From: Chrysogorgia sp. JL179-B06
Lineage: Eukaryota; Cnidaria; Anthozoa; Scleralcyonacea; Chrysogorgiidae
Assembly (NCBI GenBank): GCA_035772405.1
Contig: JAYKKM010000382.1
Span: 277,501 to 341,500 of the forward strand
Direction: 5' to 3'
DNA length: 64,000 bases
Under the pieces are notes generated by a model, which saw nothing but the letters and a program-made list of their open reading frames with translations, made no database searches and had not been told where the DNA came from. The translations under genes were made by a program, and so were the position numbers. Below, one piece after another: positions 1 through 64,000 of this stretch (positions are counted from its first letter, which is position 1; each line of letters opens with the position of its first letter).

Positions 1-299
1 TAATAAACTTACATCCAATATTGTTCCACTTATTGATGCAGAGTCATTAATTTGCAGCAAGGAGTAAAGGAGACACCCAGTCTAGTATTTATAACAACGC
101 TCCGTGTTTGATCACTCAAATCTGCGACCGGAATCGAACACGCCTTGCGTTTTAATGGAGATAAGGCGCACAAAGAAAGTTACCAGGCCAAACAAAGATA
201 GTTACCAGGCCAAACAAACTAGGATTGAACTTTAACATTTGAAACTAATAGATTATATTATTTTCTGCTTATATTAAAATTTACATCAAAACCACATTC

Positions 300-805
300 T
301 GTTTTGTGTGAAGCGGAACACGCTTTTAGAACGGAACACGCCAGCTCACAACACGTCTGTCGTGTAGAACACGCCTTTAGAGATCGGCAACACACAAAGC
401 GTGTCCGAGCTGCAACACGCCAAATGTGTCACGTTAAAATCTTGAAACACGCCAAACGTGTTAATTTACAACACGCCAAACGTGTTAATTTGCAACACGC
501 ACTTTTGTCCCCTATAACAACACGCCAATTTGTGGTGCGTGTTCTGAAAACATGTTGCGTGTTATCGTAACACGTCATAGTGTGTTCTTACAACACACAT
601 AAATTTGGAACACGCTGCAGTGTTCAACACGCTTTTAGCGTGTTTAAAATTGGCGTGCTGTTACAACACACTTAAATTTTGACAACGTGCTCCAGCAACA
701 CGCTTCCACATACAACACGCTTGTATTACAATACGATAAAGCCGTGTTGAACACGTTTGGCGTGTTGATATAGGGGACAAAAATGCGTGTTCTTACAACA
801 CGTTT
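300..805. repeat. Degenerate AACACGC tandem/inverted array
   Basis: The heptamer AACACGC and its complement GCGTGTT recur dozens of times, often back to back as CAACACGCCAAACGTGTT, so the array is rich in short palindromes. The two sides are also related as a larger inverted repeat: the block holding CTTTTGTCCCC near 497-530 reappears as its complement near 757-800. The open frame across it is low-complexity translation and is not a gene. Confidence 0.8.
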
Positions 806-813
806 GGTTTTCT

Positions 814-1041
814 AGTGTAAGGTCGCCAATACTCTTGCCGTTGCGGTCGAATGTGTCGACAGCAACCTCACCGCAACCCCTCCGCAACCGAACCGCAACC
901 GCAGTGTTATGTTACTTCTAGGCAGTACTGTATGTATTTGAAGTACTGTGTGAGAATTTTGATCGAATTATCGCTTATCTAACTCTAGTGTATATACATA
1001 TGAAGAATCAATTCGAAAAGCCGTGCGAAGAGCAAAGACTT
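814..1041 (+). repeat. Direct duplication, copy 1
   Basis: About 228 bp beginning AGTGTAAGGTCGCC and ending AAAGACTT. It recurs nearly identically at 1645-1873, with a handful of substitutions and one extra base. Non-coding. Confidence 0.85.
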
Positions 1042-1644
1042 ATATCGTTGCTAAAAATATTGACAGTTCACCACCTTTTTCACTTTGCTATATATCCCAA
1101 ACACTGCCTACGCAGCACTCTACTTTTTTGCTACTCTCGGATATTCTATCGCTGCGATATGCCTATAAACCTTAAGAAGTTTCGTCAAGGTCGCCATCAC
1201 GAAATGGTAAGTTATTTGCTTCCTTTTTACCGTCGATCAGTAACCATGACCTTACTTATTTTATCTAAGACGCGTTTTTCAAGTCGTATTACTTTAAATT
1301 TTAAAGATCATATACTCTGATGAACGCCTCAGCTCGAAACGTTAGTATTTCGTTACTAAAAATCTTGGCAATGGCAGTTTACCACCTTTTCACTTTGCAA
1401 TTTGTCATTTATACTCGTTCTTAATAACGACGCACAGACATATATGTAGTTGAAGTAAGAATCAATATCATACAATAAAGAATGTAGTTTGACCAACTCA
1501 GACAAAACACTCTTAAAATAATGTCTAAATCACCGTACGTTTGCCGACATAATAGCGTCCAGAATACCCATTGAATAGAATAAAAATAATCATTACATTT
1601 CATTTGCTTTCGCGTTCTTACGATCGGGCGAGATCGGAATCCGA

Positions 1645-1873
1645 AGTGTAAGGTCGCCAATACTCTTGCCGTTGCGGTCGAATGTGTCGACCGCAACCTC
1701 ACCGCAACCCCTCCGGCAACCGAACCGCAACCGCAGTGTTAGGTTACTTCTAGGCAGTACTGTATGTATTTGAAGTACTGTATGAGAATTTTGATCGAAT
1801 TATCGCTTATCTAACTCTAGTGTATATACATATGAAGAATCAATTCGAAAAGCCGTGCGAAGATCAAAGACTT
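1645..1873 (+). repeat. Direct duplication, copy 2
   Basis: Second copy of the 814-1041 block, about 830 bp downstream in the same orientation. The near identity indicates a recent duplication. Confidence 0.85.
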
Positions 1874-2681
1874 GTCAATATGCACTAGGCTTTCTGTTAA
1901 TAAGAATGAATAAAAATAATAAGATTCTCGCACGTGCAGGAGTATACTTCATATGGCCATGAAGAGATCGGCCGAATTATCGCTTATCTCGCTTTAGTCT
2001 ACAGGATTCCTATGAGGAAGAAATACTTTGGGAAACAGTGCGAAGAATTGTTAAAGATTAAATTTAAAACGTGTGGACATAGAAAATATAAACTAAAACG
2101 GTTTCAAGGCGCTGCTTTCGAAGCGTTGCTAGGCCAACTTATCCTACGGCGGATATTTGCATATTTCGCCTCATAGCACGCGTGTGGGAGGGTGATTAAA
2201 AGGTCATTAAAGGAATAAAACAAAAGGACATCACACAATAAGGTTTCCAGGCAGAAGAGTATATCTCTAAGAGTTTTAAATAGGTTTACTTGAACTGCTT
2301 TACTTCATATTATACAACGAATCGAGCGAGGAGTTCGAACGAATATATAAAGCGGGCAAACTAAACTTAGCAGCTTGAATAAATTTGTCCATTCCTATGA
2401 TGAAGAAACCCTACGGTAAACAGTGCGAAGAACTGTTCAAGATCTCAAACATATTGACTTGGAAAAAAATATAATTTAATCGGCATTACATTTACAGCGT
2501 TGATATACCAAATGCTTATACTGTTAATAAACATTTTGACCGAATTATCACTTATTTAACACTAGTATCGAAAGTCAGCGATTCTCGTGACTCTGAAACA
2601 GTTCGAGAAGCTGTGGTAAGAATTGTTGAAGTTTTTAGACGCGCGGACTTGGCGAAATATAACACGCTTTAATATCAGCGT
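1874..2681. repeat. Diverged repeats related to the duplicated block
   Basis: Pieces such as CCGAATTATC(G/A)CTTAT and GTGCGAAGAA(T/C)TGTT recur near 1970-2055, 2420-2440 and 2540-2630. They resemble the tail of the 814-1041 block. No convincing gene is present. Confidence 0.5.
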
Positions 2682-5600
2682 TGTCTTATCCTTATCTTTA
2701 TCCTTATCATTATCTTTATATTTATCCTTATCTTTATCCTTATCTTCATCCTTATCATTATCATTATCCTTATCCTTATCTTCATCCTCATATTTATCCT
2801 TATATTTATCCTTATATTTATCCTTATCCTTATCCTTATCTTTATCTTTATCCTTATCTTTATCTTTATCCTTATATTTATCCTTATCGTTATCCTTATT
2901 CTTATCCTTATATTTACCTTTATCCTTACCCTTATCCTTATCCTTATCCTTGTCTTTAGCTTATCCTTATCCTTATCCTTATCCTTATCCTTATTCTTAT
3001 TCTTATTCTTATCCTTATCCTTATCCTTATCCTTATCCACATTCTCATTATTATCCTTATCCTTATCCTTATACTTATCCTTATCCTTATCTTTATCCTT
3101 ATCCTTATCCTTATCCTTATCTTTATCCTTATCCTTATCCTTATCTTTATCCTTATCCTTATCATTATCCTTATACTTATCCTTATCCTTATCCTTATCT
3201 TTATCCTCTATTCTTATCCTTATCCTTAACCTTATCATTATCTTTATCCTTATCCTTATCCTTATCCTTATCCTTATCCTTATCCTTATCCTTATCCTTA
3301 TCCTTATCCTTATCCTTGTCCTTGTCCTTGTCCTTGTCCTTGTCCTTGTCCTTGTCCTTGTCCTTGTCCTTGTCCTTGTCCTTGTCCTTGTCCTTGTCCT
3401 TGTCCTTGTCCTTGTCCTTGTCCTTGTCCTTGTCCTTGTCCTTGTCCTTGTCCTTGTCCTTGTCCTTGTCCTTGTCCTTGTCCTTGTCCTTGTCCTTGTC
3501 CTTGTCCTTGTCCTTGTCCTTGTCCTTGTCCTTGTCCTTGTCCTTGTCCTTGTCCTTGTCCTTGTCCTTGTCCTTGTCCTTGTCCTTGTCCTTGTCCTTG
3601 TCCTTGTCCTTGTCCTTGTCCTTGTCCTTGTCCTTGTCCTTGTCCTTGTCCTTGTCCTTGTCCTTGTCCTTGTCCTTGTCCTTGTCCTTGTCCTTGTCCT
3701 TGTCCTTGTCCTTGTCCTTGTCCTTGTCCTTGTCCTTGTCCTTGTCCTTGTCCTTGTCCTTGTCCTTGTCCTTGTCCTTGTCCTTGTCCTTGTCCTTGTC
3801 CTTGTCCTTGTCCTTGTCCTTGTCCTTGTCCTTGTCCTTGTCCTTGTCCTTGTCCTTGTCCTTGTCCTTGTCCTTGTCCTTGTCCTTGTCCTTGTCCTTG
3901 TCCTTGTCCTTGTCCTTGTCCTTGTCCTTGTCCTTGTCCTTGTCCTTGTCCTTGTCCTTGTCCTTGTCCTTGTCCTTGTCCTTGTCCTTGTCCTTGTCCT
4001 TGTCCTTGTCCTTGTCCTTGTCCTTGTCCTTGTCCTTGTCCTTGTCCTTGTCCTTGTCCTTGTCCTTGTCCTTGTCCTTGTCCTTGTCCTTGTCCTTGTC
4101 CTTGTCCTTGTCCTTGTCCTTGTCCTTGTCCTTGTCCTTGTCCTTGTCCTTGTCCTTGTCCTTGTCCTTGTCCTTGTCCTTGTCCTTGTCCTTGTCCTTG
4201 TCCTTGTCCTTGTCCTTGTCCTTGTCCTTGTCCTTGTCCTTGTCCTTGTCCTTGTCCTTGTCCTTGTCCTTGTCCTTGTCCTTGTCCTTGTCCTTGTCCT
4301 TGTCCTTGTCCTTGTCCTTGTCCTTGTCCTTGTCCTTGTCCTTGTCCTTGTCCTTGTCCTTGTCCTTGTCCTTGTCCTTGTCCTTGTCCTTGTCCTTGTC
4401 CTTGTCCTTGTCCTTGTCCTTGTCCTTGTCCTTGTCCTTGTCCTTGTCCTTGTCCTTGTCCTTGTCCTTGTCCTTGTCCTTGTCCTTGTCCTTGTCCTTG
4501 TCCTTGTCCTTGTCCTTGTCCTTGTCCTTGTCCTTGTCCTTGTCCTTGTCCTTGTCCTTGTCCTTGTCCTTGTCCTTGTCCTTGTCCTTGTCCTTGTCCT
4601 TGTCCTTGTCCTTGTCCTTGTCCTTGTCCTTGTCCTTGTCCTTGTCCTTGTCCTTGTCCTTGTCCTTGTCCTTGTCCTTGTCCTTGTCCTTGTCCTTGTC
4701 CTTGTCCTTGTCCTTGTCCTTGTCCTTGTCCTTGTCCTTGTCCTTGTCCTTGTCCTTGTCCTTGTCCTTGTCCTTGTCCTTGTCCTTGTCCTTGTCCTTG
4801 TCCTTGTCCTTGTCCTTGTCCTTGTCCTTGTCCTTGTCCTTGTCCTTGTCCTTGTCCTTGTCCTTGTCCTTGTCCTTGTCCTTGTCCTTGTCCTTGTCCT
4901 TGTCCTTGTCCTTGTCCTTGTCCTTGTCCTTGTCCTTGTCCTTGTCCTTGTCCTTGTCCTTGTCCTTGTCCTTGTCCTTGTCCTTGTCCTTGTCCTTGTC
5001 CTTGTCCTTGTCCTTGTCCTTGTCCTTGTCCTTGTCCTTGTCCTTGTCCTTGTCCTTGTCCTTGTCCTTGTCCTTGTCCTTGTCCTTGTCCTTGTCCTTG
5101 TCCTTGTCCTTGTCCTTGTCCTTGTCCTTGTCCTTGTCCTTGTCCTTGTCCTTGTCCTTGTCCTTGTCCTTGTCCTTGTCCTTGTCCTTGTCCTTGTCCT
5201 TGTCCTTGTCCTTGTCCTTGTCCTTGTCCTTGTCCTTGTCCTTGTCCTTGTCCTTGTCCTTGTCCTTGTCCTTGTCCTTGTCCTTGTCCCTTGTCCTTGT
5301 CCTTGTCCTTGTCCTTGTCCTTGTCCTTGTCCTTGTCCTTGTCCTTGTCCTTGTCCTTGTCCTTGTCCTTGTCCTTGTCCTTGTCCTTGTCCTTGTCCTT
5401 GTCCTTGTCCTTGTCCTTGTCCTTGTCCTTGTCCTTGTCCTTGTCCTTGTCCTTGTCCTTGTCCTTGTCCTTGTCCTTGTCCTTGTCCTTGTCCTTGTCC
5501 TTGTCCTTGTCCTTGTCCTTGTCCTTGTCCTTGTCCTTGTCCTTGTCCTTGTCCTTGTCCTTGTCCTTGTCCTTGTCCTTGTCCTTGTCCTTGTCCTTGT

Positions 5601-6096
5601 CCTTGTCCTTGTCCTTGTCCTTGTCCTTGTCCTTGTCCTTGTCCTTGTCCTTGTCCTTGTCCTTGTCCTTGTCCTTGTCCTTGTCCTTGTCCTTCCTTGT
5701 CCTTGTCCTTGTCCTTGTCCTTGTCCTTGTCCTTGTCCTTGTCCTTGTCCTTGTCCTTGTCCTTGTCCTTGTCCTTGTCCTTGTCCTTGTCCTTGTCCTT
5801 GTCCTTGTCCTTGTCCTTGTCCTTGTCCTTGTCCTTGTCCTTGTCCTTGTCCTTGTCCTTGTCCTTGTCCTTGTCCTTGTCCTTGTCCTTGTCCTTGTCC
5901 TTGTCCTTGTCCTTGTCCTTGTCCTTGTCCTTGTCCTTGTCCTTGTCCTTGTCCTTGTCCTTGTCCTTGTCCTTGTCCTTGTCCTTGTCCTTGTCCTTGT
6001 CCTTGTCCTTGTCCTTGTCCTTGTCCTTGTCCTTGTCCTTGTCCTTGTCCTTGTCCTTGTCCTTATCCTTATCCTTATCCTTATCCTTATCCTTAT
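2682..6096. repeat. Hexanucleotide satellite (CCTTAT)n / (CCTTGT)n
   Basis: A mixed CCTTAT/CTTTAT zone occupies 2682-3312. It is followed by about 2.75 kb (3313-6062, roughly 455 units) of near-perfect CCTTGT, then six CCTTAT units. Only two phase breaks are visible in the pure block: an extra C near 5289 and a lost GT near 5693. The 1194-aa, 931-aa and other long frames here (Leu-Ser, Gly-Gln, Lys-Asp repeats) are an automatic result of a 6-bp repeat without stops and are not genes. Confidence 0.97.
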
Positions 6097-6590
6097 ATCT
6101 ACCAAAATAACGTAATGGAATCGGAAAGTTTTCGGTTGAGATTTAAAGTTACACAGGGGATAATGACAGGTCCTACTGGTACACGAGCTAGGGTTAACGA
6201 TTTGTGAAGGTTTAATGACGTAATATGAACAAATAATTAGGGTTAAGGCTCCTCCAGGAAGAAGAACTCATGACGTAACATCAAAATTCGGAATTATGTA
6301 ATGAATATTTAATGAGGCGGCATCCTTTGTGATAACCGCCCATATGTCGGCCAAAGGATGCTGCCTCATTAAATATTCATTACATAATTTCGAATTTTGA
6401 TGTTACCTCATGAGTTCTCGTCTTACTGGAGGAGCCTTAACCCTAATTATGTATGCATATATATTACGTCATTAAACCTTCAGAAATCGCTAACCCTAGC
6501 TCATGTACCAGTAGGACCTGTCATTGTCCCCCTATGTACCTTTAAATCCCCAACCGTGGACTTTCCGATGCCATTACGTTTTTTTGGTAT
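6097..6590. repeat. Imperfect long palindrome between opposed hexamer arrays
   Basis: Left arm ~6097-6329 and right arm ~6350-6590 are reverse complements with scattered mismatches and small indels. Both arms carry, for example, CATTAAATATTCATTACATAA and a copy of AGGACCTGTCATT or its complement. The centre is near 6340, within ...CCGCCCATATGTCGGCC.... It is bounded by (CCTTAT)n on the left and (ATAAGG)n on the right, so the inverted symmetry extends into the satellites. The arms have diverged, so this is not simply a mirrored read. Confidence 0.88.
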
Positions 6591-6596
6591 ATATAC

Positions 6597-7990
6597 GGAT
6601 AAGTATAATGATAAGGATAAGGATAAGGATAAGGATAAGGATAAGGATAAGGATAAGGAAAAGGAAAAGGAAAAGGAAAAGGAAAAGGATAAGGATAAGG
6701 ATAAGGATAAGGATAAGGATAAGGATAAGGATAAGGATAAGGATAAGGATAAGGATAAGGATAAGGATAAGGATAAGGATAAGGATAAGGATAAGGATAA
6801 GGATAAGGATAAGGATAAGGATAAGGATAAGGATAAGGATAAGGATAAGTATAAGTATAAGTATAAGTATAATGATAATGATAAGGATAAGGATAAGGAT
6901 AAGGATAAGGATAAGGATAAGGATAAGGATAAGGATAAGGATAAGGATAAGGATAAGGATAAGGATAAGGATAAGGATAAGGATAAGGATAAGGATAAGG
7001 ATAAGGATAAGGATAAGGATAAGGATAAGGATAAGGATAAGGATAAGGATAAGGATAAGGATAAGGATAAGGATAAGGATAAGGATAAGGATAAGGATAA
7101 GGATAAGGATAAGGATAAGGATAAGGATAAGGATAAGGATAAGGATAAGGATAAGGATAAGGATAAGGATAAGGATAAGGATAAGGATAAGGATAAGGAT
7201 AAGGATAAGGATAAGGATAAGGATAAGGATAAGGATAAGGATAAGGATAAGGATAAGGATAAGGATAAGGATAAGGATAAGGATAAGGATAAGGATAAGG
7301 ATAAGGATAAGGATAATGATAATGATAAGGATAAGGATAAGGATAAGGATAAGGATAAGGATAAGGATAAGGATAAGGATAAGGATAAGGATAAGGATAA
7401 TGATAAGGATAAGGATAAGGATAAGGATAAGGATAATGATAAGGATAATGATAAGGATAAGGATAAGGATAAGGATAAGTATAAAGTATAAGGATAAGGA
7501 TAAGGATAAGGATAAGGATAAGGATAAGGATAAGTATAATGATAAGGATAAGGATAAGGATAAGGATAAGGATAAGGATAAGGATAAGGATAAGGATAAG
7601 GATAAGGATAAGGATAAGTATAAGTATAAGTATAAGTATAAGGATAAGTATAAGTATAAGGATAATGATAAGGATAAGTATAATGATAATGATAAGGATA
7701 AGGATAAGGATAAGGATAATGATAAGGATAAGGATAAGGAAAAGGAAAAGGAAAAGGAAGAGGATGAGGATGAGGATGAGGATGAGGAAGAGGAAGAGGA
7801 AGAGGAAGAGGATGAGGATGAGGATGAGGATGAGGATGAGGATGAGGATGCGGATGCGGATGCGGATGCGGATGCGGATGCGGATGCGGATGCGGATGCG
7901 GATGCGGATGAGGATGAGGATGAGGATGAGGATGAGGATGAGGATGAGGATGAGGATCAGGATCAGGATGAGGATGAGGATCAGGATAAG
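6597..7990. repeat. Hexanucleotide satellite (GATAAG)n with block variants
   Basis: The complement-sense array of the left satellite. Long runs of GATAAG are interrupted by blocks of variants that keep the 6-bp register: AAGGAA, AAGTAT, AATGAT, then GAGGAT, GCGGAT and GAGGAT again towards 7990. Long Lys-Asp, Ile-Arg and Pro-Tyr frames on both strands are repeat translations. Confidence 0.95.
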
Positions 7991-8183
7991 GATTTCTCCA
8001 GAGAAACGTCCATATATGACGTTTCTCGTGGGTATAAAATCGATATGCGAGGCTTCCCACGCTCCTTTATTGATGAGCACTTTACGAATCAATATGGATT
8101 AACCTGTCAACCTTGGATACTAGTTCCACTAAGAATATACTAATTTAAAATTCAAATGAAGTAATCAAGTTTGTCTTTTTGTC

Positions 8184-8191
8184 TTAATATA

Positions 8192-8243
<52 letters not shown>

Positions 8244-8250
8244 ATATTTA
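8184..8250. repeat. (AT)n microsatellite
   Basis: Alternating AT/TA run with a few interruptions. Confidence 0.9.
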
Positions 8251-8337
8251 TAAAATAAGTCGTGTCTTACGCACGCTGTGATTGGTCAGTTACCGTGTTT
8301 ATATCAGGCTATATAACATGGATGGATTACGCCATCG

Positions 8338-8484
8338 CGATACGCCATCAATTAGGCATGAAACGCCATCAATTAGCCATGATACGCCATCAATTAGCCA
8401 TCATACGCCATCAAACGCCATCAATCAGCCATCATACGCCATCAATCAGCCATCATACGCCATCAATTAGACATCACAGCGCCA
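8338..8484 (+). repeat. 21-bp tandem repeat
   Basis: About six units of CGCCATCAATTAGCCATCATA with small changes, including one shortened 10-bp unit (CGCCATCAAA). The units match the start of the host sequence CGCCATCG at the left edge. Confidence 0.85.
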
Positions 8485-8566
8485 TCATACGCAGTAAGGA
8501 GAACTTACGTGTTGATAAAAACGATATTTGTACATTTTATTTGCTTTCTACGGGTTATTTTATAAA

Positions 8567-9703
<1,137 letters not shown>

Positions 9704-10966
9704 ATGGTATCTTTCTCGTGGTCGTTGAAAACCGCTGCGTTGAGATGGATTATTTTCTTCCTTTTGTCAAGTTTGGTGACCTTTCAGGAATATTATGCAT
9801 TGTATTTGAAGCAATTAGGCTTCACTGCAAAAAAAATCGGGTTCACAACTCTCGGCGGAGCGCATGTTATATTTGTCCCTCTCATTGGAGTTTTAGCTGA
9901 TCGATATCGAGCAAGAAAATTGGTTTTATTTGTATGCCTTCTTGTACTAATTCTGCTGTCGTTGGTGCCTCTTACAATGCTGCCCAAGATCATATACGGC
10001 ACATGTGATACAACACAAAGTGATTATTTAAATAATGGGACCAACGACTTATTGAACGCAACCTTGTGGTTTAAAAATATCTCCGATTTGTCGCTCAAAA
10101 CATACAAGAATACTCCAATTTTGAAATTAACAGCAGTGCATTCAGTCCTCTCAATCTCAGATAATCAGTCTTCCCTCATGAACCGAACATGGGACCCATT
10201 GAAACAGAACGCCTATGTCTCGAGTTATTCATTCATATTTCTGCTGATGGTTTTGATTAGAGGGCAAAATCTCATCCTGATATATCCACTATATCGCTGT
10301 ATAACGTCGCTGTCATGACTCACCTCAAGAAAGAGAGAGCGAAATACGGTTCGTACTTTGGTTGGGGACAAATTGGAAGTTGTATATCTTTGTTTGCCGT
10401 CGGCATGATCGCCTCGTACGTAAAGAACACAGTTTGTGGTCAGGTCATGTATGGATACTTCGTAGCTTTTCCATTCGTAGCCATTACTATGAGTTTGTCG
10501 CTTGTTGCTCTCCCATGGATCTATTTTGAATATCTCGAACATCGTGTAATCAACTGGGCCGAAGTGAAAAGTGTTGTATTTAGCAGACACTATATGTTCA
10601 TTCTATTTATTAGTTGTTATTCTGGCTGCTGTTATTTATTTCAATATTACTGGGAGTTTTGGTACATCGCTAAGCTTTCTGGCAGCCCGAAAGTCATGGC
10701 GGTTTCAGGCTTAATTCGTCGACCTCTTGCAGTAATCTGGTTTCTTTCGGCAGGAAAGCTTATAAACAGACTTGGTGATCTTCGAACCATGGCGATAGCC
10801 CTATTTATCTTCGCAGTTTGCGAGATTTCTTTGTCGTTTCTTCAACTACCCTGGCTAATCTTGGTTATCGATTTTTTCCATCCGGCAGCATATGCTTTTT
10901 CGTATTCAGCGGTAAACGTCCATTTTTCAAAAACCGAATCAAAGGCCTCTTCTGCTGTAGTATTAG
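9704..10966 (+). CDS. MFSD6-type major facilitator transporter, first coding exon (one frame break)
   Basis: The Met at 9704 opens a hydrophobic protein. Its first helix carries the TFQEYYALYLKQLGF region, followed by the MFS loop signature LADRYRARK around residue 67. This pattern belongs to the MFS_1_like/MFSD6 group of 12-helix membrane transporters, whose substrates are poorly defined. The frame runs to 10318 and continues one frame over from about 10270: the second frame carries the family-typical ERAKYGSYFGWGQIGS segment and more helices. The change therefore looks like a single-base deletion (or 2-base gain), either real or an assembly error. The exon ends at 10966 before GTAAGG in phase 1 (intact donor). 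The matching last exon is at 43346-43551. Total protein is about 490 residues. Confidence 0.85.
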
Positions 10967-11975
10967 GTAAGGAAATAAAAATTATTAATGCTATCGATAT
11001 TTGAGAAATTGGTCAATGCTTTTGCATGGTAGAGGAAATACCACAAATATCGAGTGCAAACAAAAATAATCAATCATACACCAACGTATAATCGAGGTAT
11101 TATAGTGGCCGAAATATAGTCAACCACGCAAATCAACCACAGAGTGCGCTTGAGCAGGACTAAATTAACCACACAAACGTTATGTCTTTGGTTAATCTAT
11201 AGTTTCTAGGCGGGGGGTTAGGATTGAACTCTAGGCGGGGGGTTAGGGTTAGAACTAAATCTGCGATGTGGGTTTGTTGTATAGATGATATTGTTTGAAC
11301 TTATAGGTTAACGTAAGGCAAAATTATTTTTTGCAGCCTTTCCGCACGTTGTAATCAATAAACTAGAAATACGTATACGCAACAACCCCTCGCCCAATTG
11401 CTGTTTGAAACTTACAGTACAGTACTTCTTTTGGTTCTAAATTACTTGAATTAGATATTTTTGCCAAACTAAATAAATTTTCAGTGGACAATATCTCTCA
11501 GCTTTGTATTGTCTGAATTTAATTGTTTCATAGGACATCAAAATAAATACATGCAGTCCCAACTTTTTAATTTTTGAGTGCAGCAACAGAATAGTGGGGG
11601 TCTACTGCTGTTTCTACCATCAATCACTAAGAAAGAAATTACTTTTATCACAATATTGATGAACAGCAAGTTGATAATTCTACCCACATTCGACTACTGT
11701 GATGTGGAGCTGGCAGGAATATGGATAACTAAATATTGATGGTCATAATCAGAGGTTTCTAGGCATGTCAGGGAAACTGATCTTTCCTAAGTCGGGACTT
11801 GAAACTGATTGGTTAATAGAAATCCCAAGTTTTGTACCTCTTGTATTAGAAGCAAGTTACATTGTGTAATGCTAGTTAGGAAATTCCATGGCATTTTAAC
11901 ATCATATCTACCAGTAAAGAGCTATTTTCCATGTTTCAATTAATCTGTTCATACATGTTATAGCACCATTATCTA
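10967..11975. other. Intron start, no gene
   Basis: No coding frame. A 24-bp direct repeat containing CTAGGCGGGGGGTTAGG(A/G)TT occurs twice at about 11206-11255. Otherwise nothing recognisable. Confidence 0.5.
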
Positions 11976-13121
11976 CAACCTCGTACCCAGGGTCTTATCT
12001 CCGTTCCCCGCCCCCCCGCACGCTAAGACCCTGGTTGCGGCTGGTCACGTGTCAACACAACATTTTTGACACCTGGGAAGATCACAACTATTTACACGTA
12101 TCACTAGACTTGCTCCAAGTCCGCCTCTTGGTTCGGTTAAAACGAGTTTAGTGGTTTGGGTTTGTTTACACCGGTTTATTTCGAGTTTTGGTATTAAAGA
12201 CGGGCGAGCGAAACGGGCTTTGAGAAAGTCCAACGTATCACGCGCGCCACGAGTCGACAAAATGTAGGTGTTAATAAGTCTCCATTTCGATATCGTTCCC
12301 AGTGTGTAATGAAATGTTCTATAGTTTAACACTATTTGCCTGGAGAAATTATTTTTGAGACTGGGAGTTCTTGATGTTGTTCAAGTAGCAACGGGATATG
12401 AAACATCGTTGCACACTCCGGGGGCTTTGATTATTTTGTCGCAAGAAACCAGCCATTTAAAAATGAAATATCAAGAAAGAAGTTGGACTCATTCAACAGC
12501 TTGTTTTATCGTCCTACCTTTGTATTCCCTCAGATTAATATATTAACTAATTTCGAGATTATGCGCAGGTTTTCAGTTATGAAAGTTTCAAGCGTTAATA
12601 TTTTATTATTATGAATCTTATATTGAATGTTATTATTATTTCAGCATTAACTTTACTTTACACTGATTATTTCTTGGGAAATATTTTTTAAATCAACGTA
12701 TCAATCAGAACTTTAGACTGCTAATTAAAACGTTCTTTGTTGTAATATTATTTTAAAGACTTGAGTAAACAAAGCGTAAATGCGGTTGAAGCGCTTGTTT
12801 ATGTCAACCTTTGTTGGAACGAAATTTGATATTAATCACTCCTTATGTTACAGACGTGCATACGCGTATTGCAATAGTCTATAAGAATTTTAACTTCACG
12901 CAGTGTTATACAAATTAAAATTTAGACCTTCACGGAAGTTTTTGTTCTGATGTTTTTAGTGTTGTGCTCTATTCATCTTTGCCACTCCTCCCTAAGTAAT
13001 TTTCTAAACGCTAATTAAAAACCCCCCACTTTTTAGGGGGCACGTGACCAGCCGCAACCAGGGTCTTATTGCAGCGTGCGGGGGGGCGGGGAGCGGAGAT
13101 AAGACCCTGGGTACGAGGTTG
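11976..13121. mobile_element. Non-autonomous DNA transposon, ~75-bp TIRs, 9-bp TSD
   Basis: The ends are inverted repeats starting CAACCTCGTACCCAGGGTCT (11976-12052 and complement 13042-13121), including a G/C-rich CGCCCCCCCGCACGCT stretch. The element is bounded by the direct repeat CATTATCTA on both sides (11967-11975, 13122-13130). A 9-bp duplication fits a Mutator-like (MULE) relative. The 1.1-kb interior has no transposase. Around 12106-12255 it contains a fragment related to the MITE at 48600-48875 (AGACTTGCTCCAAGTC...). Confidence 0.82.
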
Positions 13122-13269
13122 CATTATCTATTGCCAAATATATGTGAAGGATATACAACTTTTGAGTTAAAATTAGTTTTTGTAACATTGAACTGTACAT
13201 TGATGAATATGTGTTGAAATTTGTAACAACTGTAATTTGTTAGAAAACAAGACCCCGGCTATCCTGTAT

Positions 13270-13290
13270 AAATATTATTGTATTATTATT

Positions 13291-13340
<50 letters not shown>
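13270..13340. repeat. (TTA)n microsatellite
   Basis: TAT/ATT trinucleotide run. Confidence 0.9.
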
Positions 13341-13494
13341 ACTAATAATAATAATGCATTGACAATAATAATACTACTAATAATAATGCCTAATGCAGAT
13401 TGCAGATACCATATTTGCCATGTAACAAAGCATATATATGGCATTGTGTACTATAGATGGAGTACTGTAAACACAGATTATATATGGAATACAT

Positions 13495-13661
13495 GGCAGT
13501 ATACAAAACATGGACGTCAAGATCATATCGTCAGAAACATAATATTCCTGGTTGAGAAAATGATAACCTTCTTATTGCCAGTGACGGCCTCTAACCATTG
13601 AGCCATCGAGATTCAGATGGAGAGACGTTACAATGATGCACTGGTTCTAATGATATATGTA
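13495..13661. mobile_element. Fold-back/MITE left arm, split by the BEL insertion
   Basis: The reverse complement of this stretch matches 19980-20150. Shared segments include TGGCTCAATGGTTAGAG versus TAGCTCAATGGTCAGAG, and (G/A)GTTATC...TTTCTGA(C/G)GATATGA. The GCTCAATGG segment resembles a tRNA A-box. Removing the BEL element and one CTGCC brings the two arms together with only a short loop. Confidence 0.6.
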
Positions 13662-13666
13662 CTGCC

Positions 13667-13842
13667 TGTTGGATACTTCATGTTATAGTTAATCAAGTGA
13701 CCGAGAGGTCACGTGGCTGTTGTGTTATGTTAATGGCGATTTGGTCGATAAAGATATCAATAAATTCAAACTAATAAACGTTTCGGAGTTTAATCCTATG
13801 GACACTTAAGTGAATTAATTAAGTGAAATAATATATACAACA
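13667..13842 (+). repeat. BEL 5' LTR
   Basis: 176 bp, TG...CA boundaries. Identical to the 3' LTR, implying very recent integration or gene conversion. Confidence 0.96.
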
Positions 13843-13861
13843 TGGTCCTTTCGAGCCGGAG
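13843..13861 (+). promoter_or_regulatory. Probable primer binding site (tRNA-Tyr type)
   Basis: TGGTCCTTTCGAGCCGGA directly follows the 5' LTR. Its complement matches the 3' end expected for metazoan tRNA-Tyr (…CCGGCTCGAAGGACCA) apart from one extra base. The tRNA assignment comes from family knowledge and was not searched. Confidence 0.6.
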
Positions 13862-13947
13862 ACGAACCTAAATCTACGAGCCTTTGGAAAACAATCTACG
13901 CGAGCAAATTAACAACAAATCTTATTCGGCAACGTGACGCCAACGAA

Positions 13948-15400
13948 ATGAATGACGAAGTGGCAAAGAAACGAAAGATTCGAGGTGGACATAGATCCTC
14001 GACGAGGAGAACAATTAAATCCTCGATCACCATCCTTAACGATTTTGATCCAGCGAACAAATCACTTATTGAGAAGCTAATGCAACAGAAGATTACATTA
14101 AAGGAGAAATTAGACATTTTGCAAGCTTTGGACGATGACATACTAGTTAGTGTCGAAGAACAAAATATCGAGAGAGAAATCAAAGAATGTGACCTTCTGA
14201 GAGAAGAAATACATGCCACTTTAGTTCGAATCAATTCTTCAGTTAATTCTGCAAATGTATCATTGGTATCAGACCCAGTTGGAGGGATAGAGATGGGGAA
14301 CAACCTAAACTCAAGCACTTCAAGCCAGGCAGTTGCAAAGGTAAAGTTACCAAAACTGAATTTAAAAAAGTTCAAGGGAGATATTAAAGAGTGGACGCCA
14401 TTCTGGGATAGCTATTCATCATCCATACACAACAACCCTGATTTAAATAGTATTGACAAATTTAACTATTTAAATTCCTTACTTGAATCATCAGCAGCTG
14501 AGGCAATATCAGGGCTGAAAATCACATCGGCAAACTATGAAGAAGCAATTGAACTGTTGGAGCGCAGATTTGGAAACAAGCAACAGATTATCAACACTCA
14601 CATGGACTGCCTTCTCCAATTGCCAGCAGCAACAAGCCTCCATGACTTGCAGGATGTCAGGCGACTTTACGACAAAGTGGAATCACATGTAAGGGGTCTG
14701 AAGTCGTTGGGCGTTGCAACTGAATCATATGGGAATCTCATGATTTCAATATTGATGCCAAAAGCTGCCACCAGGACTACGAATTACTGCCACAAAGAAG
14801 ATGAAAAAGGGAGAGTGGTCCTTGGATGCCCTTTTGACACTTTTCCAGCAGGAATTGGAAGCCCGAGAAAGAGCAAATCTACAAGGTCCAGATACAACAA
14901 GGCCCAATAACCAAAGAAATAGAACCTACCCATCAGCAGCATCCCTTCTATCTAGTTATCAAGACACAACATGTAGCTATTGCCAACAGAAACACCTATC
15001 TGCTAACTGCAAAAACTGTAACCAATGTAATTGCAAGAAAGGATATCCTGAAACGAAGTGGACGGTGCTTTATTTTGCTTAAGAAAGAACCACATCAGTA
15101 GAGAGTGTCAGTCAAGCAACAAATGCCTTAAATGTGGGAAAAGACACCATGTAAGTTTGTGTACAAGCCAACACCCACCTCAATTCGTACCTCGATACCC
15201 ACCACAACACCCACCTCAATTCGTACCTCGATACCCACCACAACACCCACCTCAATTCCCACCACGATTCCCACCACGATTCCCACCTGAAGAACCGAGG
15301 GAGAATGAGAAACCCAATTGGCAATCAACCAGAAGTAATGGTAACCCTTTACTAAAAGAGCACAAAGGAGTGGCACAAGGTAGAAATCAACAAGAGCAAC
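13948..15400 (+). CDS. BEL gag region (frame-broken)
   Basis: The frame from Met 13948 (to 14910) carries the Pao gag pattern (DUF1759-like), including VKLPKLNLKKFKGDIKEW and a helix-rich region. Reading must shift near 14770-14800 into the frame 14801-15082, and again near 15050 into 15058-15804. The latter two carry the zinc knuckles (CSYCQQKHLSANC; then CLRKNHISREC and CLKCGKRHHVSLC). A Pro-rich tandem segment (PPQFVPRYPPQH repeats) follows at about 15175-15290. Gag packages the element RNA in a cytoplasmic particle. Confidence 0.85.
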
Positions 15401-17878
15401 CAGCCACCATCAGTCAAACCATGTATGTTGGCACAAGAACATCCATTCTGTTACAGACCGCCAAGGCCAACATATACAAACCAGGAATTCCAGAAGAAAG
15501 GGTAAAGATACGGCTGATACTAGACAGTGGCAGCCAACGTTCTTATGTGACAACCAGGTTGAAAGAAAAATTAAATCTAAACACAGAAGGAACAGAAACC
15601 CTTGTGATTAAGACATTTGGAGGTGAAGATGAGCAACCACAAACCTGTGAAATTGTGAACTTGACCATTGAGACAGAGAAGGGACTATCCAGACCTTCCG
15701 CTAACTGCTTTTGTGGTACCCACAATATGTCAACCCCTCAGCCAACAAGCGACACGAGAAGCACAGGAAAAATATCATCATCTAGACGGACTTCATCTTG
15801 CTGATGTTAACATGAGAGATGAAGAGTTAGAAGTGGATCTTCTTGTGGGATCTGACCAGTTTTGGAACCTTGCAACAGGAGCAGTAAAGTGTGGAGATTC
15901 TGGTCCAAATGCAATGGAAACAAAGGTAGGCTGGGTTTTATCCGGCCCAGTGAGTAACAGTCCAATTAAGAACAGTTCTGTCAACTTGGTGAACACACAT
16001 GTTCTAAAGTGTGCAATTCAACCGGTGCGTTCTGATGCCCAGGACTTAACACAGGAATTAAGAAGATTCTGGGAACTGGAATCGTTGGGGATACACCCAA
16101 GTGACGAGTCAGTCTATGAAAGGTTCACACAGTCTATTAACCTCAAGAAGAACAGGTATGAAGTAGAATTACCTTGGAAAGAAACCCATCCCATCCTTCC
16201 AGACAACCATCGTCTTAGTGAAAGAAGACTGAAATCGCTGTTAACACGATTAAGAAAAGACCCAGAAATTCTCCAAGAATATGACGATGTCATACAAGAG
16301 CAGCTGAGAAAAGGAATTGTGGAAGTGGTGGATCACTCTTGTCCTGGAGAAATTGGAAAGGTTCACTATCTTCCGCACCATGCAGTAATCCGAAGAGACA
16401 AGTCCACAACAAAGATGAGGATTGTGTATGATGCCTCTGCAAAGGAGAACGGGCCATCCTTGAACGATTGCCTCTACACAGGTCCTGCATTGGCACATAA
16501 CATCTTTGATATTCTTCTGCGGTTCCGGTGTCACAAGGTAGCTCTTATCGGAGATATCGAGAAAGCCTTCCTCATGCTGTCAATTCAAGATCCAGATCGA
16601 GACGTACTTCGCTTTCTATGGGTGGATGACATCCACCATTCCAACCCCAAGATCGTAACGCTGCGGTTCACAAGAGTGGTGTTTGGAGTCTCCTCGAGCC
16701 CTTTCCTTCTAAACGCAACGATCAAACATCACATAGAGCAACATCGAGTCAACGATCCAGAGTTCGTAGAGCATTTCTTGCAAGCCATTTATGTCGATGA
16801 CTTGAATGCAGGTGAAGACAACGATGATGCAGCATTTCTGTTTTACAAGAAAGCCAAACTGCGACTAGCAGAGGGAGGATTTAACTTGAGAAAGTTTTGC
16901 TCAAATTCGTCCTCACTGATGGCAAGGATAAAGGAGAACGAAGACCTAACTGAGAAGCACAATGGTTTACAAGCCCCTTTGACACATGACGAGTCTTACA
17001 CCAAGAGCACAACTGGGAATATATTCGAGCCAACAACCGAGCATGAGCAGAAAATACTGGGAGTAAAATGGAACTATGCAGAGGATTGCTTTGTATACGA
17101 TTTAGAACCGATTGCTCAGGCAGCCAAGGTTTGTGAGGGTAACGAAAAGGAACATAATAAGCGTAGCTTCCAGGTTCTAACGATCCGCTTGGATTCATCT
17201 CACCCATCATTATCCAAATGAAGCTGCTATTTCAGTCACTGTGTGATAACCGGATGGGACTGGGACACACCTCTAACAGGAGAACTACGAAGGAAATGGC
17301 TGAAACTCATTGATGATTTGAAGAAAACTAAACCAATAACACTGCCAAGATGCTACTTTGGATGTGTCAAAGAGAAAGTCGTATCCCGCCAACTCCATGG
17401 ATTTTGTGACGCCTCCATGTTAGCTTATGCAGCAGTGATATACCTCGTCGTCACAACCACGACCCAAAGATATGCCGAATTTGTCGCCGCAAAGACAAGA
17501 GTGGCACCAATTCAGAAGCAAACCATTCCGAGGTTGGAACTCCTGTCTGCTGTGATTCTAGCACGGCTGACGAAAAATGTGCATGGAGCACTAGAATCCG
17601 TACTACAACTGGATGAAAAGGTAGCGTGCTGGACGGATTCACTAGCCACCCTTTACTGGATTAGAGGAGAAACTAAAGAGTGGAAGCAGTTTGTCCAGTT
17701 GAGAGTCAATGAAATCCGAAGTCTCGTCCCTTTGACGTCGTGGCGACACTGTCCAGGTGAACACAACCCTGCCGACATCCCTACAAGAGCCATCAAGACT
17801 GTGGAGTTTGGAGACTGTAAATTATGGCACAGAGGACCCGAGTGGCTGACGAAATATGTGCAAACCCAACGGAGATAA
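15400..17878 (+). CDS. BEL pol: protease, reverse transcriptase, RNase H (frame-broken)
   Basis: The aspartic protease motif LDSGSQRSYV lies at about 15522-15550. A frame change near 15690 leads into 15668-17221. There the Pao-type peptidase/linker (LLVGSDQFW, GWVLSGP) is followed by RT with IVYDASAK, ALIGDIEKAF, FGVSSSPFLL and the catalytic YVDD at about 16790. Two further breaks lie between about 17120 and 17265. RNase H follows (FCDAS, RLELLSA, WTDS, NPADIPTRA) to 17878. All signature motifs are present even though the frame is not continuous. Confidence 0.88.
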
Positions 17879-19614
17879 CGTGGAAGAGTCATATTTTGCC
17901 CCTGAAGAGTGTCTTAAGGAGATGAAGGCCAAGAAAATGCAAGATAAGTCAACGACCACACTGTTAACTGAAGGAACGAAACAGAGTCTAAAGAATGTAA
18001 TCAATGTAGAGGACTTCTCGAGCTACCACCGACTTTTGAGGATAACTGTATATGTCCTGAGATTTGTGAGAATGATGAAATCCAAGATTGGAACTGGAAA
18101 TAATCAGCACCGTAAGCAGTTGAACGTTTCCCAAACTGAAGAAATAGAAGAAGCTGAAACATTGTGGTGGAGAGAAATGCAAGCTTCGCTCCCAGGACAT
18201 TCTAAGTACGAAGACTGGAGACGACAATTTGGAACGTTCACTGACGAGAACGGGATAATCAGATGCGGAGGAAGATTGGAGAATGCAAGCATTCCAGCGT
18301 CAGCGAAACATCCTGTGTTATTGGATCCAAGACATCATCTCACACTTCTTATTGTAAGGCATTGCCACGAAAGGGTCAAGCACAGCGGCGTGAAAGGAAC
18401 ACTAACAGAATTACGATCTCAATTCTGGATAGTAAGAGGACGACAGTTCATAAGAAAGATCATCTACAAGTGTGTCATCTGCAAGAGATATGAAGGAAAA
18501 TCCTATCAAGCGCCGCCACCACCTCCACTGCCAGAATGTCGTTTAAAGGAAGCATTTCCATTCGCAAGTACAGGTGTGGACTTCGCTGGTCCCCTCTATG
18601 TCCGGAGCTCTGAACACAAGGTGTGGATCTCACTTTACACATGCTGTGTAACCCGAGCAATGCATCTCGACCTTGTTCCCGATATGTCAGCTGAAGCATT
18701 TTTGAGGAACTTTCGCAGATTCTGTGCGAGAAGAGGAGTGCCTTCCCTTATGATATCGGACAACGCGAAGAACATTTAAGTCCACGTCACGAACATTGTC
18801 TTCCCTATTCGACTGTCCAAGCGTGAGAAACCATTTCACGTCATCGAGAATCAAGTGGTCATTTATACTTGAAAAGGCACCTTGGTGGGGCGGATTCTAC
18901 GAGAGAATGGTTAAATCAGTCAAGAGATGTTTGCGAAAAACACTGGGGAACGCGCGACTTTCCTATGAAGAGCTCCTGACTGAACTTGTCGAAGTAGAAT
19001 CAGTCCTAAATTCGAGACCACTAACATACACTTCAACGGAAGATTTGGAAGAACCAGTCACTCCATCGCATTTGATGTATGGACGAAGATTACTTTCATT
19101 GCCAGCGCCAGATGAAACAGAAGGAGACGAAAATTGGGAACCATCTTCAAACGACATCGCAAAGCGCCAAAGACACTTGGCCGTCCTACTGGACCACTTT
19201 TGGAGAAGGTGGAGAACCGAGTACTTACTAGAATTGAGAGAATCGCACCGAGAAAGGAACTCTGGCACAACAAGACAAGAACCAGTGAAGATTGACGACA
19301 TCGTGATCGTCCATGATGAAAAACGTTCTCGGGGACTTTGGCGAGTAGGAAGAGTAGAATATTTAATTCGTGGAAGAGACTACCAGATCCGTGGAGCCAA
19401 AGTAAAGGTGGCTGAAACCGGTAAGCGGCCGACTACACTCCGACGCCCATTACAGAAATTGTACCCATTAGAGATTGGCGGTGTGCACGTTCAAGCACCA
19501 AACCAGAAAACCGATATGGAACAAGAAACGGACGAACCTCCAGTTGAACAAGAAACAGACGAACCTCCAGTTGAACAAGAAACGGAACGAAGCTCAAGTT
19601 GGGCAAGAACGTAG
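17856..19614 (+). CDS. BEL integrase and C-terminal DUF5641-like tail (frame-broken)
   Basis: Two frames cover this part: 17856-18779 and 18796-19614. The first has the zinc-binding HC...CC domain (HCHERVKHSGVKGTL…CVICKRYEGK) and the catalytic core with STGVDFAGPLY and SDNAKN. The second has the third catalytic region (KAPWWGGFYERMVKSVKR) and NSRPLTYTS. The tail contains KIDDIVIVHDEKRSRGLWRVG and then a three-copy DEPPVEQET-type repeat. A stop and small shift at about 18777-18800 separates the two halves inside the core. Confidence 0.87.
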
Positions 19615-19727
19615 GACTACGAGATGTAAACGAACAGCAGCGATAGAAGCTAGTCGAAGACGAAGAAAACTAATTGTGGACGGACAGTTATAAGTGACTA
19701 TTGGTTGATCAGAGTAATAGCTGATCA

Positions 19728-19737
19728 ACGGGGGGAG
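19728..19737 (+). promoter_or_regulatory. Polypurine tract
   Basis: The purine run CGGGGGGAG immediately precedes the TGTTGG of the 3' LTR, the expected plus-strand priming site. Confidence 0.7.
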
Positions 19738-19913
19738 TGTTGGATACTTCATGTTATAGTTAATCAAGTGACCGAGAGGTCACGTGGCTGTTGTGTTATG
19801 TTAATGGCGATTTGGTCGATAAAGATATCAATAAATTCAAACTAATAAACGTTTCGGAGTTTAATCCTATGGACACTTAAGTGAATTAATTAAGTGAAAT
19901 AATATATACAACA
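19738..19913 (+). repeat. BEL 3' LTR
   Basis: 176 bp, identical to 13667-13842. Confidence 0.96.
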
Positions 19914-20150
19914 CTGCCTATGCACAGCAGTTACTATATATTTCAGTAATGACTAATGATTGGGTGTGTTAATATATACACTGCTGTTATATCAATAGAA
20001 TCAGTACATCAATGTAACGTTCACTCACCATCTGAGTCTTGGTAGCTCAATGGTCAGAGCATCTCACTGGAAATCAGAAAGTTATCCCTGTCCGGACACA
20101 GAATAATTTTTCTGAGGATATGAGCTTGCTTGACAATCATCCATGTACTG
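19914..20150. mobile_element. Fold-back/MITE right arm, with tRNA-like segment
   Basis: Partner of the 13495-13661 arm. The segment TAGCTCAATGGTCAGAGCAT followed by CTGGAAATCAGAA resembles the D-arm/A-box and anticodon arm of a tRNA. It has no proper acceptor stem, so a tRNA-derived repeat is more likely than a gene. Confidence 0.5.
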
Positions 20151-20491
20151 TATCGTCTGTTTCCCCCCGAGCTCTCCCTTATTCACTACAGCAGTGTATA
20201 TATTAAGTATTAACACTGACAAGTATACATAGTAATGCTTGTTTATTGCTACAAAATTGTAGGCCAGGCCCAGGTCATATAAACACAGCAATAGTATGCA
20301 TGTTTTTTCACCCTAAACTACTGTATATATAGGCTAATTATCAAACATATAGTATTTATATTTAACTTGAGGTACACAAAAATAATAAACATACTGTACA
20401 TGCAATTCCAAAATTTGTACTACACTTACTATTCAGCAGTATTATAAAGAACAAATGGTATATATTTTAAACAGGCTAGGACTGGCCATTG

Positions 20492-20564
20492 TGCCATCTT
20501 GTGCCAGAACAATGGCCAGCCATTGTGCTGGCACAAAGTGCCATTGTTCTGGCACAAGATGGCA
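20492..20564. repeat. Perfect 25-bp hairpin
   Basis: TGCCATCTTGTGCCAGAACA... (20492-20516) is exactly complementary to 20540-20564 across a 23-base loop. The neighbouring text GGACTGGCCATTGT is also repeated at about 20480 and 20580. Possible small MITE. Confidence 0.75.
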
Positions 20565-20925
20565 GTGTAAAATCAGGCTTGGACTGGCCATTGTTGCATG
20601 GATTTAATTCCAACTGTCAAAATATTATACATATATGTTTTGAAAATTCAAAACATTACACACCTTCAAATTTTCCCAAATCTCTCTGTTAAGTATTTCA
20701 AAATGTGTCTATTAGATTTCGGAGCTTGGAGCTTGTAGCAAATACACAATACAGTGTACAATTATTTAAATCACATTAAAATTAGCGAGTCAAGTCAAAA
20801 AGTTAAACGATAAAGTGAAGCACTGAACTGAACTGAAGCCGAAGGTAATGGCTATTCGTACGGTAGCCGTACGACGCTATAGTCTCTTAGAATTCAACGA
20901 AATGCGGGTAAATATCATCAAAATC

Positions 20926-20961
20926 CTAACCCTAATCCTAACCAAATTGCTAACCCTAACA
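20926..20961. repeat. Short interstitial telomere-like repeats
   Basis: CCTAACCCTAATCCTAACC and CTAACCCTAAC are degenerate (TTAGGG)n on the minus strand, the usual metazoan telomere motif. Confidence 0.6.
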
Positions 20962-22019
20962 AAAAAAAACTATGCAGAAAAGGCAAATTAATTGCTCAAC
21001 ACAGACCGGTGAGTCGGTGACAATCACAATGTACATAATTATAATAGTCCTTTTACCTTTTACTTGTGTCTGTCTTTGATTATCTTGTTCTTCAACACTA
21101 CAGTTTCGGCTTGAAATCAGCAGATAATGTCTATAGTAATGTTTGTTACAAACAAACATTGCCATTTCCTCACAAAATCATCGGATGCAGTAGGTTTTTA
21201 TGACAATATAAATTTCGCCGTCAATGGCGGCTTCTTCCGGAAAGCGGTTTGTCGCGCTGGCGTCAATTTAAATTTAAACAAAGACGCCTACTGATTTGGG
21301 GGCAAGGCATGCAAGCGAATTGCGGGAAACGGCGACGCCAACGCCAACCGGAAGAGATCGATTTCATCAGAAGTGCTGAATTTGCATATTGTTGACGTCG
21401 TGCGCCGCGTCCAGGACGTGAGAAGGTGTGATTTGGCGTCGTGGCTAAGACGTGAGAACGCTGTCTAGATTTTTTGCTTTATTTAGATCTTTTACCGAGT
21501 TTAGATCTATTGGAAGAGGAGGATACTCGTTAATAAAGGTATTTATCACCGATATTATTCGGTTTGTTTATGTTTATTTGGTGTAGTTATAGATTTTATA
21601 GTGTTTTTAGCGCTGTGTATGGACTCTGTTTAGGTCACCGACTCACCATTTCAGTCCCAAATCCAATCGCATTCAATTTCGTCTTGAGAATTGTTTGAAA
21701 CGTTTATTTATGTCTAATTATACTAGTTGTTCATCTTTATATGTATATTTCGTAAATTGTTTTCAATATTCATTTCTTAAAAGTATTGTGAATGAAGTAA
21801 ATAATTCTTTATTATGATTGCTGATTGCTCGTGTGTGCAAAATCAGTAGATAATTAAAATGCTATTCAAACTGGCTTTTGTTCTAAGCTCAAGCAATAAA
21901 AGCGTTAAAATAACTGTTTATTTTATTATTGTTCGTTATTGAATTCAATTACTTGGTTTAAAAGGAAGAAGTGATTATGTTTGTTGGCCGGTTACACTGA
22001 ATTCGTTGTATATATTCAT
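20962..22019. other. Intronic DNA without recognisable feature
   Basis: No supported gene. A G/C-richer patch at about 21215-21460 has many GACGCC/GACGTC motifs and could be an old promoter or repeat end, but nothing in it identifies a function. Confidence 0.4.
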
Positions 22020-22207
22020 ACAGTATACTAATATTTCGAGTTCGGACTTTCGTTTTATTGCCAATGAATCGCTGTTGGAAAAGTTTACTGAGACCTGTAA
22101 ACCTGCAAACCATTGCAAAGATTCTCTCCAAGATGAGAGAAACACAGATGAGAGATCTTCAGATCAATCATGAAGACGGAAAGAACAGCCAAGGACAAAC
22201 ATATTAT
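22020..22207 (+). repeat. Left flank of the Helentron array, itself a C-type repeat fragment
   Basis: The stretch CCTGTAAACC(T/C)GCAAACC... through GAAGACGGAA matches the interior of the C1/C2 units (35957-36060, 37998-38100). It runs to the T|T target at 22207 and is continued collinearly after the array at 39008. Confidence 0.7.
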
Positions 22208-22362
22208 TACTCGGGCCTCCCCCCCTTGGGGGGAGAGCACGAATCTTAGAAAGGGCTCTGTTTATTTATTTATTTTTGGCAATGTCGCGAAATGGCAATT
22301 ATTGCATCATTTTTTACTAAATTAGTAGACTAGTGAGCGAGACTATGAATGTGGGATTACTA

Positions 22363-22368
22363 CACATG
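22363..22368. repeat. Target site duplication CACATG (left)
   Basis: Directly abuts the TIR tip TATGGAACGCC. The same hexamer lies at 34428-34433 beyond the other tip. Confidence 0.8.
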
Positions 22369-22404
22369 TATGGAACGCCAAGTGTGTAAAAATTATTTAG
22401 CGTA

Positions 22405-22914
22405 AATTATATGATATAATGACTTCGAATGACGGGAAACATACTTATATCAAACCATGAATTGTCATTTTTGTAATGGTTTGGTATAATTTAGATAAAC
22501 AGTTAACGTTATATCAAACCATGAGTTGCTGTTCTAGTCATGGTTTGATATAATTGAAAGACGCCAATTCATTATATCAAATCACGAATACCTGTAGAAG
22601 ACATGGTTTCATATAAAGCAACATGATCACAATACGTTATATAATTATATCAAACCATGACTTTTCACTTTAGTCATGGTTTGATATAATGCGAAACAGC
22701 ACTTCATTATATCAAACCATGACTTTGCAAATGTACTCATGGTTTGATATAATGCAAAGACGGCAATTTCATGATTTGAAACCATGAGCGGTTTGAGCAG
22801 CTGTATATAAAGACATGGTTTCATATAAACAACATGATCACAATTCGTTATATAATTATATCAAACCATGACTTTTCACTTCAGTCATGGTTTGATATAA
22901 TGTGAAACTGCACG
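22405..22914. repeat. Cluster of palindromic ATATCAAACCATGA repeats within the left TIR
   Basis: At least six palindromic units have the form TTATATCAAACCATGA-(8-13 nt)-TCATGGTTTGATATAA, spaced roughly 60-90 bp, with larger internal duplications (e.g. CAACATGATCACAAT(A/T)CGTTATATAATT twice). The TIR text CGCCAA(G/C)TGT(G/C)TAAAAAT occurs on both sides (22375-22397 and 22915-22935), so the cluster is an insertion or duplication inside the TIR. The right TIR lacks it. Confidence 0.85.
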
Positions 22915-23073
22915 CGCCAACTGTCTAAAAATCAATTAACGGCCAATATCCGGTTTAAGGAGAATGGGAACTAGCGGCCAAAGCGCGCCAACTCCAAGAT
23001 CAGCTTCCTTCTTCGGTACGGTTTATAGCGTGTGAAATCATCGGTTTTTTTCTGAAATCGCGAGTTATTTGTG

Positions 23074-31262
<8,189 letters not shown>

Positions 31263-31617
31263 TTAGAACTGTTACTCTCACCATTGTGTACATGCATAAA
31301 TTTAAGACGATTGTAAAATGATCCATTTTGCCTAAACGTTTTTAGAAACACAACACAACAATTTAAAGCGATTTCCTCGGAAAGGCCACATCAGTTTATG
31401 TATAGATGGATTACTTAAAGGGGTTCTTGACTTCTTGGACGAAAAAATTTATCTAATTATCTAATTTTGATCCAAGAAGAATATCATTTCAAAATGATAT
31501 ATGCAGTAACATCATAGTCTCCCACATACTACCATAAATGACATTTACAAAATAAAGAATATCTCTGAAAGTAGCATGCAGAAATCATTCAAACTTTGTA
31601 AAGGGTTAAATAAGCCC

Positions 31618-31632
31618 CCCCCCCCCCCCCCT
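31618..31632. repeat. Poly-C tract between the convergent genes
   Basis: Fifteen C in a row within the 511-bp interval between the HECT stop and the transposase stop. Confidence 0.9.
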
Positions 31633-31773
31633 TCTCGATGGTGGCTAAAAATAAGCCCTCAGCGGGATTAATAGAGGAAATACAATACGTACGTTTTTTA
31701 TAACCATCATTTCAATTGTAATAGCAAAGATTTAAAGTTCAGTATTGTTAAAGTTCAGTTTTTCAATCAAAGT

Positions 31774-34261
31774 TCAATTTTGACGAGCAATCATTGTACG
31801 TCCCACAAACTGTAACACACTGTTGTAAATTTCCATATGAGGGATTTCTGACAGTGGATTGATCTGCTGTTTGAGCTCCTCCAACTCATCATCTCTGAGG
31901 GGACATGTTGTCCGCGGAACATCGACAACAGAGAGGTCAGTAACAGATTCAGAAACATTGGCATCTGCAGCACTAGAAAGTGTTGGTTGGTGGAGTGGAA
32001 TAAGGTGAGAATTTAGGTGGAATAGTTGTAGAGGAGTTAGATTACCTTCAGTACGAACACCATGGTTATTATGGGCAGCAGCAAATTCTCTTACTGTCTT
32101 CTTTATGCGTGGAAGGAAGACATAGTGCAAACAAAACATGTCAGTTTCATTGTTAATGTCAAGTAGACCTAGATCTTCTAATTCGCGGAGCTTTGGACCA
32201 TACACATGGGCTAGATTAACATTGATGTCACGATTAAACCTCTCTACTCGTTGGTTGTGGACAGAGCTACCAACTATCACTGATCTTCTTTCGGTACCCC
32301 AGTGGTCATTCATATGCCTCCAAACCAGAACATTCTCCCCACCAAGATCAGTTCTAACATTAATTGGAAATCCGTATGATTCTGTGGCTTGCAAAAATAA
32401 TCTTTCTACAATTGTTGACCTGTTATTGTCGTTTGCATCAATGAAGACACAGGTACGACTGTAGCCATCAACACCAATGTGAACCACAATCCTGTACCGA
32501 ATGAGTTTGTGATTCCCATCCACATGCCATAAGTAAAGGGGGCAGGGGACACTATATTCTCTCCGATGTAAAGCTCTAGGGCGTCTGGCGGCCACTCCTT
32601 CAGGATCTATCTGTTGAAGCGTCTTCCTAACCTTTGCACGCTGAACATGCAGCCCCTGAGAACGAAGATGGCCATGAATCACCTTTTCTCCACAATTGGG
32701 GTGGTTTTTCTTAATTGACTGAATTGTAGCAGTTAAAGCTTCATCGTTGGCATTGGAAAACTTGGGTATTTCAAGACCGAACTGTTTTATATTATTGTAC
32801 AGGCTTGGTCGTGATATACCCAATCTTCTGGCAACAACGGTTAATGGCACTTTAAGATTAAGTAGAGATTCTATGTCTTCCTTAGTTACAGCACTCCGAG
32901 GTCGTCCTGCTATACTATAAAAATCAGAAATTTAAGATGGTCTGCTGTTAAAAAGATCTGATTGCTGTGCAAAATTGCTAACCACTAAAGCTAAAAGGTA
33001 AAAAATATGCAATGCAATGTGGGATACATTTGGGGTCACCCCAAAATTGTGTGACATAAGTACTTCTAAGGTACAAGATTAACTGTCAATGACTTACCTA
33101 TTTCTCTCATTAAGATTTCCATTTGACTGACTGCCAGTAACCTAATAAATGGCAACAATTAATTAATTTTTAAACAATTTTAACTTTTAAAATTTGGTCA
33201 ATTTCTCCTAAAATGGGCCTTGAATTTCACGTCAAATTCCCCTCAAAATTCCCACAAAACATATATAAGTTTGAAACAATCAACTCTGACGATTTCCTGG
33301 GTGAAGTTTCATATCATTCCCGAAATGACGTCACATAGACTATCGGTAGTAAAATTCGAAATTAAAATCCTTTATTTCTAAAAGAAAGCATTATCATAAA
33401 GGTTGGTGTTAGTATTAGGGTTAGTATTACGGTTAGTGTTAGGACTATCTTTTGAATTTGGGATTCTTATATGAAATGAAACGTCAGCCGATTTTCTCGG
33501 GCCGTGTATCATTGGGCCATTCCATTTAATAAGTGTACCCCCCCCCCCCCCCCCCCCCCCTATTGAAGGGTTGACTGTCAGACCCCCTGGGATACAAATA
33601 TTTGAGTACCTTCTTCGACAGATTTTCCGTTAACACACCCCCCTCTCCCCTTGGATATCCAGACCCCTCAATAGCTAGAACCCCTTCACCCCCTGGGATA
33701 TCCAGGCCCCCAATAGTCAGAACCCCTTCACCCCCTGGGATATTCAGACCCCCAATAGTCTTTTTCCCCTTAGATATTCAGAACACCCCGGATTTTTTTA
33801 GATATTTTATAGTTACCCCTTAGGATAAGTGAGTTACCAGCTCCTCTCCCCCAAGGATATTCCGACCCCTCAATAGGGGGTGCACTTATTAAATGGAATG
33901 GCCCATTGTCCACCCAGGGGCAGAAGTAATTGTCAAATCTACTGAGTATGCTCGATCCCCTGCGGCAAACCATTCACTAGTGCACAAGACTGTAAGAAGT
34001 AAGACGATCAACATTAACACTGATTTCTGTTCAACTGTTATACGTGTATGTCGAAATAAGATAAGTTTATTGATCTAAAAATGTAGCCATTTTGAACTAT
34101 AAATCAATTTATTAATTACGCACCTGGTCTGTCGCTGACAGCTGCTCTGTATTCATCGATGTTGCGGTTGGCGTAATGGGTCTCTGAGATAATACAGAGC
34201 TCACAGCTCCTGCTACGGCTCTTGATATGGCACCCGCCAGCGCTTGTTCGTTATTTGCCAT
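31774..34261 (-). CDS. Integrase-like DDE transposase (IS3EU-like), 3 exons
   Basis: Exons on the minus strand are 34261-34124, 33141-33098 and 32914-31774. GT/AG borders and matching phases (0, then 2) give 440 residues. Residues 1-46 come from the TIR exon and equal the HECT protein start. An AT-hook-like AGRPRS and a helix-turn-helix (VVARRLGISRPSLYNNIKQF) follow. The rve-type catalytic core has D193 (WHVDGNHK), D250 (RTDLGGEN) and E285 (NQRVERFNRD), with 34 residues between the last two. The downstream CLHYVFLPRI region is typical of this eukaryotic integrase-like family. It should cut and join the transposon ends. The frame is uninterrupted, so the gene looks functional. Confidence 0.88.
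33514..33904. mobile_element. Small MITE with internal C-rich tandem repeats, in transposase intron 1
   Basis: Ends GGGCCATTCCATTTAATAAG and its complement enclose a poly-C run (20 C at 33541-33560). Inside are about four ~40-50-bp repeats containing GATAT(T/C)CAGACCCCC and AGAACCCCTTCACCCCCTGG. A possible 3-bp ATT duplication flanks it. Confidence 0.7.
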
Positions 34262-34427
34262 CACAAATAACTCGGGATTTCAGAAAAAAACCGATGATTT
34301 CACACGCTATAAACCGTACCGAAGAAGGAAGCTGATCTTGGAGTTGGCGCGCTTTGGCCGCTAGTTCCCATTCTCCTTAAACCGGATATTGGCCGTTAAT
34401 TGATTTTTAGACACTTGGCGTTCCATA

Positions 34428-34433
34428 CACATG
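34428..34433. repeat. Target site duplication CACATG (right)
   Basis: Follows the complement of the TIR tip (GGCGTTCCATA). Pairs with 22363-22368. Confidence 0.8.
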
Positions 34434-35816
34434 CGCAGTGAAGTTATCCCCAAAACAATTTTGCCCCCCGCAGTCGTTTTCATCATCCCGATCAACCTCT
34501 TACCCAGGCTTTCCACCTTTGCGAAACTGAAAACACTGCGTATATTTCTGATTTATTTACTCATCTGATCTGACACCTTTCTTCGAGTGCTCTTCACTGA
34601 AAATCTTTGATGTGGCTGGCAAGTATCTTGATCTTATATACGCTCACAATCCAGATCGCTTTTGAAACGGGTTGGTCTACGATTTCGAGAACCTGTACTC
34701 GATCAAATTATATGTTTCCATTTATACGCTTTTTGTCTACTAAATGTTTAATAATTTAATATGAGACTCAACATATGAATGCTTGCATATGAATGCTGTA
34801 TGGAAATATGTTAACTGTTCTGAGGTAGCTGTAATATTTTTATAAGCTTTGTTGCCTGTATTGTTTATTGTTATGTAATTATACAAAATAAAGTCGATGC
34901 TACAGTTTATTGTTTCATTATACCAAGTAGAAGTACTATTATTAAAGTATGCAATGTTGCTATATATCGAATTAATTACCCTGTTTCACTTGATATTGTA
35001 CCAGTAAGCTTAAATGGGGCTCCAAAATGTTCTGGGTTATCAGTAAGTTTGTATCGATTGTTCATATTATATGCGAATGCTTACAAATGAAACGTACAGT
35101 ATATAAATCTCTGACACTCATTGTTGCCATTGACTTGAGTAACCCTGTTTCACTCGATATTTTACCTGTAAGCTTAAATGGGGCTCCAAAATGTTCTGGG
35201 TTATCAGTAAGTTTGTATCGATTGTTCATACATGTATTATTATACACAAATGCTTACAAATGAACACACAGTATATAAATCTCTGACACCCATACCAACT
35301 ATCAAGATCAAGGAGTAAAGAGTTTGTTGTTGTTTGACCTTGCTACTGCCAGCTAAATGCATGGTTTGATTTACTGCCATGCCTTATACACTGAGAAAAA
35401 GATTAACTGATTTAATGCTTGCTCAAACTGAACCTGTTTGCCGGACTGACCATATGAATTCTTATTACATGAGCACAGGCCGGCTCGCTTGCCAGGATGA
35501 CCCTGTTGACTAGAACTGGATTAGGTCAGCAAACAGGATGGCTCATTTGGTGGGGCAGACTTCTCAGTAAGCCAGCTTGGATACTGAGCCAACTCACCTT
35601 CATATAATCAAAGCCATTGGCCAACACTATGTTATGGGTTTGTAATGATGGAAAATTTAACCACCCCTGCACTGACAGCTGTATCATTACATGTACCATT
35701 GTACCTACAACTATAGATTTGTGTATATTGAATTCAAATCACTGAATTTGCCTACAATGTCTTTCAACAAGCCACAACCTCAAGTAGCCCGAGTTAACGC
35801 CTAGCGGGCGTCTTGT

Positions 35817-37834
35817 TACTTGGGCTACCTGTGGTAGCACCAAGTCTTAAAACCAGCTTCGTTATTATTATTAGTATTTTTCTTGGGGTTCCACAAAATT
35901 GCAAAATTGCGCAATAACTCGTAACCCAGGGTCTTCACCCTCTGAAAAGCATTTACGAGACCTGTAAACCCGCAAACCATTGCAAAGATTCTCTCCAAGA
36001 TGAGAGAAACACAGATGAGAGTTCAATCGTGAAGACGGAATGGACAGCCGAAGGACAGGGAAATATTATTATACTGTGTTGACATTTTAATATCCCGTGA
36101 AACTCCGTAATATCAAGCATGAAATGTTGTGTTTTTGTTCGATTTAAATCAATTCTACATCGAAATGATCACTTGAATTTGGCGAATCGAACGCTGTAGG
36201 TTTCGTCTACTTAAAATGTGAAGATCAGATGTTATATGAGAAAATGCGTAAGCGATTAAAGCGAGACTCGTCTTTAAAATCAAAGGACATGGCTTCAAGA
36301 TCTATTCGTCGTTTACCCGATGATTTACGAGACCTGTAAACCCGCAAACCATTGCAAAGATTCTCTCCAAGATGAGAGAAACACAGATGAGAGAGAAACA
36401 CAGATGAGAGTTCAATCGTGAAGACGGAATGGACAGCCGAAGGACAGGGAAATATTATTATACTGTGTTGACATTTTATATCCCGTGAAACTCCGTAATA
36501 TCAAGCATGAAATGTTGTGTTTTTGTCCGATTTAAATCAATTCTACATCGAAATGATCACTTGAATCTGGCGAATCGAACGCTGTAGGTTTCGTCTACTT
36601 AAAATGTGAAGATCAGATGTTATATGAGAAAATGCGTAAGCGATTAATGCACCAGTCAATTGAAACTACGGCCCCCGGGGCGTAGCGGGGCTTTAACGGG
36701 GAAATAGCCGTGGAATACGCCTATTTAACAACACATTTCCCCGGGGGTACAGGGCATTTAACAAGGTTAATAATTTAGCGGGGAAATGTAGCGGGGATTT
36801 AACGCTCGGCCATAGTAAGGAAGGACTGGGTCCAAATGAAAAAAATCATAAAAATCGCTCGTATTGGCAACATGGCGGATTTAAAACTCCGGTTTATACT
36901 GTCAAATTTTTACTGAACTTTCACATGTTTATTAAGGTAAAGAAATACGAGGAGCAAAATTGCAGCAACTTGCAACAAAATCTGATTTCAATTTGCAAGA
37001 CCTGAGATAACATTTATCAATATTGCGAATTAACATGTGTTGAAATCAAATATTGTTGTAAGTTGCTGTGACTTTGTTGCTCGCATTACTTCTATACCCG
37101 TTTCGTGTTAAATTTACGTATTATTTTATTTGTTTATATTGTATCTTGATATATTTTATTAAAGTTTGGTTCAATGATCCCCTTGGTACCTTTTATAGTA
37201 AAATTTTTTTATAGTATTTGGTTCAAATATCCCCTTGGGGCTTTTAACACCGGGCGTTCCACCGGTGGCGGGGGAAATAGCCGGGGATTAACACTAGGGA
37301 ATGTTAAATGCCCCGCTATTCCCCGGGGGTCGGGGGGCCGTAGTTTCAATTGACTGGTGCATAAAGCGAGACTCGTCTTTAAAATCAAAGGACATATATT
37401 ATATGGCTTCAAGATCTATTCGTCGTTTTAATACCCGATGATTTAATGCTTTTATGTCCATTAAACCGATGTAATTTCGTAACAGATATGTTTCGTATAC
37501 CTTGCCGTTGATTTTTATATGAATTTTGACACACGAAGACCTTCAATCGAACAGATATTAGAAAAAATATAGCATTGCCGTGTTTAGTGTTTTCGTCTGC
37601 GTGTCAGGCGTTCTGCATGGGGAGGCTAGCCTGCGAGCGCTGCACAATGCCTTCAGTGGCCTGATGACAGAAATCAATGCATTAAATATTATCCTTGGTA
37701 ATATAAGACAAGTGAGCGGGTTTTCTAATTCCAACTGTCTAACATGCCACCAATGCATACCCATCTCCGCAGGCAATATGCGCGCCATGTCCCTAAAATT
37801 AGTAGCCCAAGTTAACGCCTAGCGGGCGTCTTGT
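35817..37834 (+). mobile_element. Helentron-type unit C1
   Basis: The head TACTTGGGCTACC, with hairpin GCTACC-TGT-GGTAGC, begins exactly where B1 ends. The tail is GTAGCCCAAGTTAACGCC-TAGCG-GGCGTCTTGT. The terminal pairing here is CCCAAGT/ACTTGGG rather than CCCGAGT/ACTCGGG as in B1/B2. It contains a tandem duplication (about 35945-36300 and 36316-36655) of a block holding GAGATTCTCTCC-type and GGCGAATCGAACGCTGTAGG motifs. The second block is split by a Harbinger-like MITE. No protein supported. Confidence 0.65.
36648..37361. mobile_element. Harbinger-like MITE, 714 bp, TAA duplication
   Basis: Inverted ends TGCACCAGTCAATTGAAACT... (36648) and complement (37361) are flanked by TAA on both sides. 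Paralogous empty sites GCGATTAAAGCGAGACTCG exist nearby (around 36250 and 39197), which fixes the borders. Three-base TWA duplications are typical of PIF/Harbinger. The interior is G/C-rich near the ends (CCCCGGGG) and non-coding. Confidence 0.88.
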
Positions 37835-39007
37835 TACTTGGGCTACCTATGGTAAGCCCAAGTCTTAAAAAGGGCTTCATTAGTATTAGTTTTGTGCAAA
37901 ATTGCGCAATAACTCGTACCCAGGGTCTTCACCCTTGCCTCAGCTTGTAAAGCCAAGTCATGTTGTCAATGAATCGCAGTCTGAAAAGCATTTACGAGAC
38001 CTGTAAACCCGCAAACCATTGCAAAGATTCTCTCCAAGATGAGAGAAACACAGATGAGAGTTCAATCGTGAAGACGGAATGGACAGCCGAAGGACAGGGA
38101 AATATTATACTGTGTTGACATTTTAATATCCCGTGAAACTCCGTAATATCAATCATGAAATGTTGTGTTTTTGTCCGATTTAAATCAATTCTACATCGAA
38201 ATGATCACTTGAATCTGGCGAATCGAACGCTGTAGGTTTCATCCACTTAAAATGTGAAGATCAGATGTTATATGAGAAAATGCGTAAGCGATTAAAGCGA
38301 TCGAGACTCGTCTTCAAAATCAAAGGACATGGCTTCAAGATCTATTCGTCGTTTTAACGTTTACCCGATGATTTAACGCTTTTATGTCCATTAAACCGAT
38401 GTAATTTCGTAACAGATATGTTTCGTATACCTTGCCGTTGATTTTTATATAAATTTTGACACACGAAGACCTTCAATCCAACAGATATTAGAAAAAATAG
38501 CATTGCCGTGTTTAGTGTTTACATTAAATTTCGTCTGCGTGCCTGCGTGTAGACGCCTGATTTTTCTTCGTCTTCGTTTCTAGCCAATGCTTTTATGTCC
38601 ATTAAACCGATGTAATTTCGTAACAGATATGTTTCGTATACCTTGCCGTTGATTTTTATATGAATTTTGACACACGAAGACCTTCAATCGAACAGATATT
38701 AGAAAAATAGCATTGCCGTGTTTAGTGTTTTCGTCAGGCGTTCTGCATTGGGGAGGCTAGCCTGTGTGTAGACGCCTGATTTTTCTTCGTTATTTCCATC
38801 CCAGCGCTGCACAATGCCTTCAGTGGCCTGATGACAGAAATCAATGCATTAAATATTATCCTTGGTAATATAAGACAAGTGAGCGGGTTTTCTAATTCCA
38901 ACTGTCTAACATGCCACCAATGCATACCCATCTCCATCTCCGCAGGCAATATGCGCGCCATGTCCCTAAAATTAGTAGCCCAAGTTAACGCCTAGCGGGC
39001 GTCTTGT
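37835..39007 (+). mobile_element. Helentron-type unit C2
   Basis: The head TACTTGGGCTACCTATGG abuts the C1 tail, and the unit ends with the same GCCTAGCGGGCGTCTTGT. It shares the interior of C1 (38000-38370) and an internal duplication at about 38350-38500/38585-38720 (ATTAAACCGATGTAATTTCG, CCTTGCCGTTGATTTTTATA). Apparent ORFs here (37580-37822 in C1 and its opposite-strand shadow) follow the repeats and are not genes. Confidence 0.65.
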
Positions 39008-39404
39008 TATTATTATACTGTGTTGACATTTATCCCGTGAAACTCTGTAATATTAATCATGAAATATTGTGTTTTTGTCCGATTTAAATCAATTCTATAT
39101 CGAAATGATCACTTGAATCTGGCGAATCGAACGCTGTAGGTTTCGTCTACTTAAAATGTGAAGATCAGATGTTATATGAGAAAATGCGTATTAGCGATTA
39201 AAGCGAGACTCGTCTCTAAAATCAAAGGACATGGCTTCAAGATCTATTCGTTGTTTACCCGATGATTTAATGCTCTTATGTCCATTAAACCGATGTAATT
39301 TCGTAACAGATATGTTTCGTATACCTTGCCGTTGTTTTTTATATAAATTTTGACACACGAAGACCTTCAATCGAACAGATATTAGAAAAAATAACATTGC
39401 CGCG
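39008..39404 (+). repeat. Right flank of the array, C-type repeat fragment
   Basis: TATTATTATACTGTGTTGAC... continues, as in an uninterrupted C unit, the sequence that stops at 22207. The B1-C1-C2 block therefore sits in one C-type target copy. Confidence 0.65.
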
Positions 39405-40015
39405 TCGGGTATAATATATCACAACAGCATCAGCATGTTTTATAGTGCCTGTCACTTCATTTATCACTTCATCAATGTTCTTCATTCTTCCATTTACAGC
39501 AATTGAGCAACATATTTCAGTACAATTTAGTAGCACATTTAAACAGTTTGATCGATTCAATAAAACATGTAAACATAGATTTGATCGAGTCGGAACAACC
39601 TGTTTCGAAATCGCTCATCTTTTAGTGTAGGTCTACCGCTATCGGTGTCTGCGATTGTAAGTAGTGTGAGCATGTTTATTATTAATATACTTGCCAGCCA
39701 CATTCCTTATCAATCTTATCACAAATTTGCTAGAGTCTTGAAGTTGATCAATGGCAATGGCGACCAAAGAAGCGTGGATGAATATAAGGTCAGCGCTCGT
39801 TTTCATCACTGAAACAGTCATGACGTCATGAAAATAAACACTGAAACAGTCATGACGTCATGAGAATAAAGAAAACGAAATAAGATCACGTCAGTTTGAT
39901 AGATGGGAATTAGTTGCATTTTGTTGACCAGAAAAATAAAAATAAAAATAAAAATAATACAGAAGTGCAGCCCGTTTTAAGACTTGGTGCTACCCCACAG
40001 GGGGTAGCCCAAGTA
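39405..40015 (-). mobile_element. Helentron-type unit D, truncated at its tail
   Basis: The minus-strand head TACTTGGGCTACCCCC-TGT-GGGGTAGC at 40015 abuts an A|A (T|T) site. 39540-39720 matches the B2 interior at about 24610-24790 (TCGCTC(G/A)T...TCTTTTAGTGTAG, TGCCAGCCACAT). The GCGGGCGTCTTGT tail is missing at the left. Confidence 0.55.
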
Positions 40016-40195
40016 ATTACGCCAAATTTAACGCACCAAAAAACCGTTTCAATACCGTTTCAATTTTTGCATTCGCAATCATGTGACGGTTGCAATTTAA
40101 ATATTAATTCAAGTCTACCAATCAGCTTCTGTCTATATCTCGTTACCAGGGCCAAATTTTCCAATGCCGCGCATGATCGACGACGTTGATCCTGA

Positions 40196-40221
40196 ATATA
40201 TATATATATATATATATATAT
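40196..40221. repeat. (AT)n microsatellite
   Basis: Thirteen AT dinucleotides. Confidence 0.9.
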
Positions 40222-40248
40222 ACAAGGAAACTGAAAGTGACTCTACAT

Positions 40249-40306
40249 TACGCCTAGCCTGCGAAATAGGCCTCTCGCCTTTGTTTCGCAGGCTACATTA
40301 CGCCTG
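40249..40306. repeat. Small hairpin repeat
   Basis: TTACGCCTAGCCTGCGAAA and TTTCGCAGGCTACATTACGCC form an inverted repeat around GGCCTCTCGCC, and TACGCCT is also duplicated at the edges. Confidence 0.6.
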
Positions 40307-40399
40307 GAATCCGTGATGTGGGACTAAACGCCGGTCGATATTAGCACCCTCGCCCTCAGGCCTTCGGCTTTCGGCCGGCGCTTCGCGCCGGGCGAGGGG

Positions 40400-40640
40400 A
40401 TTATTGGCATTATTTAGCATTGTAACCAATTATTAGTTATTGGATTGTAACCAACCCAAAAACAACAAAGGTCCTAACCCCCCGGGCTAGCGAGTTTCCT
40501 AAACTGAACTCCCCGGCCGTATTTTCTCCGTCGCTAACCCACACCACTCCCCTACTTGGGGTCCTAAATTAATAGACCAGTGACGTATTGCAATCCAATA
40601 ATGTATTGATTACAATGCTAAAATAATGCCAATAATGTAT
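40400..40640. mobile_element. Small MITE, ~52-bp TIRs
   Basis: ATTATTGGCATTATTTAGCA...GGATTGTAAC (about 40400-40455) is complementary to about 40588-40638, with a few mismatches. The interior is about 130 bp and C-rich. Confidence 0.7.
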
Positions 40641-41083
40641 TGATTTATAAAACGTGCGGAATGGGTGATTTTTTGGGATCACTTTTTGGGGGACCTTGAC
40701 TGCGCATGTGCAGCCCAGAAGCATTCTCTCTCACGTTGGCCTATAAATTGGGTATACATGAAACCCAGTGCTAGGCTGGGGTTAGGGTAAAGATGAGAGG
40801 TTCGGGATAGGATAAAAGTCATTTCGATCGGGTGATGGCTTCGCATGGAAAGTGATCCAAAAAAATTTTCCGCGGACGTAAGACATAACGCTTGCGGGAT
40901 TAATTTAGTCCTGAGCGTGCGCACTGTGTTGATGATTGACGAGGTTGAAGACTATATTACTATAATACCTCTATAACCTGCATAAGAAACTAGTTAGAAC
41001 ATCTATTGTTCTGAAATTGAAGCTGGAAGTAGGTCACGACCGCCATATTGGAGAGATGACCTTCGGAACCACTTGTTGCGACC
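40641..41083. other. Intronic DNA without recognisable gene
   Basis: A weak inverted pair TTTTGGGATCACTTTTTGG/AAAGTGATCCAAAAAAA at 40672-40690 and 40848-40866 suggests another degenerate MITE. No coding signal. Confidence 0.4.
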
Positions 41084-41250
41084 ATGCTATATAATTTTAC
41101 TATAGCCGACAGAGAATATTTGTCTTTTTTTATTAATATGCCATAATGAATCAGTCGTCGAAGATATTCATGTTCTGATTACCACGGCTCCTTGATAGAA
41201 ACTACAGAGAGCAGGTGGCCTCTCGAAGATGGCCACCGAGAAAAGTTTTG
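41084..41250 (+). repeat. Direct repeat pair, copy 1
   Basis: Text from TTTTACTATAGCCGACAG through AAGATGGCCACCG recurs, diverged, at 43052-43222 in the same orientation. Probably two insertions of one non-autonomous family. Confidence 0.7.
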
Positions 41251-41489
41251 GAAATATTAATTAAGAAAAAAAAACGTTGTCGCGTGATATTATGTCGTTT
41301 TATTATATAGCCAGGGTTACTTCCGGTTGAATTACGCAATGTCATTGGTTAATTTGCTGTGCGAACTTTGCTGTAATGACCTCCGCGGAAAACGCGAGGG
41401 CATTACGAAAAGTGATAATGCCATGGAACTTCAAAAGGCACAAACTCCTCAAAATATCTGGTTTAAATGTCCATAGATTACTTTTCAGT

Positions 41490-42615
41490 TATTAAGGCTC
41501 GGCGTCTCTGTAAAGAACGGAAACCGAAACGATCGAAACCAAATCCGCAAATCGCCGAAAGCGGAAATGATCGCAAAAAACCTCGCTAAAACTGCTAAAA
41601 TGACTCGCTAAAAACCGCGAAAAATGCTTATTTCCCGCCGAATGTTTACAACATGGAGACGATGGTCTTTTATAGCGACGAAGAAGATGCTAGTACATAA
41701 ATACACAAATTATTGCTACGCACTAGTGACAGTGATTCACCTTTAGGAAATTAATTAGTTGCTGCTTATTAAATAAACCGTACACATGTATATGTTTGCA
41801 GCTGGGCTTATGTGAAAAGTCAGGCTGTTGAATATTAGTATCAACCAACTAGTGGTCTATTACAAATTCGGCATTATGATTGGCTGAGCTACTCATTGTC
41901 TATTGGTGATAGACGGTGAGTAGCGTTACCCAATCACAAACCTTCTTATGCTGGAATATTCCTATCCTGACCAATCAGAAGCCACGACATATTCAAGCTT
42001 CACGGCCAAACCTGGAATCTAGTCCAAACATATAGCGTCCGCTAAAATTTATATACGAGTGACGAAATCATGAAAACATTGGCCCGAAAGTAATGGAAAA
42101 TTGTTCAGTTTTGACATTTTCGAATAAGAAAATGAATTCGCTTTTGCCTATGGAGTATATCTATACCAAATGTGAATCAAAGTAATTACAATCTCGTTTT
42201 TTGTGAGCGATTGTTTATCATGTGTCATCAGCAACTCTACATTTTGAATGTTGAGACTACTACAAACAAAAAGGTAAAACTATCTGAAAATTTGGAAAAA
42301 TGTTAGAAAGGTTGTTTATGGTTGATACTAAAACAATTAGACAACTCGCCCTCGTTGTCTATGAGCAGATAGTCAACTCGGGCTTCGCCCTATCTGCTCA
42401 TAGACAACTCGTTCTCGTTGTCTATTTGTTAAATTAGTACAAATGTGTATAAATATATATTTGGAATTTTAAAATATTACAACGAGCAGTGCCAATGAAT
42501 CGTGACAAATAAGCGTGACATAAACGAGATTTGTCAATGCATATTTCGGCGATTTCGGTCGTTTCGATCACCGGTTTCGGTCGTTTCGGATTCCGTTCTT
42601 TACTATACAGAGACC
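41490..42615. mobile_element. MITE ~1.1 kb with ~65-bp TIRs
   Basis: GCTCGGCGTCTCTGTAAAGAACGGAAACCGAAACGATCG... at 41493 pairs with the complement CGGTTTCGGTCGTTTCGGA...TTCTTTAC...CAGAGA at about 42545-42612. Internal fragments include a palindromic GACAACTCG...CGAGTTGTC block at 42350-42425. A third copy of the tip (GGCTCGGCGTATCTGTAAAG) is at 42727. No transposase. Confidence 0.75.
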
Positions 42616-42776
42616 CGAAGGCTCGAGGAGATCTGAAAATTAAGCGAAGCTAACAAATATAGTGAGCATTCGGAAAACGAGTTCTATTATCCAGACGAAG
42701 ACAAAGACAAAGAATAAGTTCAAGAAGGCTCGGCGTATCTGTAAAGGACGGAAACAGAATAGTTATTAAAGAAATG

Positions 42777-42903
42777 GTTTCCGTGTTTGGATACTGTGAT
42801 TCAAACACGCGGGAAGTTGCGAGACTGGAGAAAAGCGTAGTTTTTCGAAAGTCGAGCAACTTCCCAGTGCTTGGATCACAGAATCCAAACACGGGAAAAC
42901 CAT
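42777..42903. mobile_element. Small MITE with ~45-bp TIRs
   Basis: TTTCCGTGTTTGGATACTGTG...GGGAAGTTGC and GCAACTTCCCAGTGCTTGGA...CAAACACGGGAAA are inverted. A related single end lies at about 42968-43005. Confidence 0.75.
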
Positions 42904-43051
42904 CAGCTATTTCGTTTATGAAATAATACGAAAGAACGAGTAGCAAAACTTAAGGACATTTTTAGTGGGAAATTTCCGTGTTTGTATGGTCTGATCCAAA
43001 CACAGGTATTGACCAATCAGAGCCTGCGTAGCATACATGTTATTTTATAAA

Positions 43052-43222
43052 TAGTTTTACTATAGCCGACAGCGAATATTTTTCTTTTTTATTAATATGC
43101 CAAAATGAATCAGTGGTAGAAGGCTTTCGTGTTCTTTAGCATACAAATTACCACTCCTCTTTGACAGAAACTACAGAGAGCAGATGGTTTCTCCAAGATG
43201 GCCACCGCGATTTTGATAATAT
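43052..43222 (+). repeat. Direct repeat pair, copy 2
   Basis: Diverged second copy of 41084-41250. Confidence 0.7.
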
Positions 43223-43345
43223 TTATCATATATGATATCAATAATTCAGGAAGAAAAAAGAAACGAAATCACTTTTTATTCAGTTGTAAATGGAATACAG
43301 CATTGTCTTGATTGTTTCTGATCTGTTTCTTTTTTATTTTATAAG

Positions 43346-43551
43346 GACTGACAGAGTTGTCTTTTGCCTTTGGACTTGGAGTCGGCGGTACAGCTATGGG
43401 ATTATTTTTCAATTTAATTGGAGCAAAACAAACTCTGTTTTATAATTCTATTGCTACCACTGTCATTCTTGCATTATTTACTGCATATATAATTGCAGGA
43501 AAAGTTGACGAGTACGAGCAGGTTGGCGATATTGACTCGGAAAGTGAGTAA
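43346..43551 (+). CDS. MFSD6-type transporter, last coding exon
   Basis: After the acceptor at 43345 the phase-1 frame reads LTELSFAFGLGVGGTAMG, then a second hydrophobic helix, and a short acidic cytoplasmic tail ending at TAA 43549-43551. The glycine-rich helix with the preceding Thr-Glu-Leu is a common ending of MFSD6-like proteins, and the phase matches the donor at 10966. It has no other plausible partner in the window. Confidence 0.78.
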
Positions 43552-44725
43552 TCAATGTTTTATCGTCTTTAATAATGCTGAACGACAGAGGTTCTTAGAA
43601 GGGAGAAAAACCGTACTTTTTAAAGTGCCATTCCTGAACAGTTTTGTTTTTGGATAGACGATACAAAATTGGTTATCAGTATGGGTATTAGTGTGAAGGT
43701 AGTGTAAATAAGGATTTACACTACCATGTTGTATTTGAAAATGTGTGTAAATTTTAATACTTAGTGAATAACAAGTTCTAAACACCGCATTAATTGATGC
43801 CTTCATAAAATTACGTCTTTTCCAGTTAAAAAATAATCTGCATTTTTGTCATGAAATTTCAATATAATTTCTAATTATAACTAGTTAGAATATGTGCTCT
43901 GATATTCTTTAAGCCAATTGTCTTTATTAATACTTAATGAAACATTTGTAACCGTGACACTTGTGATAAGAACACTCGGAACTGCGTCACTCGCGTCGCA
44001 GGCATTCCGATAAGAAACGATTAAGAACTGACTTTGATAACTTCATATCCTGTAATATTTATAGTCCTTTTATGGTAATAAATTATTGATACCATTTACA
44101 TATAAATGATTGATATATAAAATAAACATTAGTCTGTGTGTTTAACCTCTGAAGTTAAGGGGGGAGTTAACCTAAACTTTGACTCAAATGGTAATTTTCT
44201 TTTTTTTGAAGAATTAAAATCTTTGAAGCCTACTTAATTATCTCTATTGCATTTTATTTGTGAAGCGTTCGAAACAATCCAGTTTTCTCCTTGATTTCCT
44301 CAGTGTTTAGATAAACCGCGTGGGAAAAGTACTGGGAACGAGGTTGTTGTTTGGTCACTACTAGAGCGTAATGGCTTCTCGTGGCAGGACGTATTTGTAC
44401 GTTTCTGTTGTGTGAAAGCCTGAAAGGACTTAACTATCGGTAACCAGCTGGGTAAAGACATCATAAAGTCTCGTGATCCCGATCCTTTTCACACGAAGAA
44501 CTGTGTGATATAAGTACTGCGCGATTCGTGTCATCTTTTCCTTTTCGTTGGAGACACATTGGGAGGCTGGTTTTAAGTCCGTCTCGGGGCAAGTATAAAT
44601 GTGTAAATTTGACTTCATATATGTGAAATAGATGCATTGAAGTATGGCTCTAGTATTTCAAAATGTTTGAATGGTGACTTGCCTCGAGACGTGATATAGG
44701 TTTGCTGTTTTGTAGGACGGTTGGT
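43552..44725. other. 3' flank of the transporter, no gene
   Basis: AATAAA-type signals occur near 44090-44125 (GGTAATAAATT, AAAATAAACATT) and could terminate the transcript. Nothing else recognised. Confidence 0.4.
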
Positions 44726-44729
44726 TGGG

Positions 44730-45517
44730 TGGGGTTTGACTACATCACGGGCGTTCGTTGCGGGTGACATCGATATATTTGGTCAGCGGACAACTTCGTT
44801 TCTTCGTAATCTGTTCGTAGCCGATTCGTAGCCAGCACATTATACCATTTAAGATCATGAAATTTTAAATGGCATAAAGATTTATCATTATCATGAATCA
44901 GAGGCCACGGAAGAACCTAAAATAAGTGGGCACTGCCAATAAGAGACACCTTGGTTTAAATTTTCAAAATAATTGTATAATTTAAAACGTTGTACGGTTG
45001 TAATAGTTAGTACCTGTATACATATCTACAGCAATGTCATACTTCTAACGAAAATGGTACATTAATTCTTCCCAGAATAGGCAATATGCCGCAGTAAACC
45101 TTAACCACCACATGCCACATTTATAAAAAGGGCATTTTTACTTCAGAAAAAGGGCACATTTTCTAAATTTTGAAAAAAAGTGGGACATCTGCCACCTGTG
45201 CCCCTGGTTCCGCTGCCTCTGTCATGAATCCAATAACCCTAATAGAACCCAACCCCAACACAACAGCAATCCTAACCCTAACCCCCCGCCTTCAGTGTCT
45301 TCCTAACCCTACCCCCGCCTGTTTTTCAATCCACTTCTAAAAAAATTTACAAATATTTTAATATGTGTCGTATTTAAAACAATGCATGAACTCGTTGCGA
45401 ATCCTGCTAAGACGAATTAACGAACGAATTACGAAGCAAAACGAAGTTGACCGCTGACCGAACATATCGATGTCACCCGCAACGAACGCCCGTGATGTAG
45501 TCAAACCCGGTTGGGTG
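44730..45517. mobile_element. MITE ~0.79 kb with ~100-bp TIRs
   Basis: GGTTTGACTACATCACGGGC...GGTGACATCGATAT at about 44733 is the complement of ATATCGATGTCACCC...GCCCGTGATGTAGTCAAACC near 45465-45510. Similarity continues inwards through the GTCAGCGG/CCGCTGAC and ACTTCGTTT/AAACGAAGT parts. The interior includes CCTAACCCTAACCCCC-type telomere-like text at about 45276. Confidence 0.82.
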
Positions 45518-47726
45518 CTGTCCAATTTTCCAAATATATCCCATAATGCACTAGGGTCGTAATGGCAATTAAAAAGCAGGTCGTGTCCCTCCTGGCAATC
45601 TCACTCACAGGCTATCTCATTCTCTGATTATGAGCATGGTCTAAACTATAGCATAAATAGTCCAAAATATCATTGGATCTGTTAATTGTAAAGTTAGAAG
45701 TCTCCTGCTCCATATGTGACTCCCGAAGGGCATCTTCGCGACGAGTTCGCATCAGCTCGATCGCTTGCCGGCGTTTTTAAGTCATGCCAAATACTATATA
45801 TAGCGATACTATTCAAAAGCATCGCATTTAATCATGCACTCACTACTGATTTACCATTCCACGCCATTTCTGAAAGCCCTGTTCGTCTCTTGTATATTGA
45901 TAAAATATTGACAAAATTAAAACAATTCGTATTATGCGTGCGAAAATGACCCTTCTCCATCTAACATTAATGTAAGCGGAATGCCATTGACCATTTAGAA
46001 CCTTTTTAGAACTTTCTATATATATTTTACCTTTATCTCCATTTTTCTCAGAATGTGCTTTCTGCGTGTTTGAGAAAGAATATCTTGAGAAGAATTTAAC
46101 CAATTGATTTGAAAAAAAAGAGCATAGAACTTTTTGGAGTTATTTTTGTATCAAAAGATACTGAGATAAATGTGACCAAAATTAAGGGTAAACATTTACC
46201 CAAATTTTAAACAGGCACAGAGAATAAAGTATTTAATATTTCAAAACGTTCTATGCTCATTACCATAAACAACCTTTGTGCCTTAGATCAGTGTGAAAAT
46301 ATTTCAATTCCATGTATTCTACAGCAAGATATCTTTTCTCAAGTACACTCTGATTGTGCAGAGTATCAGGTTACAATGTTTGATCAGTATCACGTTACAA
46401 ATTAACTTTATGGAAAACTAATACATGTAGCTACATTCTGTGACTTATAAGCTTTCCACCGATATATAGTTTTATATGGTTTGCATTAAAGCCCTGGATG
46501 GTACAATTCATTGTAAAAAAGTCAGCATTTTTAGGTGTACTCCCCCCTTAAGTTGTGCTTTGGGCTTCGTATTCGAGACGATGCCAACGGCACAAAGGCC
46601 AACATAAGAAAACATTTCCAATTATAGCTAGTATTATATAAACCAAGGCTGAGAAATGAATAAAAAATAAATCCATTGCAAATGGCAGCCATTTTGAGTT
46701 TTTGTTTTCATGGTACTCTTAATCTCTTCATTAAATGCACTCTTCTCACAATTAAATAATTTCACTTCTCACGACCAACAGAATGATGTAATTTCTCATG
46801 TATATAATAAGGTCGTTTTTTCTTTCGGAGATATCTCTTTTTGAACATTTCTATTTGCAAGAAAAAAACGAGACGAAAAAAGCCGAAAGAGGCATGGGAC
46901 GAATCACCTTAGAAGTATGTGATTAAGTGAAATTCCTTTTTTTCGTCTTATTCATTGGAAAATCCAAACACAACATATCTATCTCGCTTTGACGATAATT
47001 ATACAAAAGAATACACAAGATATAACTCTTATGAGCGACTTCCGTCCTTTAAGTTAATAGTGCTTTTTGTCCATTTATAATTATTTCCTGATGGGCTGAA
47101 AAACACCAAAATTGAACCACCTCTTTGTTCAATTGATATTTTTAGAAATAACCTTAACTGTTGCGAAAGGTATACATAAATTACATAACGCGAAAGAAGG
47201 TTACTGTGATGTTAGAAAGACTTGACGCATGTAAACAACAGTAATTGTATGTACTAGATATTTATGTTTAGTAAAGGAAAAGTACACAACAGAGTCTGAG
47301 ATGCCAAGAGAGCTGAATTTAGAGCGTTCTTGTTATTGGCAGGAATGTCCGTTTTCCTGGACGAGAGTGGATATGTAAATTACATGTGCTTAACATTATC
47401 AAAGCCTTGTTCACACGAGTGACATAAACATAAGCAACGAAAACAAAGCACGACGTTTTCTCTGGGACGTACGAAGGCAAAACAACGAGAATTTTTCTTT
47501 GCTTCCTCTTTTGTTTTGCTATTGCCTTATGCTTCTTATGCTTGGCTTATGCTTCTAATGATTATGGTTATGTCGAAAGGCTTGACTTCATTCCTTTGTA
47601 TTGCCTTTTGTCTTGTCATTATGATTATGCTTTCGTGTGAAGCAGACTTAAGCATAAACCTAAAATACGAATCCGCAATAATCCCCTCGCCTTTTCTACC
47701 ACTTCAATACAATAAAATGAGTAGTG
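45518..47726. other. No gene recognised
   Basis: AT-rich DNA without supported frames (longest 100 aa, low complexity hydrophobic). No clear inverted repeat was found. Confidence 0.45.
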
Positions 47727-47809
47727 GGCAGCGGTGGGATTCGACCCGCCACCCTATCGAAATGACTGTTACCTTAAACCAGCGCCTTAGACAACTCGTC
47801 CACGCTGCC
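47727..47809 (-). tRNA. tRNA-Leu(AAG)-like sequence, probably a pseudogene or tRNA-derived repeat
   Basis: On the minus strand 83 nt begin GGCAGCGTGG and end CCCACCGCTGCC. They have a D-arm (GAGTTGTCTAAGGC), an anticodon arm with loop TTAAGGT (anticodon AAG), a long variable region and a T-arm. The length fits a type II tRNA-Leu. The anticodon and D stems have mismatches, and the T-arm carries a GGCGGGTCGAA change, so function is doubtful. Confidence 0.55.
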
Positions 47810-48056
47810 AATTTGTAATACTTTATCCGCTATAGTTCTCGTGACATTGCTATGCTTTAGTGCGAGTTTTTTCTGCGTTTACCTAAAATGTAAATCCTTA
47901 TTCCCATCATGTAATTGGTACACGGTGAGTTCTTTCTACGCTTATATAAAATTTAAACCCGTATTCGCATCATGTAATACATTTCATTCCTGACCATCTC
48001 TAGAAATAATTAAGAAAAATAATTTACGGTAATGTCAATAAAATAAAATGAGCAAT

Positions 48057-48106
48057 GGCAGCGGTGAGATTCGAACCCACGCCATAGACAACTCGGCCAC
48101 GCTACC
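48057..48106 (-). pseudogene. Truncated tRNA-Leu-like sequence
   Basis: GGTAGCGTGGCCGAGTTGTC joins directly to GCGTGGGTTCGAATCTCACC with the anticodon arm deleted. Flanking text (AATAAAATGAG(T/C)A) is shared with the copy at 47727, so the pair is likely a duplicated or dispersed tRNA-derived repeat. Confidence 0.65.
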
Positions 48107-48109
48107 AAT

Positions 48110-48440
48110 GCTTACAAAATAACAAAAATAACTCTCACGTCAATGGATAACGTAAGGTGAGCTCTTTTCTACAAAGCATTAAAATCCATCCAAATTATCA
48201 TTGTCAAAAATATGTCATTAATTTCCTCGATAAATTATAATTGCTGCCGTAGGCAGCTCACTAATCTTGACTTGGTGGTTGTGTCTCGTGCCCAGTCTTC
48301 TTCGCGGAACTATGTACAGTATTGAATGTCCACAGATTTATGACGTTTTGTGACGTAACTCGTAGATGTTCGTATAATCGCCGGATACGGAAACTATCCG
48401 AATCAAATGTTCGGAACTAGCCGAAGCTATGATACTTTTG
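48110..48440. other. No gene recognised
   Basis: No supported feature. Confidence 0.4.
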
Positions 48441-48599
48441 ACTGTGCGCACTAGATAGTAGTCGCCAGAACCATGTTGAGCCCGCCAACACCACTAACGC
48501 AGCGGTAACATGTTCGTCGTAAATATTACGAACCATTTCGCCAAACGGTCGGAACTCGGAAAGCGAAATTAGGTGTACTGCCGAAATAGTGAAATAGTT

Positions 48600-48875
48600 A
48601 GACTTGCTTCAAGTCTGCCTCTTTGATTGTTTTGGGTTTGTTTAAAGATGGGTTTGTTTCGAGAAGACGTGTTTGTTTCGAGAGTGATTTGGTTTCAAAG
48701 ACGAGTTTGTTTCGAGAAGACGGGTTGTATTCTCGAACCCTTTATTACCCAGGAGGTCTCCAATTGACGAGTAAAATCGTCTGGCGTTGGCCAGAGTAAA
48801 ATACTAAATCACTCTTGGGCATGAAAGTGTTAAACAAACCCGAAACAATCGAGAGGCAGATTTGGAGCAAGTCTA
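48600..48875. mobile_element. Inner MITE
   Basis: AGACTTGCTTCAAGTCTGCC...GGGTTTGTTTAA and its complement (48830-48875) bound a GTTTCGAGA-rich interior. A relative lies at about 12106. Confidence 0.75.
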
Positions 48876-48893
48876 TGAAATAGTGTGGAAGTT

Positions 48894-49021
48894 GTCTAAC
48901 GTTTCGAGCGAAGGCCCTTCGTCAGAGAGTGAAACGTAAACTGTGAAATAATAACTGAGTGATTATTTCACTTTACGTTTCTCTTTCTCTGACGAAGGTC
49001 CTTCGCTCGAAACGTTAGACT
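48894..49021. mobile_element. Inner fold-back repeat
   Basis: GTCTAACGTTTCGAGCGAAG...GTGAAACGTAAA and TTTACGTTTC...CTTCGCTCGAAACGTTAGAC are almost perfect inverted repeats of about 50 bp. Confidence 0.8.
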
Positions 49022-49560
49022 ACTTACACGCTATTTCTGCCGTACACCAACCTTTTTACTGAAATATTTTATTTGTATTTTTACACTGCCTACGCAGCAC
49101 AACACGTTTTATCACTTATTTAAAAGCATCTATGACCATAGTAATGCAATGCGCATAAATAGTTTCAGTCGGCAAATATTTTGACAGTCGACAAATATAT
49201 TTTGGCAGTCGACAAATATATTTTGACAGTCCACTTTTGAAACCTCGCAGCATACGTCGTTGTTGCGATTGATATTTCGAAATCCCGAATAACGTCGTTC
49301 TAGCTACATATCCGTTGGCTATCGATGCCGGACAAAATCAAATTTACTGGTCTAGGATTGAGAGTTTGTCATGTATTAATTGTCTGCATGAACGCTCTTC
49401 TCCACGTGCGCGTATAAAGATACTAAATATTTACATATTTTGAAATAATGTGTGGTAGATTTACGAGCGTTTTGCGACTGTTTTACGACGAACATGTCAC
49501 CGCTGGGTTAGTGGTGTTGGCGGGCTCAACATGGTTCTGACGACTACTATCTGCGCACCA

Positions 49561-50545
49561 CTTTTGACTGCTGAGGTTGGTTGTTGATTTCAGTGAGAAA
49601 AGATTCTCTTGTCAAGGTAAGGCGACTAGTTTCAATTATCAGCATATTTCTCAAGGGTCAAGGGATATAACGGCTTTTATGTTCTATTTTTATCTTCTAT
49701 TTTTAGGTGTATATTGGACTGGTGTATTATATAGTTCAATCACAGGATTCTGATCAACATTCTGATCAGACACTATCTGTGTGGAATCACACCACTCGAA
49801 TTAAACGAATCCACTGTGCTCGTCAAAAAGCTAAACGAAGCCATTGTGCTCGTTAAAATCAAACCTAGCGAAGCGAAGTCGTGGTGCTCGCTAAAACAAT
49901 ACAAACGAAGGTATAATTTGTACCTGTTGACTGTTGACTGTCGACATTCGGACATTGTTATTACTATTATTAAGTATATGGATACACTATCTCCTCAACT
50001 TTTGGCACTACATCTATTTATGCTATGATCACATCACTATTTACGCTATGATCAGCACTAACATCTGACTTGGATTTGAGGAACCGAAATGGGTTCTACA
50101 ATGGTTTGTATACAAAGCTGTATGTGGATACACTGTATAAATTATTTACCTCAACTTTGTGAATATTCAATGGACAATGGAAATTATTTGTGTGCCATGG
50201 ATAACCATAATATTTCATGGTATGCAGTAAAATACAATATTACAAGTTCTTTGGGAAAATAAAATACAGTGGTTGCAGTGCACCGTTACGACAATTACAG
50301 TATAATATGTGAAGTCGTGGACATGTCCAATGAACTAATACATCACAAAGATCTCCTTGAAACTTGAAAGTATTGCATTCTCAACAAGAAGTCCAATAAA
50401 AGTTAGACAATATAAATAATCGTGCAACAATATCGTAAACATCTGTTGCATACCTTATGACATACCTATTTGTTTAGCAGTGCTTTGCCATAACATATCA
50501 AACACTTGCAATTCCACTGACAGCTTTGCCACAGTAAGAAGCATA
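49561..50545. other. No gene recognised
   Basis: No supported frame. (A/C)GAAG-containing short repeats around 49800-49910 (AAACGAA(T/G)CCA...GTGCTCG(T/C)). Confidence 0.4.
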
Positions 50546-50712
50546 GTAGTATAGCAGGTAGGGCTGCGAGCCCAATCGGTGTCAACCGTAAATATAACAC
50601 CAAAAAACATCACCAAATTTGCCAAGTCGCGACTCGACAAATTTGGTGATGTTTTGGTGTTATATTTTACGGTTGACACCGAATAAGCTCGCAGCCCTAC
50701 CTGCTATACTAC
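50546..50712. repeat. Near-perfect palindrome
   Basis: GTAGTATAGCAGGTAGGGCT...AACACCAAAA and its complement pair over about 80 bp with the centre near 50630 (AAGTCGCGACTCG). Confidence 0.85.
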
Positions 50713-50849
50713 TACAGCAATCGTTAGTCAATCTAGACACCCTTCGCACGTTTTCTACTAAATTGGTGTCAAACACATGCGAGACTAGCGAAACAACACC
50801 AAATTTATACCAAATCGCGACTCTCGCTAAATTTGACAACATTTCAGCC

Positions 50850-51258
50850 ACATTTAAAAAATAGTCGTTTCAAAATTCTCACAAATTTATGTCAAATTAC
50901 ATTTAGGAAAAATAGAAAGTGTCGTTTCAACATTTTCGCGTGTTAAAAAATAAAATGTGGTACGAGCCCACTCTCACATATTAAAAAATAGAGAGTGTCA
51001 TTTCAACATTTTCACATTTTTTTTTGTCGAATCACATTTAAAAATAGAAAGTGCCGTCTCAACATTTTCGCAAATTTGTCAAACCGCATTTAAAAAATAG
51101 AAAGTGTCGTTTCAACATTTTCACAAATTTGTCAAATCACATTTTCACAAATTTGTCAAATCACATTTAAAAAATAGAAAGTGTCGTTTCAACATTTTCA
51201 CAAATTTGTGTCAAATCACATTTAAGAAAAATAAACATTTCAACGTTTTTACAAACTT
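50850..51258. repeat. ~54-bp tandem repeats next to the Polinton-like region
   Basis: About seven units containing ACATTTAAAAAATAGAAAG and GTCGTTTCAACATTTTCAC, then (A)AATTTGTCAAATC. Length varies by indels. They end about 100 bp before the first viral-type gene and could be subterminal repeats of the element. Confidence 0.8.
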
Positions 51259-51361
51259 ATGTATCGTAAAAGTGTCTCACGCGTGATAAAATTGCCACCT
51301 GTTATGCAAATTAGATTATTGTCACCTGTTAATAATTGATTAGTCCGTTTGTTCACTATTT

Positions 51362-54300
51362 TCAGCGTTTGTCGCCTCTCACTTCAATATTTTTGTGACC
51401 ATACGCGTAGGAGTCAATACCATTTTCTAAAAGGTATCGTTTATCATCAAAACAGGATAGCGACACTTTGTTAATTTCGTAACTACCGAGCTGATGTTTG
51501 ACACTTCTAATGGTCTTCATTGTGTGTCGCAATTGTTTCTGCTCAAGTAACACACTTTTGTAATCTTCGTGTCTGATCACTTTTTTAATTATATTCTTTC
51601 TAATACCTTTAGCGGTTTTCCCGCCGCCTCCACCCTCTTTCAAATAGCTATACATTTTACTGCGCAACCCGACGAACTCGACAATTGGCGTTCCAGCGCA
51701 CTCGTCCTTCATCTTCCCAATAACTTTCTTATTCTCTCTAAAAAAGAATGGGCTGTCTGCAGGATAGTCGCTATTGTCGAACTTTTCGCACTCCATCATA
51801 AAGTCGGAATAAACGTCGTCAGTTTTGATTACAATAGACTGTCAGTGTCAGTGAAGTGCAATCTACAGGTGTCGCTAGAGTACTTTTTCATAATGTAATT
51901 ATAGTGAAAATTGTACATCAGCGTTTTACTCAAGTCTAGTATGCACATACCCACATATGCAGGTCTATTTAGTGTCAACGTTTCTTTAACCTTATGGACA
52001 GCGACTAAGTTCTCGCTAAATATTTTGCAAGACACGAACGTCGGCTTCGAGACAAGCTTTTCTAATTTCTTCGCGGTGGTCACTAATCTTACGTCCACAC
52101 GCTTCCTCAAGTTTTCCATCGTTTTTCCGAACACACTGTTGTTCATTAACTTGAAGAAGTCCTTCTCAAAAGCGTTCTTAGCCGCAGTTCTTTTGACTGT
52201 GTTAAAGTCGATGTACTTGCCTAGCCACTTGGACTGGTCAAACTGCAGGACCCTGTGAATCTTATTGATTTTTAATCCAAGATCCATGTACAACTGCAGA
52301 TTTCCGTAGTGACACACATACTTTTTTTTGTTCATCAAATTAGTCACCAGCTTCTTCACACCGCCAACACTCACATTAAACTTATTTTTAATTTTCGTGC
52401 AGTACTCCGACAACATGTCAACGGTTATCTCCATCTTCTCAGGAGCCAGCGGGTAATCGTTATGTAGGTCATGCAAATGGTCTGGATACTCCAAGTCGAC
52501 CTCGAGCAGTAAACCTTTTTTACTATTGTTGTGATAGTCGTGCAGATTAACTTTTTCTATTTCTTTCTCAGTCAACCACTTGAAGCCGCCCGTGGGTAGA
52601 CTTCGACTCATTGCCCATCCATACAAATTGTTGGCGTCAAGGTACATTAGATACTTCGACTCTTGCGCTTTGTCATACCCTTCCATGTATTTATTATTCG
52701 CCACACCATGTCTGTTGCAAATGTAGCTCACACCACCACGCATACCTAATTCTACAAACTGGAACATGTCGATGTCGGACAATAATTCGAGTTCTACTCC
52801 AGTCATCTTTAACATAGCATCCCAAGCCAATCCGGGCGATGTAAAATAATGACACGGGTCTAATTTATACTCGCGATGGCATGTCTTTCTAAAGTTCTCA
52901 AAAACGTCGGCGAGCAAGAGCACATCACTTTTCAAATACAGGTCGTGGTACCCACCCATATTTTTAACGTCAAAGTAGTCCCACACATCGATGGCGCGCT
53001 CGTGCATTTCTTCCGTAATGTGCTCGTCATTCAGAACGCTGTAAAAGTCTTTTTTAGAGGGTAGCTCGCTTTCATCGAATTTTTCAAAGGAGTCCATATA
53101 ATCATAGGGGTAGACTCCCTTTCTTGTCATGAGTGCCAACCCATCGTCGCGAAACACTTCTGACGTGTATTTGAAAGCGTCCCTTGGTAGGTTCTTCACC
53201 AAGTTGTCTAGACCACTACTCATGAACTGAAAGCTGTCCAAGAACACCAAGTTTTTTCCAAGCATGAACGCCATGTACTTCTCCATGTTGTTCGGTATCA
53301 CATTTATGTCTTGGCCAAACTTACCAATCTCCTGCATAATGAAATGGCTATCGTAGCCGCGTAAGTTATGAAAGATCACAGGAATTTTGTCAGTCAACTT
53401 AAAGTTCACGTTACAATCGCGATGTGCAGACCCTCTGTACTTACCTGACACGTGACAGTGGTCTCTCACTCTAACGTCAGCGTCAGTGTACTCAACACTG
53501 CAAATATGGCAACTTTTAGCCTCGTCAAAGTCCTTCTTATCGTCATCAGTCAGTATCATCTCTTTGTTAAAGTGACTCTCAGATGTTTCTTTACAATATT
53601 CGACAATTTCTAACATCTCCCCAATGAACTTGTTGACTGCGTTTTCACCACGATACACTTTTACTGGCTTACTGTACTCGTTATCGTAGCAACAAACTAA
53701 TTTATACCCATAACCACAGTCAACGTGTCTCTGATAAGCGTTTGTGTAGCTACACTCGCTTGACAGCTTTGTTGTGTGCACCTTCTGTGTGATAGCCTCG
53801 AAGTCTGCGTACACCACAAACGGCACATTTAGTTGTCTACTAAAATTCTCGTATTTTACTTTCGCGCCTTTTTGTGGCATTTTAATAGCTTGCTTCCCAT
53901 TGATGACCAAACATACTTCCACATGACGTTCAAGCACGTCCTCGCGGGTGAAACACTGCAAACAATACCTACAAAAGTGCTTTCTCGCCTTATACTTTGT
54001 CTGACGGTACATGAATTTGTTAAAATCGCGAATGTACACATAATGCTTGTTGCCCGCGTCGTTAGTTATCAACAATAGGTCCATATGCAGTCAGGATACG
54101 TCTCCTTAGAAACGTACACAGGGAATGGCTGCTTATCTTCGTACCCAAAAACATTTATGCTAATATCGTTTGCCTTTTCGATCTTGTTGTAGTCTTTGAG
54201 TGTGACTGGGAAGTCAATTCCGTCATAGTTCAGCTCGCCGACATGCCTAGCGTACTTCGACGTTCTATCGGAGTGTTTTCCAACAGGAAACTTATGCGCT

Positions 54301-55013
54301 AGGTGACACCATCTAAAGCATTTGTTGTCATCATCGTTATTTACGTTTATCAGACCCTTCATACTGTTGCGCAGCTCCTTTGGCAGCGCAATGTAGCTAC
54401 TCCCATGCAAAGGTCTGTAAATAGCGACGTTGACGTAGTGCACATCTATTTTGTCGATAGTCCATCCAGACCCCTCAGATAACCACCCGGCTATCCGCGT
54501 CAAAATCTGCTCCGACCCGCGATTGGCAACACCCTCGATGTCATGCTCGTTAATGACGACGAACGTTTCGCTGTTAAAGTAGGCAGTTTTGTACGTGGTC
54601 TTATCGAGTTCTAAAACTTTCTCAAAAGTGACCTTGACTGTCTCCACCACTTTCATTCCGTTGGTCTCACCCAGCTCGCGTCTCAAAAGGTTAGTGACAG
54701 CACTTCTACTACCATTTACCTGATTGATGTCTCTGTCGTCAATTACCTCGACTCCATAAGACCTTGTGAACCCTCTCAGTGCTCGATCCAACAGCTGCGT
54801 CGACGACGTGTCACTATGGTCTTCAACTGTGGGTTGTGTTTCTTGGTCTCCAAAAAAGCCGTGAACGTTGGTCGCTCTATCTGTTAGTAGGTTCACAGCG
54901 TCTGCATTTGTGTAGCTACCTCGAGTCGCACCAGTTCTAGCAAGTTTCTTATGCGTCCGCCCACCAACCTCGACTTGTCTTTTTGTCAGTGAGGTTTTCA
55001 CAGTCCGACTCAT
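51362..55013 (-). CDS. Protein-primed type B DNA polymerase (three frames, two breaks)
   Basis: Three consecutive minus-strand frames form one polymerase: 55013-54069 (314 aa, N-terminal region with RWCHLAHKFPVG), 54084-51829 (751 aa) and 51799-51362 (145 aa, C-terminal thumb-like part). The middle frame has a C-x2-C...H zinc finger at residues 38-58, exonuclease motif YADFEA (~92-97), RDHCHVSGKYRG, HNLRGYDSHF, polymerase motifs LDANNLYG and KLMNNSVFGKT, and DTDS at its very end. Breaks lie at about 54075 and at about 51825, right after DTDS. Total length of about 1200 residues fits Polinton PolB, which copies the element from a protein primer. Whether the breaks are mutations or assembly indels is open. 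Confidence 0.88.
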
Positions 55014-55023
55014 TGGCTTATAC

Positions 55024-55632
55024 TTATACTACACTTTTTTTCTTAACCCACTCGTTGTAATAACGATCGCCACTTTCGCACCACCCCAACTTTGGATACA
55101 CCACCCCAAACAGATTGTCGTCAAACAAGTCTTTCACCTTCCCGTCTTTGAGGTCTGACACCTTCTTGAGTGTCTCGACTCGTCTTCTGTGGCACAACCT
55201 AATAATGTAGTACCCGTATCTGCTGACGTTTCTACCCTTTATCAAATTGCATGAGTACAACACATTGACAACTTTCAAGAAGTCCTCTTTTATCAACTCA
55301 AGGTGCTCACCCTTCACAACGTTCCGTAGTCTCCTCCCCATCCACCAAGACCGTTTGTGGACGCTTTTTGGTCGCGTGAGCCTCATGTCGCTGTAACTCT
55401 GAGTGTAACCCCATTCGATGTCACCACACTTTGGACACGCGTACCCACCACATTCAGTCACATTTTTCACAACGTCACAATCCGAGCAGTAGTAGAGCCT
55501 AGGGGTGCCTCCGCACTCGACTTGTGTCTCACTCGCGATTTCGTCAATTGTGTAGCCGTAACTCATCTGCCTCATAAGTTTGTCCATCACTCTTATACTA
55601 CTCCAACATTTTTTTACCGAGTGAGTACCCAC
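55024..55632 (-). CDS. Zinc-ribbon protein of unknown function
   Basis: 202 aa. Two close CxxC pairs (YYCSDC about residues 47-52; YACPKCG about 69-75) suggest a zinc ribbon. A basic segment and a Trp/Tyr-rich C-terminus follow. A poxvirus-type late transcription factor (VLTF3-like) relationship is conceivable but unsupported. Its start overlaps the next gene by 19 bp; Met 16 (55587) would avoid the overlap. It lies 10 bp upstream of the polymerase start. Confidence 0.6.
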   Translation of the reverse strand: MGTHSVKKCWSSIRVMDKLMRQMSYGYTIDEIASETQVECGGTPRLYYCSDCDVVKNVTECGGYACPKCGDIEWGYTQSYSDMRLTRPKSVHKRSWWMGRRLRNVVKGEHLELIKEDFLKVVNVLYSCNLIKGRNVSRYGYYIIRLCHRRRVETLKKVSDLKDGKVKDLFDDNLFGVVYPKLGWCESGDRYYNEWVKKKSVV

Positions 55633-56033
55633 ACCGCTATTCCACCACCCAAACCTAGCGCGCTAACAAACAACAATTGGTACTCCTTCATTTCCGCACT
55701 CGGTTGGTAGTAATCCGCAACCCTCGGACTCTCAGTGAACACTCGTCCGCTGTACTGTATGGTCATTACGCTTCTAAGTTCTTCCAACGCATGGTTTGTG
55801 TCATTGATGTCAGCGTTAGCATCTGAGAGCATTTGCCGTAAACGCTGGATCTTATCTTTCTTGGCGACCTCATTCTCATACCACGCTTCTTTCGCGCTGG
55901 CTAACTGCTCCAACGCATGGTTATGCCTTTTCATCTCAGCTTCATAACCTGTGTGATTGAACTTTGAAAACATAAAGCCAGCGCCTGCAAAAGCCACTGC
56001 ATTAAATATCCCTCCAGCCACGACACTCGCCAT
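55614..56033 (-). CDS. Small membrane protein with coiled coil
   Basis: 139 aa. A hydrophobic helix at residues 3-22 is followed by a charged coiled-coil stretch at 28-95 (EMKRHNHALEQLASAKEAWY). YYQPSAEM leads into a second hydrophobic helix at about 117-138. Similar short proteins with a coil between two membrane segments occur in other Polinton-like gene blocks (recalled, not searched). Probably virion- or membrane-associated; function unknown. Confidence 0.65.
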   Translation of the reverse strand: MASVVAGGIFNAVAFAGAGFMFSKFNHTGYEAEMKRHNHALEQLASAKEAWYENEVAKKDKIQRLRQMLSDANADINDTNHALEELRSVMTIQYSGRVFTESPRVADYYQPSAEMKEYQLLFVSALGLGGGIAVWVLTR

Positions 56034-56037
56034 TAAC

Positions 56038-56280
56038 TTACGTTGATTTGAATGGGTCTGTCGGTATCCACTTTTTCGATTGCATCCATTTTACTAACAG
56101 CGTTCCTGCACCAACAGCTGCAGCAAGTTTCACTGTGCCTTTCACTGTCTCTGGTGTTCCCAATGGTTCTCCCAAAGCCTTTTTAGAAATCATACTCACT
56201 ACCACAGCGCCAGTCGTAACAAGTAGCGCGTCGTACAATTCGTTCATAAGTTCTTTTCGATCGATCGCAGCCATATACAT
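56038..56280 (-). CDS. Small membrane protein
   Basis: 80 aa with two hydrophobic stretches (ALLVTTGAVVVSMI; VKLAAAVGAGTLLVKW) and the ending WIPTDPFKST. It lies 4 bp upstream of the 55614-56033 gene in the same block, so the two are probably co-transcribed. The first ATG gives MYMAA; the second Met at position 3 is equally possible. Confidence 0.6.
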   Translation of the reverse strand: MYMAAIDRKELMNELYDALLVTTGAVVVSMISKKALGEPLGTPETVKGTVKLAAAVGAGTLLVKWMQSKKWIPTDPFKST

Positions 56281-56295
56281 TGTCGTGTGTTTTGT

Positions 56296-56640
56296 TCAAG
56301 AATCAAATGTGTCTAACGCTGGACGACAAGTTCTACGATTTTCTGACGTGCTAACCACAGTGCTCACAGGCTCTAATTGTGTCTCTTTCTCACTGCTAAT
56401 TGTGTACCATAGCGAAGCAGCGGCGATGACAACACCAAGTGTTCCGACAATATAACCATAGCTCCACTCACTACCCTGTTCTTCGTTGACTATCATTTCG
56501 CGCATTTTCTTTTCTTTCGCAGCTTTCGATATCTCAGCCAACTTTTTACCAGCAGCGACACGCTTTGGGTCCTTCACCTTAGCACTCTTCACATCAGTTG
56601 TGATCTTCGCTTCAACAGCCGTCTGTGAGTCTTCAACCAT
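56296..56640 (-). CDS. Basic protein with one membrane segment
   Basis: 114 aa. The N-terminal half is Lys-rich with KDPKRVAAGKKLAEISKAAK, a segment type I recall from cnidarian Polinton proteins. One helix, YGYIVGTLGVVIAAASLWY (about 61-79), follows, then a polar tail. First gene of the minus-strand block that ends with the polymerase. Confidence 0.6.
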   Translation of the reverse strand: MVEDSQTAVEAKITTDVKSAKVKDPKRVAAGKKLAEISKAAKEKKMREMIVNEEQGSEWSYGYIVGTLGVVIAAASLWYTISSEKETQLEPVSTVVSTSENRRTCRPALDTFDS

Positions 56641-56770
56641 CTAATACACTATCACGTGTTATCTTACTCACAGTTGACCTCACAGGTGTCTCACAGTTGA
56701 CCTCACAGGTATCTCACAGTTCCAGACCAAACGCACTAAAAATTAGGGTTTTTTATGAGAGTATAACATA
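56641..56770. promoter_or_regulatory. Divergent intergenic region with direct repeats
   Basis: The 130-bp gap between the minus block and the plus block contains CTCACAGTTGACCTCACAGG twice in tandem (about 56669-56717) plus a partial third CTCACAGTT, followed by an AT-rich ATTAGGGTTTTTTATGAGAG. It is the natural place for a bidirectional promoter; no specific factor can be named. Confidence 0.5.
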
Positions 56771-57505
56771 ATGACTCAAGCCCGAGAAATTAGCGAAGAA
56801 GATATTGCCAACATGCTGAGAACGGCCTTTGTCAGTGTGTCTACCTCACAAGACACCTCTGGGCCTAGCGTCTTAAACAAGTACTTCTCAACATACACAC
56901 TGTTCGACCCTGACCCTGAAGGGCAGCCAAAACGGCTTAGCTCTCAGGTCCGCCATACGAGGTATCTTCTCGACGCTTGGATCGATCTTCGAGAGGAGAG
57001 AGCCAACGAGCTTGCTGATACATTAGCTGGCATAATCCCTGTGTGGTGTTACTCGTCATTCAAGTACCTTATGTTAGCAAGTGATGTCTACTTGAACAAC
57101 CCTCGTGGGTCCACAGCCACATTACTCGGTAATTTCCTCCAAGTGTTCTTAGCGACCCTTATGTGGAAACCATGCCCAACCAAAGCCAAAGCGTGGCTAG
57201 AGCTCGCCGCAAACCGCGACGTTCACGTTTGCAAGGTGGGGTGTAATGAGATACTGGGTGCGGATGATATCAGGGACCACGTACTCTCGCCCGCCCACAG
57301 ACACTTTGCGAGAGACGAAAACGCGTACACCTGTCACCCATGCGGTGTGGCCGCCAACGACCCACTGTATCGCTTGAGACACGAGAGCTCACAGTCCCAC
57401 CTTAAAAACTTAGAGCTTCAGCGGATATTTAACAACGAACAACAGTTGCCGCAACAGGAGAGAACATTTCTCTGGAGGTATAGTAATCATGAAGAAACTC
57501 GGTAA
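56771..57505 (+). CDS. Hypothetical protein with Cys/His zinc-finger-like C-terminus
   Basis: 244 aa, not recognised. The N-terminal 140 residues look helical. From about 150 there are two Cys/His clusters: CKVGCNEILGADDIRDHVLSP..H, and CHPCGVAANDPLYRLRHESSQSH, which has the C-x2-C...H...H layout of a C2H2/matrin-type finger. Its end overlaps the thymidine kinase start by 17 bp in another frame. Confidence 0.6.
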   Translation: MTQAREISEEDIANMLRTAFVSVSTSQDTSGPSVLNKYFSTYTLFDPDPEGQPKRLSSQVRHTRYLLDAWIDLREERANELADTLAGIIPVWCYSSFKYLMLASDVYLNNPRGSTATLLGNFLQVFLATLMWKPCPTKAKAWLELAANRDVHVCKVGCNEILGADDIRDHVLSPAHRHFARDENAYTCHPCGVAANDPLYRLRHESSQSHLKNLELQRIFNNEQQLPQQERTFLWRYSNHEETR

Positions 57506-58061
57506 ACTAGAAATCGTGATTGGCCCCATGTTCGCAGGGAAAACAACAGAGACTCTTCGTAGGTTAATCACGTTAAGTAAATCAGGGCTCAAAGTCCTCT
57601 ACATGAACAACACAGGCGACACTAGGCGAACTGACCACGCGTTCTCCACATATCGTCAGACCATTGTTGTCGGATCAGACAGTTTACCTGCGAAGTTAAT
57701 CACCAACCTCCCGAGTTCTTCCGAGATAGCTGACTATGACGTCATCGGAATTGACGAAGGCCATTGGTACTCTGGGTTACTCCCAATTATTCGCGAATAC
57801 ATTAAAGCTGGCATTCACGTCATTATTTGTGGTCTCATAACAACAGAGCATTTAAAAAGACTTGGTGAACTTGATACGTTGTTCCCAATGGCAGACGACA
57901 TCACCTTTCTAAAAGCGTATTGCGCCGTTTGTCGCGACACTTACGGAACAACTGTTGACGCACCATTCAATTGGAGATACAACCCAGGACCATCATTCGT
58001 TGGTGGCGCTGAGCAATATCGTGCAGTGTGCAGACGTCATCATCCTTCCACACAAAATTAG
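57489..58061 (+). CDS. tk: Thymidine kinase, type II
   Basis: 190 aa, the normal length of cellular and poxvirus-type TK1 enzymes, which phosphorylate thymidine with ATP. The P-loop GPMFAGKTT spans residues 12-20. The Walker-B/active-site region is IDEGHWY (residues 88-94), where the family usually has DE(A/G)QFF, so His replaces Gln. The C-terminal zinc-binding lasso has C145-x2-C148 and C181 with H184/H185, and GGAEQYRAVCR matches the family's substrate loop. The frame is intact. It follows the upstream gene with a 17-bp overlap. A TK would raise the nucleotide supply for DNA replication in non-dividing cells (inference). Confidence 0.9.
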   Translation: MKKLGKLEIVIGPMFAGKTTETLRRLITLSKSGLKVLYMNNTGDTRRTDHAFSTYRQTIVVGSDSLPAKLITNLPSSSEIADYDVIGIDEGHWYSGLLPIIREYIKAGIHVIICGLITTEHLKRLGELDTLFPMADDITFLKAYCAVCRDTYGTTVDAPFNWRYNPGPSFVGGAEQYRAVCRRHHPSTQN

Positions 58062-58301
58062 GGGTGTTCTCGGATACCCCACTTTATTAAATTTAGACAT
58101 TGGTCACACGAAGCGTCCAATGTACCGTAGAAACATTTTTTCACACAGTGGTCAGAGGCCGGTTCGTGAAATAAAGAGAGAAATCTTCGCAGATATTTTT
58201 ATCAAGTTAAAAAATATCTTTTAAAAATGTTAGAGCAGTTGTCACCTCAAGTGTCGTCTCAACAACGAGAACGAGCGCTAACTCGACTCATTACTCACTG
58301 T
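58062..58301. other. Intergenic, no supported gene
   Basis: A short basic frame (58120-58224) is open but too small and featureless to call. Confidence 0.4.
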
Positions 58302-59087
58302 CTAAAAAGTCTCTTTACAGTAGCGTCTCTCGTGGTTACTTAACGCTGATTTATTTTTAAATTTACGAAAACACTGGGAGCACTGAAACCCAACGTCAAA
58401 GAAATATTTTACTACCGTGGTAATAGCGTCGTCGTATGAGTCGCACAAGAGTGTTAGGTACCCAGCGGATTTGTATCTGAGTAGCAGAGACTCCTGCTCT
58501 TTGGGTGTCTTGCCTGTGCCACCTGGATTCTTGAACTCAATCACGAGTCCGCTGTGCTGTCGGTTTGCATTAGCAATAACTAAGTCAGGTGTTCCACGTT
58601 GGTAACCTTTTTTCCACGAATTTATTCTTTTACTCGAAGTGTCTTGATTCTCACCACAAGCGGCTATCAAAATAGCTTCTGGATAGTATTTCCTAAGAAA
58701 ACCAACGACTTTCGTATGGAGATCGAACTCAGTGATCATTTTAAACTGGTTGTGTTTGAGACCGACGTCAGCTAAACCCTTTCTAATGCTTGGTAAGACT
58801 TCTGTGTGCACCCACCTTCTAAAGTGTTTCGCACGCTCCATTTTACTCGAGAACGCTAACGAGTAGACCCCAAGTTCGTTGATAAATGAGGCCTGCTCCA
58901 CCTTCATTTTACAGTCAGGTTCAACGTGGTCGTGTACTGCATCTTTTGGTCGAGCGTAACCTAAAGCGCTCGCGACTTCTTTCGCTTTGAACCATATGTC
59001 GCCGTTGTGATTAGCCGTCGTGATTTGGTGACCATCGAAATCAAATAGTTGAAGTGCTGTGGAAGTCATCGCTATATAGTCTCCCAC
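58302..59087 (-). CDS. Bro-N + VRR-NUC-like nuclease + zinc finger fusion
   Basis: 261 aa from the first Met; Met 7 (59069) is an alternative start. Residues 11-105 form a Bro-N domain (IWFKAKEVASALGY, HFRRWVHTEVLPSIRKG), the DNA-binding module of baculovirus BRO and phage antirepressor proteins. Residues about 120-230 fit a PD-(D/E)xK nuclease of VRR-NUC type (TPD168LVI, then VIE184FK186, and a helix with KEQESLLLRYKSAGY). The end holds one C-x2-C-x12-H-x4-C finger (C236, C239, H252, C257). The predicted role is a DNA-binding nuclease; each part is by motif recognition only. Confidence 0.8.
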   Translation of the reverse strand: MGDYIAMTSTALQLFDFDGHQITTANHNGDIWFKAKEVASALGYARPKDAVHDHVEPDCKMKVEQASFINELGVYSLAFSSKMERAKHFRRWVHTEVLPSIRKGLADVGLKHNQFKMITEFDLHTKVVGFLRKYYPEAILIAACGENQDTSSKRINSWKKGYQRGTPDLVIANANRQHSGLVIEFKNPGGTGKTPKEQESLLLRYKSAGYLTLLCDSYDDAITTVVKYFFDVGFQCSQCFRKFKNKSALSNHERRYCKETF

Positions 59088-59093
59088 AAAAAA

Positions 59094-59234
59094 CTACTCG
59101 ATGTGGGCGTTAGGTTTTTTATAGATCTGGTTTGTTGTGTACCAACGCATCAGGTGTGTTTTATTAGTCTTCAGTTTTCTACGTCGTCTGAAAAAGTTTC
59201 TAGCGTTACGAACCAGCTTTCTAAACCAACCCAT
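59094..59234 (-). CDS. Very basic 46-aa protein
   Basis: A small frame starting at the ATG on 59234: MGWFRKLVRNARNFFRRRRK and a further Lys/Arg-containing tail, ending TAG. It fits exactly between its neighbours with 6-bp gaps on both sides, which argues that it is real. The arginine cluster and aromatic N-terminus resemble DNA-condensing or membrane-active minor virion peptides. A resemblance to adenovirus-type core peptides is speculation. Confidence 0.55.
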   Translation of the reverse strand: MGWFRKLVRNARNFFRRRRKLKTNKTHLMRWYTTNQIYKKPNAHIE

Positions 59235-59240
59235 TTTAAC

Positions 59241-59447
59241 TTAGGTCACGTCTCCTACCACTCCCACAGTGTCTGACTCTGGTAACATAATAGGTTTGCC
59301 GTAAGTCTTTTTAGACCTCATACCAATCTCAGCGTGGAGCTCGAGAGTAACGTCACCGCGACCAAATGATCCACCAGCTTTGAACATGTGATCAGTCGTC
59401 TTATTTATCTTATATATTTCGTGAGGTCTCGAAAAACATGCTCCCAT
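59241..59447 (-). CDS. Small protein with potential N-myristoylation site
   Basis: 68 aa beginning MGACFSRP: Gly2 and Ser6 match the myristoylation consensus and Cys4 could be palmitoylated. The rest is short and polar (RGDVTLELHAE). It abuts the upstream gene (stop of 59448-60398 directly precedes it). Possibly a membrane-anchored virion component; no homologue recognised. Confidence 0.55.
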   Translation of the reverse strand: MGACFSRPHEIYKINKTTDHMFKAGGSFGRGDVTLELHAEIGMRSKKTYGKPIMLPESDTVGVVGDVT

Positions 59448-60398
59448 TTACTTTACACCATATTCCTTCATCATTTCTCCACCCATGATTATGATGTCTC
59501 GGTTCGTCATGTAACCACTCACAATTTTCACACCGTAGAATTCTATCAACGATGGGTACGCATAAGGTGCGAGTGGTATTCTTGGTCGGTGTATCCCAAA
59601 AATTGTTCCGTAGGGTGTGCCTATCTTTTTCATATTCGCTACGAAGTCTGAGTCGGCTGACTTAACGTTGTTGACCCTGACATGTGAATTGCTCATTTGC
59701 CAATGTATTGATATCATATGCATTTTACTTATGTCAACACCACTCGGAATAGTGCATATGCTCTCCATTGCTGGGATGCTACCACCATACGCGAGTCCAT
59801 TAGTCATACCAGTCTTGTACCCTATGAACTTATCCCACTGACCATCGTCGTTCGATATAATTGTCTCCCAATTTGATCCAGCGGTGCGAGTAGGTAACCT
59901 TACCACAACAAAAATGGAGAGGTCGCACCATTGCATACTGGGACAATTAAAATGGAGACCTGACTCAAGTGGGAGTGGTGTTAACACGGGGGATAGAAAA
60001 CTTTGACTCACACCGCTGATGCCGACAATAGGACCATAAGCTGGGTTGTTTTGCACTAATTTACTTGTTTCACCAATGGCTTTCACTTTGTTTGAACCAT
60101 TGGTGTGAAATTCCACGTTTTTCAAGGCGTGTGTGCTAACGTTGAAGTCAAGCACAACATTATAGGACTGACTCTTGAGGAAACCTGATAGTAGTTGCTC
60201 TAGAGTTCTTTTGTTGATGGCGTCTGAGTCATCGACTGGGTCTGCTACGTTTTTTATCGCTGAGCCTTGCATGTCTATTAGTCCAGACATCCTTCCGCCG
60301 GTCGCGCTTAATTTAGGATCTTCGTCCAGATGCCTTTTCGTTCTCTTTAGTATTTTATCGTGAGGGTCGTCAGACTCATACCCATAGTTTAGACTCAT
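59448..60398 (-). CDS. Fibre-like protein with phage-tail-type motif
   Basis: 316 aa. After the N-terminal MSLNYGYESDDP comes LIDMQGSAIKNVADPVDDSDAINK (about residues 41-64), the repeat seen in phage tail-fibre and other trimeric attachment proteins. The remainder (about 110-310) is beta-rich with a jelly-roll/lectin-like look (FVVVRLPTR, ISIHWQMSNSHVRVN). It probably forms a spike or fibre that binds the host surface. The N-terminus repeats that of the gene at 62618 (MSLNYGY), which may be a shared virion-anchoring peptide. Confidence 0.65.
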   Translation of the reverse strand: MSLNYGYESDDPHDKILKRTKRHLDEDPKLSATGGRMSGLIDMQGSAIKNVADPVDDSDAINKRTLEQLLSGFLKSQSYNVVLDFNVSTHALKNVEFHTNGSNKVKAIGETSKLVQNNPAYGPIVGISGVSQSFLSPVLTPLPLESGLHFNCPSMQWCDLSIFVVVRLPTRTAGSNWETIISNDDGQWDKFIGYKTGMTNGLAYGGSIPAMESICTIPSGVDISKMHMISIHWQMSNSHVRVNNVKSADSDFVANMKKIGTPYGTIFGIHRPRIPLAPYAYPSLIEFYGVKIVSGYMTNRDIIIMGGEMMKEYGVK

Positions 60399-60400
60399 TA

Positions 60401-61885
60401 CTACTTCAAGGTGTATTTGGTTAGCAGATAGCCAGATACCGCTGAGAACCCTAACACTATCGCCAACGTTGTCGTGTCTGACTTACTTGTGGCCACTGCT
60501 TTTCTCATGGGAAGTGGTGCCGCACTTTCTTGGTAAACTTTTTTAGCCACGAGATTACTTAGCGCCGTCACATTTTCTTGGTGAGCTTTTTTCTTCACGG
60601 TCGTTGGTACTACTAATGAGTGAGTCACCACGTTTTCTTGGTGGACTTTTTTAGCCGTAATTGTTGGTGTTGTTGCATTCAAGCGAGTGTTCACTCCAAA
60701 TCTCATGGACTCTGTGGCAATCTTTAATAAGTTGTTGTACCCGGCGATTTTATTCTTGAGAATCACCACGTTACTTGGCATTAACCATGTACTTGGCGAC
60801 ACTGCAAGATTTTGGACAACGTTGGTGTCTCTAATCGATTTATTCATGTTGAGAATCCATGTCGATACGTCGTAGTTGATAACACTGTCAGAGAACAACT
60901 TGCGGAACTCTTGTTGGGTTTCTAGACTTCCTGCAGAACCGCCAACGACTGATACACGTGTTCTCGCTTGCGCACCAAGTGTGGAGTACACAAAGGCTTC
61001 TATGCTCTGATTTAGATATTGCAGCCCAATGTTGGTAAAGCCGTCTGAGAGTCGCGCGACGTATCGTTTGTAATCATTATGGATGTCGTTGAGTGTGAAG
61101 ACTCTGGATTCGCCTAAAGTGCCATCGCTCAGGACTTTATTCTGGTAGTAGTGCCTTCTGGGAATCTTAGAAATCTTACCATACAATTCAGAAGCGTTGA
61201 ATTCTCTACTTATCGATTTCATGGTCTCACCACCCTCCATTCTTCTGAGAAGTCTTCTAATGGTGAAGTACAAATGAAATCTCATCACACTTGTAACCAC
61301 AGGGTGAACTTCTTGTGACACTGACAAATGTCGCAACGACACTCCACAACAGAAACTTGCACAATACGTCGCAAACACAACGCGATAGTAAGATTCGCTG
61401 TCATCCCACTCTGATTTTGTCTTTGACGTGGTGATTTGTAAGACTGGTAGCTTTGACATGAAGTAACTACTTTGGTTAACAAAGACTTTGAAGTTATTCA
61501 CTGGATAATTTAACACATTTTCTGTTGGATATCCATCCCAAAGCCCCCAGTGGTTCTTATGACCTTTTGGCAGTGGTTGGATAGCTCCACCACCTTGCCA
61601 TATTATTGGGAACTTGCTATTGTGTAGCCACTTCCACATTTTTTTATCATTTTTGAAAGTCGCGCTGGTTATGTCTGTGCTGAGGATGTCGTTGTTTCTG
61701 AAATATATGTCAACACTCATGATCTTACCATCTTGCGAAATATTTGGATAGAACTCGAATTTGCTTAAAGTAGCGTGAGGGTACTTTTTGATGAGGTCTG
61801 CCTTTGCGTCGTGTGTAGCCTTTGACGTGTTAGCCATCGCGAGTTTGTAGTGCTTTCCATAGTAATCACGAAGGGCTTTCTGCAT
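60401..61885 (-). CDS. Large probable structural protein with C-terminal membrane anchor
   Basis: The frame opens at 61915, but Met 11 (61885) is the likelier start because it clears the divergent gene; that gives 494 aa. Notable segments are NVLNYPVNNFKVFVNQSSYF, a Cys-rich CASFCCGVSLRHLS near the middle, and an Arg-rich FTIRRLLRRMEGG. There is a three-copy KK-x2-Q-E-(N/S) repeat at about 425-470, and a final helix TTTLAIVLGFSAVSGYLL. Function unknown. Size, position among structural genes and the anchor suggest a virion or membrane-remodelling protein. Confidence 0.6.
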   Translation of the reverse strand: MQKALRDYYGKHYKLAMANTSKATHDAKADLIKKYPHATLSKFEFYPNISQDGKIMSVDIYFRNNDILSTDITSATFKNDKKMWKWLHNSKFPIIWQGGGAIQPLPKGHKNHWGLWDGYPTENVLNYPVNNFKVFVNQSSYFMSKLPVLQITTSKTKSEWDDSESYYRVVFATYCASFCCGVSLRHLSVSQEVHPVVTSVMRFHLYFTIRRLLRRMEGGETMKSISREFNASELYGKISKIPRRHYYQNKVLSDGTLGESRVFTLNDIHNDYKRYVARLSDGFTNIGLQYLNQSIEAFVYSTLGAQARTRVSVVGGSAGSLETQQEFRKLFSDSVINYDVSTWILNMNKSIRDTNVVQNLAVSPSTWLMPSNVVILKNKIAGYNNLLKIATESMRFGVNTRLNATTPTITAKKVHQENVVTHSLVVPTTVKKKAHQENVTALSNLVAKKVYQESAAPLPMRKAVATSKSDTTTLAIVLGFSAVSGYLLTKYTLK

Positions 61886-61929
61886 ATATAATATACCATA
61901 TGTTACACATAACACATGCTACATTATAT
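61886..61929. promoter_or_regulatory. Divergent promoter candidate
   Basis: 44 bp between the chosen starts contain TATATAATATA and ATTATATATGG, oppositely placed TATA-like boxes. Confidence 0.4.
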
Positions 61930-62592
61930 ATGGTCAGGGTTGTAGTATTGATTAGAGGTCCAACGGAGACTGTGGATCTACCAGAGGCACTTTTGACGTT
62001 TGGCTCAGATCCTCACTTACTAGTGAAAAAAGCGACCATCTTTTGGGACTACGTTAACGTGGAGACCGGTGTGAATGATGAAATAAGTTACAACAGTAAC
62101 AAACACGTTTTTGAGCCTGGGTACCACACTTTTAAAATGATTGCCGACGAACTGAAAGGATTAGGGGCTATCGAGCTAGTAGCCAACAAACACAATTCAA
62201 AGTGCGCGATAAAAACTGACCAACAATTAGAGCTGTTTAAATTTGGAGAGCTGTTAGGGTTCAACGATAACACAACGGTGAGTAGTAGTGGTTTGGTCAG
62301 CCCTAACGTTGTGAACGTTAACAAAGGGTTGAAGTATGTACAAGTGGGTTGTAGTATTGTGAACAGACCTGAGAATATTGTTAATGGCAGCAAAAGCGAG
62401 GTTATCGTCGAGTTGCCATTGACCACCACCCAACCACTGAAGAGCTCCGTTCAACACTTCTTCAACATTGAGTCGAAGGTGTCGATAAACAAAGGCGCTT
62501 TTACGCAGCTGGTGTTTAATGTGACTGACCAAGATGGTAGTGGTGTCAACGTTGGTGACATATTGTTGGACTTGTATGCGACGCTTGAGTAG
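61930..62592 (+). CDS. Probable virion structural protein (paralogue 1)
   Basis: 220 aa from Met 61930; an upstream Met at 61900 overlaps the divergent gene. Beta-rich. Segments KKATIFWDYVNV, FGELLGFNDN, VNKGLKYVQVGCSIV and SKVSINKGAFTQLVFNV align one by one with the next gene. The layout (a GF motif, then VNxGLKYV..C, then a paired-strand end) resembles the penton/minor-capsid-like proteins seen beside Polinton polymerases, an assignment by recollection only. Confidence 0.6.
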   Translation: MVRVVVLIRGPTETVDLPEALLTFGSDPHLLVKKATIFWDYVNVETGVNDEISYNSNKHVFEPGYHTFKMIADELKGLGAIELVANKHNSKCAIKTDQQLELFKFGELLGFNDNTTVSSSGLVSPNVVNVNKGLKYVQVGCSIVNRPENIVNGSKSEVIVELPLTTTQPLKSSVQHFFNIESKVSINKGAFTQLVFNVTDQDGSGVNVGDILLDLYATLE

Positions 62593-62617
62593 CTAACGTT
62601 AAACGCATGCTAAAGTA

Positions 62618-63409
62618 ATGAGTCTAAACTATGGGTATGACTCTGGTGGTTACACTGAAAAGCGACGTACACACAACGATCCTCAAAAGTTGACGGTGCT
62701 CATTGAAGGTGTGGAGAAAGTTGTAACTTTTGACTACAGTGTAGTAGCCACACACGATAACCCACACATTGTAGTCAAGACGGCCACTGTGTTTTGGAAC
62801 TACGATAATGTGATGGGTAGTGATGATATTCGATTCACATTTGGTAGATTAGGAGTACCGCATCCAAGACTCGCGACAACTCGATTGAGTGGGGGTCACT
62901 ACGACTTCGACGCGTTGGTTAGAGCTCTACGACTCGCGCTCAAGGGGGTTGACGTAGACTTCGTGGTGGAGAAACTGGTGGCCACAGGTAAAAGTAGGGT
63001 CAAAGTTCGGCGTGTGTGGTATGGCCCCGACACCCGAGCAGAACTTAGGCCAGGTGGCGTCGGGCTTTTGCTCGGTTTCGTGAAGGACGCAGGAATTTTG
63101 TTAGATGGTAAGTGGCACGACAGCCCAAACAAGATTGACATGAATAGAGGTCTGAAGTATGTAGAAGTCTCGTGCGACGCTGTTGAGATGGAGAGCAACG
63201 TGGGCACTGATGGGAGGCGTAGTAATGTGATCACAACATTGCCAGTGCCCACCGAGCAGTCTCTAGATGGGGGGATACAGCGCTACGCATACGTTGATTC
63301 CAAGGTGGGAATTAAAAAAGGTATCTACTCAAGTATGACGTTTCGTGTCAAACCAAACAATGGTGACGCTGACGTTGGCGCGGTGCTATTGGAACTGTAT
63401 ATTGTGTGA
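62618..63409 (+). CDS. Probable virion structural protein (paralogue 2) with fibre-like N-terminus
   Basis: 263 aa. The body parallels paralogue 1 (VVKTATVFWNYDNV, GLLLGFVKDAG, MNRGLKYVEVSCDAV, SKVGIKKGIYSSMTFRV), so the two arose by duplication. It adds an N-terminal MSLNYGYDSGGYTEKRR that closely matches the start of the divergently transcribed fibre-like protein. The integrase start follows its stop by 5 bp. Confidence 0.65.
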   Translation: MSLNYGYDSGGYTEKRRTHNDPQKLTVLIEGVEKVVTFDYSVVATHDNPHIVVKTATVFWNYDNVMGSDDIRFTFGRLGVPHPRLATTRLSGGHYDFDALVRALRLALKGVDVDFVVEKLVATGKSRVKVRRVWYGPDTRAELRPGGVGLLLGFVKDAGILLDGKWHDSPNKIDMNRGLKYVEVSCDAVEMESNVGTDGRRSNVITTLPVPTEQSLDGGIQRYAYVDSKVGIKKGIYSSMTFRVKPNNGDADVGAVLLELYIV

Positions 63410-63414
63410 ATTAT

Positions 63415-64000
63415 ATGGAACTCGGTGTGGAAACAGAGCAAGGGTTGAGAGACATCTATTATAATCCCAAGACAGGGTACACTGGTGCAGAGAGGCTGTA
63501 TCAAAGTGCATTGGGAGACGGATTGAAAGTAACTAGAAAAACAGTGAAAGAATGGTTGACAGCGCAGGACACCTACACTAGGTACAAACCTATTGTGAGA
63601 AGACATAAATTCCGCGCTACCCTCGTCGGATTTCTTGGTGAAGAGCTTCAAATGGATTTAGTGGACATGAGTAAGTATTCAAAACAGAACGGAGGTTATT
63701 ATTGGATATTGACAGGCATTGAAATATTGAGTAGATACGCTTTTGGCATTGCAGTTTATAGAAAAGACACTAAGAGCATGACTAAGGCTGTTGGAGAGTT
63801 GTTGAGTGACTTTAAAGATCGGTTTGGGACCACACCTAAGTTAGCGCAATTCGATGATGGACTTGAGTTCTACAACGTTGGTGTGAAAAGTTTGTTGAGA
63901 GAACATGGTGTTGAATATTTCAGCACTAAGAGCGATAAAAAGGCTGCTGTTGTTGAGCGTTTTAATAGAAGTCTGAAGAGCATTATGTGGAAGCACTTTT
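63415..64000 (+). CDS. Retroviral-type integrase of the Polinton-like element (partial)
   Basis: Open from Met 63415 to the window edge (195 residues seen). After a helical N-terminal region the rve core shows ELQMDLVDMSKYS (D81), LAQFDDGLEFYN (D147) and AAVVERFNRSLK (E181), spaced as in DDE integrases. The D-L-x-D-M and ERFNRxLK wording is characteristic of Maverick/Polinton integrases, which insert the linear DNA into the host genome. The C-terminal chromodomain-like part, if any, lies beyond the window. Confidence 0.9.
   Translation, partial: MELGVETEQGLRDIYYNPKTGYTGAERLYQSALGDGLKVTRKTVKEWLTAQDTYTRYKPIVRRHKFRATLVGFLGEELQMDLVDMSKYSKQNGGYYWILTGIEILSRYAFGIAVYRKDTKSMTKAVGELLSDFKDRFGTTPKLAQFDDGLEFYNVGVKSLLREHGVEYFSTKSDKKAAVVERFNRSLKSIMWKHF

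Follow-up and report, generated by a model that had tools for sequence, protein, structure and literature searches.

Transposon inverted repeats are normally treated as non-coding. In the maize element MuDR, two convergent genes are transcribed from promoters and start sites that lie within the terminal inverted repeats (TIRs) or immediately internal to them, and the TIR also contains a transposase-binding site (PMC3440606, excerpt). RAG-like transposons likewise carry two genes (PMC4411706, PMC7204232, excerpts), which are convergent in the account of PMC7204232. The IS3EU superfamily is marked by TA..TA termini and target duplications that are usually 6 bp, and the IS3EU/GingerRoot transposase is an integrase-like DDE enzyme without an HHCC domain (PMC10045372, excerpt).

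We analysed a 64,000-nucleotide stretch of the Chrysogorgia sp. JL179-B06 genome, called the window below (C382:277501-341500), and searched the 781-Mb assembly (522 contigs) with parts of it. The window contains an animal IS3EU-superfamily DNA transposon with convergent genes for an integrase-type DDE transposase and a HECT ubiquitin ligase. It is a real and surprising variant of a known transposon superfamily, having a coding exon in both TIRs, and we consider it very likely that this exon is shared in use as well as in position, with both genes employing it. With IS3EU/GingerRoot the element has in common the TA..TA termini, the 6-bp duplications and the integrase-like DDE transposase without HHCC; the HECT gene and the TIR-encoded exon belong to the window element, and neither is mentioned in the excerpt on the known system (PMC10045372). 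The nearest working analogue is MuDR, with its convergent genes and TIR promoters, although the TIR there supplies promoters and a shared coding exon is not described in the excerpt (PMC3440606). RAG-like transposons are alike in having two genes, and no TIR exon is mentioned in the excerpts compared (PMC4411706, PMC7204232). The literature searched, with Repbase and most subscription papers outside its scope, gave no description of a HECT gene in IS3EU or of a coding exon common to TIRs and no paper bringing IS3EU and HECT together; a Repbase entry may mention HECT in IS3EU or a TIR exon. The MuDR transposase belongs to a different superfamily from that of the window element, and the RAG-like transposase differs from it as well.

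The window element and its two genes

The features of the element are as follows, in order along the window.

22363..22368, no strand: target-site duplication CACATG, left copy
22369..34427, no strand: IS3EU-type DNA transposon, 12,059 bp including the nested insertion, recognised by termini, duplication and TIRs
22369..23268, plus strand: left TIR as far as the nested repeat, comprising the terminus, the palindrome array, a 5' region, exon 1 and the first part of intron 1
22415..22914, plus strand: short-palindrome array (TTATATCAAACCATGA type) in the left TIR, delimited by eye
23074..23211, plus strand: shared exon 1, HECT side, 46 codons, donor GTGCGT
23269..25005, no strand: nested repeat, inserted within HECT intron 1, with approximate limits
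25083-25456, 25998-26157, 27024-27244, 27342-27446, 28485-28810, 29724-29905, 30399-30789 and 31018-31262, plus strand: HECT exons 2-9, phases consistent
31774..32914, minus strand: transposase exon 3, integrase core, in-phase chain
33098..33141, minus strand: transposase exon 2, 44 nt
34024..34427, minus strand: right TIR, without the ~500-bp palindrome array, inner limit approximate
34124..34261, minus strand: shared exon 1, transposase side, identical at 138/138 positions
34428..34433, no strand: target-site duplication CACATG, right copy

The limits agree with those of the initial annotation, the element running from TATGG to CCATA (22369-34427) with CACATG on both sides and with the terminal sequences TATGGAACGCC...GGCGTTCCATA. 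That annotation had also proposed a 138-bp, 46-codon, phase-0 exon in both TIRs, in phase on the left with an eight-exon HECT ligase and on the right with a DDE transposase, and each part of the proposal stood. The two copies of exon 1 show 0/138 nucleotide differences, have no stop and end in the same phase-0 donor (CAG/GTGCGT). From the left copy, a HECT gene of nine exons, exon 1 included, gives a predicted protein of 713 aa. A HECT domain was found in this spliced protein (Pfam PF00632, E 2e-12, residues 417-685, above cut-off), whereas three unspliced frames gave no Pfam match to it. An NTC cysteine near the HECT C-terminus, which we take to be the catalytic cysteine, is aligned in the window protein and in 3/4 relatives, P0126 having NTS. 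The acceptor of HECT exon 2 (tttaacataaag) is weak, with 9/16 pyrimidines, and an additional HECT exon at 30070-30147 was dropped because its frame runs into a stop. At 28690-28730, the HECT protein reads DLCGPTREF in the window and DLGGPTREF in a second full copy on contig C399.

From the right copy, the transposase gene has three exons, exon 1 included, and a predicted protein of 440 aa. Its core (31780-32916) matches Pfam PF24764 with E 4.3e-63, and rve with E 1.1e-5, below cut-off. When exon 3 was scanned, none of its nine Pfam matches (E up to 1) was a zinc-binding (HHCC) family ahead of the core, where weak helix-turn-helix matches lie below cut-off, and no Mutator family was among the matches, the core being of the integrase type of PF24764 instead.

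The TIRs differ in length (~404 bp on the right, ~900 bp on the left as far as the nested insertion). The ~500-bp palindrome array was considered as a recent insertion in the left TIR, and this was rejected: both TIRs of the C399 copy and a lone end on C281 have the array, so it is original TIR sequence that the right TIR of the window element has lost. Its palindromes are possible protein-binding sites. The repeat nested in intron 1 also flanks the element in opposite orientation, from 34430 to ~35830 and at ~22200-22368 (partly by eye), and since it stands on both flanks, the element is probably enclosed by a further copy of that repeat. An inverted repeat reaching 35817, considered as an extension of the TIR, belongs to the nested repeat.

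The rest of the window holds other elements. The block at 51832-64000 is Polinton/Maverick-like on our own reading. It has a 753-aa frame which, by eye, resembles a DNA polymerase and whose one Pfam match, to Endonuclease_7 (E 3e-4), falls below cut-off; at 58305-59093 there is a BRO-N protein and at 63373-63999 an rve-like integrase, the latter also below cut-off. Retroelement fragments, probably BEL/Pao by eye, occupy 13819-19611, with DUF5641 at 18754-19611. Simple repeats make up ~5 kb at 2620-8140 and are strongly asymmetric between the strands (AT skew -1.0 in 4001-6000), and there are two overlapping frames of an MFS_1-like transporter at 9683-11001.

Copies and diverged families in the same genome

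Searching the genome with the left TIR returned 14 places, including the full copy on C399, which is 97.5% identical to the window element over 9.4 kb. This copy is 10,769 bp long with target duplication GCGGCG, and its own TIRs match at 98.5% over 939 bp. Its exon 1 is open in both TIRs; the left exon is 6 nt shorter, a gap that is the sole difference within the pair, and both have gained 3 nt relative to the window. The lone C281 end, truncated within the exon, has an exon that lacks 12 nt in frame. Indels in exon 1 are thus multiples of three in 3/3 cases; one neighbouring intron indel is also 6 nt.

We aligned the four TIRs of the window element and the C399 copy over 348 columns. In 10 columns (3 events) the two TIRs of each copy agree and differ from those of the other copy, the crossed pattern occurs in 0 columns, and 8 columns (3 events) carry changes in a single TIR. 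This is the pattern predicted by homogenisation within a copy, on few events. In the outer region deleted from the right TIR of the window element, the C399 pair differs from the window left TIR in 12 columns, and in 10 the C399 right end stands alone. As read from these alignments, the exon in both TIRs changes in concert within one copy.

A transposase search of the genome gave at least 110 matches, with 108/1566 candidates scored, and from the top of these we took six diverged families (C70, C439, C202, C231, C5 and C428) in which both ends were compared. Their transposases are 46-48% identical to that of the window. All six have a convergent HECT gene, and all six have an ATG-started exon with a phase-0 donor in both TIRs. 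The two TIRs match each other over 826 bp at 95% in C70, 1067 bp at 88% in C439, 899 bp at 88% in C202, 917 bp at 95% in C231, 1193 bp at 99.8% in C5 and 1006 bp at 98% in C428. Within these pairs, the exon copies differ at 0/72 (C70), 1/90 (C439), 4/99 (C202), 0/105 (C231), 0/87 (C5) and 0/126 (C428) nucleotides. The initial annotation had expected TIR homogenisation to keep the two copies identical: the part concerning homogenisation is supported by the 10 agreeing against 0 crossed columns above, but identity has its limit in C202, where the four differences bring three amino-acid changes and the HECT matches contain stops.

The C70 intron-1 acceptor (TTTCACTTTCAG) is the innermost piece common to both TIRs and is in phase with both genes; in C439, C202, C231 and C5, the link from exon 1 onward to a second exon was traced at one end at most. 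Together with the window element and the C399 copy, the six families make eight full elements, and in these the TIR exon is open in 16/16 TIRs. Out-of-frame exons in sister copies, named by the initial annotation as evidence against its reading, were accordingly not encountered there, and in all eight the TIR combines a recombination end with an N-terminal coding module for two convergent genes, as had been claimed for the window.

Both ends with TA..TA termini were located in 7/8 full elements, TATGG...CCATA being found in six; the C399 right end reads ...TTCATA. In C428, the left end is TATGAGGCGCC, terminal bases that are absent at the right end, where by eye a few bases have been lost. The 6-bp duplication matches exactly in 7/8 full elements, C231 among them, and GACGAC adjoins both ends of C428 (by eye). 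The TIRs of C70, C439 and C202 have short-palindrome arrays of their own upstream of exon 1, with a sequence that differs per family, which are possible transposase-binding sites. Both ends of C231 contain a further short stretch (NAQPRQPTN...) whose borders are splice-like, and some families may therefore share two exons.

Among other loci, on which the transposase side was examined, C393 carries a C428-type exon, C518 a C70-type exon and C263 a related module with an ambiguous donor position. An open module on the transposase side at least was found in 9/9 diverged loci fetched by their transposase, a non-random sample from the top of the list. In C271, C65 and C66, which are non-autonomous relatives, one exon copy of the pair contains a stop, as is expected where no protein depends on it.

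The HECT partnership was surveyed across the transposase matches listed. A convergent HECT match lies within 15 kb in 37/110, comprising 29/39 of the best matches and 8/71 of the others (ranks 40-110), where the cut at 39 was set post hoc after viewing the list and two of the eight belong to a single gene. A HECT partner is hence characteristic chiefly of elements more closely related to that of the window. A genome search with the HECT exons gave at least 144 matches, with 150/307 candidates scored. The 1.7 kb upstream of a distant transposase on C501 that has no HECT partner (C501:1177301-1179000) contain an ATG frame (MAENPVNHVVSVLKEALDHIQNVSR) followed by an S/T-rich tail, similar in character to the exon-1 module.

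Coding constraint on exon 1 and related N-termini in other species

Between exon 1 of the window and a related solo C5 end, dS is 0.98 and dN 0.095 over 38 codons. The differences at codon positions 1/2/3 number 3/4/17, and Fisher p is 2.5e-6 on rounded counts. The exons of C263 and C428 give dS 1.68 and dN 0.21 over 25 codons, and shorter, weaker comparisons give dS 0.37 and dN 0.14 (C271) and dS 0.76 and dN 0.17 (C439 solo). The two C202 exon copies run in the reverse direction (dN 0.05 > dS 0.02), on 4 changes. Judged by these substitutions, exon 1 is under purifying selection.

A search of public proteins with the transposase found 609 relatives, of which 120 were listed and 18 examined. 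By eye, 7/18 have a comparable N-terminus (P0023, P0025, P0026, P0031, P0033, P0057 and P0070), and the other 11/18 start at or near the core or with a different sequence. The HECT searches returned 6 and 5 proteins, too few for a survey; among the six HECT relatives examined, the module is present in P0121 and P0123 alone, preceded in P0123 by 22 residues, while P0122, P0124 and P0125 are without the N-terminal part and P0126 starts differently. P0121-P0123 are coral proteins annotated as G2/M-phase-specific E3 ubiquitin ligase-like. They are homologues of the element's second gene, yet their sources name them as ordinary genes, unlike the transposon HECT gene of the window.

In other species the module was compared at the protein level. 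Comparison of the N-terminal modules of P0057, a transposase from Desmophyllum, and P0123, a HECT protein from Montipora, gave a score that 0/500 shuffles reached, and each of the two matches the C5 TIR exon, again with 0/500 shuffles as good. The Dendronephthya HECT protein P0121 matches the C428 and C263 TIR exons (0/500), and the fish transposase P0031 resembles the C428 exon (0/500). For the C70 exon, no significant similarity to four annotated N-termini was found, and common descent is therefore not extended to all seven exons. Taken across families, these comparisons establish a long-conserved coding exon in both TIRs, recurring in seven families.

Possible functions of the shared exon

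We infer that exon 1 is spliced in this host and that a promoter lies within the TIR. Each TIR would then be composite, made up of an outer recombination end, a palindrome array, a probable promoter, a phase-0 first exon and the start of intron 1. Inward transcription from either end would begin in near-identical sequence, and splicing would put the same N-terminal peptide, a helix with a flexible tail, on two unlike bodies. Because the exon lies within the TIR, the N-termini would be kept alike within a copy as its two TIRs change in concert, and could diverge between families.

Residues 2-25 of exon 1 are predicted to be helical, with a loose tail after them (mean pLDDT 89 for residues 1-10 and 96 for 11-20). 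In 13/14 members of the module, at most 36/500 shuffles reach its hydrophobic moment, the exception being C70 with 148/500. The presence of such a short amphipathic helix in the two proteins points to mixed association, by which the ligase would be brought to the transposase. That the helix lets transposase and HECT ligase associate is a tentative reading, for which the predicted helix is the evidence, and the wider proposal that TIRs in a whole clade of animal IS3EU elements encode an association tag common to the two proteins is one to which we would give somewhat less than an even chance. If so, the common helix would most likely co-assemble both proteins, with the ligase recruited to the transposase or its DNA complex, where it would either modify host factors or set transposase levels. 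Partner recognition could then not easily drift apart, because the common N-terminus is encoded in transposon ends whose sequences stay alike.

Of three rival readings, the first two concern function rather than architecture. One that we regard as rather unlikely is that a single protein needs the exon, the TIR having grown over it by gene conversion and the other end carrying a tolerated leader that brings no gain. Purifying selection on exon 1 would look identical in that case, and the amino-acid differences between the two C202 copies are in keeping with it, but all seven families retain the layout, annotated proteins with related N-termini include a coral transposase (P0057) as well as coral HECT proteins (P0121, P0123), and the likeness of the fish transposase P0031 to the C428 exon also speaks against it. 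Improbable, in our judgement, is that the TIR exon acts chiefly as a cassette of promoter and start codon, one homogenised promoter serving two genes, with the peptide as a by-product. MuDR, with TIR promoters and two convergent genes, offers a precedent (PMC3440606, excerpt), and the C70 TIR extends to the end of intron 1; against this, a dN/dS of ~0.1 in exon 1 indicates that the peptide itself is kept, and the three exon indels are all multiples of three, though the nearby intron indel of 6 nt is so too. That the exon is translated in neither gene, its open frame being chance or an upstream ORF in the 5' UTR, deserves almost no weight: translation is predicted here from sequence, but chance origin is excluded because the exon is repeated in six diverged families with substitutions biased to synonymous ones. 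This reading is also opposed by the open exon with a phase-0 donor in 16/16 TIRs and by the homologous N-termini that annotated transposases and HECT proteins carry.

With a coding exon shared between both TIRs and very likely used by both genes, the ends of this transposon are protein-coding, common to two genes and, on the substitution pattern, selected as peptide. A recombination site, the start of a gene and two proteins would thereby evolve in a coupled manner. The family offers a natural setting in which to study why ubiquitin ligases are carried by some transposons, and exon 1 provides a handle for pairing transposase with ligase genes across animal genomes. Some coral genes named as G2/M-specific E3 ligases may be transposon genes.
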